From assembly GCF_021353265.1 (NCBI RefSeq), contig NZ_JAJTWU010000001.1, positions 1-64,000 on the forward strand: 64,000 bases of DNA, given 5' to 3'. Positions within the stretch are counted from its first letter, which is position 1, and each line of letters begins with the position of its first letter. The notes beneath the pieces were generated by a model. The model worked only from the letters and a program-made list of their open reading frames with translations, had not been told where the DNA came from and ran no database searches. Of this stretch, positions 1 through 64,000 are shown piece after piece. The position numbers and the translations under genes were made by a program. The stretch is from Pelomonas cellulosilytica. Its GTDB lineage: Bacteria; Pseudomonadota; Gammaproteobacteria; Burkholderiales; Burkholderiaceae_C.

Positions 1-87
1 GGTTCGACCAACTGGGCCTGCCCCGCCTCTCATGACCTCAAACTCTCGAACCGCCTGGTGCGGACCCGCATGCCAGGTGGTGTGGCA

Positions 88-114
88 GGGGTGCCTCCTT
101 CGTTGGAGGCCCCC
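88..114 (-). terminator. hairpin downstream of pilY1, possible weak terminator
   Basis: A stem with arms GCCTCC and GGAGGC (93-98 and 105-110, loop TTCGTT) is extended by a G4/C4 clamp across a one-base bulge. It begins 25 nt past the pilY1 stop. No T-run follows on the minus strand, so factor-independent termination is doubtful. A smaller TGCCA/TGGCA stem follows at 70-86. The rest of 1-138 shows nothing else I can support. Confidence 0.35.
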
Positions 115-138
115 TATGCCGATCGGGAGGCTGGCGCC

Positions 139-3100
139 TCAGTTCCGGATGATGATCTCGCGCCAGTTCAGGCGTTGCAGGCCCAGGGCACCTGGCGGGG
201 TCACTGGGGTGCAGCTGGTGCTGCCCCCCGAGGTCCCGTTGACCAAGCTGACGGCTCCGGGATCGCCACAAGGGCAATCAGGCTTTCCGGGGACGCCACA
301 CTCAGGGCACGGTGCGGCTCCGGCAGTGCCGCAAACAGGGCACCCGGGAGATCCCGGAGTGCACGTTGGTGTGGCGGGCTCCCGCTTGACGATCTGCAGG
401 TCAGTAACGATGCCGTCGCGTGGGTTGACATAGCACGTGGACGTTCCGTTCTTGAAAGCGCAGACTCCGCTTCCCAGATCGACTGAGTACACCCGGCTGT
501 TGCCGTTCGGCGAGCAGGGGTCTCCAGAACTCGGAGCGGTGGCTGCAAAGGACACGACGCCGTAGTAGGACACGGGGTCCGACAAGACGCGCCAGCCCGG
601 GCCGCCAGCGGACACCCCCAGGTCGATGTACCAGCCAACCTCGGTGCGCAAGTCCAGCGTGATCGACTTGCTCAGGTCCGTGAGCTGGCGCATGTTGGCC
701 GTGGAGAACGGGAAGCTCAGGCCCGTAGGCAGGTCAGCCGCGGCACTGAAGGCGCCGTTGGTGCCGTCCAGGATGGCGAAGAAGCGTTGGGCCTGTGTGC
801 TGTTCAGGTCGCTGGAGTCCAGCAGGCGACCCGTGCCCACGGTGATGTAGCGGCGGTTGGTATCGGGCTGAACGATAGGCAGCGGCTTGGTGGTGATGGG
901 CAGCGCATTACCGTCCGAACCCGTCAGCGTCGCGATCTTTACCGGCGCGGGGTAGCCCGACGAGCCTGTCACGTCCAGCCGCCAGATGTTGCCCATCAGG
1001 TCACCGCCATAGATGGCGTCGGCCACGCCTTCGCTGAGGTCGATGATGAATGCGTTCAGGTGAGCCAAGCCCATCTGGTTGCTCGACGAGCAGGCGCTGC
1101 AGTCGGTGGCCACCTTCTCCAGCAGCGCGCCAGTGCGCGGATTGATGAAGAAAAAGTAGCCGCGGCCATTGCTGTTGTTGTAGCCGGAGGCGACAACGAC
1201 GACCCAGCCGTACTTGCGGGTCCTGACGACGACCGGCTGGCCGTAGGTATAGCCAAGGTCACCATCGGTGAACTCCCACAGCACTTTCTGCGCGGCGGTC
1301 GTCTCGCTGCTAACTGAAGCCGGGTTGGTGATGTCGAGCGCATAGATCGCCTTGCCCCCCTTGCCCAGGCCGCCGATCAGCAGTGACCGCCAATCGGTGC
1401 CGCTGCCGCCGGAGGTGCGGCCGAAGTCCACGTCGACCGCAAGCGGCGGCGCGTCCACCAGGAAATGGTGTGTGAACTGCGGGTTGCCGACGGAAGCCAA
1501 GCCGTTGACGTTGGGCGTGGACGAGGGGCCATTGAACAGGGCGCCCGGCACGTAGGCGAACACCTCGCGGCCGGCGGTGTTGCCCGTCAAATTGCCGTCA
1601 ATGGCATGCACCATGCCCGTGTTCGAGCCGGCATACACCATGGGTGTGCGGTTGGCATACGTTGTCTTGAAGGTGTCGTACCCCGGGTTGCTGACCGCCG
1701 AATAAGGTGCAGACGGAGGGCCGACAGGTTTGACCTTGGCGTTGACGATGTCACCGACGAGCGCTGCCCGATCGCGATACGCGTGCGTGGAGCCACTGGC
1801 AGTGGACGAGCGCTCGTGGGTGCGGTCACCACGCAGATAGTTCAGGTAATTCGCGGAGTCGTCGCCGCTGACGTAGTCGGTGTTCAGCAGTGCCAGCTGG
1901 GCCGACGGGACGTTGGCGCTGCGCAGCGGGATGCCTGCCTTGGTCGACGTGTTGTACGTCACGATGTTGCGACCGGTATCCCAGCCCGCTCCCGCAGCCT
2001 GGGCCGCGAGCTTGTCGGCAAAGCTCCAACGCGTATCCAGCGTGGGCTTGCCCGTGGTGGCATCGATGGTGGCGAGGCTGGCCACCACATCGCCGGTCCA
2101 TGTCTTGGCGTCATACTTGGATGCATAGGACGACACGCCCAGCGTCGCGATCTGTGGCACCGACGTGACGAAGGACGTCGAGTACGCGCTCAGCTGGGAG
2201 GCAATGCTGGAAAAACTCTTCGTGAGGCCGGCGACCATCAGGTCGGCTTGGGAGGCTGTGAAGAAGTTGTCCGGCCGCGGATCGCCATTGGGAACCGTGT
2301 CGGACGTTGTCCACCACCAGGACTTCGTCGTGGCGTTCGAGGCGAACATGGCCGCCGTCGCCGTTGAATCCAAGTAGTTCTCCGGCGCCTTGAAGCCGCC
2401 GTACTTCGCGGCCAGGTAGAACTGGTTGTTGGCCTTGAACGCCTGGTATTCCATGACGTCCAGCCAGTAGGTCTGGATAGTCTGCTTGCCATCCATGTCG
2501 GGACGGACGTCGCTGATGTTGGCCCAATAGGCTAGACCGGCCATCAGCGCGCCGCTGTTGGTGGAGCCGTAGGCCGCGGTTGAAAGCGAGGTGCCCAGGC
2601 CTTGCAGCACGCCGACCCGGTCCGTCCATGTGCCTGCATTGACGGCCGTGTCGGCGGTGACCTCGGCCGGCTTGGCTGGCTCGGAGGCGCCGGTTGTGCC
2701 CGGCAGGTTGCGGTCGGCGTGAGTGTTGACGTCGCCGATGCCCAGGATGAAGTTTCGCTGACAGGAATACTGGATCGGGTCGTCCCAGGACGTAATCACC
2801 GGGAAGTTGTCGGCGTAGGTGGTTTTCGTCGCCGCGCTGGCGTTGCCCATGGACGACCAGGCCGGCACATTGCCCACGTTGCGGAAGTAGCGCTGGACGG
2901 CGTAGTAAAGCTCGCCGACCGGGTCGTATGTCTTGTATGTCCCGGAGATTTCACCGAATTTGTTGAGGTAGTTCATCACGCCGCTGTTGCTGATCGTGAT
3001 GCCCAGCGCGCTGCTGGTATCCGTGGCGTCCGCCAAGTCCGGGTTGGCCAGCATGACGCCCGTCGTCGCATCCCACTCGCCCTTGGGGTTGGTGACCGGC

Positions 3101-4020
3101 AGCCCCCCGGGCACCGGCATGGTCGGGCCGACGAACTTCTGGCGCGCGCGCAGCACGGCGCCGTCGCGGCTCATGCTGCCGTCGTTCAAATAGCCAAACG
3201 CGCTGTAGCGGATCTTGTCGGCGTACTGCTGCATCAGCCCAGTCGGCTTGTAGTTGCCGTTCGGGTAAGCGGTGCAGTTGGCTTCCACACCGCCCGCCGC
3301 GGTGGAGGTGTCGCAGACCTTCACGCGGACAAAGACTTCGTACAGCGTGCCCTGGACGTAGTTCGCGCTGGGGTTGAATGCCGTGGCGGCTTTGCTGTAG
3401 TCGGGGCTCGGCACGCCTTTGGTGGCCGTCATGAAGCGCATCTTGTTGCCCAGCGACCAGATGCGCGTCGCCATACCGGCCGCCGTCGAGAACGGCGTGG
3501 CGCCGGCCAGCAGCGTGTTCCCCGCCACACTGCTGTCGGGGAAGTTGCTCGTGCTGCCGATGTTGGCGCCCCAGGCCTTTTCGAGCACGGTGAGCGACGC
3601 GGTGTCGATGACACGATAGCCGCCGGTCAGTGCCCAGCGGAAGGGGTCGATGGTCTGCATCGTCGCCCAGTTCAGGAAATTGCCGCTCCACAGGCCGCTG
3701 CAGGTGCGCGTGGTGGTCGTCCCCGCCGGGTAGAAGTAGTTGTCGACGCCCACGCCGTCGGTGTAGCGGTAGGCGTAGCACTTCTGTGGGTCGAAGTAGC
3801 CGATGTAGGTGTTGGCCGCCGAATACGTGCGGTTCGAGTAGGCGACGCTGATGGCCGTCGGGAACTCGACGGACAGCGCCAGTGCCAGGTTGCCTGGCAC
3901 GCTGACGGCAGCGAACACTGGCTGGTCGGCCAGGCGGACCTGGGCCGTCGTCGTGGCGGCGATGGACAGCAGGCTGGCGGCAGCCACCATGCTGCGGGCA
4001 CTGACAAATGGGACGTTCAT
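139..4020 (-). CDS. pilY1: type IV pilus tip adhesin/biogenesis protein PilY1
   Basis: PilY1/PilC proteins sit at the type IV pilus tip, prime pilus assembly with the minor pilins, and mediate adhesion. The product is about 1293 aa, within the family's usual range. It has an N-terminal signal peptide (about residues 1-27, ending ATTTAQ) and a C-terminal half with the family's beta-propeller features (YAGSNTGMVHAIDG near residue 800, then LLIGGLGKGGKAIYALDI). An in-frame ATG lies 15 nt upstream at 4035, but GAGG six nt before the ATG at 4020 favours the shorter start. It is the last gene of the minor-pilin operon, 31 nt after pilX. Oddity: the last 75 residues carry a Cys/Pro/Gly-rich tail containing CPVC, CPEC and CPC clusters. 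Confidence 0.93.
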   Translation of the reverse strand: MNVPFVSARSMVAAASLLSIAATTTAQVRLADQPVFAAVSVPGNLALALSVEFPTAISVAYSNRTYSAANTYIGYFDPQKCYAYRYTDGVGVDNYFYPAGTTTTRTCSGLWSGNFLNWATMQTIDPFRWALTGGYRVIDTASLTVLEKAWGANIGSTSNFPDSSVAGNTLLAGATPFSTAAGMATRIWSLGNKMRFMTATKGVPSPDYSKAATAFNPSANYVQGTLYEVFVRVKVCDTSTAAGGVEANCTAYPNGNYKPTGLMQQYADKIRYSAFGYLNDGSMSRDGAVLRARQKFVGPTMPVPGGLPVTNPKGEWDATTGVMLANPDLADATDTSSALGITISNSGVMNYLNKFGEISGTYKTYDPVGELYYAVQRYFRNVGNVPAWSSMGNASAATKTTYADNFPVITSWDDPIQYSCQRNFILGIGDVNTHADRNLPGTTGASEPAKPAEVTADTAVNAGTWTDRVGVLQGLGTSLSTAAYGSTNSGALMAGLAYWANISDVRPDMDGKQTIQTYWLDVMEYQAFKANNQFYLAAKYGGFKAPENYLDSTATAAMFASNATTKSWWWTTSDTVPNGDPRPDNFFTASQADLMVAGLTKSFSSIASQLSAYSTSFVTSVPQIATLGVSSYASKYDAKTWTGDVVASLATIDATTGKPTLDTRWSFADKLAAQAAGAGWDTGRNIVTYNTSTKAGIPLRSANVPSAQLALLNTDYVSGDDSANYLNYLRGDRTHERSSTASGSTHAYRDRAALVGDIVNAKVKPVGPPSAPYSAVSNPGYDTFKTTYANRTPMVYAGSNTGMVHAIDGNLTGNTAGREVFAYVPGALFNGPSSTPNVNGLASVGNPQFTHHFLVDAPPLAVDVDFGRTSGGSGTDWRSLLIGGLGKGGKAIYALDITNPASVSSETTAAQKVLWEFTDGDLGYTYGQPVVVRTRKYGWVVVVASGYNNSNGRGYFFFINPRTGALLEKVATDCSACSSSNQMGLAHLNAFIIDLSEGVADAIYGGDLMGNIWRLDVTGSSGYPAPVKIATLTGSDGNALPITTKPLPIVQPDTNRRYITVGTGRLLDSSDLNSTQAQRFFAILDGTNGAFSAAADLPTGLSFPFSTANMRQLTDLSKSITLDLRTEVGWYIDLGVSAGGPGWRVLSDPVSYYGVVSFAATAPSSGDPCSPNGNSRVYSVDLGSGVCAFKNGTSTCYVNPRDGIVTDLQIVKREPATPTCTPGSPGCPVCGTAGAAPCPECGVPGKPDCPCGDPGAVSLVNGTSGGSTSCTPVTPPGALGLQRLNWREIIIRN

Positions 4021-4051
4021 GAGGGACCTCGACATGCCGTGGGCGGCGGTC

Positions 4052-4654
4052 TCAATTGGTGGTGAAGGTGGACTGGAAGTACGACACCGTGTTGCGCGGC
4101 CCTGTCACCTTCAGCGTCATGCGGAATATGGCCTGTGCCGGCGGAGAAGGTTTGGTCGGCTCGTTCGACGCGCCTCCGAAGACCTGCTGGTTGGCCATGA
4201 CGCAGGTGCCGGGCGTGCAGGGTCCTGTTGTGGTCGCCATGCGATCAATCACGTACCTAATCGTGACGCCCATGTCGGCGACTTTCCGGTCACTGGCGCT
4301 GGCTACCTTGGCGAATTCGGCGTCAGTCATCAGTGCGATGGGGATGCCCTGCGCGTTCGTCGGCAGCAGCGTCGCGCTGTAGTTCGCCGCCATGACGTTG
4401 TCGTTGCGGACTGTCTCGGTTGCCAGCAGGCCGCCAGCGCGGACGGCATTCATCGCCTCCTGCAGTGCGCGTTCGCCCTGGTTGGTGATGTCACGTTTGA
4501 AGCCGATGTTGCCCAGCGTGAACTGGCTGCTGCTGAGTGACCGGGAAATGGCGACCGCGCCGATCATCAGGATGACCAGCGTGATGAGCGCGAAGATCAG
4601 CACGATGCCGCGCTGCGCGCGTGGGCGAGGGAGGGGAACCCTGGGGTGTTTCAT
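4052..4654 (-). CDS. pilX: minor pilin PilX
   Basis: This is a minor pilin-like inner-membrane protein that joins the PilVWX-PilY1 priming complex at the pilus tip. It is 200 aa, with a basic N-terminus, a QRG^IVLI-type prepilin junction near residue 16 and one hydrophobic helix (about 17-40). It lacks the usual Glu at +5, as PilX proteins often do. The remaining domain is soluble. The start lies 5 nt after the pilW stop and pilY1 follows 31 nt after its own stop, so the gene is inside the operon. The name rests on position and N-terminal form, because PilX sequences are poorly conserved. Confidence 0.88.
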   Translation of the reverse strand: MKHPRVPLPRPRAQRGIVLIFALITLVILMIGAVAISRSLSSSQFTLGNIGFKRDITNQGERALQEAMNAVRAGGLLATETVRNDNVMAANYSATLLPTNAQGIPIALMTDAEFAKVASASDRKVADMGVTIRYVIDRMATTTGPCTPGTCVMANQQVFGGASNEPTKPSPPAQAIFRMTLKVTGPRNTVSYFQSTFTTN

Positions 4655-4659
4655 CGCAG

Positions 4660-5823
4660 TCAGCGGGCGTACCGCACATTGCGCAGCGGTACCGTGAACT
4701 CCACGGTCCGGTAGCGCTGGGTCTTGGTGCCATTGGGCACGGTGTAGGTGTATTGCACGGCTGACGGCAGGTCACTGAAAAGCGTCAATGACGCTGGCGT
4801 GACATCGTCTTTGTCGACCAGGTCACTGCGCAGCACCAGCCCCACGCGCACGGCAAGGATGGATTTCAGGTTGTTCTGCGCTACGGGGGTGCCGGCGCTG
4901 AGCGCTGCGGCGGTGAATCCGTTGGCCGTGGGTGCCACCCAGTTCGCCACGGTCCGTTGGGCAGGCAGCACCGCGAGCGGTTGCGCAGCCACGCCATACA
5001 GGACGCGCATGTCCACCACCCCTTCCACCAATTGTTGCGTGCCGGCCGTCAGCTGCAGCAGGTCGTAGGCCATCAGCCGGCTGCTGGCATCGATGCCCAG
5101 CAATTCAAGCTTCGGCCTGTTGCCGGTCACGTTGCCCAGCACCGAGACCCTCGTGTCGCCGATGGCGTAGTCCGCCAGCGCAACGCCGTTGATGACATTG
5201 GCTGCGTACTGCCCGCTGAAGGTGAGCACCTCGGGGGCACCGCCGGCAAAGCCGGCGCTGACCTGTTGCAGCATGCAGTTGACAGGCGGCGTGTTCCGGG
5301 GCTGGGAGACCAGCACGAGGTCGCCGCCGCGCATGCCCAAGGTGTTGGGCAGCTTCACCTGGCCGGCCGCAGCCGTGCCCGGCGACAGCATGACGGACGA
5401 CTCCGTCAGCCCTGAGTTGCCCGTGGCCACGGCGATCACGTCCGAACCGCCGGCCCCGGCGCCGGCATGGACGATCAGAGGTGCCAGGACGGGGGCTTGC
5501 GGAATGCTGGCGAATGGGGCGGGGAAGGCGCCGGGCGAGGGCAACAGCTGGGTGTTGTTGTTCGACACCAAAAGCCTGCAGCTGTAGTTGCTGGAGACCG
5601 CCTGACTGAAACCCGCGCCAGCGCTGCGCAGCTCCTGGTCCAGCAGGTAGGACGCGTAAGCCGCGTTGCTCGTCAGGTCGTTGCCCGACGTGACGCCGCG
5701 GCGTACCGCTTCCTGGCGCGCGACCATGGTGGAGATCGTCAGCGTCAGCACGAGGCCGATGGCCACCGCCACCATCAGCTCGGGTAGCGAGAAGCCGCGA
5801 TTCAGGCGTCGGATCGGGCTCAT
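4660..5823 (-). CDS. pilW: minor pilin PilW
   Basis: PilW is a minor pilin that helps start pilus assembly and supports PilY1 at the tip. The product is 387 aa with the prepilin motif RG^FSLPELM near residues 9-17, giving a short basic leader and a Glu at +5 as PilD requires. A hydrophobic helix (about 10-35) and a large globular domain follow. The ATG overlaps the pilV stop (ATGA), indicating translational coupling. Family length and order (pilV-pilW-pilX) agree. Confidence 0.93.
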   Translation of the reverse strand: MSPIRRLNRGFSLPELMVAVAIGLVLTLTISTMVARQEAVRRGVTSGNDLTSNAAYASYLLDQELRSAGAGFSQAVSSNYSCRLLVSNNNTQLLPSPGAFPAPFASIPQAPVLAPLIVHAGAGAGGSDVIAVATGNSGLTESSVMLSPGTAAAGQVKLPNTLGMRGGDLVLVSQPRNTPPVNCMLQQVSAGFAGGAPEVLTFSGQYAANVINGVALADYAIGDTRVSVLGNVTGNRPKLELLGIDASSRLMAYDLLQLTAGTQQLVEGVVDMRVLYGVAAQPLAVLPAQRTVANWVAPTANGFTAAALSAGTPVAQNNLKSILAVRVGLVLRSDLVDKDDVTPASLTLFSDLPSAVQYTYTVPNGTKTQRYRTVEFTVPLRNVRYAR

Positions 5824-6215
5824 TGCGGAATCATCACGTCGGTGACGTAGCGGTAGGTGTCGGTGGAGGAGCCCGTGGGCTTCCAGCTCACGGTGATGCG
5901 CGCGGTGTTGCCGTTAACCGTGACGGTGCCGGTCCCGCCAGGCAGGCCTCCGCGGTCGGGGGCAGAGGCCCGGTCGGCCCAAGGCTTCACGATGGTCGTC
6001 TGGTCGACGTTCACGTCGTTGGCGTTGATGATGATGGCGGCCATCTCGTTCGCCAGCAGCGTCGCCCGCTGCGAATCCTCGGTCGTCGTGGATGCCTGCA
6101 GCGCGCGGGCCTGCAGCGTGACGAGGCCCAGCAGGCCGAACGAGATGATCAACACGCCCACCAGCATCTCGATGAGCGAGAAGCCGCGGACTGGAGGTGT
6201 CTTGAAGTACTTCAC
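5820..6215 (-). CDS. pilV: minor pilin PilV (GTG start)
   Basis: This is a minor pilin of the tip-priming complex. I chose the GTG at 6215 (131 aa). It overlaps the fimT stop as GTGA, it is preceded by CAGGAG about nine nt upstream, and it gives a short leader [10 protein letters not shown] before the PilD site G^FSLIEMLVG. An upstream in-frame ATG at 6269 would add 18 residues inside fimT and is unlikely. The C-terminus overlaps the pilW start by 4 nt. Confidence 0.9.
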   Translation of the reverse strand: MKYFKTPPVRGFSLIEMLVGVLIISFGLLGLVTLQARALQASTTTEDSQRATLLANEMAAIIINANDVNVDQTTIVKPWADRASAPDRGGLPGGTGTVTVNGNTARITVSWKPTGSSTDTYRYVTDVMIPQ

Positions 6216-6820
6216 GGGGGCGTGCTCCTGCAGCCGTCTGGCGCGGTGGTGGCCTTCTTGGGGTCGCACAAACGGACGGACCCGGACAGCGAGACTTCCA
6301 ACTGCAGTGGGCGGCTGTCGTTGTTCGGGTTTTCAGGCGCGATCAGGAATTGCGTCGCTGACGCGGTGCAGTTCACGCCGATGGCGGCCGGGTTGGTCAA
6401 TGTCGTCTGTCGGCCGTCGCCAGAGAAGCAAAGCGCTGCGATAAGAGGCGCGGGGGTGATTTTCACGCCCGACGACACGTCCGTCAGCACGCCGCATTGG
6501 ATATCGATGGGCGACTCGTCAGTCATCAACGGGTTGGGTATCGAGCGGATCTGCCACTGCATGCCGTTGACATCGGCCGTTGCCGTCGACGAGCACTCCT
6601 TGTTCGCCGTGAGGAACAGCACGACCGACTGGCTGCGCCGCTGCGCTTCCGTCTGGGCGACCCTGATGCCGGACTGCAGCGCGTCGGCCACCGTGCGCAC
6701 GCGTGCGTTGCGGATCCAGGTGGTGAAACTCGGTACCGCCATAGCCGTCAGGATGGCCAGCGCAGCGACCGCCACCATCAGCTCGATGAGGCTGAAACCG
6801 CGGCTGCGAGCGCTTAACAC
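6212..6820 (-). CDS. fimT: FimT/GspH-type minor pseudopilin (GTG start)
   Basis: FimT is a minor pilin of the GspH/FimT family, linked in several species to DNA uptake and pilus priming. Starting at the GTG at 6820 it is 202 aa with an eight-residue leader and cleavage site RG^FSLIELMVA, then a hydrophobic helix to about residue 30 and a GspH-like domain with two to three cysteines. This GTG overlaps the pilE stop. The in-frame ATG at 6844 would give an atypically long leader. The gene lies second in the minor-pilin operon. Confidence 0.88.
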
Positions 6821-7281
6821 GTGTCGCCCTTCTTCAGGATCCACTTGCTGCTGCAGGTGGTGACGGCGGCCCAGCCGGTCGGCAGCGAAGCCGTGGCCCT
6901 GACGTCCTGCTGATTGATGGTGTACGCGAAATCGGCGACGGGGCCGCTACCGGTGGCCTTCAGCTTGAAACTCAAGGCGTCCGGGGTTCCATCGCAGGTG
7001 ATGACGAAGTTGCCAAAAGTTCGCGCCGACACCGTGCTGTTGTTGCAAGGCGCCACGAAGGTGCTCACGTTCGCGTACGTGCGGTTGTCCTGGTAGTAGC
7101 GCTCCATCTGAGCGCGCATCGTCGCCAGGCCCGTGCTGGCATCGGCCAACCGGCTGCGCGTCACATAGTCCTTGTACTGCGGGAGCGCGACGGCAGCCAG
7201 GATGGCAATGATGGCCACGGTGATCATCACTTCGATCAGCGTGAAGCCTCGGGCGGCTTGGGTTCGGGCTTGGCGGAGCAT
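6814..7281 (-). CDS. pilE: PilE-type type IV pilin
   Basis: PilE is a type IV pilin-like subunit, the first gene of the minor-pilin operon. It is 155 aa: leader [12 protein letters not shown], cleavage before [20 protein letters not shown] (the hallmark pilin helix with Glu at +5), then a globular domain with [13 protein letters not shown] and a C-terminal disulfide region ending in Cys. In related bacteria this pilE is a minor component and the major pilin lies elsewhere, but a larger structural role cannot be excluded. Five genes follow on the same strand with short overlaps. Confidence 0.93.
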
Positions 7282-7577
7282 GGCGAGTCTTAGTCAGGCT
7301 AGTGAAGAAATTGTGGTCGGTGGAGGCGCGCTGCGGTGACCGCTCGTCGCGGTCGAGCGAACGCTGGTCGCGGGGCCATCGCGCTTCGTGAACTGACACA
7401 CGCGTCAACGGCGAGGGCGTCGTGTCTTGCTGTTGATGGGTGCAAGCGGACGTAACCGGCGCCGCGTTGGCCAGCGGGTTTTCGGCGGCTCGTGCGGTAA
7501 AGATAGACCGTCAGGGCGGTCCTCGGTGTTTCCCCTATCATGGCGCCCTTTCTTTCCGCTGGTTTCGGCCCGCCTGC
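7282..7577. promoter_or_regulatory. divergent intergenic region pilE / mlaF
   Basis: These 296 bp separate the two divergent operons and must hold both promoters. I see no strong paired -35/-10 on either strand, only TATCAT at 7536-7541 before mlaF and TTGACG at 7403-7408 (minus strand) before pilE, neither with a convincing partner. Confidence 0.4.
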
Positions 7578-8390
7578 GTGAATTCCTTGACACCCGCTCC
7601 CCTGATCGAACTGCGCAACGTCAGCTGCGGCTACGGCGATCGCGTGATCCTTGACGGCGTCAACCTGAAGTTGCAGCGAGGCAAGGTGCTGGCGTTGATC
7701 GGCACGTCGGGCGGCGGCAAGACGACCGTGCTGCGTCTTCTGGGCCGGCAATTGCGCCCGTTGTCCGGCCAGGTGCTGTTCGATGGCCAGGATCTCGCGC
7801 CGCTGGATCTGAACGGTCTGTACGCCGTGAGGCGGCGCATGGGCATGCTGTTCCAGTTTGGCGCGCTGTTCACTGACCTCACCGTTTTCGAGAACGTGGC
7901 CTTTCCGCTGCGGGAGCACACCGACCTGCCGGAGCCCATGATCCGCGACCTCGTGCTGATGAAGCTCAATGCCGTGGGCCTGCGCGGCGCGCGCGACTTG
8001 CTGCCCAGTGAGGTGTCCGGGGGTATGGCGAGGCGTGTCGCGCTGGCGCGCGCCATCGCACTTGATCCCGAGCTGGTGCTGTACGACGAGCCTTTCGCCG
8101 GCCTGGACCCGATCTCGCTGGGCGTGGCCGCACGGCTGATCCGCGACCTGAACGACGCCCTGGGGCTCACCAGCGTCATCGTGTCGCATGACCTGCACGA
8201 GACGTTCGAGATCGCCGACGAGGTGGCCATGATCGCCAACGGCCGGGTCGTCGCCCAGGGCACGCCCGACGACCTGCGCCGCAGCGAGGATCCGCTGGTG
8301 CGGCAGTTCGTCCGCGCCGAGACCGATGGACCTGTCCGCTTCCACCAACCGGCCCGCCCCGTGGCCGAGGATTTCGGGGTGGCGCGATGA
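7578..8390 (+). CDS. mlaF: MlaF, ATPase of the phospholipid-trafficking ABC transporter
   Basis: MlaF is the ATPase of the MlaFEDB inner-membrane complex that moves phospholipids between the inner membrane and periplasmic MlaC, keeping the outer membrane asymmetric. From the GTG at 7578 it is 270 aa: Walker A GTSGGGKT (42-49), Q-loop in MLFQFGALF, signature SGGMARR, Walker B LVLYDEPFAGLDP, switch His in VSHD. The C-terminal RFHQPARP extension is typical of MlaF. The frame opens 46 codons earlier, but this start matches family length. It overlaps mlaE by 4 nt. Confidence 0.93.
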   Translation: MNSLTPAPLIELRNVSCGYGDRVILDGVNLKLQRGKVLALIGTSGGGKTTVLRLLGRQLRPLSGQVLFDGQDLAPLDLNGLYAVRRRMGMLFQFGALFTDLTVFENVAFPLREHTDLPEPMIRDLVLMKLNAVGLRGARDLLPSEVSGGMARRVALARAIALDPELVLYDEPFAGLDPISLGVAARLIRDLNDALGLTSVIVSHDLHETFEIADEVAMIANGRVVAQGTPDDLRRSEDPLVRQFVRAETDGPVRFHQPARPVAEDFGVAR

Positions 8391-9166
8391 TGGCCCTGGC
8401 GACTCGCATCGGCGCCAGCGTGCGCCTGTCCCTGGTGGACCTGGGCATGTCTGCCCGCTTGTTTTTCAGCTTGCTCGCCCGGTCGCCGAAGGCGTTGGCA
8501 CGCTTCGTCCTTGTGCGCGAGCAGGTCTTCCACCTGGGCAACAAGTCGCTGTCCATCATCGGTGTGTCGGGCCTGTTCGTCGGTTTTGTGCTGGCGCTGC
8601 AGGGCTACTACACGCTGCAGCGCTACGGTTCCGCCGAGGCGGTGGGCCTGCTCGTCGCGCTGAGCCTGGTGCGCGAGCTGGGCCCGGTCGTCACAGCGCT
8701 GCTGTTCGCCGGCCGGGCGGGCACGTCGCTGACGGCGGAGATCGGCCTGATGAAGGCCGGCGAGCAGTTGACGGCGATGGAAATGATGGCCGTCGACCCG
8801 GTGCAGCGCGTGCTGGCGCCGCGCTTCTGGGGGGGCTTCATCGCCATGCCCTTACTTGCGGCAGTCTTCTCGGCCGTCGGCATCATCGGTGGCTGGCTGG
8901 TGGCGGTGCCGCTGATCGGTATCGACGCTGGCGCGTTCTGGTCGCAGATGCAGGGCGGAGTGGATGTATTTGCGGACGTCGGCAACGGCGTCGTCAAGAG
9001 CCTGGTGTTCGGCGTGACGGTCACGTTCATCGCGTTGCAGCAGGGCTATACCTGCCGGCCGACGCCGGAGGGCGTGTCGGCCGCCACCACTCGCACCGTG
9101 GTGCTGTCGTCCCTGGCCGTGCTGGGCCTGGACTTCATGCTGACCGCGATGATGTTTTCGATTTGA
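8387..9166 (+). CDS. mlaE: MlaE, permease of the phospholipid ABC transporter
   Basis: MlaE is the integral-membrane permease of MlaFEDB. It is 259 aa with about five membrane helices and the conserved MlaE stretch with GRAGTSLTAEIGLMKAGEQL, EMMAVDP and FWGGFIAMPLL. The start overlaps the mlaF stop (ATGA); mlaD follows 19 nt later. Length and motifs match the family. Confidence 0.95.
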   Translation: MMALATRIGASVRLSLVDLGMSARLFFSLLARSPKALARFVLVREQVFHLGNKSLSIIGVSGLFVGFVLALQGYYTLQRYGSAEAVGLLVALSLVRELGPVVTALLFAGRAGTSLTAEIGLMKAGEQLTAMEMMAVDPVQRVLAPRFWGGFIAMPLLAAVFSAVGIIGGWLVAVPLIGIDAGAFWSQMQGGVDVFADVGNGVVKSLVFGVTVTFIALQQGYTCRPTPEGVSAATTRTVVLSSLAVLGLDFMLTAMMFSI

Positions 9167-9185
9167 ATGGAGTCAGGGAGAACAC

Positions 9186-9674
9186 ATGCAACCCTCTCGT
9201 CATGACGCCTGGGTGGGTCTCTTCGTGCTGCTCGGCGGCGCGGCGCTGCTCTTCCTGGCGCTGAAGGCCGGGAATCTGCTCAGCCTCAATTTCGACGCCA
9301 CCTACCAGGTATCTGCGCGTTTCGACAACATCGGCGGGCTCAAGCCCAACGCTGCCGTCAAGAGCGCCGGCGTCGTGGTCGGCCGCGTGGAGTCGATCAG
9401 CTTCGATGACAAGACCTTCCAGGCCAAGGTCGTCATCAACCTGAACAAGAACACGCAGTTCCCCAAGGACAGCTCCGCCAAGATCCTGACCTCGGGCCTG
9501 CTGGGCGAGCAGTACATCGGCCTGGAGCCTGGTGCTGAGGAGAAGAACCTGATGGCGGGTGATCTCATCAAGCAGACGCAAAGCGCTGTCGTGCTGGAGA
9601 ACCTCATCGGCCAGTTCATCAACAGCAAGGCGGCGGACATGGGCAGCACCGCTGCCTCGGGAGGCAAACAGTGA
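9186..9674 (+). CDS. mlaD: MlaD, MCE-domain periplasmic ring protein
   Basis: MlaD anchors in the inner membrane and forms the hexameric MCE ring through which phospholipids pass. It is 162 aa: one N-terminal membrane helix (about 8-30), then a single MCE domain (about 37-115, with GLKPNAAVKSAGVVVGRV and LTSGLLGEQYIGL), then a short C-terminal tail. AGGGAGAAC-type purine-rich sequence precedes the ATG. It overlaps mlaA by 4 nt (GTGA). Confidence 0.95.
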   Translation: MQPSRHDAWVGLFVLLGGAALLFLALKAGNLLSLNFDATYQVSARFDNIGGLKPNAAVKSAGVVVGRVESISFDDKTFQAKVVINLNKNTQFPKDSSAKILTSGLLGEQYIGLEPGAEEKNLMAGDLIKQTQSAVVLENLIGQFINSKAADMGSTAASGGKQ

Positions 9675-10525
9675 GCCGCGTCGTACGTTGGTTGACGCTG
9701 CTGGCGCTGGTGGCCGGCCTGGCTGGTTGCCAGACCGTGCAGCGGGTCGGGGACCGCATCCAGGCCGCGGCAGACAAGGTCATGGGTTCCAAGGGCCAGC
9801 GCCTGGACCCGTGGGAGTCGTGGAACCGCAAGGTCTTCGCCTTCAACGAGAAGCTGGATGAGAACGTGCTGAAGCCGGTCGCCACCGCGTATTCGGAGGT
9901 TGTGCCTTCGCCGATCCGCACCGGCATCGACAACTTCTTCGGCAACATCGGCGACGCCTGGTCGGCAGTGAACCTGTTCCTGCAGGGGCGCTTCAAGGCC
10001 GGTGTGGAGCAGGGCATGCGGTTTGCCGTGAACTCCACGTTGGGTCTGGCCGGCGTGCTCGACATCGCGACCGAGGCCGGGTTGGAGAAGAACAGCCAGG
10101 ACTTCGGCAAGACGCTCGGCAAGTGGGGCATGGGCACCGGCGCGTACATCGTCTGGCCGGTGTTCGGGCCGTCGTCGGTGCGCGATTCGATTGCGCTGCC
10201 CGTCGACTGGCAGGCATCACCGGCCGTGGTTTTCGATGACGGACGCAAGAAGACAGGCATCGTGGCTTTGAACATCGTCAACAAGCGGGCCAGTTTCCTG
10301 CGCGCTGGTGAAATGCTCGAAGGCATCGCCCTGGACAAGTACACCTTCTACCGCGACGCCTACCTGCAGCGCCGTGGCAGCTTCGATGATGACGACGAGG
10401 TCGAGGTGCTGGTGCCCGGCGAGGCCGCCTCGGCGCCCGCTGACGCGGCTTCGGCGCCCGAGGCCACTGCTTCTGGACCGAACGTGAAGAAACCCGCCGA
10501 GCCGGCCTCCGCGGCTGCCCGGTGA
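9671..10525 (+). CDS. mlaA: MlaA/VacJ outer-membrane lipoprotein (GTG start)
   Basis: MlaA removes misplaced phospholipids from the outer leaflet of the outer membrane and passes them to MlaC. It is 284 aa. The lipobox LAGC puts the lipidated Cys at residue 20. The VacJ core follows (DPWESWNRKVFAFNEKLDE, later GKWGMGTGAYIVWPVFGPSS). The tail after about residue 235 is acidic and then Ala/Ser/Pro-rich and probably disordered. Unlike in E. coli, mlaA is inside the mla operon, between mlaD and mlaC. The GTG overlaps the mlaD stop. Confidence 0.95.
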   Translation: MSRVVRWLTLLALVAGLAGCQTVQRVGDRIQAAADKVMGSKGQRLDPWESWNRKVFAFNEKLDENVLKPVATAYSEVVPSPIRTGIDNFFGNIGDAWSAVNLFLQGRFKAGVEQGMRFAVNSTLGLAGVLDIATEAGLEKNSQDFGKTLGKWGMGTGAYIVWPVFGPSSVRDSIALPVDWQASPAVVFDDGRKKTGIVALNIVNKRASFLRAGEMLEGIALDKYTFYRDAYLQRRGSFDDDDEVEVLVPGEAASAPADAASAPEATASGPNVKKPAEPASAAAR

Positions 10526-10581
10526 ACCGAATCGGGGGCTGGCGCGTTGAGCGACGGTCTCCGCCTAGAGAAAGCGACACC

Positions 10582-11223
10582 ATGACTCTGCTGACTACCC
10601 TGCGCCGTATTCTTGCCGTGACCACGCTGGGCCTCGGCCTGGCTCATGCGGCTCAGGCCGCCGATGGCGGCGCGCCCGACCAGTTGATCCGCCAGCTCTC
10701 GCTGGAGACCATCGAGGCCGTCAAGGCCGACAAGGACATCCAGTCCGGCAACGTCAACAAGATCATCGCGCTGGTCGACACCAAGGTCATGCCGCATGTG
10801 AACTTCCAGCGTATGACGGCGTCCGCCGTGGGCCGCTTTTGGCGCCAGGCCACGCCGGACCAGCAGGCCCGGCTGCAGGCCGAGTTCAAGACGCTGCTCG
10901 TGCGCACCTATGCCGGCGCGCTGACGCAGGTGAAGGACCAGACCATCGGCCTGAAGCCGCTGCGTGCGCAGCCCACCGATACCGAAGTCGTCGTGCGCAC
11001 GGAGATCCGTGGCAAGGGTGACCCCATCCAGCTGGACTACCGCTTGGAGAAGGCCGGCGCCGAGTGGAAGATCTACGACGTGAACGTACTGGGCATCTGG
11101 CTGGCAGACCAGTACCGCAACAGCTTTGCACAGGAAATCGGCGCCAACGGCATCGATGGCCTGATCAAGAGCCTGGCGGACAAGAACGCCAAGGCTGCCG
11201 CAGCGCCTGCGGCCAAGAGCTGA
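10582..11223 (+). CDS. mlaC: MlaC, periplasmic phospholipid carrier
   Basis: MlaC shuttles phospholipids across the periplasm between MlaA and MlaFEDB. Starting at the ATG at 10582 (AGAGAAAG upstream) it is 213 aa with a cleavable signal peptide ending AHAAQA (about residue 26). The MlaC/Ttg2D domain follows (MPHVNFQRMTASAVGRFW, then DVNVLGIWLADQYRNSF). The frame is open 20 codons further up, but those lack a signal-peptide-like start. It lies 56 nt after mlaA and 2 nt before mlaB. Confidence 0.94.
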   Translation: MTLLTTLRRILAVTTLGLGLAHAAQAADGGAPDQLIRQLSLETIEAVKADKDIQSGNVNKIIALVDTKVMPHVNFQRMTASAVGRFWRQATPDQQARLQAEFKTLLVRTYAGALTQVKDQTIGLKPLRAQPTDTEVVVRTEIRGKGDPIQLDYRLEKAGAEWKIYDVNVLGIWLADQYRNSFAQEIGANGIDGLIKSLADKNAKAAAAPAAKS

Positions 11224-11225
11224 TC

Positions 11226-11534
11226 TTGAGCGGCCTGAAGTTGCCGTCGCGGCTGCGCATGGACGGCGCGCGCGCCGCCTGGGCGCAGATGTCGCCGGCG
11301 CTGCGTGCCGAGGCCGCCCAGGTGCTGGCGGCGGCAGGCCGGGAGGTCAGGCTCTCGGCGGCCGAGCTGACGGACTTCGACTCCTCGGCCCTCAGCCTGC
11401 TGTTGTCGGCCGCCCGGCAATGCCGGGAACAGGGCGCCACGCTGAAGCTCAGCGATGCCCCCGACAAGCTGCGCGAGCTCGCCCGCGTCTACGGTGTGGC
11501 CGAGCTGCTGTGGCCGTCGGCGGCGGCCGTCTGA
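11226..11534 (+). CDS. mlaB: MlaB, STAS-domain subunit (TTG start)
   Basis: MlaB is a cytoplasmic STAS-domain protein that binds MlaF and supports ATPase activity and complex stability. I start it at the TTG at 11226, two nt after the mlaC stop, giving 102 aa that align end to end with the family (KLPSRLRMDGARAAW at the N-terminus, LTDFDSSALSLLL around the STAS signature). The alternative ATG at 11259 would remove the first beta-strand. It ends exactly where the convergent hexR stop begins. Confidence 0.87.
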   Translation: MSGLKLPSRLRMDGARAAWAQMSPALRAEAAQVLAAAGREVRLSAAELTDFDSSALSLLLSAARQCREQGATLKLSDAPDKLRELARVYGVAELLWPSAAAV

Positions 11535-12401
11535 TCAGCCGGCGTAGCGCTTGGCGCGCAGGTTCTTCTTGATTTCCTGCAGCATTGGCCGCAAGTGCTG
11601 GCCGAGCTTCAGCGCGACGCCCGTCGTCAGGATGTCCACGGCGATCAGGTGCAGCAGTCGCGACACCATCGGGCTGTAGCGATCGAAGTCCTCGGGGTGG
11701 TCCACCGCCAGCAGGATCTGGCCAGGACCGAGCGCCAGTTGCGCCAGCGGTGATGCGCTGGCCGTGATGATGATGATCGTCGCGCCCTTCTTGCGAGCGA
11801 TCTCTGCGGCATCCAGCAGATCCCGGCTGCGGCCGGAATTGCTGATGATGACGGCGCAGTCGCCGGGCTGCAGCATCGTGGCGCTCATCAGCTGCACATG
11901 GCCGTCGCTGGTGGCAACCGTGTTGACACCCAGCCGGAAGAACTTGTGCTGTGCGTCCTGCGCGACGATACCGGAGTTGCCGACGCCGTAGAACTCGATG
12001 CGTTTGCCGTGTCGCGCGGAGTCGGCCAGCGCCTCGATGGCGCGCTCGAAAGCGTGGCTTGCTGCGTCGTTGCGGTAGTGCAGTAGCGCGGCGACCGCGT
12101 TGTCGACGACCTTCACGATGATGTCGGACGGCTTGTCGTCCTCGTCCACCGCGCGGTGCACGAAGGGCACGCCCTCGTTGACGCTGCCGGCGAGCTTCAG
12201 CTTGAAATCCGCTAGGCCGTCATAGCCCACGCTGCGGCAGAAGCGCACGACGGTCGGCTTGCTGACATGGGCCCGGTCGGCCAGCTCGCTGACCGGCAGG
12301 CTCGCAAAGCTGCGAGCGTCGGCCAGCAGCAGCTTGGCCACGCGCTGCTCGGCCGGCGGCAGTGCCGGCAGGGCGGCTTTCACGCGCTCCAGGATGCTCA
12401 T
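11535..12401 (-). CDS. hexR: HexR-type RpiR-family transcriptional regulator
   Basis: This is an RpiR-family regulator with an N-terminal HTH_6 domain (about 1-75; LADRAHVSKPTVVRFCRSVGY is the recognition region) and a C-terminal SIS sugar-phosphate-binding domain (about 125-260, with VGNSGIV and ISNSGRSRDLL). It is 288 aa. In proteobacteria HexR represses glucose-6-phosphate/Entner-Doudoroff genes and is relieved by KDPG. Here it lies 49 nt downstream of zwf on the same strand, which fits that role. Its likely target is the zwf/tal intergenic region. Confidence 0.88.
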   Translation of the reverse strand: MSILERVKAALPALPPAEQRVAKLLLADARSFASLPVSELADRAHVSKPTVVRFCRSVGYDGLADFKLKLAGSVNEGVPFVHRAVDEDDKPSDIIVKVVDNAVAALLHYRNDAASHAFERAIEALADSARHGKRIEFYGVGNSGIVAQDAQHKFFRLGVNTVATSDGHVQLMSATMLQPGDCAVIISNSGRSRDLLDAAEIARKKGATIIIITASASPLAQLALGPGQILLAVDHPEDFDRYSPMVSRLLHLIAVDILTTGVALKLGQHLRPMLQEIKKNLRAKRYAG

Positions 12402-12450
12402 GTCCGCTCTCCTGCCATTACGGGCCGGGCGGGGCGATGCGCGGCGACAG

Positions 12451-13896
12451 TCACTGCTCTTCGGCCCACGAGAAACCGTCGCGTGCCACCAGCGCGCTGG
12501 CCGCCGCAGGCCCCCAGGAGCCTGCTGCGTACGGCCGCGGGCCGCTCGAATCGGCCGCCCAGGCGTCGAGGATGGGTTCGACCCAGCGCCAGGCCTGCTC
12601 CTGCTCGTCGCTGCGGACGAACAGGTTCAGGCGGCCGGCGATGGCGTCCAGCAGCAGGCGTTCGTAGGCGCCCACGCGCTGCGTGGCGAAGGCCTTGTCG
12701 AAGTCCAGGTCCAGCGACACCGGCGTCAGCTGCTCGCCGGCGCCCGCGCCCTTCTGGGCCAGCAGTTGCAGTTCCAGGCCGTCCTCGGGTTGCAGCTTGA
12801 TGACCAGGCGGTTCGGCTGGTTGGCGCCCGGGAAGATCTTGTGCGGCACCTGACGGAAGTTCACGACGATCTGTGCGTCGCGTTCGGCCAGGCGCTTGCC
12901 GGTGCGCAGGTAGAACGGTACGCCGGCCCAGCGCCAGTTGTTGACCTCGGTCCGCAGGGCCACAAAGGTTTCGCACTGGCTGGCCGGCGGCACCTTGACC
13001 TCGTCCAGGTAGCCGGGCACGGCCTGGCCTTCCATGTTGCCGGCACGGTACTGGCCGCGCACGACGTCGCGGGCGACGCTCTCAGCGGTGAAGGGTTTCA
13101 GCGACCGCAGCACCTTGAGTTTCTCGTCGCGGATGGCGTCGGCGTCGTTGCTGGACGGCGGCTCCATCGCGATCATCGTCAGCAGCTGCAGCGCATGGTT
13201 CTGGATCATGTCGCGCAGCGCACCGGTGCCGTCGTAGAACGCGCCGCGCGTGCCCACGCCCAGGCGCTCGGCCAGCGTGATCTGGATGTTGGCGATGCTT
13301 TCACGGCGCCACAGCGGCTCGAACAGCGCATTGCCGAAGCGCAGCGCCATCAAGTTCTGCACGGACGGCTTGCCGAGGTAGTGGTCGATTCGGAAGGCCT
13401 GGCTTTCGGCGAACACCGCGCGGACGGCACGGTTGATCTCCTGGGCGCTGGCGAGATCATGGCCCAGCGGCTTCTCCAGCACGACGCGCACCTTGGGATG
13501 GTTCAGGCCGACCGCACCGAGTTGCTGGCAGATACCGGTGAAGAGGTGAGGGCTGGTGGCGAGGTAGAGGACGACCGTGTCGGCATTGCGCGCGTCCAGC
13601 CACTCCTTGAGCCCGGCGTAATGCTCGGGCTGTGACAGGTCCATGCGGCGGTAGTGGATCAGCTCGGCAAAGCGCTGGAACTCCTCGTCGGTCGGCCGCT
13701 TGGCGCCGTCGACCTCGCGGAAGCGCTCCTTGAGCCATTCGCGGTAGCGTTCGTCGGATTGCTCGTCACGCGCGACCGCCAGAATGCGACCGCCTTCGGG
13801 CAGCTTGCCGTGCCGGAAGGCCTGGAACAGCGCAGGCATCAGCTTGCGCCACGTCAGGTCGCCGGTGCCGCCAAAGAACACGAGATCGAAGGACAT
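12451..13896 (-). CDS. zwf: glucose-6-phosphate 1-dehydrogenase
   Basis: Zwf oxidises glucose 6-phosphate to 6-phosphogluconolactone with reduction of NAD(P)+, feeding the pentose phosphate and Entner-Doudoroff routes. It is 481 aa, normal for the family. It shows the dinucleotide-binding GGTGD (9-13), EKPLGHD (141-147) and the active-site signature RIDHYLGK (169-176). It is divergent from tal and upstream of hexR, probably in one transcript. No edd, eda or pgl is in the window. Confidence 0.96.
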   Translation of the reverse strand: MSFDLVFFGGTGDLTWRKLMPALFQAFRHGKLPEGGRILAVARDEQSDERYREWLKERFREVDGAKRPTDEEFQRFAELIHYRRMDLSQPEHYAGLKEWLDARNADTVVLYLATSPHLFTGICQQLGAVGLNHPKVRVVLEKPLGHDLASAQEINRAVRAVFAESQAFRIDHYLGKPSVQNLMALRFGNALFEPLWRRESIANIQITLAERLGVGTRGAFYDGTGALRDMIQNHALQLLTMIAMEPPSSNDADAIRDEKLKVLRSLKPFTAESVARDVVRGQYRAGNMEGQAVPGYLDEVKVPPASQCETFVALRTEVNNWRWAGVPFYLRTGKRLAERDAQIVVNFRQVPHKIFPGANQPNRLVIKLQPEDGLELQLLAQKGAGAGEQLTPVSLDLDFDKAFATQRVGAYERLLLDAIAGRLNLFVRSDEQEQAWRWVEPILDAWAADSSGPRPYAAGSWGPAAASALVARDGFSWAEEQ

Positions 13897-13943
13897 CAGT
13901 GAAGTCTCCAGGCGGATGCAGCCATCATGGGTGACACGCGCCG

Positions 13944-13972
13944 TTGTGTAACTTAGTTTCGTGAAATACTAT
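13944..13972 (+). promoter_or_regulatory. candidate sigma-70 promoter and operator for tal-pgi
   Basis: TTGTGT (13944-13949), a 17-nt spacer and TACTAT (13967-13972) form a plausible promoter in an AT-rich island about 40 nt before the tal ATG. An imperfect inverted repeat, TAGTTTC / GAAATACTA (13954-13971), overlaps the spacer and -10. That is where a repressor such as HexR would act. It does not closely match the published TTGT-N7/8-ACAA HexR consensus, so the assignment is only suggestive. Confidence 0.45.
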
Positions 13973-14011
13973 GCAGCAGTTTCTTCACCGGGTCAATCCG
14001 GAGCTCAGTCC

Positions 14012-14953
14012 ATGAACCAGCTCGACCAGCTCAAAGCCTTCACGACCGTGGTTGCCGACACGGGCAACTTCCTGCAGCTGGCGCAGTTCGCGCCGCGCGA
14101 TGCGACGACCAACCCGTCGCTCATCCTCAAGGCCGTGCAGTCGCCCGACTACGCGCCGCTGTTGAAGGAAACCGTGGCCGCCCATCGCGGCAAGCCGCTG
14201 GACGAGATCGTCGACCAGGTGCTCGTCCGCTTTGGTCTGGAGATCCTGAAGGTCGTGCCGGGCCGCGTGTCGACCGAGGTCGATGCGCGCCTGTCGTTCG
14301 ACAAGGCCGCCAGCCTGTCCCGCGCCCGGCGCCTCATCGCACTGTACGAAGCCGCCGGCATCCCGCGCGAGCGCGTGCTGATCAAGCTCGCCTCGACATG
14401 GGAAGGCATCCAGGCTGCGGCCGAACTGGAGCGCGAGGGCATCCACTGCAACCTGACGCTGCTGTTTGCCTTCGCGCAGGCAGTGGCCTGCGGTGCAGCC
14501 AAGGTGCAGCTGATCTCACCTTTCGTCGGCCGCATCTACGACTGGTACAAGAAGTCCGCCGGCAGCGCCTGGGACGAGGCCTCCCAGGCAGGCGCGAACG
14601 ACCCGGGCGTCAAGTCGGTGACGCAGATCTACGCCTACTTCAAGCAGCACGGCATCAAGACCGAGGTCATGGGCGCCAGCTTCCGCAATATCGGCCAGAT
14701 CCGCGCGCTGGCTGGCTGTGACCTGCTGACGATCAGCCCCGACCTGCTGGCCCAGCTCAAGGACTCTGACGCCCAACTGGAGCGCGCGCTGGATCCGGCC
14801 CGCATGCCGGCGATGCCGGTGGTCGAGCTGGATGAGGCCGCCTTCCGCTTTGCGCTGAACGAGGACGCCATGGCAACCGAGAAGCTGGCCGAAGGCATCC
14901 GGCTGTTCGCCATTGATGCCGGCAAGCTGGACAAGCTGATCCAGGAGGCCTGA
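14012..14953 (+). CDS. tal: transaldolase
   Basis: Transaldolase transfers a dihydroxyacetone unit between sedoheptulose 7-phosphate and glyceraldehyde 3-phosphate. The ATG at 14012 (GGAG upstream) gives 313 aa, the usual TalB-type length. It shows TTNPS (32-36), the Schiff-base Lys at about residue 125 in [12 protein letters not shown], and [12 protein letters not shown]. The upstream in-frame ATG at 13961 lies inside the promoter/operator and is rejected. pgi follows after one nt. Confidence 0.95.
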
Positions 14954-14954
14954 C

Positions 14955-16577
14955 GTGACGCTGCGCTGCGACCAGTCGCCCGTCTGGGCCGAACTCCAGG
15001 CTCATTTCGCCGCGAGTGGCCGCGGCTTCGACATCCGTGATGCGTTCCGCGCCGACGCCGGCCGCTTCGGCGCGCTGTCGTTCGAGGCGCCCGAGGTGTT
15101 CGCGGACCTGTCCAAGAACCGCATCGACGCCCCGACGCTGACCTTGCTGCTGAAGCTGGCTCGCGATTGCGGCCTGGAGGCACGCCGCGATGCGTTGCTG
15201 CGCGGCGACCCCGTCAACCACACCGAAGGCCGCGCAGTGCTGCACACGGCGCTGCGCGCGCCGGCCAGCAGCGGTGCGCCGTTCAATGCCGAGGTGCAGG
15301 CATCGCTGGACGCGATGCTGGCGTTTGCCGAGGGCGTGCGGCGTGGCGATCGAGGGGCCATCACCGACGTCGTTCACATCGGTATTGGTGGCAGCGACCT
15401 GGGCCCGGCGATGGTTGTGCAGGCGCTGCAGGCGTTCGGCCGACGCGACCTCAAGCTGCACTTCGTCTCCAACGTCGATGGCCATGACCTGGCGCCCGTG
15501 CTCGCCGGTCTGGATGCGCAGCACACGTTGTTTGTCATCGCGTCCAAGACCTTCACGACGCAGGAGACGCTGGCCAATGCCCAGGCCGCCAAGGCCTGGT
15601 TCCTGGCCGCGGGCGGCACGGATGTCGCGCGCCATTTCGTTGCGACGAGCAGCAACACGGCAGCAGCCGCGGCCTTCGGCATCGACACGGCCTTCGGCTT
15701 CTGGGACTGGGTTGGCGGCCGCTACTCGCTGTGGTCCGTCATCGGCCTGCCCATCGCCATCGCCGTGGGTGCCGAGAACTTCCGCGCGCTGCTGGCCGGT
15801 GCGCATGCGATGGACCAGCACTTCGCGACGACGCCGCTGGAGCGCAACCTGCCGGTGCTGCTGGGCCTCATCGATGTCTGGTATCGCAACTTCCACGGCT
15901 TCACGAGCCGCAGCGTCGCGCCCTACCACCAGGGCCTGCGCCGGCTGCCGGCCTACCTGCAGCAGCTGGAGATGGAGAGCAACGGCAAGGGCGTGGACTT
16001 GGACGGAAATGCGCTGTCGCTGGGTACGTCGCCGGTCGTCTGGGGCGAGGCGGGCACGAACGGCCAGCACGCCTACTTCCAGATGCTGCATCAGGGCACG
16101 GACGTCATCCCGGTCGAGTTCATCGCCGTGAAGCGCCCGAACTTCGGCGTCAGTGGCGAACTCGCCGACAAGCTGGCCGACCAGCACCGCAAGCTGCTCG
16201 CCAACTGCCTGGCGCAGAGCCAGGCGCTGATGCAGGGCAAGACGGCGGCAGAGGCGCTGACCGAGAAGGCGCCGACCGCATCGGCCACGCTGGACCGCGA
16301 CGTGCTGGCCCGCCACCGCAGCTTCCCCGGCAACCGCCCCAGCACGACATTGCTGCTGGAGGCGCTGACGCCCCGTTCGCTCGGTGCGCTGATCGCGCTC
16401 TACGAGCACCGCGTCTTCGTCACCGGTGCGCTGTGGGGCATCAACAGCTTCGACCAGTGGGGCGTGGAGCTCGGCAAGGCGTTGTGCAACCAGCTGCTGC
16501 CGCGCCTGGCGTCGGGCGACGCGACGGGCCTGGACGGCTCCACCGCTGGCCTGTTGAAACGGCTGCTCGCCGCATGA
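14955..16577 (+). CDS. pgi: glucose-6-phosphate isomerase (GTG start)
   Basis: Pgi interconverts glucose 6-phosphate and fructose 6-phosphate. It is 540 aa with both family signatures (VGGRYSLWSVIGLPIAIA around residue 255 and GINSFDQWGVELGK near residue 500). The GTG at 14955 follows AGGAGG and lies one nt after the tal stop. The end overlaps the HAD gene by 4 nt. Shared transcription with tal suggests an upper carbon-cycling operon. Confidence 0.96.
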   Translation: MTLRCDQSPVWAELQAHFAASGRGFDIRDAFRADAGRFGALSFEAPEVFADLSKNRIDAPTLTLLLKLARDCGLEARRDALLRGDPVNHTEGRAVLHTALRAPASSGAPFNAEVQASLDAMLAFAEGVRRGDRGAITDVVHIGIGGSDLGPAMVVQALQAFGRRDLKLHFVSNVDGHDLAPVLAGLDAQHTLFVIASKTFTTQETLANAQAAKAWFLAAGGTDVARHFVATSSNTAAAAAFGIDTAFGFWDWVGGRYSLWSVIGLPIAIAVGAENFRALLAGAHAMDQHFATTPLERNLPVLLGLIDVWYRNFHGFTSRSVAPYHQGLRRLPAYLQQLEMESNGKGVDLDGNALSLGTSPVVWGEAGTNGQHAYFQMLHQGTDVIPVEFIAVKRPNFGVSGELADKLADQHRKLLANCLAQSQALMQGKTAAEALTEKAPTASATLDRDVLARHRSFPGNRPSTTLLLEALTPRSLGALIALYEHRVFVTGALWGINSFDQWGVELGKALCNQLLPRLASGDATGLDGSTAGLLKRLLAA

Positions 16578-17194
16578 AGGTTGTCTTCGACTTCGGCGGG
16601 GTGGTCTTCCGCTGGCACCCCGCGAGTTTCCTCGCGCGCGTGTGGCCGCATCGCATCGAGACGCTGGAGCAGGGCGCGCAGGCTGCCGCGCTCTTCTTCC
16701 AGAATTACGGTGGCGACTGGGGCTTGTTCGACCAGGGGCTCATCGGTGCCGACGAGGTGGTGCGCCGCATCGCTGTGCGCACCGGCTGGCCGCGCGGCGA
16801 GGTGGAGACCGTTGTCCGCGCGGTGCCGGACGAGCTGATGCCCATTCCGGCGACCGTCGTGCTCATCCGCGACCTGCAGGCCGCCGGGCACACGCTGCAC
16901 TTCCTGTCCAACATGCCCGAGCCGTATGCGGATCACCTGAGCAGCAGCTACCCGCTGAGCGAGTGGTTCGTGTCCGGGCTGTTCTCGGGCAGGGTCAAGC
17001 AGATCAAGCCGAACGCCGAGATCTTCGCGATGGCTGAGAGGCAGTTCGACGCGGCGCCGCAGGACCTGCTGTTCCTGGACGACCATCCGGTCAATGTCGA
17101 GGCGGCACTGGCGCGCGACTGGCAGGCCTGCGTGTTCACCGACGCCGCGAGCGCGCGCCGTGAGCTCGTGTCGCGGCGCTTACTCAGCGCCTGA
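16574..17194 (+). CDS. HAD-superfamily (subfamily IA) phosphatase, YihX-like
   Basis: A 206-aa haloacid-dehalogenase-type hydrolase starting at an ATG that overlaps the pgi stop. Motif I is DFGGVVFRW, with Gly in place of the second Asp as in YihX/epoxide-hydrolase-N-like members. Motif II is in HFLSNMPEP, the conserved Lys in RVKQIKPNAEIF, and motif IV is LFLDDHPVNVEAA. YihX acts on glucose 1-phosphate, and coupling with pgi/tal suggests a sugar-phosphate substrate here. That substrate is inferred. Confidence 0.85.
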   Translation: MKVVFDFGGVVFRWHPASFLARVWPHRIETLEQGAQAAALFFQNYGGDWGLFDQGLIGADEVVRRIAVRTGWPRGEVETVVRAVPDELMPIPATVVLIRDLQAAGHTLHFLSNMPEPYADHLSSSYPLSEWFVSGLFSGRVKQIKPNAEIFAMAERQFDAAPQDLLFLDDHPVNVEAALARDWQACVFTDAASARRELVSRRLLSA

Positions 17195-17404
17195 TCAATG
17201 CACCAGCCCGCCGGGCCCGGCGTCGTCCGGGTCCTGCGGTGGCGCGGCGGGCATGCGGAAGCTCTCGCTTGCCCAGGCGCCGAGGTCGATCTGCCGGCAG
17301 CGCTCGCTGCAGAACGGCCGCCACTTGTTGCTGGACGCGAAGACGCTGTCGCCACCGCACTGTGGGCAGCGCACGAGGCGCTCACCTTGGGCGTTTGTCT
17401 TCAT
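17195..17404 (-). CDS. yacG: YacG, DNA gyrase inhibitor / zinc-finger protein
   Basis: A 69-aa zinc-ribbon protein with Cys13 and Cys16 (CPQC) and Cys32 and Cys36 (CSERC), followed by [14 protein letters not shown], the YacG signature. The family member in E. coli binds and inhibits DNA gyrase. The ATG at 17404 overlaps the zapD stop (ATGA); a GTG two codons upstream is less likely. Its stop abuts the convergent HAD gene stop with no gap. Confidence 0.92.
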
Positions 17405-18156
17405 GTGCACAACGTCAGCTCGAAGCCGGCGTCCTCCGCGGCGAGTTTGAGCCGGCCTTCCTCGTCCTGGCGCATCAGCCGGATGGACACCATGAGCCGG
17501 TGGCCGGAGATTTCAGGGATCAACCCCAGGCTCGGGTCGATGCGCATGCGCAGCAGCTGGTAGACGCGGCCGGCCGGCAGGCTCTGCTGGAACTGCCCCG
17601 CCGTCGCGGCGACCTTGTGTGGTGCACCGGAGTCACGCAACAGCCCCAGCAGCAGCTGCAGCGCCTCGGCCATCGGCATCAGCGTCTGGGCCCAGTGCAT
17701 CAGGTCCTTGCGGCGGCGTACCGGCAGCAGCTGCTGCCAGTGGAAGTAGGCTGGGAGGTCGAACTCGCAGGTGCCCCCCGGGATGCTGATGCGGCTGCGG
17801 ATGCTCATCAGCCATTCGTTGGCCGACAGGGCTGCACCGGTCTTGCCGCTCAATGCATTCAGTCGCTGGAACGCACCGTCGATGCGGGCGATGACTTCGT
17901 CGAGTCGGGATTCGTCTAGGCCCGGGCTGCCTCGGTAGCTGTTGAACTGGGCCTTGTGCTTCTCGAGCTCTTTCAGCAGGTCGCTCTTGAGGTCGGCCCG
18001 CGAGGCGACGTCGAGGATCTCGAACAGCGTGACCAGGGCGAAATGATGGTCCAGCGCAGTGTCGCGGGCCATCAGCGCGCCGAAGCGGTCGAACAGGTGT
18101 TCGAGGCGGAGCATCGTGCGGATGCTCTCGTTGAACGGGTACTCGTACAGGACCAC
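17401..18156 (-). CDS. zapD: cell division protein ZapD
   Basis: ZapD (YacF) cross-links FtsZ protofilaments at the division ring. It is 251 aa and begins [20 protein letters not shown], the highly conserved ZapD N-terminus. It is mostly alpha-helical in the first half and beta-rich after about residue 150. It lies between coaE (14 nt upstream) and yacG (4-nt overlap), the widely conserved coaE-zapD-yacG order. Confidence 0.95.
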
Positions 18157-18170
18157 GGCGCGGGATTCAG

Positions 18171-18776
18171 TCAGGGCGGCGTGATTGTTTCACAGCCCCA
18201 GCGTGCAGCCAGGCGCATGACCTCGTTTCTGAGCGTGATCGGCGGGATGCCATCGTTGAGCAGCACCGCGTCGGCCGCCGCGCGGCGCGCTTCGCGGCTG
18301 GCCTGTGCTGCGAGGGCGCCATCGATGCGATCGCGCGTCCAGCCCGGGCGCTGCAGCACGCGCTCGACCTGCGTCTCGACGCTGCAGTCGATGACGAGCA
18401 CGCGCGCCACGCGCGAGCGCCAGCGGCCGGATTCGACGAGCAGCGGCACGTCAAACACGATCAGGCGTTCGCGAGCGGCGTCCGCTTGTGCCAGCGCCTC
18501 TGCGGTGATCAGCGGATGCAGGATGGCTTCCAGCCGGCGCTTGGCGGCGGTGTCGGAGAAGACGAGGGCCCGCATGCGCTCGCGGTCGAGCGCGCCGTCC
18601 GGCGAGACGAAGTCGGCGCCGAAGGCCTGCGCGATGGCGGGCATGGCGGCGCCACCGGCAAGCGTCAGCCCGCGCGAGATGGCATCCGTGTCTACGATGG
18701 CCGCGCCGGCCTCGCGCAGGAAACCGGCGACCGTGCTCTTGCCCGAGCCGATGCCGCCGGTGAGCCCGATCCTCAT
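18171..18776 (-). CDS. coaE: dephospho-CoA kinase
   Basis: CoaE phosphorylates dephospho-CoA at the 3'-hydroxyl, the last step of CoA synthesis. It is 201 aa with P-loop GGIGSGKST (7-15), DTDAISR (about 31-37), a lid region with RPGWTRDRIDGALAAQ, and NDGIPP near the C-terminus. The start overlaps the pilD stop (ATGA). Confidence 0.95.
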   Translation of the reverse strand: MRIGLTGGIGSGKSTVAGFLREAGAAIVDTDAISRGLTLAGGAAMPAIAQAFGADFVSPDGALDRERMRALVFSDTAAKRRLEAILHPLITAEALAQADAARERLIVFDVPLLVESGRWRSRVARVLVIDCSVETQVERVLQRPGWTRDRIDGALAAQASREARRAAADAVLLNDGIPPITLRNEVMRLAARWGCETITPP

Positions 18777-19723
18777 GCCGGCAGCAGCAGCGGGTAGAGC
18801 AGTTCGAGCAATTCGCGGCCGAAGAACATCGCCGCCAGCCCGCCACCGGCCAGGTAGGGGCCGAAGGGGATGGGCACGCTGCGGTCATGGTCGCGCCGCA
18901 GCACCATGTAGCCGCCGACGATCGCGCCGACGGCCGACGCCAGCAGCAGCACCGGCGGCAGCAACTGCCAGCCCAGCAGAGCGCCGAAGGCCGCGTAGAG
19001 CTTGAAGTCGCCTTCGCCCATCGCGCGGCGGTTGCGCAACTTGCCGTAGCCGGTGGCGATGGCCCACAAGGCGCCGTAGCCGAACAGCACGCCCAGCGCG
19101 GCGTCGCCCAGGCTGACAGGCGTCCAGTGCTGCCACGCCGCCGCCAGGCCGAGGCCGATGACGGCGAAGTTCATCCCGTCCGGCAATACGGTGGTGTCCA
19201 GGTCGATCAGCGCTGCAGCGAGGACGATGGCAATGACGGCGATGTAGACCAGCGTCATCGGCGTCGGGCCGAAGACGGCAGCCGTCGCGGCGAACAAGGC
19301 GCCGGTGGCGGCTTCCACGACGGGATACCGCATCGAGATGCGCGCCTTGCAGGCGGCGCAGCGCCCGCCCAGGCGCAGCCAGCCGACGACCGGCAGGTTC
19401 TCGTGCCACGCGAGCACGTGGCCGCAATGGGGGCAGCGCGAGCGGGGCCGGGAAAGCGTGAGCTTGGGAAGCTTGGCGCAGTCCTCACCGAGGCGCTCGC
19501 CAAAGGCCTCGATCTCGGCGGCACGCTGCGCGCTGGCGCCCAGCGAACGCTGCAGCATGGCCTTGTCGCGCAGGAACTCCGCCGTGTCGGACAGCCATTC
19601 CCGCTCCATCATCTGGGGCAGCCGGTGGATGACAACGTTCAGGAAGCTGCCGATGCACAGGCCGAGGGCCCCTAGCACCCAGGGCGAAAGCCAGAGGGAC
19701 CAGTCGATGGAGTCTGAGGGCAT
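18773..19723 (-). CDS. pilD: prepilin leader peptidase/N-methyltransferase PilD
   Basis: PilD cleaves and N-methylates prepilins such as the pilE, fimT, pilV and pilW products at the left end of this window. It is a polytopic inner-membrane aspartic protease, 316 aa. The zinc-binding cysteines are at 97, 100, 122 and 125. The catalytic aspartates are in ALIDLDTTVLPD (about 174) and GEGDFK (239). The cytoplasmic loop before the zinc site is somewhat long. Confidence 0.95.
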   Translation of the reverse strand: MPSDSIDWSLWLSPWVLGALGLCIGSFLNVVIHRLPQMMEREWLSDTAEFLRDKAMLQRSLGASAQRAAEIEAFGERLGEDCAKLPKLTLSRPRSRCPHCGHVLAWHENLPVVGWLRLGGRCAACKARISMRYPVVEAATGALFAATAAVFGPTPMTLVYIAVIAIVLAAALIDLDTTVLPDGMNFAVIGLGLAAAWQHWTPVSLGDAALGVLFGYGALWAIATGYGKLRNRRAMGEGDFKLYAAFGALLGWQLLPPVLLLASAVGAIVGGYMVLRRDHDRSVPIPFGPYLAGGGLAAMFFGRELLELLYPLLLPA

Positions 19724-19812
19724 GATGCGGCGCGGGCTGTCGGGATGCGGGCGGAATCTACCCGCGTTTGGCAGGCCGGCGGCGCTGTTTGCGGCCGCCG
19801 GTGCCTACGGGG

Positions 19813-21039
19813 TCACACCACCGAGCCGATCTTGAAGATGGGCAGGTACATCGACACGACGATGCCGCCGATCAGCGTGCCCAGGATGACGATGATGAAG
19901 GGCTCCATCAGGCTGGACAGCGCCTTCACGGCCTCGTCGACCTCGTCCTCGAAGAACTCGGCGGCCTTGGACAGCATGTGGTCCAGCGAGCCGGACTCCT
20001 CGCCAATGGATGCCATCTGCAGCACCATCGTCGGGAAGATGCCTGTGGTCTGCATCGATGTGGTCAGCGCCGAGCCGGTGGATACGTCGCGCTGGATCTG
20101 CTCGGTGGCTTCGGCGAAGACCGCGTTGCCCGAGGCGCCACCGACGGAGTCGAGCGCTTCGACGAGCGGCACACCGGCGGCGAACATGGTCGCCAGCGTC
20201 CGCGTCCAGCGGGCAACGGCGGACTTGTACATCAGGTCGCCGAAGACGGGCACCTTCAGCAGGATGCGGTCCATGCGCTTCTGCATCTTCTCGGAGCGCT
20301 TCCAGCTCTGCAGGAAGAAGTAGATGCCGAAGCCCAAGCTGCCGAAGATCGCCCACCAGTAGCTGACGAAGAACTCCGACATCGCGATGACGATCAGCGT
20401 CGGGGCGGGTAGGTCGGCGCCAAATGACGTGAATACTTCTTTGAAGGCCGGGATGACGAAGATCATGATGACCGCGACGACGATGAAGGCGACGGTCAGG
20501 ACGGCGATCGGGTAAGTTAGCGCCGACTTGATCTTGTTCTTGATCGCGACCGTTTTCTCCTGGTAGATCGCCAGCCGGTCCAGCAAGGCTTCCAGGATAC
20601 CGCCGGCCTCGCCGGCTTCGACGAGGTTGCAGTACAGCGCATCGAAGTACATCGGATGCTTGCGGAAAGCGGAGGACAGGCTGGTGCCGGTCTCCACGTC
20701 CTGCCGGATGTCGTTCAGCAGCCGTGTCAGACGCGGGTTCGTCGCACCCCTGGCGACGATGTCGAAGGATTGCAGCAGCGGCACGCCGGCGCGCATCATC
20801 GTTGCCAATTGACGCGTGAAGACGGCGATGTCCTTCTGCTTGATCGCGCTGCCACCGCTGACGCGCCGCTTCTTGACCTTATTGACAAGGATGCCCTGGC
20901 GACGCAACGTCGCACTGACCATGGCCTCGCCGCCGGCGCGCAGTTCACCCTTGACGATCTTGCCGTTGCGGTCCTTGCCCTCCCACTCAAAGACGAAGTC
21001 CTTGACGCCTTTTGCTGCTGCAGCGGTGGCAGTGGCCAT
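19813..21039 (-). CDS. pilC: type IV pilus inner-membrane platform protein PilC
   Basis: PilC (GspF family) is the inner-membrane platform on which PilB drives pilus extension. It is 408 aa with two cytoplasmic GspF domains (about 70-195 and 275-395) and three membrane helices (about 175-200, 225-245 and 378-400). It has conserved RQLATMMRAGVPLLQSFD and RTLATMFAAGVPLVEALD. It lies 19 nt after pilB and 89 nt before pilD. Confidence 0.95.
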   Translation of the reverse strand: MATATAAAAKGVKDFVFEWEGKDRNGKIVKGELRAGGEAMVSATLRRQGILVNKVKKRRVSGGSAIKQKDIAVFTRQLATMMRAGVPLLQSFDIVARGATNPRLTRLLNDIRQDVETGTSLSSAFRKHPMYFDALYCNLVEAGEAGGILEALLDRLAIYQEKTVAIKNKIKSALTYPIAVLTVAFIVVAVIMIFVIPAFKEVFTSFGADLPAPTLIVIAMSEFFVSYWWAIFGSLGFGIYFFLQSWKRSEKMQKRMDRILLKVPVFGDLMYKSAVARWTRTLATMFAAGVPLVEALDSVGGASGNAVFAEATEQIQRDVSTGSALTTSMQTTGIFPTMVLQMASIGEESGSLDHMLSKAAEFFEDEVDEAVKALSSLMEPFIIVILGTLIGGIVVSMYLPIFKIGSVV

Positions 21040-21058
21040 GCGCTCTCCTCGCGACTGA

Positions 21059-22783
21059 TTATTCGTTGGTGGCGGACAGGACTTCTTCGAGCGTCGTGAT
21101 GCCGGAGCGTACCTTCACCAGGCCCGACTGCCGGAGGTCGCGGACGCCTTCCTTCCTCGCCTGATCGGCGATGTCCATCGCCGTTCCCTCAGCCAGGATG
21201 ATGCGCTGGATGTCCTCGGTAATGGGCATCACTTGGTAAAGGCCGAGGCGGCCCCTGTAACCATTCGTGCAATTGCTGCACCCCACGGCACGGTAGGGCT
21301 TCCAGCTGCCGTCGAAATCGTCCTCGCCGAAACCGGCCTTCAGCAGCGCCTCGCGCGGGTAGTCGGCCGGCTGCTTGCAGTTCTCGCACAGCCGGCGCAC
21401 CAGGCGCTGTGCGGTGATGAGCAGCACGCTGGACGCGATGTTGAACGGCGCGACGCCCATGTTCAGCAGCCGGGTCAGCGTCTTCGGTGCATCGTTCGTG
21501 TGCAGCGTCGACATGACCATGTGGCCGGTCTGGGCCGCCTTGATCGCGATGTCGGCCGTCTCCAGGTCGCGGATTTCGCCGACCATGATGATGTCCGGAT
21601 CCTGCCGAAGGAAGGACTTCAGCGCCGCCGAGAAGTTCAGCCCGGCCTTGTCGTTGACGTTGACCTGGTTGATGCCCGGCAGGTTGATTTCGGCCGGGTC
21701 CTCGACGGTGGAGATGTTGACGCCCGGCTGGTTCAGGATGTTCAGGCAGGTGTAGAGCGACACCGTCTTGCCGGAGCCCGTCGGGCCGGTCACCAGCACC
21801 ATTCCGTAGGGCCGGTAGATGGCGGCCATCAGCCGCTCTTTCTCGATCTTCTCGTAGCCCAGTGCGTCGATACCGAGCTTGGCCGAAGACGAGTCCAGGA
21901 TACGGATGACGATCTTCTCGCCGAACAGCGTCGGCAACGTGCTGACGCGGAAGTCGATCGACTTGCTGCCGAACTTCAGCTTCATCCGCCCGTCCTGGGG
22001 CACACGGCGTTCCGCGATGTCCAGCCGGGAGATGACCTTTATACGCGAGGCCAGCTTGTCCTTGATGGCGATGGGCGGCTGCGTGATCTCGCGCAGCTCG
22101 CCGTCGACGCGGAACCGGACGCGGTAGTGAAACTCGTAGGGCTCGAAATGCAGGTCGGAGGCGCGCAGGTTGATCGCGTCGACGAGCATCTTCTGCAGGA
22201 AGCGCACGACCGGCGCGTCCTCCACGTCGGCCAGCTCGGCGGCCGCTTCCTGTTGCGGCGTCGCATCGTCCTCGGCGATGTCGAAGTCGAAGTCGCCGCC
22301 GGCGATGGCTTCCAGGCTTTCTGCCGCACTGACGCCGGCCGCGCTGATCAGTTTGGACAGCTTGTCGTGTTCGACGATGACCCACTCGGGCTGCAGCTGG
22401 GTCGCGAACTTAATGCGCTCGATGACCTCCAGATCGGTCGGGTCGGAGCCGCCGACGAAGAGACGATTGCCGCGCCGCGACAGCGCGACGACCTGGTACT
22501 GCTGGGCGAGCTTGCCGTCGATGACGTTCTGCGGCAGCTTCTGCGGGTCCATCGCGGACAGGTCCAGCAGCGGCAGGGCCAGCGCGCTGGACAACGTGTG
22601 CGCCAGGTCTGACGACGACACCTGGCCGCTGGCGATGACCGCAGTGACGAAGCTGGTCTTCTTCTCGCGGGCCTGCCTGACGAGATCCTCCGCCACCTTG
22701 GCCTGCAGCTTGCCGGCATGCACGAGCATGCGGGCAACGCCGGACAAGGCGGACTGGGGCGGCTCGGCGAGCGTGGTTTCCAC
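21059..22783 (-). CDS. pilB: type IV pilus extension ATPase PilB (start uncertain)
   Basis: PilB is the cytoplasmic hexameric ATPase powering pilus extension. I propose the GTG at 22783 (574 aa), which begins VETTLAEPPQSALSG and fits family length. The frame stays open to an ATG at 22984, but the extra 67 residues look like translated intergenic sequence. Seen features: MshE/T2SSE N-domain, Walker A GPTGSGKT (333-340), Walker B DPDIIMVGEIRD, and tetracysteine zinc site Cys466/469/502/505. No clear ribosome-binding site precedes the GTG. Confidence 0.9.
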   Translation of the reverse strand: METTLAEPPQSALSGVARMLVHAGKLQAKVAEDLVRQAREKKTSFVTAVIASGQVSSSDLAHTLSSALALPLLDLSAMDPQKLPQNVIDGKLAQQYQVVALSRRGNRLFVGGSDPTDLEVIERIKFATQLQPEWVIVEHDKLSKLISAAGVSAAESLEAIAGGDFDFDIAEDDATPQQEAAAELADVEDAPVVRFLQKMLVDAINLRASDLHFEPYEFHYRVRFRVDGELREITQPPIAIKDKLASRIKVISRLDIAERRVPQDGRMKLKFGSKSIDFRVSTLPTLFGEKIVIRILDSSSAKLGIDALGYEKIEKERLMAAIYRPYGMVLVTGPTGSGKTVSLYTCLNILNQPGVNISTVEDPAEINLPGINQVNVNDKAGLNFSAALKSFLRQDPDIIMVGEIRDLETADIAIKAAQTGHMVMSTLHTNDAPKTLTRLLNMGVAPFNIASSVLLITAQRLVRRLCENCKQPADYPREALLKAGFGEDDFDGSWKPYRAVGCSNCTNGYRGRLGLYQVMPITEDIQRIILAEGTAMDIADQARKEGVRDLRQSGLVKVRSGITTLEEVLSATNE

Positions 22784-23022
22784 TGCGATGGCGTCGGCGA
22801 CGCGATGACCAGGATTTGCCGATTGTGCCAGTGGCTGAACTGCCAGCGATCGAGGGGATGCCACCTCAGATCGTGACGGAATGCTGGCTGGACGCCCCCT
22901 CGGGCGGATCGACCGGCAAGCCATCAGGCGAACAAACCGCTGGTCCGGTTTCAGAGGGAGAGGCGAGGCTGCGAAGAATTCCACATCCGTCCCCTCGCGG
23001 ACGACTTGCTGGAGTTTTGCCC
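22784..23022. promoter_or_regulatory. divergent intergenic region pilB / hyuA
   Basis: A 239-nt region holding the pilB promoter and the promoter of the catabolic operon starting with hyuA. GGAG lies eight nt before the hyuA ATG. Arms GCGAGG and CCTCGC flank about 26 nt near 22963-23000. No known riboswitch core was recognised. Confidence 0.4.
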
Positions 23023-25071
23023 ATGGCTTACCGCCTCGGTGTGGACGTTGGTGGCACGTTCACCGACCTGTTGCTGTTCAACGATGCGGACGGCCGCTTC
23101 TGGCGTCACAAGACGCCCTCAACGCCGCACGACTCCTCCGAGGGCATCCTCAACGGCGTCAACGCGATCTGCGACAAGGCCGGCATCGCGCCCTCGCAGG
23201 TCGAGTTCTTCCTGCACGGTACGACCGTGGCCACCAACGCCGTGCTCGAAGGCAAGGGCGCCCGCGTGGGCCTGGTGACGACCCAGGGCTACCGCCAGGT
23301 CATGCAGATCGCACGCAGCTTCGTGCCCGGCGGTCTGGCCGGCTGGATCGTCTGGCCCAAGCCCGAGCCGCTGGCCGCGCTGCAGGACACCGTCGAGATC
23401 GCCGGCCGCATCGACGCCGAGGGCCGCGAAGTCAGCCCCATCGACGAGGCCCAGATCCGCCGCGTGCTCACCGAGCTGCGCGACGCCGGCATCCAGGCGC
23501 TCACCGTCAGCCTCATCAACGCCTACCTCAACGGCGAGCACGAACGGCGCGTCGGCGAACTGGCCGCCGAGATCATGCCCGACGTGCCCCTGTCGCTGAG
23601 CCACGAAGTGCTGCCCGAGATGCAGGAGTACGAGCGCACGCTGACGACCGTCGCCAACGCCAGCATGCGCCCGGTCGTGGGCCGCTACGTGCGCAACCTG
23701 CGCGACAAGCTGCGCGGCGCCGGCATGAAGGGCTCGCTGAGCCTGCTGCGCTCCGACGGCGGCCTGATGTCCTCCGAGAAGTCCGAGCTGCACCCTGTCA
23801 ACCTGCTGATGTCCGGCCCGGCCGGCGGCGTCACCGGTGCGATCTGGGTGGGCCGCAACGCCGGCATCAAGAACATCCTGACGCTGGACGTCGGCGGCAC
23901 CTCCACCGACGTCGCGCTGATCGAGAACCTCGACGCGCGCCGCCAGCGCACCACCGAGGTGGGCCACCTGTCCGTGCGCGCCTCGGCGCTGGACGTGAAG
24001 ACCGTGGGCGCCGGCGGCGGCTCCATCGCCTACGTGCCCGAGCTGACCAAGGCGCTGCGCGTGGGCCCGCAGTCCGCCGGTGCCGTGCCCGGGCCGGTGT
24101 GCTACCAGAAGGGCGGCACCCAGCCCACGGTGACCGACGCCAACGTCGTGCTGGGCTACCTGCCCGAGAACCTGCTGGGTGGCAGCTTCAAGCTCGACCG
24201 CGAAGGCGCCAAGCGCGCCGTGCAGACCATCGCCGATGCGCTGGGCATCGGGCTGATGGAGGCCGCGCGCGGCATCATCGACATCGTCAACGAGAACATG
24301 TTCGGCGCGCTGCGCATGATCTCCGTGCAGCAGGGCTACGACCCGCGCGACTTCGCGCTGATGGGCTTCGGCGGCGCCGGCCCGCTGCACGTCAACGCCG
24401 TGGCGCGGCTCATGGGCTCGTGGCCGGCGATCTCGCCGGTCTCGCCCGGCGTGCTGTGCGCGCTGGGTGACGCGACGACCCGCATGCGCACCGAGACCGC
24501 GCGCAGCTTCTCGCGCCGCGTGGCCGACACCAGCGAGGACGCCGTCATCGCGCTGCTCGAAGAGATGGCCGGGCAGACCCGCGCCGAGCTGCGCGCCGAG
24601 GGCATCGCCGACGCCGACATCACCAGCCTGTTCGAGCTGGACGTGCGCTACGAAGGCCAGGCCTTCGAGGTGCCGCTGGCCATCGACCCGGCGTTGCTGC
24701 GCCAGGACGGCCTGGCCGGCGTCACGGCCCGCTTCGACACCGAGCACCAGCGGCTGTTCACCTTCAAGATGGACACCGCGCACGAACTGGTGAACCTGCG
24801 CGCGGTGGCCATGGGCCCGGCGCTGGAGCTGCCCGCGCCCCCGCTGGCCAAGAGCGACGGCCACGTCGCGCGCGCCAAGATCCGCGACCACGAGCTGTGG
24901 GACGGCACCCGCATGGTGCCGGCGGTCATCTACGACCGCGCCCGTCTGCTGGCCGACGACGTCATCCCCGGCCCGGCCATCGTCGTCGAGATGGACTCGA
25001 CCACGCTGATCGAAGCCGGCTGCGTCGGCACCGTCGACCACGTCGGCAACATCCTGATCAACCTCGCCTGA
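23023..25071 (+). CDS. hyuA: hydantoinase/oxoprolinase family protein, HyuA-type subunit
   Basis: HyuA-family proteins (N-methylhydantoinase A, 5-oxoprolinase N-half, acetone carboxylase beta) use ATP to activate an amide or carbonyl. The ATG at 23023 gives 682 aa with the phosphate-binding VDVGGTFTD (7-15), the central LTLDVGGTSTDVALI actin-fold motif and GFGGAGPLHVNAVARL. It lies 13 nt before its partner hyuB and begins the plus-strand catabolic operon. A cyclic amide, hydantoin or lactam substrate is likely; which one is unknown. The gene has extremely high third-position GC and long antisense open frames. Confidence 0.9.
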   Translation: MAYRLGVDVGGTFTDLLLFNDADGRFWRHKTPSTPHDSSEGILNGVNAICDKAGIAPSQVEFFLHGTTVATNAVLEGKGARVGLVTTQGYRQVMQIARSFVPGGLAGWIVWPKPEPLAALQDTVEIAGRIDAEGREVSPIDEAQIRRVLTELRDAGIQALTVSLINAYLNGEHERRVGELAAEIMPDVPLSLSHEVLPEMQEYERTLTTVANASMRPVVGRYVRNLRDKLRGAGMKGSLSLLRSDGGLMSSEKSELHPVNLLMSGPAGGVTGAIWVGRNAGIKNILTLDVGGTSTDVALIENLDARRQRTTEVGHLSVRASALDVKTVGAGGGSIAYVPELTKALRVGPQSAGAVPGPVCYQKGGTQPTVTDANVVLGYLPENLLGGSFKLDREGAKRAVQTIADALGIGLMEAARGIIDIVNENMFGALRMISVQQGYDPRDFALMGFGGAGPLHVNAVARLMGSWPAISPVSPGVLCALGDATTRMRTETARSFSRRVADTSEDAVIALLEEMAGQTRAELRAEGIADADITSLFELDVRYEGQAFEVPLAIDPALLRQDGLAGVTARFDTEHQRLFTFKMDTAHELVNLRAVAMGPALELPAPPLAKSDGHVARAKIRDHELWDGTRMVPAVIYDRARLLADDVIPGPAIVVEMDSTTLIEAGCVGTVDHVGNILINLA

Positions 25072-25084
25072 GGGGAAGCGCAAC

Positions 25085-26962
25085 ATGCCCGCACACATCA
25101 TCCAGGCCAACACCACGCCCTTCCAGCCCGTCACGGTCGACCCCGTCACGCTGGACATCATCGAGAACGCGCTGCGCAACGCCCGCATCGAGATGGACGC
25201 CACGCTGGTGCGTACGGCCATGTCGCCCGGCATCCGCGAGCAGGGTGATGCCTTCCCGCTGATCGCCGATCACCTGGGCCGCATGGTCGTGGGCCAGTTC
25301 GGCAGCTACATCGGCCCCTTCCTGGAAGGCTACGAGGGCACGGTGGAAGAAGGCGACATGATCTTCCTGTCCGACCCCTACTCGGTCGGCGGCGCCATCA
25401 GCCACTGCAACGACTGGCTGGTGCTGCTGCCCGTCTTCAAGGACGGCCGGCTGATCGCCTACACGTCGATGTTCGGCCACCAGAGCGACATCGGCGGCAA
25501 GGTGCCCGGCTCGATGCCCATCGACGCCACGTCCATCTTCCAGGAAGGCGTGCGCATCCCGCCGGTCAAGATCTGGAAGCAGGGCGTCTACAACGAGGAC
25601 CTGCTCAAGCTCGTCATGCACCAGGTGCGTACGCCCGACTGGTGCAAGGCCGACCTGAACGCGCTGATCGCCTCCTGCCGTGTGGCCGCGCGCCGCGTCG
25701 TCGAGATGGCCGAGCGCTTCGGCGACGACGTGTTCGTCGCCGCCACCGGGCTGCTGCTGGAGCGCAACCACCGCGCGATGCAGCACCTGATCAACACGTC
25801 GGTGTCGCAGGAGAAGGTCAGCTTCGAGGACTACGTCTGCGACGACGGTCTGGGCTATGGACCCTACAAGATCAAGTGCACGATGTGGCGCGAGAACGGC
25901 CGGGTGGTGCTGGACTTCGACGGCACCGACCCGCAGTCCGAAGCCTCGATCAACTTCCTGTTGAACGAGAACATGATGAAGATGTTCTTCGGCATCTACA
26001 TGATCATGGTCTTCGATCCGCAGATCCTGTTCAACGACGGCTACTACCCGCTGATCGACGTGCGCATCCCCGAGGGCAGCCTGCTCAAGCCGAAGTTCCC
26101 GGCCGCGCTGTCGGGCCGCACGCACGCGCTGGGTCGGCTGTTCGACATCCTCGGCGGCCTGCTGGGCCAGAAGACGCCCGAGTTCCTCAACGCCGCGGGC
26201 TTCTCGTCGTCGCCGCACCTGTTCTACGCAGGCACCGACAAGGCCGGCCAGTGGTTCCAACTGTTCCAGATCGGCTTCGGCGGCATCCCTGGCCGGCCGA
26301 TGGGCGACGGCCCGGACGGCCACTCGCTGTGGCCGGGCTTCACCAACGTACCCAACGAGTTCCTGGAGCGCTACTTCCCGCTGCGCATCGAGCGCTACGA
26401 GACCGTGGCCGACTCCGGCGGCGCGGGTCTGCACCGCGGCGGCAACGGCATCAACATGGTCTACCGCTTCCTGGAAGACGGCGTCATCGCCATCCACGAC
26501 GACCGCTGGTTCGTGCCGCCCTGGGGCGTCAACGGCGGCGAGCCCGGCACGCGGGCGCGCAAGGTGCTCATCAAGAACGACGGCAGCCAGATCGTGCTGC
26601 CCAACAAGGTCGAGGACTACAAGGTCAAGGCTGGTGAGCAGCTGCAGTTCATCACCTGGGGCGGCGGCGGCTGGGGCGACCCGCTGCAGCGCGACCCGGC
26701 GCTGCTGGCCAAGGAGTTGAAGCAGGGCCTGGTGACGGTCGAGGGCGCGCGCCGCTACGGCGTCGTGCTGGTGGGTGGCGAGGTGGACACGCCGGCCACC
26801 GAGGCGCTGCGGGCCGAGATGCGCGAAAAGCGCGGCGAGCTGGGCACCTTCAACTTCGGGCCGGACATCGAGACCTTGCGCGAGCGCTGCTTGGCCGAGA
26901 CCGGGTTGCCGGCGCCCAAGCAGCCGGTGTGGCCGGGCCCGCGGCACGCGGCTGCGGCATGA
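25085..26962 (+). CDS. hyuB: hydantoinase B/oxoprolinase family protein, HyuB-type subunit
   Basis: Partner of HyuA (hydantoinase_B family; corresponds to the C-half of eukaryotic 5-oxoprolinase and to acetone carboxylase alpha). It is 625 aa, with LDIIENALRNARIEMDATLVR near the N-terminus, FLSDPYSVGGAISHCNDW (the family's metal/active-site region) and GGAGLHRGGNGI. It overlaps the next gene by 4 nt, so HyuAB and the molybdenum hydroxylase are probably translated together. Confidence 0.9.
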   Translation: MPAHIIQANTTPFQPVTVDPVTLDIIENALRNARIEMDATLVRTAMSPGIREQGDAFPLIADHLGRMVVGQFGSYIGPFLEGYEGTVEEGDMIFLSDPYSVGGAISHCNDWLVLLPVFKDGRLIAYTSMFGHQSDIGGKVPGSMPIDATSIFQEGVRIPPVKIWKQGVYNEDLLKLVMHQVRTPDWCKADLNALIASCRVAARRVVEMAERFGDDVFVAATGLLLERNHRAMQHLINTSVSQEKVSFEDYVCDDGLGYGPYKIKCTMWRENGRVVLDFDGTDPQSEASINFLLNENMMKMFFGIYMIMVFDPQILFNDGYYPLIDVRIPEGSLLKPKFPAALSGRTHALGRLFDILGGLLGQKTPEFLNAAGFSSSPHLFYAGTDKAGQWFQLFQIGFGGIPGRPMGDGPDGHSLWPGFTNVPNEFLERYFPLRIERYETVADSGGAGLHRGGNGINMVYRFLEDGVIAIHDDRWFVPPWGVNGGEPGTRARKVLIKNDGSQIVLPNKVEDYKVKAGEQLQFITWGGGGWGDPLQRDPALLAKELKQGLVTVEGARRYGVVLVGGEVDTPATEALRAEMREKRGELGTFNFGPDIETLRERCLAETGLPAPKQPVWPGPRHAAAA

Positions 26963-29109
26963 GCGGCATCAGCCGCCGCGGCTTCGTCGCGCTGGCCGGT
27001 TCCGGCCTCGTGCTGGGATTGCCGCCCTTGGCGGCTGGTGAGGCGGGCGCAGCGTCGGGCGCGGGGCTGTCCCAACCGTTCCTGCGCATCGCCTCCAGCG
27101 GCGAGATCACCGTGCTGATCAAGCACCTGGAAATGGGGCAGGGCGTGTCCACGGGCCTGTCCACCATCCTTGCCGAGGAACTGGACGCCGACTGGCACGA
27201 CGTGCATGCCGAGCCGGCGCCGTTCAACCCGGCGCTCTACAAGCACACCGTCTTCGGCATCCAGACCACCGGTGGCTCCACGTCGGTCGCCAACAGCTGG
27301 CAGCAGCTGCGTGAGGCCGGCGCGGTCGCCCGCGCAATGCTCGTGCAGGCAGCGGCGCAGCGTTGGGGCGTGCCAGCGGCCGAACTGACGGCGCATGCCA
27401 GCCGCGTGCTGCATGGTGCCACCGGCCGGCAGTTGTCCTACGGCGCGCTGGCCGAGGCCGCGGCCCGGCTGCCGGTGCCCAGCGGCGTGCCGCTGAAGTC
27501 CAGCGCCGCCTACTCACTGATCGGCCGTGAACGCCGGCGCCTCGGCGCGGCGGACATGGCGCGTGGCGCCGTCGTCTACGGCATCGACATCCAGCGCCCA
27601 GGCCAGCGCGTGGCCGTGCTGCAGCGCCCGCCGCGATTTGGCGGCCGCGTTCGCACCGTGGATGCCAGCGCCGCGCTGGCCCTGCCCGGCGTGCGCGCCG
27701 TGCATCGGCTGCCGCAGGGCGTAGCCGTCGTCGCCGATGACAGCTGGACGGCCATGCAGGCGCGCCAGCGGCTGAAGATCGATTGGGACGACAGCCAGGC
27801 CGAGACACGCTCCACCCCGGAGCTGAAGGCCGAGTTCAAGCGTCTGGCCGCCAGCGGCGAGTCCGGCATCGACACACTGACCCGCGGCGACACCGCCACT
27901 GCGCTGGCCGGCGCGGCCCGAGTGATGGAGGCGGACTTCGAGCTGCCCTACCTGGCCCACCAGCCGATGGAGCCGCTGGCCGTCGTCGGCGAGCTGCGCG
28001 ACGGTCACTGCGAGATCTGGGGCGGTTTCCAGAGCCCCAGCATCGACCACCGCGCGGCGGCGCGCATCCTCGGCTTGCCAGCCGAACAGGTCGTGCTGCA
28101 TCCGCTGCCAAGCGGCGGCAGCTTCGGCCGCCGCGCGACGTTCAGCGCCGACTGGGTCAGCGAGCTGGCCGAGCTGCTTCGCGCGCAGTCCGCGGCCGGA
28201 GATACGCAGCCCGTCAAGCTGATGTGGACACGCGAGGACGACATCACCGGTGGCTACTACCGGCCCATGAGCCTGCACCGGCTGCGCGCCGCGCTGGACG
28301 GAATGGGCCGCCTGCTGGCCGTGGAACAGACCATCGTCGCGCAGTCTTTTTCACCCAGCCTCGCCAAGCCCGGCGCGCCGACGCGGCCTGACCCTTTCGT
28401 CACCGAAGGCCATCTTGCCGAGGCCTATGCGGTGCCACACGCCCGTACCCGCTGGGTTAAGCCCGACATCGGCGTGCCGGTGCACACCTACCGCGCGCTT
28501 GGCTACAACCACACCACCTTTAGCAAGGAGGTGATGATGGATGAGCTGGCCCGCGCTGCGGGCCAGGACGCACTGGCCTTCCGTCTCGCCCACCTGGCCG
28601 CGCAGCCGCGCCATGCGGCAGCGCTGCGGCTGGCGGCCGAACGGGCTGGCTGGGGCCGCCCGCTGCCGGCGGGCCGTGCGCTGGGCCTGGCCGTGCAGGA
28701 GGCGTACAAGACCGTCGTTGCCCAGGTGGCGCAAGTCCGGCTGGAGGAGGGGCGCATCGTGGTCGAGCGAGTCGTCTGCGCGGTGGACTGCGGCACCGTC
28801 ATCAACCCTGGCACGCTGCGCGCTCAGCTGGAGGGCGGCATCGCCTTCGGCCTGAGCGCCGTGCTGCACAACGAGCTGACGCTTGACGGCGGCCGCGTGC
28901 AGCAGAGCAATTTCCACGATGCCGCCGTGCTGCGACTCAACGAGATGCCGCAGGTCGAGGTGCACAGCATCGCGAGCGACGCGGCGCCCACGGGCATCGG
29001 CGAGCCCGGCAGCGTGCCCATCCTCGCGGCCGTGGCCAATGCTGTGGCACGGCTGACGGGCCGCCCAGTGCGCTCGCTGCCGATCCGGCTGGACCCGCCA
29101 TCGGGCTGA
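26959..29109 (+). CDS. molybdopterin-binding hydroxylase large subunit, IorB-like, Tat-exported
   Basis: Member of the xanthine dehydrogenase/isoquinoline 1-oxidoreductase beta family, which hydroxylates N-heteroaromatics or oxidises aldehydes using molybdenum cofactor and water. From the ATG at 26959 (overlapping the hyuB stop) it is 716 aa. A twin-arginine leader (SRRGFVALAGSG, residues 5-16) indicates periplasmic export of the folded enzyme. Seen: HLEMGQGVSTGLSTILAEEL (MoCo contact) and GIGEPGSVPILAAVANAV near the end, with the conserved active Glu. Its likely [2Fe-2S] partner is at 31213-31689 on the other strand. Cytochrome c (49936-50340) could take the electrons. Confidence 0.88.
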   Translation: MSGISRRGFVALAGSGLVLGLPPLAAGEAGAASGAGLSQPFLRIASSGEITVLIKHLEMGQGVSTGLSTILAEELDADWHDVHAEPAPFNPALYKHTVFGIQTTGGSTSVANSWQQLREAGAVARAMLVQAAAQRWGVPAAELTAHASRVLHGATGRQLSYGALAEAAARLPVPSGVPLKSSAAYSLIGRERRRLGAADMARGAVVYGIDIQRPGQRVAVLQRPPRFGGRVRTVDASAALALPGVRAVHRLPQGVAVVADDSWTAMQARQRLKIDWDDSQAETRSTPELKAEFKRLAASGESGIDTLTRGDTATALAGAARVMEADFELPYLAHQPMEPLAVVGELRDGHCEIWGGFQSPSIDHRAAARILGLPAEQVVLHPLPSGGSFGRRATFSADWVSELAELLRAQSAAGDTQPVKLMWTREDDITGGYYRPMSLHRLRAALDGMGRLLAVEQTIVAQSFSPSLAKPGAPTRPDPFVTEGHLAEAYAVPHARTRWVKPDIGVPVHTYRALGYNHTTFSKEVMMDELARAAGQDALAFRLAHLAAQPRHAAALRLAAERAGWGRPLPAGRALGLAVQEAYKTVVAQVAQVRLEEGRIVVERVVCAVDCGTVINPGTLRAQLEGGIAFGLSAVLHNELTLDGGRVQQSNFHDAAVLRLNEMPQVEVHSIASDAAPTGIGEPGSVPILAAVANAVARLTGRPVRSLPIRLDPPSG

Positions 29110-29118
29110 GGACTTGTG

Positions 29119-30138
29119 ATGGACGTGTATGAGATCGGCCCGCAGCAGGGCCTGGACGGCCTGCGCCGCACGCAGCGACCTTTTCCCAAACCCGGCCACG
29201 GCCAGGCGCTGCTGCGCCTGCGCGCGGCCTGCCTGAACCACCGCGACCTGCTGGTGCTGCAGGGCCGCTACGGCGCATTGCGGCCCGAGAGCCGCGTGCC
29301 GCTGTCCGATGGTATCGGCGAGGTCATCGCCGTGGGCCCGGGCTGCGGCGAGCTGCGCGTGGGCCATCGCGCCATCGCGCCGCATTTCGTCAGCTGGCTG
29401 GATGGCGACTTCCACATGTCCGCCTTCGCCGCCGACCTCGGTACGTCGCTGGACGGCTGGCTGGCCGAAACGGTGCTGGTGCCGGCGGCTGCGCTGGTGG
29501 CCGTACCCGATGCGCTTGGGGATGAGCAGGCTGCACCTCTGTGTGCCGCTGGCGTCACGGCCTGGCATGCGCTTGTCGAATGGGCTCGCGTGAAGGCCGG
29601 CGACCTGGTGCTGGCACTGGGCACCGGCGGCGTGTCCATCTTCGCGCTGCAACTGGCCAAGCTGCATGGAGCGCGCGTGGCCATCACGTCGTCCAGCGAC
29701 GAGAAGTTGGCCGTTGCTCGGGCGCTCGGCGCCGACTTGACGATCAACTACCGCACCCATCCCGACTGGGCCGCCGAACTGCTGCGCGTCAGCGGCGGGC
29801 AGGGCGCCGACATCGTGCTGGAGACCGGCGGCATGGCCACGCTGCCAGCTTCCATCGACGCGGCAGCGACGAACGGGCGCATTGCCCTCATCGGCGCGCT
29901 GGGCGGCTATGCCACCAATGCGGTGCCCAACGTGACGACGCTGGTGATGAAGAACCTGACGATTAAGGGCATCACGTCGGGCAGCCGCGCGATGTTGGCG
30001 CGCCTCGTGCAAGCGGCCGCCGCCAACGGCCTCTCGCCGCTCATCGACCGCGAGTTCGGCTTCGAAGAGGCCGCTGCGGCGTATGCGCATCTGCAAGCGG
30101 CTGGCCATGTCGGCAAGGTGCTGATCCGCGGGCGCTGA
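29119..30138 (+). CDS. zinc-independent MDR-family (quinone-oxidoreductase-like) dehydrogenase
   Basis: A medium-chain dehydrogenase/reductase of 339 aa. It shows the GroES-like N-domain (CLNHRDLLVLQGRYG, with no catalytic-zinc cysteine), the Rossmann segment LVLALGTGGVSIFALQLAK and GQGADIVLETGG. These point to an NADPH-dependent quinone or enone reductase rather than a zinc alcohol dehydrogenase. The ATG at 29119 lies 9 nt after the molybdenum hydroxylase gene; a GTG one codon upstream is possible. Substrate unknown; a role in reducing an unsaturated intermediate of the cluster is inferred. Confidence 0.85.
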   Translation: MDVYEIGPQQGLDGLRRTQRPFPKPGHGQALLRLRAACLNHRDLLVLQGRYGALRPESRVPLSDGIGEVIAVGPGCGELRVGHRAIAPHFVSWLDGDFHMSAFAADLGTSLDGWLAETVLVPAAALVAVPDALGDEQAAPLCAAGVTAWHALVEWARVKAGDLVLALGTGGVSIFALQLAKLHGARVAITSSSDEKLAVARALGADLTINYRTHPDWAAELLRVSGGQGADIVLETGGMATLPASIDAAATNGRIALIGALGGYATNAVPNVTTLVMKNLTIKGITSGSRAMLARLVQAAAANGLSPLIDREFGFEEAAAAYAHLQAAGHVGKVLIRGR

Positions 30139-30314
30139 GAACACGACAGGCAGCCGTTCGCAGGCCGAACAGCAGCCATCGCCAGCCGGCGCGGTAGCGC
30201 CTTAGCGCTGATCATGAACGCCATCGTGCCGAGAGCCGACCGACGCCGACGCGCGCGGAGCCTGGCACGGGCATTGAGGCCTCCCTGCCTCATCCATGAA
30301 AGGAAAGCGATCAA

Positions 30315-30995
30315 ATGGAATTCAATGAACTGGCCGTGCTGCGATGGGTGCACATCGTCTGCATGGTGTACTGGCTTGGCGGCGAATGGGGCATCTTCAA
30401 TCTGTCCCGCCACATCGTGAACCGCTCGTTGCCGATGGAAGAGCGCCGCCGCCACATGGAGACGGCCTACCGGATCGACATCCTGGCCCGCTCCGGCATC
30501 ATCCTGCTGCTGCCGCTGGGCCTGCACATGGGGCACTTCTGGGGCACGCAGCCCTTGGGGGGCGCCTGGCTGGCCGGCATGTGGGTGCTGGCGCTGAGCT
30601 GGCTGGGCCTGTGCCTGACGGCATTCTTCCGACGCGAGACCGACGTTGGCATCAAGCTGACCATCATCGACGAGCGCGTGCGCTTCGTGCTGATCCCCGT
30701 GCTGCTGGTCTGCGCGATCAGCTCGCTGCTGGGCCACGGCCCGTTCGCCGCGGAGTCAGGCCAGCGCTGGTACTCGATCAAGGTCATGCTGTACTCCGGC
30801 ACGCTTGTCATCGGCTTGTACCTGCGCTTCGTCATGCGCGAGTGGACGATGATGTTCCGCGAGCTGGCCAAGGGCCCGAATCCGGTCGTGGAAGCCACGC
30901 TGGAGCGTTCGCTGCGCCGCAGCCGCATCACCGCCTACTGCTACTGGGTCATCATCCTGTCGGTGGCCTTCATGGGGGCGGTCAAGCCGCTGTGA
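30315..30995 (+). CDS. multi-pass inner-membrane protein of unknown function
   Basis: I do not recognise a specific family. The product is 226 aa with about six hydrophobic segments (near 7-27, 55-75, 84-104, 122-142, 150-170 and 203-223). It has a conserved-looking start LRWVHIVCMVYWLGGEWG with a histidine in the first helix and another in LGLHMGHFWG, reminiscent of CopD/DUF2269-type or b-haem-like membrane proteins. An electron-transfer role with the periplasmic molybdenum enzyme is speculative. The gene follows a 176-nt gap, has GAAAGGA before its ATG, and ends before a good terminator. Confidence 0.7.
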   Translation: MEFNELAVLRWVHIVCMVYWLGGEWGIFNLSRHIVNRSLPMEERRRHMETAYRIDILARSGIILLLPLGLHMGHFWGTQPLGGAWLAGMWVLALSWLGLCLTAFFRRETDVGIKLTIIDERVRFVLIPVLLVCAISSLLGHGPFAAESGQRWYSIKVMLYSGTLVIGLYLRFVMREWTMMFRELAKGPNPVVEATLERSLRRSRITAYCYWVIILSVAFMGAVKPL

Positions 30996-31028
30996 GTGCA
31001 GGCGGGGCGTCAGGCCCTGGCCACCGCA

Positions 31029-31052
31029 AGGGGAGCTTCGGCTCCCCTCTTT
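31029..31052 (+). terminator. rho-independent terminator after the hyuAB operon
   Basis: An 8-bp stem AGGGGAGC / GCTCCCCT with a TTCG tetraloop is followed by CTTT. It starts 34 nt after the membrane-protein stop. Confidence 0.8.
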
Positions 31053-31151
31053 CCATGTCCGCAACGGTTTTGGGGCGAATGCCTGAGAGACAGGTCGGCT
31101 GGCGGCTGTGGACGGCGCGTCTGCTCGTCACCCGGCCGGACGTGCTACCTG

Positions 31152-31200
31152 CAAAGACATCGCCCGCAGCCGCCGGAAGCGGGTGCGGGCGATGTCTTTG
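31152..31200. terminator. perfect 16-bp inverted repeat, probable terminator of the MFS-[2Fe-2S] operon
   Basis: Arms 31152-31167 and 31185-31200 (CAAAGACATCGCCCGC and its complement) flank a 17-nt loop. It begins 13 nt beyond the [2Fe-2S] gene stop. The outer end is AAAG/CTTT, giving only a short U-run on either strand. It is unusually long and perfect. Confidence 0.65.
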
Positions 31201-31212
31201 GGTACGGCGTTA

Positions 31213-31689
31213 TCAGGCGAGGGCTCGCGCCGCGTCGATCACGGCAGCGCGGATGCGGGTGTAAGTCCCGCAGCGGCACAGGTTGCCCGACATGGCCGCG
31301 TCGACCTCGGCATCGCTGGGTCGGTGGCCGCGCGGCAGCCTCTTCAGGAAGGCCGTGGCCGCCATGACCTGGCCAGCCTGGCAGTAGCCGCACTGGGCCA
31401 CGTCATGCGCCACCCAGGCGTCCAACACGGCGCGGCCCACGCGGTCGCTGCCGGCAGCGAGGTCTTCGACCGTCGTCAGCCGATGGCCCGCGGCGGCCGA
31501 TATCGGCGTCACGCAGGCGCGCACGGCCTGGCCGTCGAGATGCACGGTGCAGGCGCCGCACAGCGCGGCGCCGCAGCCGAACTTGGTGCCGGTCAGCGAC
31601 AGCTTGTCGCGCAGCACCCAGAGCAAGGGCATGGCAGGGTCGGCATCAACCGTGCGGGTCTGGCCATTGACGTTCAGCTTGTGATTCAT
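31213..31689 (-). CDS. [2Fe-2S] subunit of molybdenum hydroxylase, IorA-like
   Basis: Small electron-transfer subunit of xanthine-dehydrogenase-family hydroxylases, 158 aa. The plant-type [2Fe-2S] site is Cys39/44/47/59; the second cluster is Cys100/103 and Cys138/140 (CGYC...CRC). It lacks a signal peptide and would be co-exported with the Tat-signalled large subunit encoded at 26959-29109. The ATG at 31689 overlaps the MFS stop. Being split from the large subunit onto the opposite strand is unusual for this family. Confidence 0.9.
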
Positions 31690-32915
31690 GACTTGTCGAA
31701 CTCGCGGTAGCGGCCCAGGCCCAGAAGCAGCAGTGCACCGGCCAGCAACGCGGCACTCGCGCCGGCGAGCACCATCGCGTAGGACCCTGTCTTGTCGAAG
31801 CTCCAGCCGAATACCGCCGGCCCGAAGCCCGTGCCGATGGCGAAGCAGCAGTACAGCAGCGCATAGGTCTGCGCGTAGCTGCGCATGCCGAAGTAGCGCG
31901 CCACCAGGAAGGCCAGCAGGTCGTACTCCACGCCGACGGCGAAGCCGATCAGCACGATGGACAGCAGCGCCGTCGTCTGGGTCATGTGCCCTTGTGCGAT
32001 CAGCCAGCAGGAGATGCCCGGCAGGCACAGGATGACGAAGGCCACGCCCGGCGCCCAGAAACGGTCGATGAGCCATCCCCCGACGAGCCGCCCGGTCAGC
32101 GCCGACAGGCCGATGAAGGCAGTGAGGCCCAGGATCTGCGAGCGCTCGAAGCCGTTGGTCTTGAGGATGTTCTCCATGTTCGGGATCGGTCCGCCGAGCG
32201 CGAACGAGATCGGCACCAGAGCCGCGGCCATCAGCCAGAAACGCCAGTCGCGAAGAGTCTGCGTGAAGGTCAGCCCGGTCACCTCTGTGCGTGCGCCGCG
32301 CTGCTGCTGCGGGTCGCCATCGACGTTGCGGAACAGCAGGTAGGCCACCGGCAGCGCGACCAGCAGCGGCAGCAGGCCCAGGCCGACGTAGGCGCCGCGC
32401 CAGCCGAAGCTGGCGATCAGCCACGCGGTGTAAGGCTTGGCGATGACGCCGAACAGTCCTGTGCCGGTCAGAGTGAGGCCCAGCGCCAGGCCCTTGCGCT
32501 CCTCGAACCATGCGTTGACGCCGCGCGTCCATGTGATGGGCAGCGTACCGGCGCCCAGCACGGCAATGCCGACCCAGGTCAGGTAATACATCGTCAAGCT
32601 GCCGTTGCCCAGCGCGAAGGCCATGAACGACAGCGAGAACAGCAACGTCGATGCGACCGCCACTGGCCGCGTGCCGAAGCGGATGGCGAGATAGCCCGTC
32701 AGCGGCGCGGTCACCAGCGTAGTCAGCGTCATCACCGTGATGCCGAAGAAGACCTGGCCGATGCCCCAGCCGAACTCGCGTGCCAGCTCTGGGGCGAGCA
32801 GACCTACCGTGTAGAACGGCAGCGGCGACAGCCCCAGCCCGACGCCGAGAAAAGCCGCCAGCACGATGGGCCAGCCCCGCTTGAATTCGCCATAGCCCAC
32901 TGTCTTCCTGTTCAT
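31686..32915 (-). CDS. MFS transporter
   Basis: A 12-helix major facilitator of 409 aa from the ATG at 32915 (CAGGAG upstream). An in-frame upstream start at 33023 lacks hydrophobic character and is rejected. It resembles oxalate/formate-antiporter-like and monocarboxylate carriers (GWPIVLAAFLGVGLGLSPLPF, later GFAVGVEYDLLAFLVARYFG). Coupling to the [2Fe-2S] gene and a divergent flavoprotein implies uptake of an organic acid or heterocycle used by the cluster. Substrate inferred only. Confidence 0.85.
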   Translation of the reverse strand: MNRKTVGYGEFKRGWPIVLAAFLGVGLGLSPLPFYTVGLLAPELAREFGWGIGQVFFGITVMTLTTLVTAPLTGYLAIRFGTRPVAVASTLLFSLSFMAFALGNGSLTMYYLTWVGIAVLGAGTLPITWTRGVNAWFEERKGLALGLTLTGTGLFGVIAKPYTAWLIASFGWRGAYVGLGLLPLLVALPVAYLLFRNVDGDPQQQRGARTEVTGLTFTQTLRDWRFWLMAAALVPISFALGGPIPNMENILKTNGFERSQILGLTAFIGLSALTGRLVGGWLIDRFWAPGVAFVILCLPGISCWLIAQGHMTQTTALLSIVLIGFAVGVEYDLLAFLVARYFGMRSYAQTYALLYCCFAIGTGFGPAVFGWSFDKTGSYAMVLAGASAALLAGALLLLGLGRYREFDKS

Positions 32916-33103
32916 CAAAGCCTGCTCCTGACGCGGTCGGTGCGCAGGCCCACGGCCTGCCCTCAACCCATGATGGCCAGCGCCCGCGCGATCACGAAGG
33001 CAGCGTCGCCGTCTATCCAGCAAGTGAACAGCGGCCCAGTCGGCCCCGCGTGCGGCGATGGGCCTGGCCTAGTCTGCAAGGCCTGTTGTCTGCTGGAGTC
33101 GTC

Positions 33104-34714
33104 ATGCTCGAGATCGAAACCCCGCCGGTTGCCGCACTGGAACTGTTGAAGGCCGAGCTGGTGGCCGCCCTGGGCGCGCCGCATGTCAGCGCCGACGAGG
33201 CGACCTGCGCGCTGCACAGCCAGGACATCTGGGGTCGCGGCACTTACCGGGTCGCGCTCGTCGTGTCTCCCTCCAGGCCCGAGCAGATCGCCGCGACGCT
33301 GCAGGCCGTGCGCCGGCATGGCTATGTCGTCGCGCCGCGTGGTGGTGGCATGGGCTACACCGGCGCCTACCTCGTGAACTCGCCGCGCTGCGTGTCGCTG
33401 GACCTGTCGCGCATGGACCGCATCCTCGCCATCGAAGCCGAGGACATGACGGTCACCGTCGAGCCCGGCTGCACCTGGGCCGCATTGCGTGCCGCGCTGG
33501 CGCCGCTGGGCCTGCGCACACCGTTCTGGGGACCAATGTCGGGCCTGCGCTCGACGGTGGGCGGCGCCATCTCGCAGAACGCCGCGATGCTCGGCGCGGG
33601 CCAGCATGGCATCTCCGCGGACAGTGTCGTCGGGCTCACCGTCGTGCTGGGCGACGGGCAGATCCTGCGGACCGGCGTCGGCGGTTTGGACGGAGGCGCG
33701 CCGTTCTTCCGCCACTACGGACCGGACCTGACCGGCCTGTTCTGCGGCGACAGCGGCGCCATGGGCATCAAGGCGGCGATCACGTTGCGACTGATGGCCA
33801 ACCCGGCGTACGAGGACTACGCGTCCTTCGCGTTCCGCACCGGCCGCGACTTGCTGTCGGCGATGGCCGCGATGGCGCGTGCTGGCATCGCCAGCGAAAT
33901 GTGCGCCTTCGACCCGGGCCTCACGCGCGTGCGCATGCAGCGCTCATCGCTGGCCAGCGATGTTAAGACGCTCGGCGCGGTCGTGGGCCGGCAGAAGTCG
34001 CTCGTGAAGGGACTACTGGAGGCCGGCAAGATCGCGCTGGCCGGCCGCGACTTCGTCGGCGAGGAGAACTACTCGCTGCATATGATCGCCGAGGGCCGCA
34101 GCGCTGCGGGTGTGCAGGCTGACATCGCCGAGGCCCGGCGCATCGCCGCCGAATACCGAGGTGAGGAGATCGCCAACACGATCGCCAAGGTCATCCGCGC
34201 CCAGCCCTTCCCGCCGCTGAACAGCGTGCTAGGCCCCGGCGGCGAGCGCTGGGCGCCGGTGCATGGTGTCTCGGCACTGTCGGTGGCGGCTGCGCTGTTC
34301 GAGGCTATCGAGCGGGTCTTCGCCGACATGGCAGCGGACTTCCAGCGCTGCGGCGTCAAGGTGGGCTACTTGTTCTCGTCGATATCGACGAATGCGCTGC
34401 TGCTTGAGCCCGTCTTCTATTGGCCTGGGGAGCGCCTTCCCGTGCACGTGGTGGCTATCCAACCCGAGCACCTGGCGCGGCTGCCCTCGCTGGCGGACGA
34501 CCCCGCGGCAACGGCCGTCGTCGTGCAGGCCCGCAAGCAGCTGATGGCCGTGTTTCAGCGTTTCGGCTGCGGCCATTTCCAGATTGGCCGCACCTATCCC
34601 TACCGCCAGAGCCGGGATGCGGCAGGCTGGCATCTGGTGGAGGCCATCAAGGCCACCGTCGACCCCGACCAGTTGCTGAACCCGGGCGTGCTGGGGCTGG
34701 GCGACCTGCGCTGA
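33104..34714 (+). CDS. FAD-binding PCMH-type oxidoreductase (GlcD/VAO-like)
   Basis: A 536-aa flavoprotein starting at the ATG at 33104 (GGAG eight nt upstream). The PCMH-type FAD domain covers about residues 45-225 (VVSPSRPEQIAATLQAV, APRGGGMGYTGAYL, STVGGAISQNAAMLGAG). The C-terminal cap domain ends in ATVDPDQLLNPGVLGL, as in glycolate/lactate dehydrogenases and vanillyl-alcohol oxidases. It likely oxidises a hydroxy acid or aromatic alcohol. Divergent from the MFS gene and convergent with the maleate-isomerase-like gene. Substrate unknown. Confidence 0.85.
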   Translation: MLEIETPPVAALELLKAELVAALGAPHVSADEATCALHSQDIWGRGTYRVALVVSPSRPEQIAATLQAVRRHGYVVAPRGGGMGYTGAYLVNSPRCVSLDLSRMDRILAIEAEDMTVTVEPGCTWAALRAALAPLGLRTPFWGPMSGLRSTVGGAISQNAAMLGAGQHGISADSVVGLTVVLGDGQILRTGVGGLDGGAPFFRHYGPDLTGLFCGDSGAMGIKAAITLRLMANPAYEDYASFAFRTGRDLLSAMAAMARAGIASEMCAFDPGLTRVRMQRSSLASDVKTLGAVVGRQKSLVKGLLEAGKIALAGRDFVGEENYSLHMIAEGRSAAGVQADIAEARRIAAEYRGEEIANTIAKVIRAQPFPPLNSVLGPGGERWAPVHGVSALSVAAALFEAIERVFADMAADFQRCGVKVGYLFSSISTNALLLEPVFYWPGERLPVHVVAIQPEHLARLPSLADDPAATAVVVQARKQLMAVFQRFGCGHFQIGRTYPYRQSRDAAGWHLVEAIKATVDPDQLLNPGVLGLGDLR

Positions 34715-34761
34715 CCCTTTTCCCGCCGCCGTGCCGGCTGTGCACGGCGGGCCCTGGCAGC

Positions 34762-34799
34762 AAAAGGAAGGCCCCGTCGCGGAAACGACGGGGCCTTTT
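34762..34799. terminator. bidirectional terminator between convergent genes
   Basis: A 12-bp stem (AAGGCCCCGTCG at 34768-34779, complement at 34786-34797) with a 6-nt loop is flanked by AAAA on the left and TTTT on the right. It serves both the flavoprotein gene and the minus-strand operon ending at 34820. Confidence 0.88.
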
Positions 34800-34819
34800 G
34801 CTGGGGCGGTTCAGCCGCG

Positions 34820-35617
34820 TCAGTCGCGCTTGAGGTCCAGGTGCTGCAGCAGCGGGCCGAAGCCTTCAACGCCGTCCATGATGCCGTTGGTGCGCAGGGC
34901 GTGCCAGTAGGTTGCGGTATTGATCGCGATCACCGGCTTGTCCAGGAAGTGCTCGGCAAAGGGCGCCATGCGCGCCATGCTGAGGTTGGTGCCCACCTGA
35001 ACGATGGCGTCGATGTCGTCTCCGTCAAGCTGCTTCAGGGCAGCTGCAATCTGTGGCTCGGTCACGCGTGAGATGTTGGTCCAGCTGGTGCACTGCAACG
35101 GCAGGTCGCGCACGGTCTCGACGCCGTAGTCACTGAAGAAGTTCTTCACGTGCTGGTTGGCTACCGGGTAGTAGGGCGAGATCACGGCGATCCGGCGGAT
35201 GCCGCCGTAGGCCTTCATCGCCTCCACGCAGCTAATGGGGCCGACGCTGAAGTCCTTGCCGGCCAGTTCGCGCAGGTGCTTGAGCTGGGCATGGCAAGCC
35301 TTTGCACCGCCGATGAACGAGACGGCCGAGACGCCCATCACGTAGTAGTCTGGCTCGGCGGTCATCGCACTGCGGATCGCGGCATCGACGGCCGCCTGCA
35401 GCACGTCCATGCCGGCCATGAAAGACTCGTTCGACAGCGCCTTGGCGTTCTCGATGTAGATGTCGCGGTACTGGTTGGTGACGCCTGCCGGTCGCATGGC
35501 CGCGAACTCGGGCTCGACGATGGTGTTCGTCGATGGGCCGAAGCAGGCAAAGACCTTGCGCCAGCCCAGCGTGTCGCGACCTTGAGGACGGGGAATGGGT
35601 TTGCTCTGGGGACTCAT
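34820..35617 (-). CDS. Asp/Glu racemase-fold protein, maleate isomerase / arylmalonate decarboxylase family
   Basis: A 265-aa member of the family containing maleate cis-trans isomerase and arylmalonate decarboxylase. Seen: FGPSTNTIVEPE (26-37), YYVMGVSAVSFIGG (91-104), RRIAVISPYYPV and VQVGTNLSMARM. Known maleate isomerases use two cysteines, one in each of the last-but-two and last motif regions. Here the equivalent places read VSAVS and TNLS, without Cys, so the reaction may differ. The ATG overlaps the double-cupin stop. The likely substrate is a substituted maleate or malonate, by inference from the neighbours. Confidence 0.78.
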   Translation of the reverse strand: MSPQSKPIPRPQGRDTLGWRKVFACFGPSTNTIVEPEFAAMRPAGVTNQYRDIYIENAKALSNESFMAGMDVLQAAVDAAIRSAMTAEPDYYVMGVSAVSFIGGAKACHAQLKHLRELAGKDFSVGPISCVEAMKAYGGIRRIAVISPYYPVANQHVKNFFSDYGVETVRDLPLQCTSWTNISRVTEPQIAAALKQLDGDDIDAIVQVGTNLSMARMAPFAEHFLDKPVIAINTATYWHALRTNGIMDGVEGFGPLLQHLDLKRD

Positions 35618-36513
35618 ACGTAGCTCGGATCTTTCATGGGGCCAACGGAACGGGAACGGGTCGCCTGCAGCAGCACCGGCGGCTCGCTGCCGGGGAAGTC
35701 GGGGCCCCAGTTGACGGGGTCGCCGTGCATCTCGACGCGGGCGTTCTCGGTGTACCAGTCGACCAGCCGGCCGTCGCAGCGCAGCAGCCAGGTGGTGCCC
35801 TCGGCGCCGGCGACGAAGTCGCCATGGCGCACGCCGGCCGGGCGGAAGAAGTACGTGCCCGGGTACATGGTGCCGAAGTTGTATTCGAAGCTGCCTTCCA
35901 GCGTGAAGGCCTCTTCGTAACACGGGTGGTGGGCGAGCGGGTGCTCCTTCCAGTTCGGCTTGGCATGGATCAGCCGCGTGTAGAAGCCGGTGACCTTGTC
36001 GTGATGCAGCAGCTTGATGAACAGGCCCGGCACCGGCGTGCCGCCGCGCGAGAAGTCCATCGGGCTGCCGTGCGTCGGGTGGGTCACGTCGTACCAGTCC
36101 ATCTTGCTGGCGTGCTTGATGACCAGTTCGTGCTCGGGGTTACGGTTCGCGCCGTGCGCGTTGCCCGGCGTGAAGGTCCAGTCGGCGTACTCGCGGAATA
36201 GCAGGATGCGCGTGCCGGCCTTGGCCTTGACGGCGGGCATCAGCACGCCTTGCGGGGCCATCAGATAGTCGTCCTTCACGAGCACCTGCTCGCCGACGCT
36301 GATCTCGCCCGACAGCACGTACCACTCGGTCTGTGCCGCGTGCAGGCCGGCCGGGCGGGTCCAGTCGCTGGTGAACTCCACCAGCAGCGAGGCCTCGCCT
36401 TTTTCTTCGCAATAGTTCAGGTTGCGCTGGCGCGCTTCGCCGCTGCCGTGCGGCAGTTCGGCCGGGTGCCAGATCAGGTCTTTCTCGTCGATGAGCTCTA
36501 CATGCGGTCGCAT
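35614..36513 (-). CDS. double-cupin domain protein
   Basis: A 299-aa bicupin. The first cupin (about 45-115) has GLHAAQTEWYVLSGE. The second (about 180-265) has HHPCYEEAFTLEGSFEYN and PAGVRHGDF, with His and Glu suitable for a metal. It is related in layout and motifs to the 281-aa cupin at 41303-42148. Cupins in catabolic clusters can be ring-cleaving dioxygenases, isomerases or sensors. No specific function can be assigned. It is translationally coupled to the maleate-isomerase-like gene. Confidence 0.75.
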   Translation of the reverse strand: MRPHVELIDEKDLIWHPAELPHGSGEARQRNLNYCEEKGEASLLVEFTSDWTRPAGLHAAQTEWYVLSGEISVGEQVLVKDDYLMAPQGVLMPAVKAKAGTRILLFREYADWTFTPGNAHGANRNPEHELVIKHASKMDWYDVTHPTHGSPMDFSRGGTPVPGLFIKLLHHDKVTGFYTRLIHAKPNWKEHPLAHHPCYEEAFTLEGSFEYNFGTMYPGTYFFRPAGVRHGDFVAGAEGTTWLLRCDGRLVDWYTENARVEMHGDPVNWGPDFPGSEPPVLLQATRSRSVGPMKDPSYV

Positions 36514-36628
36514 GGCGGGTTACCTCGTGTCAGCTTGGGGGGGTGCTGTCATGATTGCGGCCAGTTTCCGTGGCGCCAATCGAGGTTGCCGCTGTGTCCA
36601 CCTGTTGAACGGACGGTCGCGTGACGGG

Positions 36629-38134
36629 TCAGGCCTGCAAATGCCTGGCTGGAATCAGGACGGTGCTGAAGGAGTCCGCGGGCAGGGTCAAAGCGAGCTG
36701 TTGCTTGCCCAGGCTGATCACCAGCGGTAGCGGATCCGCCATCTCGTTGAACATGACCAGGACCGCATCACCATTCGGGTTACGGAAGGCCAGCGCGTTG
36801 TCATAGCCGAGCGAAGTCACGGTCGGCAGGTAGTGGGCGCCGATCCGCACATGGGCGCTGAGATGGCGCATCAGCCAGTAGTCGTGCGTCAGGCGGTAGG
36901 TGCCTTTGATCGTGTCGACCGACACCAGCGCGTTCTGCGGCCATTCCCATCCGCTCATGCCGTTGACGGGCAATGCCAGGTTCCAGTACTGCCAGGCGCT
37001 GGCGCCGTTGCGGAAGTACTTCTGCATGAGGGACTAGCCGTAGCGCGCGTAGTGCCAGTCGTTGCTGCAGTTGCCGCACTCCTGCTCCGAGCTCCATATG
37101 GTCAGTTGGGGGTGTTCCTCGCGGATCTTCTCGAGCGCGCCCTTGCCCGCCCACTGCACGCCCACCCCCTTGATCAGGACCCCGGCGACCGGGTCGTTGA
37201 CGATCGCGCTGACGATGTCGGCGCGGCTGCGTTCGAGTGTGCCCAGAACGATGTCCACGCCCAAGGGTTGCATCTCCCGGTGCAAGTGGGGAATGAAGCG
37301 CGCCAGACCCTTGGCCGACCAGCAGCAACTCGGGAAGGGGTGCGAAGAGTTGAACTCGTTCTGAGGCATCACCCGGTCGACGCGGATACCCAGTTCCCGA
37401 TAGGTCTCGATGTAGCGCCTGAAATAACGGGCATAGACGTCGAAATAGCGATCCTCCTGGATGAAGCCATCCTCGCCGGACTTCACGATTTGCTCGGGCC
37501 GGATGCCGTTGGGCGACATGCCCGCCCAGGCCGGCCCCTGCGCATAGTGCTTGTTGGTCTTCATCCACAACGGCGGTGACCAGGGCGAAGCCCACAGGCG
37601 CAGGTCCGGGCGAATCGCCTGTGCAGCGTGGATGAAGGGGATCAGGGTCTTGCTGTCAGGCTCAACGCTGAAATGCTGCAGGGCGAAGTCACCGTCCACC
37701 TCGTCATAGCTGTAGAAGTCCTTGGCGATGTCATTGCCGCCGATGGGGCTTCGGCACAGCGAGAAGTTGGCGCCTGCAGGCAAGAACAAGGCTTCCATCG
37801 CCTGCTGCCGCAGCGTTGGCGACAGGGCCGAGAGCGCCTGCCAGCCCTTCTCGCTGAAGGCGCCACCAATGCCATCGATGAGCTGGGCAGGCTTGTCCAG
37901 CATCACGATCAGCGAGCGCGAGAACGGCCGCGTCGATGCCGGCTGCAGGGCCGGGGCGGCGTGCGGCTGCCAGCGGGACTTCTATCCCGTCACCACCCAG
38001 CCGATCTCGACGTTGCCTGCCGCGGGCGACGGCTTTGCCGGGTTCGCCGCGCCGGCCAGCTCTTGCATGCCTGCCGTGGTCGATGCGGTTGCGGAGGCGA
38101 GCAACAGCTTCATTGAGGATCGTCGATTCAGCAC
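36629..38134 (-). pseudogene. GH30 glycosidase (glucosylceramidase-like), broken by two TAG codons
   Basis: Glycoside hydrolase family 30 homologue readable in one frame from a GTG (38134) or ATG (38113) to 36629, but interrupted by TAG at 37984-37982 (just after GWVVTG) and TAG at 37036-37034 (between ARYG and SLMQKYFRNGAS). Catalytic elements remain: acid/base Glu in MPQNEFNSSH and nucleophile Glu in IWSSEQECGN. The pieces between stops are about 290 aa (from an internal ATG at 37906) and 132 aa (from 37027). At the second site family members usually have Trp, so TGG to TAG is likely. It lies downstream of a GH3 gene on the same strand. Confidence 0.82.
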
Positions 38135-38174
38135 GCCATGTGTTCCTGATTGCGGTGATTCGAGCGGCGGCGGA

Positions 38175-40388
38175 TCAGGGCTTCAGCCGCTGCCCCGGCA
38201 GCGTCAGCGCCACCGGCTCTCCCAGCTCGGCCGCGCTCTTGCCGAAGGCGAAGGTGTAGGTGCCGGCGGGTACCGTCCAGCCGCCCTGGCCCTTGTCCCT
38301 GCGGTAGTCGGCAAGCAGGCGCGGGTCGACCTTGACGGTCAGCGTCTGGCGCTCCCCGGCCTTCAGCGCCAGCTTGCCGAAGCCCACCAGGCGCTGCAGC
38401 TTCTGCCCGTTGCGCGCAATGAGGTAGACCTGCGGCACATCGGCGCCGGCCAGCGCGCCGTCGTTGCTGACGGTCACGCCCAGCTCCACGCCTTGCTTCG
38501 CGTCGTGGCGTGCCCAGGCACCGCTGTGCGTGAACCGCGTGTAGCTCAGGCCGTGGCCGAAGGGGAACAGCGGTGTCAGGCCGGTCTTCGCGAACCAGCG
38601 GTAGCCGGCGTCGGCACCTTCGTCGTAGATGACCTTGACCGGCGTGCGCTCGACCAGCCCCAGGCCCGGCAGCGCGGCGCGCGGCCACTGCGCGATGGAT
38701 TGCGGAAAGCTGACCGGCAGCCGGCCTGAGGGGTTGATGGCCCCTGTCAGCGCCTCGGCAATCGCCTGCGCGCCTTCCTGGCCGGGGTACCAGGCCTGCA
38801 CGATGGCGCGCACGTCGCGCAGCCAGGGCATGGTGACCGGGTTGCCGGTCTCCAGCACGACGACGACGTTCCGGTTGGCGGCCGCCAGCTTGGCGATCAA
38901 CTCGTCCTGGCCCTGCGGCAGCGCCAGCGAACCGGAGTCGATGGCCTCGCCCTCCCATTTTGTGGCGAACACGACGACCACGTCTGCCTGTGCCGCGTAG
39001 GCCGCCGCCGTGTCTGGCGAGTAGCCCGAGTTGAAGCGGAACTTTGCGTCGGGCAGGGCGGTCTTCAGTGCGGCGAACGGCGCTCTGGGCGTGTAGACCT
39101 GGCGAGTGAAGGTAGTCGACGGGTCGTCCACATCGCCGCCGACAAAGCGGACCTTGCCGTTGCTTGGGAAGACCTGGCTTGAACCGCCGCCCGAGAGCAC
39201 GCCGAAGTCGGCATGGCCGCCGACGACCAGGATGGACTTCGCGACCTTGTCCAGCGGCAGCAAGCCGTCGTTCTTCAGCAGCACCAGGCCCGCGCGTGCG
39301 GCCTCAAGCGCCACCTGGGCGTTGGCCTTGTAGTCAATGGGTTCGGCCTTGTAGGGCTTGTCGATGCCCAGCGCGAAGAAGCTGCGCAACATGCGCCGCA
39401 CGGCGTCGGACACGCGGGCCTTCGTCACGTGGCCGGCGTCAATCAGCGCCTTCAGCGGCTCGCGGAACCAGACCTGTTTGTCTAGCTGGCTGCCGGCTTG
39501 CTGGTCCAGCCCGGCGTTGAAGAAGCTCGCGTCGCTGACGGCTCCCCAGTCCGACATGACCCAGCCCTTGTAGCCCCAGTCGCGCTTGAGGACCTGGTTG
39601 AGCAGGAAGTCGTTGCCGCAGGCCTTGTGGCCGTTGACGAGGTTGTAGGCGCACATGACGGCGCCCGGCTCGCCGATCTCGATGCCCAGTTGGAAGGCCA
39701 GCAGCTCGCTCTCCCGCAGCGCGGGCTCGTCGATGACCGAGTCGGCGTAGAAGCGCAGTGTCTCCTGGCCGTTCAGCGCGAAGTGCTTGATCGTCGAGAC
39801 GACGCCCTGCTGCTGGATGCCGCGGATCGCATGGCCGGCCAGCGTGCCGGCCAGCAGCGGGTCTTCGCCCAGGTACTCGAAGTTGCGGCCGTTGCGAGGG
39901 TCGCGCATCAGATTCATGCCGCCAGCCAGCAGCACGTTGAAGCCCTTGGCCCGCGTCTCGCGCCCGACCGTGGCGCCCACGCGGGCGGCCAGCGCCGGGT
40001 CGAACGACGCGGCCAGCGCCAGGCCGGAGGGCATCGCCGTTGCGACATCGCCGGGCCGCGCCATGTTGGGGTTGGCCACGCCCAGGCTGGCGTCGGTGGC
40101 CAACTGGGCCGGCACGCCCAGCCGCGGGACGCCGGGTACATAGCCGGCGGAGGGCGGGATGTTGGCCGGGAAATCCGCCTTCAGCCCCGGGATGGTCAGC
40201 GGCATGACGCCGACCAGCAGGCTCAGGCGTTCGGCGTCGGTCATCTGAGCTTCGATGCTGGCGGCGCGGGCGTCGGCGTCTTCGCGGTTCTGCGCAGTGG
40301 CCGGCGCGGCGAGCCAGGCCGGCACGAGGAGCGAGCACAGAAGTCGGCGCGCACGGCGCGCCCGAGGCGTCAGGTTCATGGCGGTCAT
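38175..40388 (-). CDS. bglX: GH3 beta-glucosidase, secreted
   Basis: Family 3 glycoside hydrolase removing terminal beta-glucose from oligosaccharides in the periplasm. From the ATG at 40388 it is 737 aa; ATGs at 40379 and 40418 are alternatives, none with a strong ribosome-binding site. A signal peptide ends near APATAQ. It shows the (beta/alpha)8 domain, KHFALNGQE, the nucleophile Asp in GWVMSDWGAV, GH3 C-domain with VLETGNPVTMPWL, and a fibronectin-III-like end domain. It lies 40 nt upstream of the GH30 pseudogene, with which it probably once worked. Confidence 0.9.
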   Translation of the reverse strand: MTAMNLTPRARRARRLLCSLLVPAWLAAPATAQNREDADARAASIEAQMTDAERLSLLVGVMPLTIPGLKADFPANIPPSAGYVPGVPRLGVPAQLATDASLGVANPNMARPGDVATAMPSGLALAASFDPALAARVGATVGRETRAKGFNVLLAGGMNLMRDPRNGRNFEYLGEDPLLAGTLAGHAIRGIQQQGVVSTIKHFALNGQETLRFYADSVIDEPALRESELLAFQLGIEIGEPGAVMCAYNLVNGHKACGNDFLLNQVLKRDWGYKGWVMSDWGAVSDASFFNAGLDQQAGSQLDKQVWFREPLKALIDAGHVTKARVSDAVRRMLRSFFALGIDKPYKAEPIDYKANAQVALEAARAGLVLLKNDGLLPLDKVAKSILVVGGHADFGVLSGGGSSQVFPSNGKVRFVGGDVDDPSTTFTRQVYTPRAPFAALKTALPDAKFRFNSGYSPDTAAAYAAQADVVVVFATKWEGEAIDSGSLALPQGQDELIAKLAAANRNVVVVLETGNPVTMPWLRDVRAIVQAWYPGQEGAQAIAEALTGAINPSGRLPVSFPQSIAQWPRAALPGLGLVERTPVKVIYDEGADAGYRWFAKTGLTPLFPFGHGLSYTRFTHSGAWARHDAKQGVELGVTVSNDGALAGADVPQVYLIARNGQKLQRLVGFGKLALKAGERQTLTVKVDPRLLADYRRDKGQGGWTVPAGTYTFAFGKSAAELGEPVALTLPGQRLKP

Positions 40389-40478
40389 GGGTGGCGTCAC
40401 AGGGTATGGGGGCCCCATGCTGGCAGTCGGCCAGGCCTGCGTTAAGCGGTGGCGCGGCGTTGTTCGCCTGCCGGTGAA

Positions 40479-41300
40479 TCAGGCCGTCAGGAAGGCCATC
40501 ACTTCGGCCGCCCTTGCCTCGCGGGGTACCAGCACTGCGCGGCTGGCTGGTAGCAGCGCGGCGGCGGCGTCGAGGTAGTCGCGCATGGGGTCGCCTTCAG
40601 CGGCCATCAGCAGCGTGGGCAGCCGAAGCCGTGGCAGCCGCTCCGCGGTCGCATGCGAGAACACCGCGCGGTAGGCCAGGTGGTAGGTGGGGAGGGCCTT
40701 CAGCAGCTCGACGACTAGCGCGTGGCGCGCGGCCGCCGGCGGCACCGGCCCCAGCATCAGGCGGTGCGCCGGGTCGCGCAGGAAGTGCGGGAAGTGCACG
40801 AACATCTCGCCGACGAACTGCCAGGCCCAGGCGAGGTGGCCGCCATGCTCGTCCGGCTGCATCGGCGGCGCATACCGCTCCAGCATCTGCTGCTGCAGCG
40901 CGGGCGGGAAGACGCCCAGCCCGTCCAGCACCAGGCGGCGCACGCGGTTGGGGTGGCGCAGCGCCAGCTCGACGCCGATGTGGGCACCGCTGTGCTGGCC
41001 GCAGTAGTCCACCTGGTCCAGTCCCAGCCGGTCCAGCGTCTGCACGAGTTGGTCCACGTAGTCGGACAGCTCCGGCTGGGACTGAGGCAGCGGGTCTGAG
41101 TCGCCGTTGCCCGGCATGTCCGGCGCGATGACGCGGCGCTGCGCGGCCAGCTCGCCGATCAGCGGGGCCAGCCCGGCCGACGAGCCTGGCCCGGCGTGCG
41201 CGAGCAGCAACGGCAGCTCGCCGGGGCGCGAGGTGCCGGCGGCTCGGTAGTGCACCAGCCGGCCGTCAAGCAGGCGCAGGAAATGCCGGTCGATCCACAT
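40479..41300 (-). CDS. alpha/beta hydrolase-fold protein, apparently without the catalytic histidine
   Basis: A 273-aa alpha/beta-hydrolase-fold protein with an oxyanion-type AHAGPGSS, RVIAPDMPGNGDSD, nucleophile elbow YCGQHSGAHIG (Ser) and acid-region MAAEGDPMRDYLD. The C-terminal segment after the Asp reads VLVPREARAAEVMAFL, where active members have a His (GH...). No His follows, so hydrolysis may be impaired or the protein may have another role. It is the last gene of the long minus-strand operon, 2 nt after the cupin. By position it recalls the deformylase or C-C hydrolase of ring-cleavage clusters. Confidence 0.78.
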   Translation of the reverse strand: MWIDRHFLRLLDGRLVHYRAAGTSRPGELPLLLAHAGPGSSAGLAPLIGELAAQRRVIAPDMPGNGDSDPLPQSQPELSDYVDQLVQTLDRLGLDQVDYCGQHSGAHIGVELALRHPNRVRRLVLDGLGVFPPALQQQMLERYAPPMQPDEHGGHLAWAWQFVGEMFVHFPHFLRDPAHRLMLGPVPPAAARHALVVELLKALPTYHLAYRAVFSHATAERLPRLRLPTLLMAAEGDPMRDYLDAAAALLPASRAVLVPREARAAEVMAFLTA

Positions 41301-41302
41301 CG

Positions 41303-42148
41303 TCAGTAGCCGCGCGCCGGCAGGTAGGGCACGTCGCGCAGGTGGGCCAGGTCCGGCGGTAGCACCGGCGCGTAGGGCTGGTGGAAGTCGAAGGGCGCCT
41401 CGTCGGTCGTCCAGATGTTGACGTGGCGGCCGCCGACGAAACGGATCAGCGCCACGCAGCCCCAGCGCGTGCCGAAGGGGCCGTGGGGGATGCCGGGCGG
41501 CCGCCAGAAGTAGGCGCCGGCATGCATCTCGCCATAGGGGCCCACCAGCGAGCCGGCGATGACGAAGCACTCCTCGACGACCGGGTGCGACTCCCGCGGC
41601 CCCTGCGAGCCCGGCGGCTCTGAGTGCGGCAGCATCATCGACAGGAAGGTGCGCTCGCCCGTCTTCTGGTCGGTGCGCAAGTCCTTGCGAGAGATGCCCA
41701 GGTGGGCCAGCTTCTGGTCGTTGAGCCGCATGTCCCAGGGCATGTGCAGCACGTCGCGCTGGCCGATGCTGGGCAGGCCAGCCTGCGGTACCGGCGGCCC
41801 CAGCTCGGGCCGCGCGTCGAAGAAGGTCAGCACGACGGCGCCGCGTCGCGTCGACATCGAGTGCCGCAGCAGGCCGCGCGGCACCTGCCCGTAGCGGTCG
41901 GCGCCGAAGTGCAGGCCGTTGATCTCCAGCTCGCCCTCCAGCACGTAGAACTCCTCTGCGGCGTCGAGGGTCTCGTCGGCCAGGCGGGACCAGCCGGCCG
42001 GGTAGCGGATCAGGCAGGTGCAGGCGCCGGTGTCGGGGTCTCGGCTGAGGTACTTGTACTCGGCATCGGGCCGCGCCGCGCCGGGCGGGATGCGGCGCCA
42101 CGGCAGCATCTGCGCCTGGACGAACTCGGTGTGAGGGCGGTTCAACAT
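41303..42148 (-). CDS. double-cupin domain protein (paralogue of 35614-36513)
   Basis: A 281-aa bicupin. The first half has EEFYVLEGELEI and PRGLLRHS. The second has SHPVVEECFVIAGS and PPGIPHGPFG, giving two His and two Glu as metal candidates. It resembles the cupin at 35614-36513 in length and second-half motif, and each sits beside a possible ring-product enzyme. It lies 10 nt after leuD and 2 nt before the hydrolase gene. A ring-cleaving or isomerising role is possible but not shown. Confidence 0.75.
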   Translation of the reverse strand: MLNRPHTEFVQAQMLPWRRIPPGAARPDAEYKYLSRDPDTGACTCLIRYPAGWSRLADETLDAAEEFYVLEGELEINGLHFGADRYGQVPRGLLRHSMSTRRGAVVLTFFDARPELGPPVPQAGLPSIGQRDVLHMPWDMRLNDQKLAHLGISRKDLRTDQKTGERTFLSMMLPHSEPPGSQGPRESHPVVEECFVIAGSLVGPYGEMHAGAYFWRPPGIPHGPFGTRWGCVALIRFVGGRHVNIWTTDEAPFDFHQPYAPVLPPDLAHLRDVPYLPARGY

Positions 42149-42158
42149 GGCAGTGACC

Positions 42159-42782
42159 TCAGCCCAGGTAGATCCAGGGCCGGGCCTGGCGGTCGGCGGC
42201 CTGGAAGGCGTCGATGGCGGCGCTGGATTCCAGCGTCAGCGCGATCGGGTCCAGCCCCTTCAGCAGCATCTGGCGTTGGCTAGCGGCCAGCTCAAAAGCG
42301 TAGGCCTGGCCGCCGGCATCCGTCACCGTGCAGGCCAGCAGGTCGATGTGGATAGGGCGCGCCTGCGGATCGGGCTCGACCGAATCGGCCAGTGCGGCGA
42401 CCTGCGCTTCGGACAGCACCACGGGCAGCAGGCCGTTGCGCACGCAGTTGGCCGCGAAGATGGCACCGAAGCTCGGCGCGACGATGGCGCGGATGCCGTA
42501 CTCCTTCAGCGCCCAGACGGCATGCTCGCGCGACGAGCCGCAGCCGAAGTTGCGACCGGCCAGCAGGATGGTGCTGCTGCGCTGCTCGGGGCGGTTCAGC
42601 ACGAAGTCCGGCGCGGGTTCGCGGCCCTGCACGTAGCGCCAGCCGGCGAATAGGCCGGCGGCCAGTCCAGTCTTGGAGACGGTCTTCATCTCCCGGGACG
42701 GGATGATGGCATCGGTGTCGATATTGCTGCGCAGCAGTGCGGCGGCGACGCCGGTGTGCGTGATGAACGGGTCCATGGCCAT
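42159..42782 (-). CDS. leuD: 3-isopropylmalate dehydratase-type small subunit (LeuD family)
   Basis: Swivel-domain subunit of an aconitase-family hydro-lyase, 207 aa. It has NIDTDAIIPSREM (about 21-33), GRNFGCGSSREHAVWAL (about 81-97) and ANCVRNGLLPVVL. It pairs with LeuC three nt upstream. LeuA and LeuB are absent and the operon is catabolic, so hydration of a substituted maleate (citraconate-like) is more likely than leucine synthesis. That is inference. The start could also be the ATG at 42776. Confidence 0.85.
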   Translation of the reverse strand: MAMDPFITHTGVAAALLRSNIDTDAIIPSREMKTVSKTGLAAGLFAGWRYVQGREPAPDFVLNRPEQRSSTILLAGRNFGCGSSREHAVWALKEYGIRAIVAPSFGAIFAANCVRNGLLPVVLSEAQVAALADSVEPDPQARPIHIDLLACTVTDAGGQAYAFELAASQRQMLLKGLDPIALTLESSAAIDAFQAADRQARPWIYLG

Positions 42783-42785
42783 GTC

Positions 42786-44216
42786 TTAAAGCAGCCCGCG
42801 CGGGTCGGCGATGCGGCCGGCGATCGCAGAGGCCGCCACCGTAACGGGGCTGGCCAGGTGCGTGCGGGTCTGCGGCCCCTGACGGCTTTCGAAATTCCGG
42901 TTGGTCGTGCTGATGACGCGCTGTTGCAGGCCGAAGCTCTCGCCGCCGGCATAAAAGCACATCGAGCAGCCGGCCTCGCGCCAGTCGAAGCCGGCGTCCA
43001 GGAAGACCTGGTGCAAGCCCTCGGCCTCGGCCGCGAGCTTGACCTGCGTGGAACCCGGCACGCAGATGGCCTTGACGCCCGGCGCCACCTTGCGGCCGCG
43101 CAGCAGGGCTGCGGCGGCGCGCAGGTCCGACAGCCTGCTGTTGGTGCAAGAGCCGATGAAGGCCGCGTCGATGGGAAGGCCGGCCAGCGGCTGGCCCGGC
43201 CGCAGGTCCATGTAGGCCAGCGCCTTGTCCATCGCATGGCGCGTGGCGGCATCCGCAGCGGTCGAGGGTTGCGGCACCTGCGCGTCCACGCCGACCGCAT
43301 GCTGCGGACTGGTGCCCCAGGTCACCATCGGCGCGAGGCGGCTCACGTCAAGCCGGGTCTCGGCGTCGAAGCGGGCGTCGGCGTCGCTGCGCAGCTGGCG
43401 CCAGGCGCTGCAGGCCTGCTGCCAGGCCTCGCCCTGGGGCGCGAAGGGGCGACCTTCCAGGTAGGCCAGCGTCGCTTCGTCGGGCGCCACGAGGCCTGTG
43501 AAGGCCGAGAACTCGACGGCCATGTTGCACAGCGTCATGCGGGCCTCGATGCCCAGGGACCGCACCGCGTCGCCATCGAACTCGACGACGGCGCCCTGCG
43601 CGCCCGACGCGCTGTCGCGGGCGATGAGGGCCAGGATCATGTCCTTGGCGCCGACGCCGTGCGGCAGCAAGCCGTCGAACGTGACACGCATCGAGCGTGG
43701 CTTGACGACGCGCAGGGTCTGCGTGGCCAGCGCATGCTCGGCCTCGGACGAGCCGATACCCCAGGCCAGCGCGCCTAGGGCGCCCTGCGTGCAGGTGTGG
43801 CTGTCGGGGCATACGACGGTGGCGCCGGGTAGCACGATGCCTTGCTCGGGCGAGACGACGTGCACGATGCCCTGGCGCAGGTCGCCCAGGTCGAACAGCT
43901 GGATGCCGCGCTGGGCCGTCTGTTCGCGCGTGATGCGGATGAAGGACTCGCCACCGGGCATCAGGGTGTGGTCGTTGCGGCCGGGGAAGGTGTCGACGAT
44001 GTGGTCCAGCGTCGCGAAGGCCAGCCGCGGGTTGCGGACGTCGTGGCCGGCTTCGGTCAGCGCCTTCAGGGCGACGCCGCCGGTGCGCTCGTGCAGGAAC
44101 ACGCGGTCGATGTGGACCAGGCTGTCGCCCTCGTCCAGCTCGGCGACCAGGTGCTGGCGCCAGAGCTTGTCGAACAGCGACTGCCCGCCTGCGGGAGGGG
44201 CTGGCGTAGCGCTCAT
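42786..44216 (-). CDS. leuC: 3-isopropylmalate dehydratase-type large subunit (LeuC family)
   Basis: Aconitase-family [4Fe-4S] hydro-lyase subunit, 476 aa. Cluster cysteines are visible in [10 protein letters not shown] and in CSMC. After CSMC the sequence FYAGGESFGLQQRVIS differs from the canonical CLAMNPD...[12 protein letters not shown] form kept by the second LeuC at 62134-63552, suggesting altered substrate use. CPDSHTCTQGALGA and NMAVEFSAFTG are typical. The ATG overlaps nothing upstream in its own operon except the CaiB stop (ATGA at 44213-44216), showing tight coupling. Confidence 0.87.
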   Translation of the reverse strand: MSATPAPPAGGQSLFDKLWRQHLVAELDEGDSLVHIDRVFLHERTGGVALKALTEAGHDVRNPRLAFATLDHIVDTFPGRNDHTLMPGGESFIRITREQTAQRGIQLFDLGDLRQGIVHVVSPEQGIVLPGATVVCPDSHTCTQGALGALAWGIGSSEAEHALATQTLRVVKPRSMRVTFDGLLPHGVGAKDMILALIARDSASGAQGAVVEFDGDAVRSLGIEARMTLCNMAVEFSAFTGLVAPDEATLAYLEGRPFAPQGEAWQQACSAWRQLRSDADARFDAETRLDVSRLAPMVTWGTSPQHAVGVDAQVPQPSTAADAATRHAMDKALAYMDLRPGQPLAGLPIDAAFIGSCTNSRLSDLRAAAALLRGRKVAPGVKAICVPGSTQVKLAAEAEGLHQVFLDAGFDWREAGCSMCFYAGGESFGLQQRVISTTNRNFESRQGPQTRTHLASPVTVAASAIAGRIADPRGLL

Positions 44217-45400
44217 GCGGCGATCACGCCGTCGGCGACGAGCGCGTCTACATCGGCGTCGGTCAAGCCGCGCGACAGCAGCAGCGCGCGGCCACCGGCG
44301 CCGATGGCCGGCAGATCGTGGCGCAGGCCGAAGCGGTGGCCATCCATCTCCAGCGGCAGCGCCGGCAGCTTGGTGGTGCGGCCGTCGGGCAGCGTGACGT
44401 CCAGCAGCCCGGCGCCGGCATTCAGGTGCGGGTCGTCGAACAGCTCCTCGGGCTTGGCGATGGGTGCGAAGGGCAGGCCGGTGGCCTCAAGCTTGGCCAT
44501 GAGCGTGGCCTTGTCGAACTGCTTGAAGCGCTCGCGCACGATGGGCAGCGTGCGGTCGCGCTGGCGCACGCGCTCGGCGTTCTTCGCCAGGCTCTCGTCG
44601 GCCAGGAAGTCGGCGAAGTCAAAGGCCTCGCAGAACTTGCGCCACTGCGTGTCGCTGACGACGGCGGCGAAGACGCGCTCGCCGTCGCCGGCCTCGAACA
44701 CGTCGTACACGGCCCAGGCCGACTGCCGGATGGACATCGGCGGCGCGGCCTTGCCGGTGACGGCGTACTGCGCCATGTGCTGGCCCACGAGGAAGGCCGT
44801 AGTCTCGTACAGCGACGTCGTGATGCGCTGGCCGCGGCCGGTGCGGTGGCGCTGCTCCAGCGCACCGAGGATGCCGATGACGCCGAACATCGCGCCGGTC
44901 ACGTCGACGACCGACGCTCCCGCCCGCATCGGCCGGTCCGGCAGGCCGGTCATGTAGGCCAAGCCGCCCATCATCTGTGCCACCTCGTCCAGCGCGGTGC
45001 GGTGCTCGTAGGGGCCGCTGAGAAAGCCCTTGCCCGAGCAGTAGATCAGGCGCGGGTTGTTGCGGGCCAGCTCGTCGTAGCCGAAGCCCAGTTCGTCCAT
45101 CGCGCCGGCGCGGAAGTTCTCGATGACGACGTCCGTGTCCGCCAGCAGCTGCTGCACCAGCGCGCGGCCTTTCTGCGACTTGGTGTCGATGGCCAGGCTC
45201 TTCTTGTTGCGGTTGTACATCGCGAAGTAGCCGGCGCCGGAGCCGCTCAGGCGGCGCGTGTTGTCGCCTTTGATCGGCTCGACCTTGGTCACGTCGGCGC
45301 CCATGTCGGCGAGGATGACGCCGATGCTGGGCCCCATCACCATGTGGGTGAATTCGATCACCTTCAGCCCCGACAGGGGCAGGTCTTCAGTCGTCGTCAT
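44213..45400 (-). CDS. class III CoA-transferase (CaiB/BaiF family)
   Basis: CaiB/BaiF-type enzymes move CoA between carboxylic acids through an aspartyl-CoA intermediate. It is 395 aa from the ATG at 45400 (overlapping the lyase stop). Seen: the N-terminal LSGLKVIEFTHMVMGPSIG, ADMGADVTKVEP and the catalytic region TALDEVAQMMGGLAYMTG with the Asp nucleophile. Flanked by LeuC and an HMG-CoA-lyase-type gene, it would make the CoA ester of a substituted malate for cleavage. Donor and acceptor are unknown. Confidence 0.9.
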   Translation of the reverse strand: MTTTEDLPLSGLKVIEFTHMVMGPSIGVILADMGADVTKVEPIKGDNTRRLSGSGAGYFAMYNRNKKSLAIDTKSQKGRALVQQLLADTDVVIENFRAGAMDELGFGYDELARNNPRLIYCSGKGFLSGPYEHRTALDEVAQMMGGLAYMTGLPDRPMRAGASVVDVTGAMFGVIGILGALEQRHRTGRGQRITTSLYETTAFLVGQHMAQYAVTGKAAPPMSIRQSAWAVYDVFEAGDGERVFAAVVSDTQWRKFCEAFDFADFLADESLAKNAERVRQRDRTLPIVRERFKQFDKATLMAKLEATGLPFAPIAKPEELFDDPHLNAGAGLLDVTLPDGRTTKLPALPLEMDGHRFGLRHDLPAIGAGGRALLLSRGLTDADVDALVADGVIAA

Positions 45401-46350
45401 GCAGCGTCTCGGTTCTGGGGAGTGGCGGGCACGAAGCCCTTGGGCAGGCCGGCCAGCGGCGTCATGCCGTACAGCGGCTCGCCCGGCAGCGCGCGGGCCA
45501 GCAGCTCGCGCGTGGCGAACAAGGCCTCGATGTCGATGCCGGTGCGCAGGCCCATCGACTCGAGCAGGAAGACGAGGTCCTCCGTCACAATGTTGCCGCT
45601 TGCACCCGGCGCGAACGGGCACCCGCCGAGGCCGCCCAGCGACGAGTCCAGTGTCGTCAGACCCACGTCCAGTGCGGCGACAACATTGGCCAGGCCCTGG
45701 CCGCGGGTGTTGTGCAGGTGGATGCCGGTGAGCTGGTCGCGGCCCACGGCCGACCAGACAGCGCGGATCAGTCGCCGTACCTGCGCTGGGTTAGCGTAGC
45801 CGGTCGTGTCGGATAGGCCCACCTCGTCGCAGCCGGCCTCCATCAACGCGACGGCCAGCTCCAGAACGCGTTTCTCAGGCACGATGCCCTCCAGCGTGCA
45901 GCCGAAGGCGGTGGACAAGCCGCCCTCCAGGTGCGGGCGTCGGTCTGCCGGCTGGCTCTGGATGAGCTCGGCGATGCGGCGCACCTCGTCCAGCATCTGT
46001 GCGTGCGTTCGGCGTACGTTGCGCAGACTGTGCGTCTCGCTGACCGACAGCGGCACGGTGATCTTGTGGGCGCCGGCGGCGACGGCCGCCTCGGCGCCCT
46101 TGAAGTTCGGCACTAGTACGGCCACGTTCAAGCCGGAGATCGAGCGGGCATGCGCAACGATCTCGGCGGTGTCGGCAAGCTGCGGCAGGATGTGGGCCGG
46201 CACGAAGGAGCCGACCTCGATCTCGGCCACGCCCGCAGCGGCCGCGGCGCTGATCCAGGCCTTCTTGTCTTCCGTGGCCATGATGGCCGAAATGCTCTGC
46301 AGGCCGTCGCGCGGGCCCACCTCGCTCACGAGGACGTCGCGTTCTTTCAT
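45397..46350 (-). CDS. hydroxymethylglutaryl-CoA lyase-family aldolase
   Basis: A DRE-TIM metallolyase of 317 aa: GPRDGLQ (12-18), metal-binding HLH (211-213) and GGLGGCPFAPGASGN with the HMG-CoA-lyase Cys at about 244. These enzymes cleave tertiary 3-hydroxyacyl-CoAs. HMG-CoA gives acetyl-CoA plus acetoacetate; citramalyl-CoA would give acetyl-CoA plus pyruvate. With LeuCD and CaiB downstream, an alkylmalyl-CoA substrate is suggested. It overlaps neighbours by 4 nt at both ends. No leucine-catabolism genes are nearby, so a classical HMG-CoA role is less likely. Confidence 0.88.
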   Translation of the reverse strand: MKERDVLVSEVGPRDGLQSISAIMATEDKKAWISAAAAAGVAEIEVGSFVPAHILPQLADTAEIVAHARSISGLNVAVLVPNFKGAEAAVAAGAHKITVPLSVSETHSLRNVRRTHAQMLDEVRRIAELIQSQPADRRPHLEGGLSTAFGCTLEGIVPEKRVLELAVALMEAGCDEVGLSDTTGYANPAQVRRLIRAVWSAVGRDQLTGIHLHNTRGQGLANVVAALDVGLTTLDSSLGGLGGCPFAPGASGNIVTEDLVFLLESMGLRTGIDIEALFATRELLARALPGEPLYGMTPLAGLPKGFVPATPQNRDAA

Positions 46351-47279
46351 GCGGTCACCGGTTGTTGTGCGACGAAGGCATCGAGGATGTCGCCCGGTGC
46401 GGCCTGCCAGACGTCGGTGCTGGCGGCGACGTGGGCGAGTACGGTCTCCAGGTGCTGGATGCGGTGCGGCTGGCCCATGACCCAGGGGTGCAGCGACAAC
46501 GTCAGCAGCCGGCCGCCCTGGGTGCGCGCCTCGGTCCTTAGAAGTTCGAAGGCGTCGATGACCTGCTCTGCCCAGGATGCCTCGCTGTGCAGGTTGTCCA
46601 TGACGACGAAGCGGTCCTCGATCTCTGTGGCCAGGGGCAGGTTCCACAGGTCGCCGTGGGCCGTGTGGAAGCGATAGGGCAGCTCGTCGTTGACCCAATC
46701 GCCGAAGTAGTCGATGCCTTCGGCCTTCAGCAGCTCGGGCGTGTTCGGGCTCTGCAACTTGCCAGGGCTCAGCCAGCCGCGCACCCGCTGGCCGCTCAGC
46801 TCACGCAGCAGCGCGAGCGACCGCTGCACCGTGGCGCGTTCGTCGTCCAGCGCCAGGCCGCCGTGGTGCGGCGTGTCCATGGACCATGAATGCCCTAGCA
46901 CCTCGTCGCCATGTGCACGGATGTCGGCCATCAGCGCCGGGTAGCGCCGGGCCAGCTCGGCGTTGACCGCGAAGCTCGGGCGGATGTCAAACTTGTCGAA
47001 CGCGCGCAGGAAACGGTAGACGCCGACCCGGTTGCCGTAGTCGCGCAGCGTGTAGTGCCGCAGGTCGGGATACGGCATCGTCATCGAGCCCGGCAGCTTC
47101 AGCTTCGCCGACGGGTTCATCGGGAAGTGCTGCAGGCTCACGTTGATCCAGACGGCCAGCGGCTTTGCGCCGGGCCAGATCACACGTGGCCGATCGGTGA
47201 GCATCGACCAGGCATAGCGCTCGTGATCCATGCCGTAGCGGCGCAGGGGGTACTCCAGGTGGGTGGTGTCCAGCGACAT
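46347..47279 (-). CDS. polysaccharide deacetylase-fold hydrolase, PuuE/imidase-like (copy 1)
   Basis: A 310-aa NodB-fold protein of the branch that includes PuuE-type allantoinase and cyclic imide hydrolases rather than carbohydrate deacetylases. It shows RDYGNRVGVYRFLRAFD, GDEVLGHSWSMDTPHH (metal region) and a PuuE-like RGWLSPGKLQSPNTPELL. It has no signal peptide, so it is cytosolic. It is coupled to copy 2 (1-nt overlap) and next to an isochorismatase-type amidase, suggesting ring opening of a cyclic amide or imide followed by half-amide hydrolysis. Substrate inferred. Confidence 0.83.
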   Translation of the reverse strand: MSLDTTHLEYPLRRYGMDHERYAWSMLTDRPRVIWPGAKPLAVWINVSLQHFPMNPSAKLKLPGSMTMPYPDLRHYTLRDYGNRVGVYRFLRAFDKFDIRPSFAVNAELARRYPALMADIRAHGDEVLGHSWSMDTPHHGGLALDDERATVQRSLALLRELSGQRVRGWLSPGKLQSPNTPELLKAEGIDYFGDWVNDELPYRFHTAHGDLWNLPLATEIEDRFVVMDNLHSEASWAEQVIDAFELLRTEARTQGGRLLTLSLHPWVMGQPHRIQHLETVLAHVAASTDVWQAAPGDILDAFVAQQPVTA

Positions 47280-48196
47280 CAGCGGCCTCCGTTCTTGGCG
47301 TTGATGTCAGCCAGCGCCTGGTCGTGGTGGTGGGCCAGGTAATGTTCGGCGATCTCGCGGCCGGTCGTGATCCAGACATCGGGGTGGCTGGTGATGTAAG
47401 CCAGCGCGTCCTCGAAGGCCTTGAGCCGGTGCGGGCAACTGACCTGGTAGTTGTGCGTCGGGATGCACATGACGGTGCCGGACTCGGCGCCTTCTTCGTA
47501 GAGCCGGTCGAAGCTGTCCTTGATCATCTGGCCGTAGCGACGCGGCTCGATCTTGTTAACGACGTAGGCGATGGTGTCGTTGAGTTCCAGCGAGTACGGC
47601 ACGGACACGAAGCGCTGCCCGCCGCGCACGCGCAGCGGCGTCGGCTGGTCGTCATGGAATAGATCGCAGGTGTAGAGCCCGCCCAGCTCGGCGAACAGGT
47701 CCAGTGTGTGCTCGCTGTGTGACAGCGCCGGCGCCAGGTAGCCGGCCGGCCGGCGACCGGTGTGGCGCTCGATGGTCTCCATCGACTCCAGCACCATCGC
47801 GCGCTCCTGCGCCTCGGACATACCGTAGGTGTAGCGCGTGTTGTAGATGCCGTGGCTGAAGAACTCCCAGTCGCGTTCGCGGCACATCTGGATGATCTCA
47901 GGGTGGTGGGTGCACAGCGCGGTGGACAGTGAGATCGAGCCGCGGATGCCGTACTTGTCGAGCAGGGTCATCTGCCGCATGTGGCCCACGCGGTTGCCGT
48001 AGTCGCGGATGGAATAGCCGGGCACGGCGGGAGAGGGATGCGGCCAGGCGGCGCGCGCCGGGTTGGCCGGTGGCGTGAGTTCATAGAACTCGATGTTGGG
48101 CGCCACCCAGAACGCGACGCGCGCGCCGCCGGGCCAGCGAATCTTGGGGCGGCCGCGGTAGGGCCAGTAGTCGTAGTGGCCGGTGTCGAGCTTCAT
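47279..48196 (-). CDS. polysaccharide deacetylase-fold hydrolase, PuuE/imidase-like (copy 2)
   Basis: A 305-aa paralogue of the preceding protein: RDYGNRVGHMRQMTLLDKYG, WEFFSHGIYNTRYTYG (metal region) and RPAGYLAPALSHSEHTLDLF. No export signal. The ATG at 48196 overlaps the amidase stop. Two paralogues in tandem suggest either a hetero-oligomer or two related ring substrates. Confidence 0.83.
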   Translation of the reverse strand: MKLDTGHYDYWPYRGRPKIRWPGGARVAFWVAPNIEFYELTPPANPARAAWPHPSPAVPGYSIRDYGNRVGHMRQMTLLDKYGIRGSISLSTALCTHHPEIIQMCRERDWEFFSHGIYNTRYTYGMSEAQERAMVLESMETIERHTGRRPAGYLAPALSHSEHTLDLFAELGGLYTCDLFHDDQPTPLRVRGGQRFVSVPYSLELNDTIAYVVNKIEPRRYGQMIKDSFDRLYEEGAESGTVMCIPTHNYQVSCPHRLKAFEDALAYITSHPDVWITTGREIAEHYLAHHHDQALADINAKNGGR

Positions 48197-48879
48197 TCGC
48201 CTGCCTTCACGCGCTCGTCCAGCCAGCCCAGCGTCTCGTTGACGTCCACGACGTCGGCGTACTTCAGCATCAGATCGGTCAGGTTGGCAAAGTGGTATGA
48301 CTCGTGCTTGTCGGCCACGCACTGCTCCGGCACGATGGTGCGGTAGCCGCGCGACAGCGAATCAACTGCCGCCGCCCGCACGCAACCTGACGTGGAGCCG
48401 CCGGTGATGACGACGGTATCGACCTGGTGCCACACCAGCAGCGACTGCAGCGGCGTCTCGAAGAACGGCGAGGGCATGCGCTTGCAGTAGACGAGGTCGC
48501 GGCCTTGGTCGCCGGTCAGGATTTCGCAGCGCTCGTCGAATTGCGCGCGGCGCGAGCCGTGCTTGATGTTCTGCAGCGAGTCGGGCGTGTTTGTGCGCGT
48601 TCCCCAGACGCCGGCGTCCTCGCCGGACTCGGCGTACGCCACATGCGTCCAGACGACGGGCCAGCCCAAGGCACGGAAGCGCCGGGCCAGCGCGTTCACA
48701 TACTCGATCTGGCGCGGATCGGTCTCGTAGGCGGTGGCGAACTCATCGACCCGCGTGTACGCGCACTGGAAATCGATGTTCACCAGCACGGCCTTGCGTC
48801 CGTAGCCGAAGCGGGCGCGGCGGGGATTGGCCTTGATGTCGGCCCAGATCTCGCGCGCGGTCTTGTCGGATAGTTCCAT
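48193..48879 (-). CDS. isochorismatase-family cysteine hydrolase (half-amide amidase type)
   Basis: A 228-aa cysteine hydrolase close in motif to N-carbamoylsarcosine amidase and maleamate amidohydrolase. The catalytic triad is visible as Asp36 (VLVNIDFQ), Lys133 (VYCKRMPS) and Cys166 (GGSTSGCVRAAAVDS). CAGGAG precedes the ATG at 48879. Its position upstream of two imidase-like genes supports hydrolysis of a maleamate-like half-amide to a dicarboxylate plus ammonia. Exact substrate unknown. Confidence 0.87.
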   Translation of the reverse strand: MELSDKTAREIWADIKANPRRARFGYGRKAVLVNIDFQCAYTRVDEFATAYETDPRQIEYVNALARRFRALGWPVVWTHVAYAESGEDAGVWGTRTNTPDSLQNIKHGSRRAQFDERCEILTGDQGRDLVYCKRMPSPFFETPLQSLLVWHQVDTVVITGGSTSGCVRAAAVDSLSRGYRTIVPEQCVADKHESYHFANLTDLMLKYADVVDVNETLGWLDERVKAGE

Positions 48880-48946
48880 GCATCGCTCCTGTGGCAGGAA
48901 CGATAGGTGGCAGCGGCGGCCCGGACAAAGGCTGCCGCCCGGCTGC

Positions 48947-49939
48947 TCAACCTGCGGACACGGGCTCGTAGAACTCCAGCCAGGCACCGTCAGGCGCCTG
49001 CAGCGCCAGCAACCGAAGCTCGCCGTAGGGCGCCAGCGCCACGGTGCTCAGCGGCATCGCCAGCGGCTGGCCGCAGGCCTCGGCGTGCCGGGCCAGCGCG
49101 TCGATGCCGCGCACCGGGAAGCGCAGCGTGGCCATGCCGAAATGCGGCGGACCGGCGTCGGCCGACAGGTCGCGCCCGCAGGCGCCCGGCGCGGCGACCA
49201 GCTCGACCGAGCCTTCCATGCGGCCTTCCGGGTGCACGATGCACAGCTTCAGGCCAATCTGCGGCGCCAGTGCCGGCGGTGCGCCGAACAGGTTGGGGCC
49301 GGCCGCGAAGCCGGTTGATTCGTACTGCGACACAAGTTGGAAGCCGAGCACGTCGCGGTAGAAGGCGGCGGCGACGTCGACGTCGCGCACCAACTGGCTG
49401 GAGTTGAAGACCTGGCTGAAGTCGCGCAAGTGATCGAAGCCTTGCAGCGGTGGATGCAGCCGCTCGATGAGCGCCAGCCGCACGTTGTCCGGCCCGCGCA
49501 CCAGCCATTCCTTGACGCCCAGCGTGCCGAAGTCCCAAGCGATGGGCGGCGCGGCGCCGTGCCACTGCAGTGCGCGCATGCTGCAGGCCATCGCGTCCAC
49601 GTCCAGCACGCGCACGTTGAGGTCGAAGATGCCGCCACTGTCCCAGCACTGGTCGTCGGCGCGGATGTCGCGCTGCGGTTCGGCGCCGGACAGGCGCATC
49701 AGCCGCACGAAGCCCGTGTCGCAGTCCGGGTGGGCCAGCAGCCATTCGCGGCCGCTGGCGGCGGGCCGCCCCCACGCGGCGAGCAGTTGTGGGTCCACGT
49801 CGCCCTCGTGGCGCATCACCCAGCCGCCATTGCCGACCCAGCACTGCAGGTGCGGGGTTTCGTCGCGCACGATGACGACGGCCTCGCGGAAGCCGCCGAT
49901 GGCGAAGCCGCGCTCGCCGGTGCTTGACGGGACGGTCAC
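48947..49939 (-). CDS. VOC-superfamily protein with two glyoxalase/dioxygenase-like domains (GTG start)
   Basis: A 330-aa protein with two vicinal-oxygen-chelate modules (about 1-140 and 165-325), the second containing FSQVFNSSQLVRDVDVAAAFYRDVLGF, where the text beyond AAAFYRDVLGF is domain-typical. It resembles extradiol-dioxygenase/glyoxalase-like proteins of unknown specificity. I take the GTG at 49939, which overlaps the cytochrome c stop (GTGA); a longer frame exists but runs through the cytochrome gene. Possible ring-cleaving or lyase role. Confidence 0.77.
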   Translation of the reverse strand: MTVPSSTGERGFAIGGFREAVVIVRDETPHLQCWVGNGGWVMRHEGDVDPQLLAAWGRPAASGREWLLAHPDCDTGFVRLMRLSGAEPQRDIRADDQCWDSGGIFDLNVRVLDVDAMACSMRALQWHGAAPPIAWDFGTLGVKEWLVRGPDNVRLALIERLHPPLQGFDHLRDFSQVFNSSQLVRDVDVAAAFYRDVLGFQLVSQYESTGFAAGPNLFGAPPALAPQIGLKLCIVHPEGRMEGSVELVAAPGACGRDLSADAGPPHFGMATLRFPVRGIDALARHAEACGQPLAMPLSTVALAPYGELRLLALQAPDGAWLEFYEPVSAG

Positions 49940-50340
49940 TTCGCGCTGCGCAGGTAGTCGATCAGCGCCTTGCGCTCGTCCGCATCGGGGATGCCGATGA
50001 AGGCCATCGTCGTGCCGGGCACGACGTTGGTGGGCTTGGTCAGCCAAGCGTTCAGCAGTGCTTCATCCCACACCTGCTTCTGCGCCTTCATGGCTGGGGA
50101 GTAGTTGTAGCCGACCAGGCCGCCCAGCGGGCGCCCGAGCAAGCCTTTGAGGTTGGGCCCAATGCGGCCGCTGGGGGTGTCGCCGACATCGTGGCAAGCG
50201 GCACAGCGCATGAACAGTCGCTTGCCTTTGGCCACGCTGGTGGCGTCGCCGGCGGGCTGGGCGGTTGCAGCGCCTGCGCCGAGCAGGGCGCACAACAACG
50301 TGGTCCAGGCGAGGGGGCGGCGCGACTGTTGAAGCTGCAT
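49936..50340 (-). CDS. class I c-type cytochrome, secreted
   Basis: A 134-aa periplasmic cytochrome c with a signal peptide ending ATAQ (about 27). Haem is attached at CAACH (46-50) and the distal ligand is probably Met112 in GTTMAF. The ATG at 50340 has AAGG seven nt upstream; an ATG two codons earlier is too close to it. Together with the Tat-exported molybdenum hydroxylase in the window, this could be its electron acceptor. It is the first gene of the long minus-strand operon. Confidence 0.9.
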   Translation of the reverse strand: MQLQQSRRPLAWTTLLCALLGAGAATAQPAGDATSVAKGKRLFMRCAACHDVGDTPSGRIGPNLKGLLGRPLGGLVGYNYSPAMKAQKQVWDEALLNAWLTKPTNVVPGTTMAFIGIPDADERKALIDYLRSAK

Positions 50341-50548
50341 TTGCATACCTTTCTGAGTGGTTCCTAGAGCGCGGGTTGGCGGCGATGCTAGGTCGCTGCC
50401 AAAGCTAAGTCATGCCAGGCGCTCTGGCGTGTTCGCGCTGCGGGAACGGGCCGCTATCCGCCTGATGGACGCTGGCGCGGCGCCGCAAGACCCGGCGCCT
50501 TCGCGATGTGAGGATGTGTCGTCCCTCCTCCAAGAAGCATTCGTTGCC
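50341..50548. promoter_or_regulatory. divergent promoter region, cytochrome c operon / flavin monooxygenase
   Basis: About 208 nt between divergent genes. It contains GGGAACGGGC (50442-50451) and TATCCGCCTGATG (50455-50467), which resemble two blocks conserved upstream of both TonB receptors, though with different spacing. No clear -35/-10 pair. Confidence 0.4.
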
Positions 50549-51754
50549 ATGAACACTCACCAAACCGAGGTGCTCGTCGCCGGTCTCGGGCCTGTAGGCT
50601 CCACGGCTGCGCTTTCGCTGGCCCGCCAGGGCATCGCCGTCACAGCCGTCGAGCCTTTGGCCAACAGCGCTACCGACCTGCGCGCGTCCACCTACCATGC
50701 GCCGACGCTGGAGATCCTCAGCGACCTGGGCGCGGCCGAGACGCTTTTCAGCCAGGGGTTGAAGGCGCCGATCTACCAGTACCGCGACCGCCAGACGGGC
50801 GAGGTGTTCTCGTTCGACATGACGGAGATCGCTGACCGCACGCGCTTCCCGTTCCGCATCCAGTGCGAGCAGCACCGCGTGACGGCCGACATCGTGGCCC
50901 AGCTGAAGAAGCAGCCCAGCGCCAATGTGCTGCAAGGCCAACGCGTGCTTTTCGTCGAGCAGGATGCAGAGGGCGTCACGGCCTATGTGGAAAGCGCCAA
51001 CACAGTGGAGCGCTGGCGCGCGCGCTATCTCGTAGCAGCGGATGGTGCCAGCAGCGTCGTGCGCAAGGTGCTGGGGTTGCAGTTCCCGGGCTTCACGTAT
51101 GACGAGAAGTTTGTCTGCTTCTCGACGGAGTACCCGATCGAGGAAGCCTTCGAGGACCTGAGCTACGTCAACTACATCTCCGACCCGCAGGAGTGGATGG
51201 TCGTGCTGCGCGTGCCGGGCCTGTGGCGCATCCTTGTTCCGGCGCCGACGGACTTGACCGACGAGCAACTGGTCTCGGATGACTACAAGAACGGCGTGTT
51301 CCGCCGCATGCTGGGCCACGACGGCGACATCGTGACCCGCCACCGCACGATCTACCGCGCTCACCAGCGGGTCTGCGAGCGCTTTGCGGTGGGCAACATC
51401 CTGCTGGTCGGCGACTCGGCGCACTTGAACAGCCCGATGGGCGGCTTCGGCATGAACAGCGGCATCCACGACGCCATCAACGCCAGCGAGAAGCTTGTGC
51501 GCGTGCTGCGACACGGTGCCGACGCGGCGCAGCAGATCGCCCTCTACGAGCGCCAACGCAAGACCGTCACGCATGACTTCGTGCAGGCCCAGACAATCGA
51601 GAACACGCGGCTCATGCGTGACGGCTGGGCCAACGCGCGCGCCCAGCGCAGCGAGGCGATGAACAAGCTGATGAATGACAGCGCCGCGCGGCGGACGTAC
51701 CTGCTCAAGCAGTCGATGTTCACGAGTCTCGAGCAGGCCGCCGCGATGGTCTGA
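50549..51754 (+). CDS. FAD-dependent monooxygenase (aromatic hydroxylase type)
   Basis: A 401-aa class A flavoprotein monooxygenase: GLGPVG (12-17) in the Rossmann segment, DG-type YLVAADGASSVVRKVLGL near residue 160, and the GD motif NILLVGDSAHLNSPMGGFGMNSGIHDA near residue 290. Relatives (MhpA, NicC-like and others) hydroxylate aromatic or heteroaromatic rings with NAD(P)H and oxygen. The N-terminal frame is open upstream, but the ATG at 50549 starts directly at the dinucleotide fold. It is divergent from the cytochrome/VOC/amidase operon and upstream of the receptors. Confidence 0.87.
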   Translation: MNTHQTEVLVAGLGPVGSTAALSLARQGIAVTAVEPLANSATDLRASTYHAPTLEILSDLGAAETLFSQGLKAPIYQYRDRQTGEVFSFDMTEIADRTRFPFRIQCEQHRVTADIVAQLKKQPSANVLQGQRVLFVEQDAEGVTAYVESANTVERWRARYLVAADGASSVVRKVLGLQFPGFTYDEKFVCFSTEYPIEEAFEDLSYVNYISDPQEWMVVLRVPGLWRILVPAPTDLTDEQLVSDDYKNGVFRRMLGHDGDIVTRHRTIYRAHQRVCERFAVGNILLVGDSAHLNSPMGGFGMNSGIHDAINASEKLVRVLRHGADAAQQIALYERQRKTVTHDFVQAQTIENTRLMRDGWANARAQRSEAMNKLMNDSAARRTYLLKQSMFTSLEQAAAMV

Positions 51755-51793
51755 GCGGCGCCGATCCAGCAAGGGGCGTTGGGCACTGCGGCC

Positions 51794-51970
51794 GGGAATC
51801 GGGCACCACGACGTGACATTAATCAGCTGGCAGGCCCGCAGATATCCGCCTGCCGAGTGAACCAAAAACGAAAGAGACGCGCGACGGCGGCCTCCCTACA
51901 TTGCATTTGACTCAGGTCAAAGAACGTCGGCGCCGCCGACAGCAGTACAGGCGCAAGCCTGTCTAGACAA
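51794..51970 (+). promoter_or_regulatory. conserved promoter module of TonB receptor 1
   Basis: Four blocks shared with the region before receptor 2: GGGAATC followed by GGCACCACGAC (51794-51812), TATCCGCCTG (51843-51852), TTGAC-TCAG-GTCAA (51907-51920) and TGTCTAGACA (51960-51969). The last lies exactly 41 nt before the ATG in both copies. TTGAC-N4-GTCAA resembles CRP/FNR-family sites; TGTCTAGACA is a perfect palindrome that could be a dimeric repressor operator. The regulators are not identified. Confidence 0.65.
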
Positions 51971-52010
51971 CGTCAAAGCCTCTTTCAACATCCGAGCTGG
52001 AGCATTCCGC

Positions 52011-54470
52011 ATGCACTTGTCCCCACTGCCCTGTCATTCCCTGTCGCTACGCTCGTCGTCGCGGATCGTGCCCACCGGTGTGGCGCTGGCCTGCGCGCTA
52101 TTGATGGGCAGCCCGGCGCTGGCCCAGACGACATCGGCGTCCGAAGGCCAGGAGGCCACCAACGCGCTGCCCACCGTCACGGTCACCGCCCGCAAGCGCG
52201 CGGAGGTGATGCTGGATGTGCCGATCTCCATCCAGGCGCTGTCCGAGAAGGAACTTCGCACGTCAGGCATCACGGATGTGAAGGACCTGGGCGAGCAGAC
52301 CGGCTTCAGCTTCTCGTCCGCACAGGGCACGGGCGCGCAGGGGCGCTCCTTCGGTGTCGTGACGTTCCGCGGCCTGCAGGGTGAGCTGAACTTCCCGTGG
52401 GAGAACTCGGGCGGCATCTTCGTCGACGGCATCTTTGTCTCAGGCGGCGTGTCGGGCCTGGGGCTGGGTGACGTGGCGCGCGTGGAAGTGCTGAAGGGAC
52501 CGCAAAACGCGTTCTTCGGCCGCAGCACCTTCGGTGGTGCGGTGAACTTCGTCACGAAGAACCCGGGGACGACGCTAGCCGGCACGGTCAACGCCACCCT
52601 CGGCAACGATGGCAGCAACGACGTGGATGCCAGCATCTCTGGCCCGCTGCTGGGCGACAAGCTGACCGGCCGCATCACGTTCGGCAGCAAGACGAAGGCC
52701 GCGTTGTTCCACGCCACGGACGGTGGCGACATGGGTGCGGAGAGCTCCCGCTACGTCAGCGGCACGTTGTACTTCAAGCCCAACGAGTCGGTGTGGGTGC
52801 GCCTGCGCGGCCTGTACCAGCAGGACGAAGACTCCGCGCCCGCGACCGGCATGATCTCGGCCAACGGCAACACCAGCTGCACTGGCAAGACCTACACCGG
52901 TCAGAACGCCAGCGGCGCCCCCGTGACCTACACGCCCAGCGTGCCTTACTTCTGCGATGGCATCCCGTCGTACAAGGAGGTTGGCTCCAAGGTCTTCGAC
53001 GCGAACACCGCCTTGCCGGCCGGCGTCTACGCCGCGTTTGTCGACAACAGCCTGGGCGATCCCTTCCTGGCGAAGTCGCCACGGCTCACCCATATGGGTA
53101 TGAAACGCGAGACCCTGCGCCTTTCTACCCAGGCAGCGGTGATGCTGCCTTACGACATGGACGTGGCGTTCAACGCCGGCTACAACGAGTCCAACTCCAC
53201 CAGCATCCACGACCTGGATCGCAGCAAGGCCAATGCCTTCCTGGCGCTGCAGACCAACCCCACGCGTGACCTGACGCTGGACGCGCGGCTGTCCACCAGC
53301 CCGTCCAATCCGCTGCGCGGCCTGCTGGGTGCCAGCTACTTCGTGTCCACCTTCCAGCTGTCGCAGATCGACCTGAGCTCGGCCTTCGGCCAGGTGAGTC
53401 CGACCCGCAGCACCGGCGCTTACCTGGACCTGCGTGCCCACGTGCCGGCCGTTTACGGTGCGGTCGAGTACGACATCAACGACCAGTGGACGGTGTCAGC
53501 CGAGGCGCGCTACCAGAAGGACAAGAGCGCCTATGTTTCGCTGGATGGCACGGAGACCAGCAACACCATCAACAGCTGGCTGCCGCGCGTGACGCTGCGC
53601 TACAAGCCGATGGCGTCGATGTCCGCCTACGTGAACCTGGCGCGCGGCGTGCAGCCGCTGACCGTGAACGGTGGTTACGCGAATGCGAATGCCGCAGGCA
53701 AGGCCTACCTGGAAGCGCTGTTCCCCGGCATCACGCCCTTCACGCCGCAGCCCAAGCTGGACTCCGCCGAAGTGGGCCTCAAGCAGCAGGTGAGCCGTAC
53801 TTTCCAGTACGCGCTGGCGATCTACGACCAGAAGTGGAAGAACCGTCTCTCCGGCACAACCGTGTTCAACCCGGCCAGTTGCGGCACGACGGTCAACACG
53901 CCTGAATGTCCATTCGCTACCTCCGGCACGGGTGTGACGATCTCCAACGAGGCCCGTATCCGCGGGCTGGAACTGACGGTGGATGCCCAGCTGACGCCGT
54001 CCTGGACTGCAGGCGGCTACCTGGACTACAAGGATGCTACCTGGACCAAGTTCGACGCTGCCAATGCCGCCGTGCTGACCGGGTCGGCCGTCGCCTTCGA
54101 CGGCAACCACCTGGCTCGCCTGCCCAAGTTCAGCGTGTCGGCCAACACGACCTACCGGTTCGGCCTGAGCGACGGTTGGAGCGGCTACACGCGGGGTGAC
54201 CTCACGTGGGTCGGCAAGCGCTGGGAGACCGACTTCAACTTCACGCAGGACGACGGCTACAAGCGCTTTGACCTGCGACTGGGATTCGAGAAGAAGGACT
54301 TGTTGATCGAGCTCTTCGCCCGCAACGTGTTCAACGCCCAGGACTGGGCAACGGTCTCGCGCTACTTCGACCTGACGGCACAGCCGCTGACCAACTTCAA
54401 CCGCCAGGCTGTGCAGGTGACGCTGCAGGACCCGCGGACGGTAGGCGTGCGCCTGCGCTACGGCTTCTGA
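52011..54470 (+). CDS. TonB-dependent outer-membrane receptor 1
   Basis: An 819-aa outer-membrane receptor using TonB energy to import a large or scarce substrate. It has a signal peptide ending SPALAQ (about 39), a TonB-box-like LPTVTVTARKR, a plug domain (about 55-165), and a beta-barrel ending in VRLRYGF with the aromatic C-terminus typical of porins. Cys pairs occur in the barrel (NTSCTG/YFCDG and NPASCG/PECPF). GGAG precedes the ATG. It is highly similar to receptor 2 and lacks siderophore-specific features, so an organic nutrient is as likely as iron. Confidence 0.92.
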   Translation: MHLSPLPCHSLSLRSSSRIVPTGVALACALLMGSPALAQTTSASEGQEATNALPTVTVTARKRAEVMLDVPISIQALSEKELRTSGITDVKDLGEQTGFSFSSAQGTGAQGRSFGVVTFRGLQGELNFPWENSGGIFVDGIFVSGGVSGLGLGDVARVEVLKGPQNAFFGRSTFGGAVNFVTKNPGTTLAGTVNATLGNDGSNDVDASISGPLLGDKLTGRITFGSKTKAALFHATDGGDMGAESSRYVSGTLYFKPNESVWVRLRGLYQQDEDSAPATGMISANGNTSCTGKTYTGQNASGAPVTYTPSVPYFCDGIPSYKEVGSKVFDANTALPAGVYAAFVDNSLGDPFLAKSPRLTHMGMKRETLRLSTQAAVMLPYDMDVAFNAGYNESNSTSIHDLDRSKANAFLALQTNPTRDLTLDARLSTSPSNPLRGLLGASYFVSTFQLSQIDLSSAFGQVSPTRSTGAYLDLRAHVPAVYGAVEYDINDQWTVSAEARYQKDKSAYVSLDGTETSNTINSWLPRVTLRYKPMASMSAYVNLARGVQPLTVNGGYANANAAGKAYLEALFPGITPFTPQPKLDSAEVGLKQQVSRTFQYALAIYDQKWKNRLSGTTVFNPASCGTTVNTPECPFATSGTGVTISNEARIRGLELTVDAQLTPSWTAGGYLDYKDATWTKFDAANAAVLTGSAVAFDGNHLARLPKFSVSANTTYRFGLSDGWSGYTRGDLTWVGKRWETDFNFTQDDGYKRFDLRLGFEKKDLLIELFARNVFNAQDWATVSRYFDLTAQPLTNFNRQAVQVTLQDPRTVGVRLRYGF

Positions 54471-54513
54471 GGGAGGGCAGCCCAGCCGGACGGTGTGCCG
54501 GCCCACAATGAAC

Positions 54514-54536
54514 AAGGCGCTCTGCGGAGCGCCTTT
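54514..54536 (+). terminator. terminator of TonB receptor 1
   Basis: A 9-bp stem AAGGCGCTC / GAGCGCCTT with loop TGCG, then T-rich TCTG. It begins 44 nt after the stop. The same 9-bp stem recurs after receptor 2. Confidence 0.82.
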
Positions 54537-54557
54537 CTGCTGCCCGGAGCTCGGGTC

Positions 54558-55589
54558 CTAAGGTGCGGTCGTCGAGGCCTTCTTGAAGCCCAGCGCCTCG
54601 ATCCAGGCATGGAAGTCTTCGGCCCAGTGATCGGACGTCGTGCCGCGCGTGGCCATGCCGAAGCCATGGCCGCCGCGGCTGTACAGGTGCAGCTCGGGCC
54701 GGTAGTCCGCGGCGAAGAGCGTGTCGTAGAAACCGCGCACGCCGGTGCCGACGAACACGTCGTCCTGTGCCATCGCGATGAAGAACGGCGGCAGCGCGCC
54801 TGGGGCCGGCGTGGGTGCCGGGCGCAGCCAGGGCTCCTTGGGGGTGCCCGGCGGATAGGGCAGGTGGGCCGGGGGCAGCGTTGGCGGCACCACCATCGGC
54901 GGGCCGTAGATCAGCCCGGCGAAATTTGGCCGGTCTGCTGGCTCTGGCGCCAACGCCATGACGCCAACGACGTGGCCGCCCGCCGAGAAGCCGACCGCGC
55001 CCACGCGCTGCGGATCGATGCCGAACTCCTTGGCATGTGCCCGGATCTCGCGCAGCGCCTGCACGCCATCTACCGCGGCTGCCTCGCCAATCTGGCCCTG
55101 CGGGCCAGTGGTCATGGCCGTGAAGACACGCTGGCGGTAATGCTCCGCGCTCTCCGATGGTGGCTGGTAGATCGTGCGGTAGCGCAGCACGAAGGCGGCG
55201 ACGCCGCGCTCTGCCAGCCAGCGAGCCACGTCCGTGCCTTCGCTGCGGATGGACAACTCGCGGAAGCCGCCACCGGGCGCCACGACCACGGCCGCCCCGG
55301 TCGCGCGGCCCGGCGCGGGCAGGAAGGGCTGGTAGCTCGGCTGGCTGACGTTGTGGACCCTGGTGCCGTCGGCGCTAACTTCGTCGGGGCCGGCTTGCGG
55401 CGCTGCACCGAACCAGTGGGGCAACGCCGGCGGACCGTCCGTCCAAACCGGGCGCGCGGGCAGCGCGCACACCGCGGCCCCACAGGCTGCGCTGGCATCG
55501 GTCGCGGTGGGCTGCGACAGCGTGGGTGAGGAGGACAGCGCCAGCGCGGCGGCCTCCATAAGGACGAGGAATCGACGCTTGATCAGCAT
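54558..55589 (-). CDS. secreted alpha/beta hydrolase (acetylesterase/BD-FAE type)
   Basis: A 343-aa hydrolase with an N-terminal signal (about 1-26, ending TLSQP). The oxyanion site is APGGGFRELS, the nucleophile elbow VGFSAGGHVV (Ser), the acid in AQDDVFVG and the His in YSRGGHGFGM, so the full catalytic set is visible. Homologues deacetylate or de-esterify carbohydrate-linked substrates. It lies between the duplicated receptors on the opposite strand. The ATG at 55589 begins the signal peptide; an ATG at 55556 is possible. Confidence 0.85.
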   Translation of the reverse strand: MLIKRRFLVLMEAAALALSSSPTLSQPTATDASAACGAAVCALPARPVWTDGPPALPHWFGAAPQAGPDEVSADGTRVHNVSQPSYQPFLPAPGRATGAAVVVAPGGGFRELSIRSEGTDVARWLAERGVAAFVLRYRTIYQPPSESAEHYRQRVFTAMTTGPQGQIGEAAAVDGVQALREIRAHAKEFGIDPQRVGAVGFSAGGHVVGVMALAPEPADRPNFAGLIYGPPMVVPPTLPPAHLPYPPGTPKEPWLRPAPTPAPGALPPFFIAMAQDDVFVGTGVRGFYDTLFAADYRPELHLYSRGGHGFGMATRGTTSDHWAEDFHAWIEALGFKKASTTAP

Positions 55590-55974
55590 GAGAGGGCCCG
55601 GCAGGGTGGATTGAGGTGGTGCCCACCCTAGGAGTGCCGGCCAGCGGCGCCAAGCGCCCGCGCTGTGTTGTCCGCCTGGCAGACAGGTCGGGGGATGGCG
55701 TCGCGCAGCGACCAATACAACCGCGCCAACTCGGGGCAAGAGGCACGGCGGACGGGAATCCGGCACCACGACATGGCAGGTCGGCGGGCGCGTTTCTGGC
55801 CCTTATCCACCTGACGATTGATGCTGAATGCCAACCCGCACGGCGATGCACTGCTGCATACATTCACCTTGACCCAGGTCAACGAATCACCGGCCAAGCC
55901 TGGACAAGCGCGCCGTCCCGGCCTGTCTAGACAACCCGACGCGCCACCTCTATCTCGATCCCGGAGAACTTCAA
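55590..55974 (+). promoter_or_regulatory. 385-nt upstream region of TonB receptor 2 with the duplicated promoter module
   Basis: No gene is seen here. It carries the four blocks of the receptor 1 promoter in the same order: GGGAATC followed by GGCACCACGAC (55754-55772), TATCCACCTGACG (55804-55816), TTGAC-CCAG-GTCAA (55869-55882) and TGTCTAGACA (55924-55933). Block spacings differ from receptor 1 by at most a few nt, and the palindrome is again 41 nt before the ATG. The part before 55754 also serves as the upstream region of the divergent hydrolase. Confidence 0.65.
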
Positions 55975-58467
55975 ATGCACCCGAACCCTTTGCCCTGTGG
56001 CGCATTGCGCCAGCATGTGCGGCCGGCACCGACCGTCGTGGCGCTGGCCTGCGCCCTGCTGATGGGCGCACCCGCCCTCGCGCAGACCGCGCCGGCGGAA
56101 GCCGCGCCGGGCGCCGAGGCTGCCGCTGCGACGAATGCGCTGCCCACTGTCACCGTCACCGCACGCAAGCGCAGCGAGAAGATGCTGGAGGTGCCGATGT
56201 CCATCCAGTCCTTCTCCGAGAAGGACCTGCGCGCCAGCGGCAGCACCGACATCAAGGACCTCACGACCCAGGCCGGCTTCAACTTCAGCTCCGCGCAGGG
56301 CTCCGGTGCCCAGGGGCGGGCCTTCGGCGTGACGACCTTCCGCGGCCTGCAGGGCGAGCTGAACTTCCCCTGGGAGAACTCGGGCGGCGTGTTCATCGAC
56401 GGCATCTTCATCTCCGGCGGTGTCTCCAGCATCGGCATGACCGACGTGGCGCGCGTGGAGGTGCTCAAGGGGCCGCAGAACGCCTTCTTCGGCCGCAGCA
56501 CCTTCGGCGGCGCGGTTAACTTCATCACCAAGCAGCCGGCCGGCCAGCTGCGCGGCACGATCAACGCGTCGCTGAACCAGCGCGGTTCCAACGACGTGGA
56601 CGTGACGATCGAGGGGCCGCTGATCCCCGACCTGCTCAACGGCCGCATCTCCTTCGGCTCGCGCAACAAGACCGCGCTCTACCACGCGACCGACGGCGGT
56701 AACCTGGGCGCCGAGAACACCAAGTTCGTCGCCGGCACGCTGCACTTCTCGCCCACCGACGACCTGTGGGTGCGCCTGCGCGGCCACTACCAGAAGGACG
56801 AGGATTCCACGCCCGCCACGGCGTTCGTTCCCGCCGCGGGCAACACCAGCTGCACGGGCGCGACTTACACGGGCATCGGCCGTGACGGCAAGAGCGTGCA
56901 GTACACGCCGGGCACAGCCTACTTCTGCGGCACGATCCCGTCATTCAAGGACGTGGGCGCCGGCGTCATCGACGCCAACACGGCCATCCCGGCGGGGGCC
57001 TACGCGGCCTTCGTCAACAACAGCCTCGGCGACCCCTTCCTCGCCAAGACCCCGCGGCTGGACCATGCCGGCATGGCGCGCGAGATCAAGCGCGCCTCGG
57101 TGCAAGCAGGCTACTCGCTGCCGCTGGGCATGGAAGCGGCCTTCAACCTGGGCTACAACCAGGCCAACTCGGCCAGCATCTTCGACCTGGACCGCACGAA
57201 GACACAAGCTTTCTACGCGCTGCAGACCAACGTCACGCACGACCTGACCGCCGACGCACGGCTGTCCACCAACCCGAAGGCCGCGCTGCGTGGCGTCGTC
57301 GGCGTGAGCTACTTCAAGTCGACCTACCAGCTCTCGCAGCTCAACCTGAACTCTGCGCTGGGCGCGACGGCTGCGGTGCGCGACTCGGGCAATTACCTGA
57401 ATCTCGATTCAGCGGTGCCGGCGGCGTATGGCTCGGTGGAATACGACGTCACCCAGCAGATCACGGCGTCCTTCGAAACGCGCCGCCAGCACGACAAGAT
57501 CGAGGCAACTACCTATGGCGGCGCTGTCTACTCGAACGCGGTCGACAACTGGCTCCCACGCATGACGCTGCGCTTTAAGCCGACGGCCGACCTGTCCTTC
57601 TACGTCAATGCGGCGCGCGGCGTGCAGCCGCTGACGGTCAATACCGGCTACGTGAATGCCTCCGCAGCAGGTCAGGCCTACATGCGCGGCCTCTACCCCG
57701 ACCTGGGGAACTTCACACCACAACCCAAGCTCAAGTCGCTGGAGTTCGGCGCCAAGCAGCGCGTGAACGACTGGCTGCAGTACTCGGCTGCGGTCTACGA
57801 CCAGAAGTGGCAGAACCGCCTGACGTCCAGCGCCGTCTTCAATCCTACGACCTGCGGCACCACGACCGGCACGCCCGAGTGCCCGTTCACGGCCACCGGC
57901 GCCGGCGTGACGTTCAGCAACGACGCCACCATCCGCGGCCTGGAATTGCAGGTGGATGCCCAGCTCGCCAGCAACTGGAGCGCGAGCGCCTATGTCGACA
58001 TCAAGCATGCGACCTGGGACAAGTACAACTCGGCCGCGCAGTCCGCATACGGTTCCAACCGTGCGCTGGCGCTGACCGGCACGGCGGTGGCCTTCGACGG
58101 CAACGCGCTGGGCCGTGTGCCCAAGGTCACCGTGTCGGCCAACACGACCTACCGGTTCGGCCTGAGCGATGGCTGGAGCAGCTTCCTGCGCGGCGACCTG
58201 ACCTATGTCGGCAAGCAGTGGGAGACGGACTTCAACTTCGCGCAGTCCAAGGCGTACTCGCGGCTTGACGCGCGCTGGGGCTTCGAGAAGGGCAACACGT
58301 CGCTCGAGCTCTTCGTGCGTAACCTGACCAACGATCGCGGCTGGGTCAGCGTGGGGCGCACGGCAGACCTGAGCATCGTGCCTCTGGTCAACTTCTCGCA
58401 GCAGGCGTTGATCGCCACCGTGCAGGAGGAGCGCGCCTTCGGCGTCCGCCTGCGCTACGGGTTCTGA
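55975..58467 (+). CDS. TonB-dependent outer-membrane receptor 2
   Basis: An 830-aa paralogue of receptor 1 with a signal peptide ending APALAQ (about 37), TonB-box-like LPTVTVTARKR, a plug with GAQGRAFGVTTFRGLQGELN, and a barrel ending VRLRYGF. Plug regions of the two proteins are nearly identical over long stretches, while barrel loops differ, consistent with duplication and altered ligand use. CCGGAG lies about ten nt before the ATG. It is divergent from the hydrolase and convergent with the DUF1838 gene. Confidence 0.92.
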   Translation: MHPNPLPCGALRQHVRPAPTVVALACALLMGAPALAQTAPAEAAPGAEAAAATNALPTVTVTARKRSEKMLEVPMSIQSFSEKDLRASGSTDIKDLTTQAGFNFSSAQGSGAQGRAFGVTTFRGLQGELNFPWENSGGVFIDGIFISGGVSSIGMTDVARVEVLKGPQNAFFGRSTFGGAVNFITKQPAGQLRGTINASLNQRGSNDVDVTIEGPLIPDLLNGRISFGSRNKTALYHATDGGNLGAENTKFVAGTLHFSPTDDLWVRLRGHYQKDEDSTPATAFVPAAGNTSCTGATYTGIGRDGKSVQYTPGTAYFCGTIPSFKDVGAGVIDANTAIPAGAYAAFVNNSLGDPFLAKTPRLDHAGMAREIKRASVQAGYSLPLGMEAAFNLGYNQANSASIFDLDRTKTQAFYALQTNVTHDLTADARLSTNPKAALRGVVGVSYFKSTYQLSQLNLNSALGATAAVRDSGNYLNLDSAVPAAYGSVEYDVTQQITASFETRRQHDKIEATTYGGAVYSNAVDNWLPRMTLRFKPTADLSFYVNAARGVQPLTVNTGYVNASAAGQAYMRGLYPDLGNFTPQPKLKSLEFGAKQRVNDWLQYSAAVYDQKWQNRLTSSAVFNPTTCGTTTGTPECPFTATGAGVTFSNDATIRGLELQVDAQLASNWSASAYVDIKHATWDKYNSAAQSAYGSNRALALTGTAVAFDGNALGRVPKVTVSANTTYRFGLSDGWSSFLRGDLTYVGKQWETDFNFAQSKAYSRLDARWGFEKGNTSLELFVRNLTNDRGWVSVGRTADLSIVPLVNFSQQALIATVQEERAFGVRLRYGF

Positions 58468-58470
58468 ATC

Positions 58471-58498
58471 CGCGGGGCCTTCGGGCCCTGCGCTTTTT
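58471..58498 (+). terminator. terminator of TonB receptor 2
   Basis: Stem CGCGGGGCC / GGCCCTGCG (one G-T pair) with a TTCG loop, followed by CTTTTT. It starts 4 nt after the stop codon. Confidence 0.85.
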
Positions 58499-58513
58499 GC
58501 GGTGACACGGCCC

Positions 58514-58545
58514 GCAAAAAAAGGCGCTCCAAGGAGCGCCTTCGT
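58514..58545. terminator. second terminator, serving the minus-strand operon ending at 58565
   Basis: Stem AAGGCGCTC / GAGCGCCTT (58521-58529 and 58534-58542), loop CAAG, with seven A before it on the plus strand, i.e. a T-run after the hairpin for minus-strand RNA. The stem is identical to that after receptor 1. Confidence 0.82.
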
Positions 58546-58564
58546 TTATGGGCCGGGTGAGCGT

Positions 58565-59416
58565 TCAGCCCCGGAAAGCCGCTTCCAGGTGTGCGCCAGG
58601 GTCGGCCCACCAGGCCGGCTTGGTGCGGCGCGTCTCGGCCAGCCAGATGGCCGGCAGCGTGTCCAGCGTCAGGCCGTAGCGGCCGGCACCGTGCGCCATC
58701 ATGTGACCTGGCTGATCGGCCGGCATCTGCTGCCAGGGGCGCCAGCCGCTGACGTTGGTGAACGACATGCTGGCGGGCACCTGCAGCGAAGCCGGGTCGC
58801 GCAGCGCGGCCAGCGGGGCGCGCACCGTTACCAGTTCGCTGTAGCGGTAGGGCTTAGCAGGCGCCGGGAGGGGCAGGGCAGTGCGCACGCGCTGCGCCAT
58901 CACCAGCTCGCCGGCAACCTCCTCCATCGCGCTGACGCGGTCTTCTGCGACGGCGCCGGGCGGCAGCGGCTTGACGTGGTGGCGGCTGAGATCCTCGTGC
59001 AGCAGCAACGTGGTCGGGCGTGACGTGTGCACCACCGCGGGCACGCTCCGGCCGGTCAGCGGGTTGCGCCATTGCGCCATCACCTCGCCGCTGTCGGCGT
59101 CGGTGTAATAGGCGTGCTCGAAGCTGGCGCTGAGCCAGCGGCCATCCTCCAGCATGCGCCACCGCGTGAAGGTGGCGGCCACCACGCCGAACATTGGGAT
59201 CAGCTCGCTGTCGATGACGCCGTAGTACTGCCCGGTCAGCGCGGCCACGACGAGGCGGTCGTCGAGCGCGCCGCGCATCAGCAGGTAGTCCCGCTGACGA
59301 CCGGTTGGCGCTGCCGACGTAGCAGCCCCGGCCAGCAGCGGTGCTCCGCCGATGGAGGCCGCGGCGGCCCATTGCAGCCAGCGGCGGCGGTCGAGTGGTG
59401 GATCGTTCAGGGGCAT
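58565..59416 (-). CDS. DUF1838 family protein with Tat signal
   Basis: I recognise the domain-of-unknown-function family DUF1838 but no activity. The 283-aa product starts with a twin-arginine leader (DRRRWLQWAAAAS, residues 9-21), predicting folded periplasmic export. The body has RGALDDRLVVAALTGQYYGV, FTRWRMLEDGRW and AYYTDADSGEVMAQWRNPLTG, characteristic of the family. The ATG at 59416 has GAGG seven nt upstream. It follows the esterase gene by 19 nt, so it may act on the same exported substrate. Confidence 0.82.
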   Translation of the reverse strand: MPLNDPPLDRRRWLQWAAAASIGGAPLLAGAATSAAPTGRQRDYLLMRGALDDRLVVAALTGQYYGVIDSELIPMFGVVAATFTRWRMLEDGRWLSASFEHAYYTDADSGEVMAQWRNPLTGRSVPAVVHTSRPTTLLLHEDLSRHHVKPLPPGAVAEDRVSAMEEVAGELVMAQRVRTALPLPAPAKPYRYSELVTVRAPLAALRDPASLQVPASMSFTNVSGWRPWQQMPADQPGHMMAHGAGRYGLTLDTLPAIWLAETRRTKPAWWADPGAHLEAAFRG

Positions 59417-59435
59417 GGAGAACCTCGTCAATAGG

Positions 59436-60605
59436 TCAGCGGAACAGCAGGGGCACGAACTCGTTCAGGTAGGCCCGCCAGTTCACCCAGGTGTGGCCGC
59501 CGCCGCTCTCCCGGTAGTTGTAGGCGATGCCCTGCTCATCCAGCATGCGGCGCGTCGGCTCGGCCATCGCATAGAGGAAGTCCTCCTTGCCGAAGGCGTA
59601 GAACACCACACTCTTGGCGGCGGCGCGGCGCTTTAGCGCTTCGGCGTTGCGCGCGACATAGGCCTTGGCGGGGTCACCTGCCTGCAGGCCGATGCTGAAG
59701 ATGCCGACGGCGCCGAACAGGTCCGGCCGCGGCAGGCCGAAGTTCAGCGTGTGGGCTCCGCCCATCGACAGCCCGGCCATCGCGCGGCGCGTCGCGGTCG
59801 GCTCGGTGCGGAAGCGCCGTTCCACCTCGGGCATCAGGTCCTTGACGAGGTCGTCGCCGAAGTCGGTGTTGTTGAAGCGGTCCACGCCCGGCCGGTCCGG
59901 CGTGTGGCCGAACGGCATCACCACGATCATCGGCTGCGCCTTGCCGGCGGCGATGAGGTTGTCAAGGATATGGTTCGCCTGGCCGATGGAAGTCCAGCTG
60001 TCATCGCTGTCGCCGGCGCCATGCACGAGGTAGAGCACCGGGTAGCGCCGGTTGCCGTTGGCCTCGTAGCCCGGTGGCGTGTAGACGTGGGCGCGTCGGC
60101 GAGTGCCCAGCGTGGACGAGTCATAGCTCATCACCGACACCAGTCCCTGCGGCACGCCTGGCTGCGCACTGTGGAAGGCCGACGCAGGGCCGGGCACGTC
60201 CAGCACCGAGCGGGCGCCGCGGTAGGTCAGCGAGAAGTTCGTGCCTTGCGGGTCGGGCATGTCGACGCCGTCGACATTGAAGGCATAGCGGTAGGCGCCG
60301 GCGGCCAGCGGGCCGGGCGTCGTGGCGGCCCAGAAGCCCTGCTCGTCCTTGGCCATGGGCAGGCCGGGTGGCTTGCCGTCGAAGCCGGTGGGCACGCCAT
60401 CGATCTCGGTGCTGCTGAGCTTGACCGCGGCAGCGGCTGGTGCGCACAGCCGGAAGCTGACGCGCCCGTCGGCCTGCATCGTGACGGAGTCGTAGAACAT
60501 CATCCACTGCTGCGACGCCCGGGCGTCGCAGACGGCCGGCGCTGCCGCCGCGGTACCCGCCAGGCAGCAGGTGCCGAGCAGGAGGGAAAGGGGCCTGGCC
60601 ATCAT
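59436..60605 (-). CDS. secreted esterase, carbohydrate esterase family 1 / feruloyl esterase-like
   Basis: A 389-aa exported esterase: signal peptide (about 1-21), an N-terminal Ig-like domain (about 40-135, CBM48/E-set-like), then a CE1/esterase-D catalytic domain with YLVHGAGDSDDSW, GLSMGGAHTL (nucleophile Ser) and SGGGHTWVNWR (His). AAGGAG lies six nt before the ATG at 60605. It resembles XynZ/Fae-like enzymes that release hydroxycinnamates or acetyl groups. It is tightly followed by the DUF1838 gene and preceded by the lyase gene. Confidence 0.88.
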   Translation of the reverse strand: MMARPLSLLLGTCCLAGTAAAAPAVCDARASQQWMMFYDSVTMQADGRVSFRLCAPAAAAVKLSSTEIDGVPTGFDGKPPGLPMAKDEQGFWAATTPGPLAAGAYRYAFNVDGVDMPDPQGTNFSLTYRGARSVLDVPGPASAFHSAQPGVPQGLVSVMSYDSSTLGTRRRAHVYTPPGYEANGNRRYPVLYLVHGAGDSDDSWTSIGQANHILDNLIAAGKAQPMIVVMPFGHTPDRPGVDRFNNTDFGDDLVKDLMPEVERRFRTEPTATRRAMAGLSMGGAHTLNFGLPRPDLFGAVGIFSIGLQAGDPAKAYVARNAEALKRRAAAKSVVFYAFGKEDFLYAMAEPTRRMLDEQGIAYNYRESGGGHTWVNWRAYLNEFVPLLFR

Positions 60606-60615
60606 GCAAATCTCC

Positions 60616-61479
60616 TTAGCGCGCCCAGCGCTTTTCAAAGTCCCACACGTCCTGGAAGCCGATGAGCTTGCAGAACTCGGTGAAATCGAACATCGGCAGC
60701 TCGGGCGTCTGGCTCAGACCCTGCTCCTTCAGCGTCCGCAAAGCCTGCTCCATCGCTGCGGCGGCGACGAGGCTGGTCATCGACGGGTAGATCGCGAACG
60801 CGTAGCCGATCTCCTTGAGCGTGGCCGCCGGCAGGATCGGCGTCTTTCCGCCGTCGGCCATGTTGGCCATCATCGGCAAGTCGAAGGCCTCGCAGGCGCG
60901 GCGCATCTCGTCCTCGGACTGTGGTGCCTCGAAGAACAGCACGTCGGCGCCGGCCTTGGCATACGCCTCAAGGCGGCGCATCGCGTCGTCGAAGCCGAAG
61001 CCTGCGCGCGAGTCGGTGCGGGCGATGATGAGGAAGTTCTCCTTGTCCTCGCGTGTCTCGGCAGCGACCTTGATCTTCTCGACCATGTCCTCCATCGGCA
61101 CGCAGCGCTTGAACGGCGTATGGCCGCACTTCTTCGGGAACTCCTGGTCCTCGATCTGGATGGCCGTGACGCCGGCACGCTCATAGCCCTTGACGGTGTG
61201 GGCCACGTTCAGCAGACCGCCGTAGCCGGTGTCGGCATCCGCGATGACGGCGGCGTGGCTCGTCTGCACCAGCGTGGCCATGCGGTCCAGCATCTGTGTG
61301 TAGCTGGCGATGCCGGCGTCCGGCAGGCCTAGGCTGGATGCGGTCAGCCAGTAGCCGGTTCCGTACACGATGGGAAAGCCCACCTTGTTGGCCACGGCGG
61401 TGGCGATCATGTCCTGCATGCCGGGCACGACGAAGAAGTCGCCCTGGTCGAGCATCTGGCGGAAGATGGGTTGGGCCAT
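60616..61479 (-). CDS. isocitrate lyase / PEP mutase family lyase (dimethylmalate lyase-like)
   Basis: A 287-aa member of the ICL/PEPM superfamily: VPGMQDMIATAVA (18-30), the metal-binding DADTGYGG (81-88) and the lyase signature KKCGH (116-120), which carries the catalytic Cys of isocitrate and methylisocitrate lyases. It is shorter than isocitrate lyase, like 2-methylisocitrate and 2,3-dimethylmalate lyases. Located just after a LeuC/LeuD pair, it fits cleavage of an alkylated malate to a 2-oxo acid plus a carboxylate. The methylcitrate cycle genes (prpC, acnD) are absent here. Confidence 0.87.
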   Translation of the reverse strand: MAQPIFRQMLDQGDFFVVPGMQDMIATAVANKVGFPIVYGTGYWLTASSLGLPDAGIASYTQMLDRMATLVQTSHAAVIADADTGYGGLLNVAHTVKGYERAGVTAIQIEDQEFPKKCGHTPFKRCVPMEDMVEKIKVAAETREDKENFLIIARTDSRAGFGFDDAMRRLEAYAKAGADVLFFEAPQSEDEMRRACEAFDLPMMANMADGGKTPILPAATLKEIGYAFAIYPSMTSLVAAAAMEQALRTLKEQGLSQTPELPMFDFTEFCKLIGFQDVWDFEKRWAR

Positions 61480-61507
61480 GGTGTGGTTGTCCTGATGGTG
61501 TGTGAAG

Positions 61508-62134
61508 TCAGCCGGCGGTAGTGGCATCGGCATACAGCCAGGGCTGGCGCCGGCGCTGCTTGGCCTCGAAGGCCTCGATCAGTGCGCCGGCGTTTTGGCG
61601 GATGCTTTCGATCTCGTCGCGGCCTTCGAGCAGCGCCGCGCGGGCGCGCTCGGCCAATCGGAAGGGCAGCAGCAACCCGCCCGAAAGCGCGATGGTGCAG
61701 GCCTTCAGGTCCACTGTGAGGGGTTGTGCGGCCTCGGCTGCCGCCATGACGAGGGCATGCTCGCGGGAGGGCAGTGCGATGGGCAGCATGCCGTTGTTTA
61801 AGCAGTTGGCCTGGAAGATCTCGCCGAAGCCCGGCGCGATGATGCAGCGCAGGCCCAGGTCTGCCAGCGCCCAAGGCGCCTGTTCGCGGCTAGAGCCGCA
61901 GCCGAAGTTCGGTCCCGCCACGAGGATGGCGGCGCCACGCCAGCGTGGTTGGTTGAGTACGAAGTCGGGCCGCTCGCAACCGGTCTCGTCGAAGCGCTTC
62001 TCGTAGAACGCGTAGCGACCGAGCCCGGCCTTTTGCGTCAGCACGAGGAAGCGGCCGGGAAAGATGATGTCCGTGTCGATGTCGGCGTCGGGCATCGGCG
62101 CCGCGACGGAGCGCAGGGTCGTGAAGGCTTGCAT
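61508..62134 (-). CDS. leuD: 3-isopropylmalate dehydratase-type small subunit (LeuD family, second copy)
   Basis: A 208-aa swivel subunit: DIDTDIIFPGRFL (about 19-31), GPNFGCGSSREQAPWAL and QANCLNNGMLPIAL. The ATG overlaps the leuC stop by one base (TGATG). It is only moderately similar to the LeuD at 42159-42782. Beside an ICL-family lyase, a role as substituted-maleate hydratase is likely, although a leucine-pathway enzyme cannot be excluded from the sequence alone. Confidence 0.87.
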   Translation of the reverse strand: MQAFTTLRSVAAPMPDADIDTDIIFPGRFLVLTQKAGLGRYAFYEKRFDETGCERPDFVLNQPRWRGAAILVAGPNFGCGSSREQAPWALADLGLRCIIAPGFGEIFQANCLNNGMLPIALPSREHALVMAAAEAAQPLTVDLKACTIALSGGLLLPFRLAERARAALLEGRDEIESIRQNAGALIEAFEAKQRRRQPWLYADATTAG

Positions 62135-63552
62135 CAGGCGGGAGTTCGTTCGCGCGGGTCGGCCAGGTGGCCAGCAATGGCGCTGGCTGCGGCTGTGGCG
62201 GGGCTGACGAGATGGGTGCGGGCGCCCGCACCCTGGCGGCCCTCGAAGTTGCGGTTGCTCGTACTGGCGCAGCGCTCGCCGGGCTGCAGGCGGTCGTCGT
62301 TCATTGCGACGCACAGCGAGCAGCCGGGCGCGCGCCATTCGAAGCCGGCGGCAGTGAAGAGCCGGTCGAGGCCCTCGTCAACAGCCTGGCGGGCCACCTG
62401 AGCGGAGCCCGGCACGACGATGGCTCTTACGTGAGCGGCCTTGTGGCGGCCCTGCAGCTGCGCGGCGGCAGCGCGCAAGTCCTCGATGCGGCTGTTGGTG
62501 CAGGAGCCGATGAAGACATGGTCGAGGCGCACGTCCTGCAGCGCGGTGCCGGGGCGCAGGCCCATGTAGTCGAGTGCGCGGGCGATCTTGCGTGCGGCGG
62601 CCTCGTCGGTCGCCTGACTCGGGTCTGGCACGCGGCCGTCGATGGCCAGCGCCTGGTCGGGGCTGGTACCCCAGGTCACGTGCGGTGCCAGCGCGGTAGC
62701 GTCGATGTCGAGGCTGCGGTCGAAGGGCGCGCCGGCGTCGCTGTGCAGCGTGCGCCAGTGGTCCAGCGCCTGTTCCCACAGCGCGCCGCGAGGCGCCAGC
62801 GGCCGGCCCTCCAGCCAGGCGAAGGTGCGGTCGTCCGGGGCTATGAGGCCACTGCGGGCGCCGGCTTCGATGCTCATGTTGCACACCGTCATGCGCTCGG
62901 CCATCGACATGGCCTCGACGGTGTCACCGCAGAACTCGATCGTGTGGCCCACGGCGCCCGATGCACCGAGCCTGCCTATGATGGCCAGCACGACGTCCTT
63001 GGCAGTGACGCCTGCCGGCAGCGCGCCGGTCACGCGCACCCGCAGGTTGCGGGCGCGGCGCTGGCGCAGCGTCTGCGTGGCCAGCACGCATTCCACCTCG
63101 CTCGCGCCAATGCCAAAGGCCAGCGCGCCGAAGGCGCCATGTGTGGAGGTGTGCGAATCGCCGCAGACCAGCGTGATGCCCGGCAGCGTAAAGCCCTGTT
63201 CCGGCCCGATGACGTGGACGATGCCGTGGCGTTGGTCGTTCAGAGGGATGTAGTTAAGGCCGGTGGCGGTGGTATTGCGCTCAAGCAGCGCGACCTGCTC
63301 GCGGGCCAGTGGGTCGGCGATGGGCTGGTCACGGTGTCGTGTGGGCACGGCATGGTCGGCCACGGCCAGCTGCGTCTCGCGGCGGCGCACCGGCAGGCCG
63401 CGCAGCCGCAGGCCCTCGAAGCTCTGCGGGCTGCTGACCTCGTGCAGCATCTGGCGGTCGATGTAGACCAGCGCCGTCGTGTCGCCCCGCTCGTCGCGTT
63501 CTTCGGTGACGACATGTGAGGTCCAGAGCTTGTCGTAGAGGGTCTGCGTCAT
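62134..63552 (-). CDS. leuC: 3-isopropylmalate dehydratase-type large subunit (LeuC family, second copy)
   Basis: A 472-aa aconitase-family subunit with cluster cysteines in [10 protein letters not shown] and CSLC, followed by [22 protein letters not shown], close to canonical LeuC. It also has [20 protein letters not shown] and [11 protein letters not shown] at the start. I use the ATG at 63552; an upstream frame start adds unlikely residues. It heads the minus-strand operon and lies 105 nt after an IclR-type regulator gene. Confidence 0.9.
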
Positions 63553-63657
63553 GAACGGAAAGGGCGGCTCATCATGGCGTGCAGTGTGCAAGCCGGGCGC
63601 CTGCCCGCCATGCGGGGCTGCGTGGCTGTTCGCCACGTGGATGCCGCTGGATTGCGC

Positions 63658-64000
63658 TCAGGTCAGGGCAAGGTCGGTCCGCGTGCTGCGGGGCGCCACC
63701 TGACGCGACGCTGGCGACTTGGCCGCGGCGTCTGGTGCTGCCATCTGGTCGCGCGTCAGTTCCTCCGATATGGCGGCTGCGGCGGCCTTAAGGTCCAGCA
63801 CATAGCGCTGCACGGCGTCGGCCATCGGCATGGCCGACGAGAAGAACACCAATGCCATCGCACCCACCACGCGCGGGCCCTCGAAGACGGGCACGGCGAT
63901 GGACGAGGTCTTGCGCGGTACGGCCGAGTGCGGGTTGCGGTCGCAGGTGGCATAGCCGTCAGCGCGGATGCGCTGCACCAGCTTGTCGCCCTTGAACATT
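63658..64000 (-). CDS. IclR-family regulator, C-terminal part (cut by window edge)
   Basis: C-terminal 113 or so residues of an IclR effector-binding domain: RIRADGYATCDRNPHS, then SSIAVPVFEGPRVVGAMALVFF and the helical end. The reading frame is still open at the right edge, so the start and HTH are outside. The Met at 63999 is internal. A Ser/Ala/Pro/Arg-rich tail follows the domain. By position it is the candidate regulator of the leuC-leuD-lyase operon. Confidence 0.8.
   Translation of the reverse strand, partial: MFKGDKLVQRIRADGYATCDRNPHSAVPRKTSSIAVPVFEGPRVVGAMALVFFSSAMPMADAVQRYVLDLKAAAAAISEELTRDQMAAPDAAAKSPASRQVAPRSTRTDLALT

Follow-up and report, generated by a model that had tools for sequence, protein, structure and literature searches.

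Seven coupled genes and their surroundings

We analysed a 64,000-nt window from Pelomonas cellulosilytica, in which seven tightly coupled genes occupy positions 42159-48879 of the minus strand. A preliminary description had listed these genes with their families and had reported neighbour overlaps of 1-4 nt at nearly all junctions. Pfam and NCBIfam confirm all seven, and the successive overlaps from ISOCH to LEUC1 measure 4, 1, 4, 4 and 4 nt; with a 3-nt gap between LEUC1 and LEUD1, five of the six junctions overlap. The run continues past both ends, making a longer unit than the seven genes first described. Beyond LEUD1, after a 10-nt gap, lies a two-domain ChrR-type cupin gene (41303-42148, minus strand; PF12973), whose orthologue also follows LEUD1 in the related loci L036, L040 and L041, and 2 nt further is an alpha/beta hydrolase gene (40479-41300, minus strand; PF00561); both probably belong to the same unit. 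Upstream of ISOCH, across 67 nt, is a gene for a two-domain VOC protein (48947-49939, minus strand; PF00903), overlapped by 4 nt by a cytochrome c gene named by eye (49936-50346, minus strand), which has orthologues in L037 and L038. The seven genes are thus enclosed in a probable 11-gene transcription unit, running from cytochrome c as its first gene through the alpha/beta hydrolase.

The first three of the seven, hereafter the trio, encode an amidase and two PuuE-like proteins. ISOCH (48193-48879; PF00857, E 3e-27) has an isochorismatase fold and is the proposed alkylmaleamate amidohydrolase; its motifs NIDFQ (34), CKRMP (132) and GGSTSGC (160) hold the Asp, Lys and Cys that we take to form the amidase triad, in agreement with the full triad reported earlier. 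Its best solved relatives are the isochorismatase-family hydrolase 4l07 and N-carbamoylsarcosine amidohydrolase. PUE2 (47279-48196; PF01522), with a polysaccharide-deacetylase fold, is the proposed cyclic-imide hydrolase, and PUE1 (46347-47279; PF01522) may be an imidase of other specificity or a partner subunit; the nearest solved relatives of the two include PuuE allantoinase. Several named functions were rejected. ISOCH scores 24.4 bits against a cut-off of 377.95 for ureidoacrylate amidohydrolase RutB and 25.3 bits against 370 for biuret amidohydrolase BiuH, while PUE1 and PUE2 reach 103.6 and 125.7 bits against 424.6 for PuuE allantoinase (TIGR03212); a true PuuE elsewhere in the same genome scores 492.4 bits. 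The initial reading was to fall if phylogeny grouped these proteins with enzymes of unrelated substrates; below the allantoinase cut-off and forming two clades of their own in a sampled tree, PUE1 and PUE2 leave it standing.

The other four genes encode a lyase, a CoA-transferase and a hydratase. HMGL (45397-46350, minus strand; PF00682), the proposed dialkylmalyl-CoA lyase, carries the motifs PRDGLQ, HLHNTRGQ and GLGGCPFAPGASGN, matches solved HMG-CoA lyases (E 6e-64) and, with catalytic motifs present, scores 279 bits against the PRK05692 subfamily cut-off of 246, a membership that does not imply the substrate. CAIB (44213-45400, minus strand; PF02515), the proposed dialkylmalate CoA-transferase, falls under the cut-off of every listed NCBIfam model, and assignment as succinyl-CoA:mesaconate CoA-transferase was rejected (NF041294, 204.7 bits versus 700). 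LEUC1 (42786-44216, minus strand; PF00330, E 1.5e-152) and LEUD1 (42159-42782, minus strand; PF00694) are the large and small subunits of an aconitase-type enzyme, the proposed dialkylmaleate hydratase. LEUC1 has GCSMCFYAGG and the LeuC on contig 26 of the same genome has GCSMCLAMN, the LAMN-type signature after GCSxC presumably being the mark of the leucine-pathway enzyme; lacking that signature and scoring 544.2 bits against 560.25 for TIGR00170, LEUC1 was rejected as leucine-pathway LeuC, and it belongs to the broader subfamilies NF009116 (704.3 versus 531) and NF004016 (593 versus 510). LEUD1 passes the leucine-pathway LeuD model TIGR00171 (205.9 bits versus 116.25), despite a different loop after DTD (DTDAIIPSREM versus DTDAIMPKQFL in the contig 26 LeuD).

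A second hydratase-lyase set occupies 60616-63552 on the minus strand. It consists of LEUC2 (62134-63552; 51% identical to LEUC1, with a 62% orthologue adjoining the trio in L117 and L121), the small subunit LEUD2 (61508-62134; LeuD similarity and a DTD motif) and DML (60616-61479; PF13714), a member of the isocitrate lyase/PEP mutase family proposed as the dialkylmalate lyase of the set. Petal death protein and 2,3-dimethylmalate lyase are among the solved relatives of DML, and two Sphingomonad plasmids with the trio carry a 67% orthologue. Between the two sets are a divergent FAD monooxygenase gene (50540-51754, plus strand; PF01494, E 1.6e-54), with an 82-86% orthologue in trio loci L037 and L038, a TonB-dependent receptor gene (52011-54470, plus strand; PF00593, PF07715) that may serve uptake of a pigment or fragment, a second such receptor named by eye (55975-58467, plus strand; 59% match in L038) and a DUF1838 gene (58565-59431, minus strand; PF08894, E 7e-17). 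Further away is a hydantoinase/oxoprolinase pair, HyuA and HyuB (22816-26962, plus strand; HyuA by PF05378 and PF01968, HyuB by eye), possibly for lactam ring opening. What looks like one catabolic island spans much of 22.8-82 kb. The second set, the island and a probable tetrapyrrole source were all absent from the preliminary description.

Conservation of the trio with hydratases and lyases

A search of genome contigs found 412 PUE2 relatives, of which the best 80 were kept; these trio loci were chosen by PUE2 similarity, and the genomes compared, many of them metagenome assemblies, are not independent. The order ISOCH-PUE2-PUE1 is kept in all 78 of the 80 fetched loci that have all three genes. 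A LeuC-type hydratase lies near the trio in 35/80 loci (24/46 among those of at least 20 kb) and, counted in trio loci only, a retro-aldol-type lyase in 55/80 (38/46). The trio-associated LeuC proteins are of three sequence types, several kinds of lyase adjoin the trio, and on the Sphingomonad plasmids pJE1 and pTomTYG65b both hydratase-lyase sets flank it, as in the window. With matches required to reach 35% identity and to cover 40% of the query, the 21 genes called at 0.1-23 kb have no counterpart in any of the 80 loci, as against 15 of the 24 called at 22.8-64 kb (the seven excluded; two of the 15 are LEUC2 and LEUD2, which also match their paralogues), and the clustering is therefore not due to chance. 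The preliminary description had proposed that an imide is opened to a half-amide, deamidated to an alkylmaleate, hydrated to a hydroxy acid and passed to a lyase; the trio order, the nearby hydratases and lyases and the two-set plasmids support this logic at the level of context, and the reactions themselves remain conditional here.

A different chemistry for the trio would be a ureide or carbamoyl route of the kind known from the breakdown of purines, pyrimidines or creatinine, with the PuuE-like proteins opening a hydantoin-like ring and the amidase removing the carbamoyl group. We consider this unlikely: PuuE allantoinase and N-carbamoylsarcosine amidohydrolase are among the solved relatives, and homologues of HyuA and HyuB occur in 6/80 and 7/80 trio loci, but the trio is far under the allantoinase, RutB and BiuH cut-offs in a genome that has a true PuuE, and the frequent LeuC-type hydratases would be left without a reason.

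The seven-gene set, whose recurrence elsewhere the preliminary description had left to a genome search, is complete in 10/85 loci, and L036, L040 and L041, among the matches, have the seven genes consecutively on a single strand; an order confined to this window, the other condition named against the initial reading, is thus not what is seen. Only three of the seven genes exceed the thresholds in 57/85 loci, many of which are cut by contig ends. This last count would suit a citraconate- or itaconate-type C5 module, in which LeuCD, CaiB and HMGL yield pyruvate and acetyl-CoA and merely adjoin an unrelated amidase trio, and enzymes of the CaiB and HMGL types agree with what is known of citramalyl-CoA pathways. 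Overlaps of 1-4 nt nevertheless join the trio to the rest of the run in the window, and hydratases of three sequence types are co-located with the trio, so that we regard such a chance adjacency as very improbable.

Tetrapyrrole-family genes near the trio in related genomes

CpeT/CpcT proteins (PF06206) occur in 19/49 trio genomes versus 2/370 class-sample genomes. Of the latter two, G517 has the trio, and G208 has its CpeT on a 10-kb contig with amine-oxidase-like and Rieske-like genes; the comparison of 19/49 with 1/365 gives a Fisher p of 1.2e-18 for genomes that are not independent. In 11 of the 19, CpeT is 4.6-43.6 kb from PUE2 (two inside the fetched locus, nine by contigs of equal length), and VOC homologues lie near CpeT in L129, L133 and L134. 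Like the cyanobacterial CpcT/CpeT bilin lyases, these proteins have the PF06206 domain, and a profile of 14 of them finds the phycocyanobilin lyase CpcT 4o4o (E 2.3e-16); unlike those lyases, the L067 protein has its domain at residues 40-216 of 335 followed by a conserved C-terminal part. The same profile reaches CRL, a protein of plants, as well (E 0.002), and CpeT-family proteins therefore need not all bind bilins. The trio-associated protein is more likely a binding protein than a lyase. By eye, the N-terminal stretch of the CpeT-like proteins resembles a signal or lipoprotein leader.

Homologues of red chlorophyll catabolite (RCC) reductase are the second kind of tetrapyrrole-family neighbour. 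PF06405 scores exceed the cut-off of 24.9 in L055 (48.3) and L069 (58.0), and all eight aligned homologues match the family with E values no higher than 0.1, the best being 1.3e-19. Seven of the eight are inside trio loci (7/80, counted in trio loci only), each together with a Rieske gene; two Rieske proteins examined match VanA_C, and none of the listed models for them is pheophorbide a oxygenase. Neither a Rieske oxygenase nor an RCC reductase gene was found in the window, a home-made RCC reductase profile had no match in the window or the fetched stretches of its genome, and that genome gave zero matches to PF06206, PF05996 and PF09367. CpeS (PF09367) was found in 0/50 genomes and Staygreen (PF12638) in 0/49 trio genomes, the latter search having no positive-control match. 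In the G609 class, with the centre genome excluded, CpeT overlapped with 1/29 PUE2 genomes versus 2/259 (p 0.27).

The same imide-to-lyase chemistry could serve imides of other origin, such as an N-heterocycle from plants or algae, an imide of xenobiotic origin or the citraconimide or succinimide types, with the CpeT and RCC reductase neighbours accidental to catabolic islands. There was no CpeT in 30/49 trio genomes, nor in the nearest relatives L036-L038, and neither CpeT nor RCC reductase appeared in the gene lists or home-made profile searches of five opened plasmid trio loci. Halomonas-type loci, with LeuCD, an ICL-family lyase, a flavoprotein and TRAP-like transporters (named by eye), form a compact group suited to an acidic substrate and may act on another acid. 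Yet the CpeT excess in trio genomes and the joint presence of RCC reductase and Rieske genes in seven trio loci are hard to obtain by accident, and we consider another source possible but doubtful.

Proposed route from ring fragments to central metabolites

We favour, at a probability of roughly 0.55, the reading that the operon is a terminal module of aerobic tetrapyrrole pigment catabolism, acting on chlorophyll and/or linear bilins; it probably finishes off small ring fragments of broken-down tetrapyrroles such as chlorophyll. Alkylmaleimides and hematinic acid are known as oxidative products of chlorophyll or heme, and such chlorophyll fragments have been reported in senescent leaves and lake sediments (PMC7318184). 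Upstream oxidation would cut the pigment at its bridges, releasing methyl-ethyl- or methyl-vinylmaleimide and hematinic acid; PUE1 and PUE2 would hydrolyse these imides to dialkylmaleamates, ISOCH would strip ammonia to leave dialkylmaleates, and a LeuCD-type hydratase would add water to give 2,3-dialkylmalates. In one branch, CaiB would load CoA on one kind of dialkylmalate for cleavage by the HMGL-type lyase to pyruvate and acyl-CoA; in the other, DML of the LEUC2-LEUD2-DML set would cut the other kind directly. The analysis establishes the gene anatomy, a conserved trio coupled to hydratases and lyases, and tetrapyrrole-family neighbours in relatives; all of the reactions and substrates, and the assignment of maleimides to branches, we infer, and the window genome itself has no CpeT match.

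Several known systems resemble parts of this route. In succinimide-type degradation, an imidase opens the imide and a half-amidase deamidates the half-amide to a dicarboxylate, and imidases with a PuuE-like fold have been reported; the proposed steps are alike by description, except that here there are two imidase-like genes and an alkylmaleate is apparently hydrated and cut. In nicotinate fermentation a dialkylmaleate is likewise hydrated by a LeuCD-type enzyme, dimethylmaleate hydratase, and the product is then cut by a lyase of the ICL/PEP-mutase family, 2,3-dimethylmalate lyase, whereas the present route would be aerobic, imide-fed and endowed with an extra CoA-dependent branch. Citramalate CoA-transferase and citramalyl-CoA lyase similarly combine CaiB activation with HMGL-type cleavage to pyruvate and acyl-CoA, but a second alkyl group is proposed on the substrate here, and CAIB is far under the mesaconate CoA-transferase cut-off. 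Plant chlorophyll breakdown, through pheophorbide a oxygenase and RCC reductase, resembles the seven trio loci in which an RCC reductase homologue accompanies a Rieske oxygenase gene; it ends at phyllobilins, whereas the bacterial route would reach central metabolites, and the two Rieske proteins examined have a VanA-type C-terminal domain.

Chlorophyll turnover, as pigment made and degraded, is about 10^12 kg a year. We know of no bacterial pathway from tetrapyrroles to central metabolites, and found none in a literature search, nor are we aware of bacterial genes for the disposal of tetrapyrrole ring fragments. It is an evenly balanced proposition that the operon is the end section of the first bacterial tetrapyrrole-mineralising gene set. 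In relatives of this locus, chlorophyll catabolites would then be opened and reduced by a Rieske oxygenase and an RCC reductase, bilins would be bound by CpeT-type carriers, and the trio with its two hydratase-lyase branches would break down methylethyl- or methylvinylmaleimide and hematinic acid, yielding ammonia, pyruvate and acyl units. If the proposal is right, assays of three purified enzymes on simple imides could test the pathway, a function would be assigned to genes whose present annotations go no further than polysaccharide deacetylase, isochorismatase or isopropylmalate dehydratase, and marker genes would become available for this gap in the carbon and nitrogen cycle.

The seven genes and their conserved core

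The seven genes of the preliminary description all lie where it placed them, on the minus strand at 42159-48879, and belong to the families it assigned: an isochorismatase-fold amidase (ISOCH), two PuuE-like proteins (PUE2 and PUE1), an HMG-CoA-lyase-type protein (HMGL), CAIB, LEUC1 and LEUD1. They are also coupled as described, with overlaps of 1-4 nt at five of the six junctions and a 3-nt gap at the remaining one. The probable transcription unit is longer than this set, running from 50346 down to 40479 in the order cytochrome c, VOC, amidase, two PuuE-like proteins, HMGL, CaiB, LeuC, LeuD, cupin and alpha/beta hydrolase; a FAD monooxygenase gene diverges from it on the plus strand, followed by two genes for TonB-dependent receptors. 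Promoter and terminator scans came out near chance level (0 vs 0.6; 6 vs 4.1). On the minus strand, LEUC2 (62134-63552), LEUD2 (61508-62134) and DML (60616-61479), the last from the isocitrate lyase (ICL)/PEP mutase family, make up another hydratase-lyase set.

To trace these genes in other genomes, we scanned genome_contigs with PUE2 and used the best 80 of 412 relatives. The amidase, PUE2 and PUE1 (46347-48879, minus strand; hereafter the trio) keep their order on one strand, with gaps below 300 nt, in all 78 loci having all three; one member is absent from the fetched stretch of each of the other two (L045 and L099). A search for the same seven-gene order found the seven in the window's arrangement, with no other match in between, in three loci (L036, L040 and L041). 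Across 85 loci, comprising the 80 and five plasmid loci, many of them cut by contig ends, seven genes passed our thresholds in 10, six in 5, five in 8, four in 2, three in 57 and fewer in 3; the identity thresholds for orthologues were chosen after sight of a first locus comparison, and the counts are based on tblastn because some overlapping genes (HMGL and CaiB) escape the simple gene caller. None of the 21 genes called at 0.1-23 kb of the window matches any of the 80 loci, as against 15 of the 24 called at 22.8-64 kb with the seven excluded. Judged by these sequence comparisons, the co-occurrence of the genes is not due to chance. In searches of open-licence papers, no description of this gene set was among the matches listed.

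The surrounding island holds further genes. Those at 22816-34714 encode HyuAB, a molybdopterin hydroxylase large subunit, a zinc alcohol dehydrogenase, an MFS-like transporter, an FAD oxidase and a small protein with no Pfam family over cut-off. Five of the products, HyuA, HyuB, the transporter, the FAD oxidase and the 226-aa protein, have matches in 4-17 of the 80 trio loci and may act upstream. At 36629-40418, inside the island, are a GH30 C-terminal piece (PF17189) and, by eye, a beta-glucosidase-like gene that is also found in L037 (72%). Past the end of the window, the same contig carries one more gene of PuuE-like type, a pair for an acyl-CoA dehydrogenase and its small conserved partner, an amine-oxidase-type flavoprotein gene and what resembles a second DUF1838 gene, all named by eye; the match to the short dehydrogenase partner (G000:C1:75197-75472) adjoins the dehydrogenase gene at 75496-76716, and the pair occurs in about 12 trio loci. 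A 243-aa protein (L073:683-1414 and 20 more) often accompanies the trio, in 21 of 80 loci. The member tested has no Pfam family and no solved relative by sequence, and its good predicted model (pLDDT 91), with a DUF1849 barrel of unknown function as best match, makes it a predicted DUF1849-like beta-barrel; it is uninformative about the substrate.

A substituted maleate as the predicted product

The preliminary description had considered that the PuuE-like proteins might group with enzymes of unrelated substrates, which is not what we found. PUE1 reaches 103.6 bits and PUE2 125.7, with the allantoinase cut-off at 424.6, which a true PuuE elsewhere in the window's genome passes with 492.4 bits. 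A tree built from 42 sampled rows puts each of the two in its own clade (100% bootstrap), separate from three PuuE rows; several of the deep branches are long, with uncertain joins. The tree includes 12 of 47 PUE1, 12 of 63 PUE2, 10 of 12 third-type and 2 of 8 other paralogous sequences, and its three PuuE rows are candidates from six fetched stretches, the other three of which yielded none by a motif and length filter. We reject allantoinase for both proteins on these scores, and RutB or BiuH for the amidase, whose sequence is far from both by their cut-offs. Leucine biosynthesis is likewise rejected for LEUC1, which misses the leucine cut-off and has the signature GCSMCFYAGG, vs GCSMCLAMN in the genome's LeuC on contig 26; the LAMN form is absent from all 15 LEUC1-type rows printed, the window's included. 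Together, the sub-cut-off scores, the separate clades and the LEUC1 signature make it unlikely, as far as sequence can tell, that the seven-gene set serves purine, pyrimidine or leucine metabolism.

Varied hydratases and lyases would be expected to have been recruited beside the trio if its product is a substituted maleate, as the preliminary description proposed. Of the 80 loci, 35 have a LeuC-type hydratase near the trio (17 of LEUC1 type, 11 of LEUC2 type and 7 of a shorter type) and 55 a lyase of the HMGL, ICL/PEP-mutase or CitE family; 29 loci have both, 6 a hydratase alone, 26 a lyase alone and 19 neither. For LeuC-like genes only, and assuming five of them per 4 Mb, the chance expectation is one such gene in 2.5% of 20-kb stretches. 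Plasmids pJE1 and pTomTYG65b carry the trio with both LeuCD-CaiB-HMGL and LeuCD plus an ICL-family lyase at its flanks, matching the two sets of the window; nothing related to pJE1 or TomTYG65 was among the literature matches listed. This variety fits the expectation, and the chemistry of the enzymes themselves is predicted from context. A 2-hydroxypyridine/nicotinate-type route, as an alternative, had nothing fitting among the matches listed, and the coupling of hydratase with lyase argues for a substituted maleate instead.

Among the solved relatives of DML are petal death protein and 2,3-dimethylmalate lyase, its best match being a carboxyphosphonate phosphorylmutase entry. Petal death protein is active on alkylmalates; our literature search on its substrates had nothing among the matches listed. 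Two further arrangements accompany the trio. One, at L055:2866-6332 and also in L040, L071, L096, L109 and L144, encodes CaiB, acyl-CoA dehydrogenase, MaoC, CitE, a third PuuE-like protein and an SDR (by eye), and resembles a route of methylsuccinyl/mesaconyl-CoA type that would handle a saturated (succinimide-type) fragment; CitE occurs in 11 of 80 trio loci. The other, at L103:1538-13294 and in ten similar loci, is compact, with a TRAP-like transporter (by eye), LeuCD, an ICL-family lyase, the trio and an FAD_binding_2 flavoprotein, and may suffice by itself, as one cluster, for the utilisation of an acidic imide, hematinic acid for example.

Tetrapyrrole-related families in trio genomes

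In locus L067, one neighbour of the trio is a CpeT/CpcT protein (PF06206, E 9e-31). This family occurs in 19 of 49 trio genomes, drawn from the first 50 loci in scan order, vs 2 of 370 class-sample genomes, 5 of which have PUE2 at E <=1e-70, the window's genome counted. One of the two (G517) also carries the trio; in the other (G208), the 10-kb contig with CpeT also carries an amine-oxidase-like gene and a Rieske-like one (L137). Fisher's test gives p 1.2e-18 for 19/49 vs 1/365, uncorrected for kinship or for selection of the trio set, and p 0.027 for the CpeT-trio association inside the class sample alone. CpeT lies 4.6-43.6 kb from PUE2, distances worked out by hand from match coordinates, in 11 of the 19 genomes, nine with CpeT on a contig equal in length to the trio's and two (L040 and L067) with it inside the fetched locus; in six its contig differs in length from the trio's, and L048 and L073 lack a placement. 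Six of the 80 loci contain it, by Pfam in L041, L067, L087 (partial), L102 and L107 and by position in L040. In L105 and L109, tblastn suggests a CpeT that Pfam does not confirm, and the 14-row CpeT alignment includes L109. The window's island has VOC, DUF1838-like, amine-oxidase-like, FAD oxidase and alpha/beta hydrolase genes in common with the stretches around CpeT. In the class of G609, CpeT occurs in 4 and PUE2 (E <=1e-60) in 30 of 289 genomes, with both in G609 itself, the centre, and in G761, where they are 19 kb apart; with the centre left out, the association has p 0.27, and the other two CpeT genomes (G892 and G823) have no island genes around CpeT.

A second family is red chlorophyll catabolite (RCC) reductase, PF06405. 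A search of 50 genomes (the 49 and the window's) with the bilin reductase family PF05996 gave six with E <=1e-4, two of them above cut-off; three of the weaker matches lie inside Microbulbifer trio loci (L055, L056 and L058), and the matching protein is PF06405 by Pfam, with two singly tested members at 48.3 and 58.0 bits vs a cut-off of 24.9. All 8 aligned homologues match PF06405 at E <=0.1. Seven are in trio loci (L055, L056, L058, L069, L084, L111 and L115), each with a Rieske gene that the stretch end cuts in four; in the fetched stretches of L076 and L095, a Rieske gene is present and RCC reductase absent. The eighth, from Paraferrimonas (L156), adjoins a Rieske gene and is on a contig equal in length to the trio's, roughly 150 kb off. 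In plants, RCC reductase acts after the Rieske oxygenase that opens the chlorophyll ring. CpeT or RCC reductase is present in 24 of 49 trio genomes, the 19 with CpeT and G586, G587, G589, G600 and G615; RCC reductase was sought via the PF05996 search and within the fetched stretches, and its counts are those of trio genomes and loci.

A protein of 320-350 aa (L084:6831-7802 and five homologues) stands with the Rieske and RCC reductase genes, and is close to them in L156 too; it has no Pfam family over cut-off, no solved relative by sequence and a poor predicted model (pLDDT 38). Chlorophyllase was rejected for the 332-aa alpha/beta hydrolase (15.2, 11.1 and 10.9 bits vs 26, three members tested), as was pheophorbide a oxygenase for the two Rieske proteins tested, with no such model among the matches listed. 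CpeS (PF09367) was found in 0 of 50 genomes. Staygreen (PF12638) matched 0 of 49 trio genomes, which is uninformative because no control genome matched either. Tblastn of 72,556 plasmid records with two RCC reductase and two CpeT queries gave one weak match in all.

A possible imide source and the proposed place of the window's genome

One study describes oxidative breakdown of chlorophyll and heme to low-mass methyl-, methylethyl- and methylvinylmaleimide and hematinic acid, products reported from senescent leaves and lake sediments; in that study itself, hematinic acid was found in leaves and maleimides were not detected (PMC7318184). Two kinds of maleimide would explain why the window has two hydratase-lyase sets. 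Searches of its genome for CpeT, CpeS and bilin reductase gave no match, nor did a home-made profile of RCC reductase in the window and the other fetched stretches of the genome. The proposed place of this genome in the pathway is based on orthology of the trio and on shared island genes, and the organism may take up ready-made fragments.
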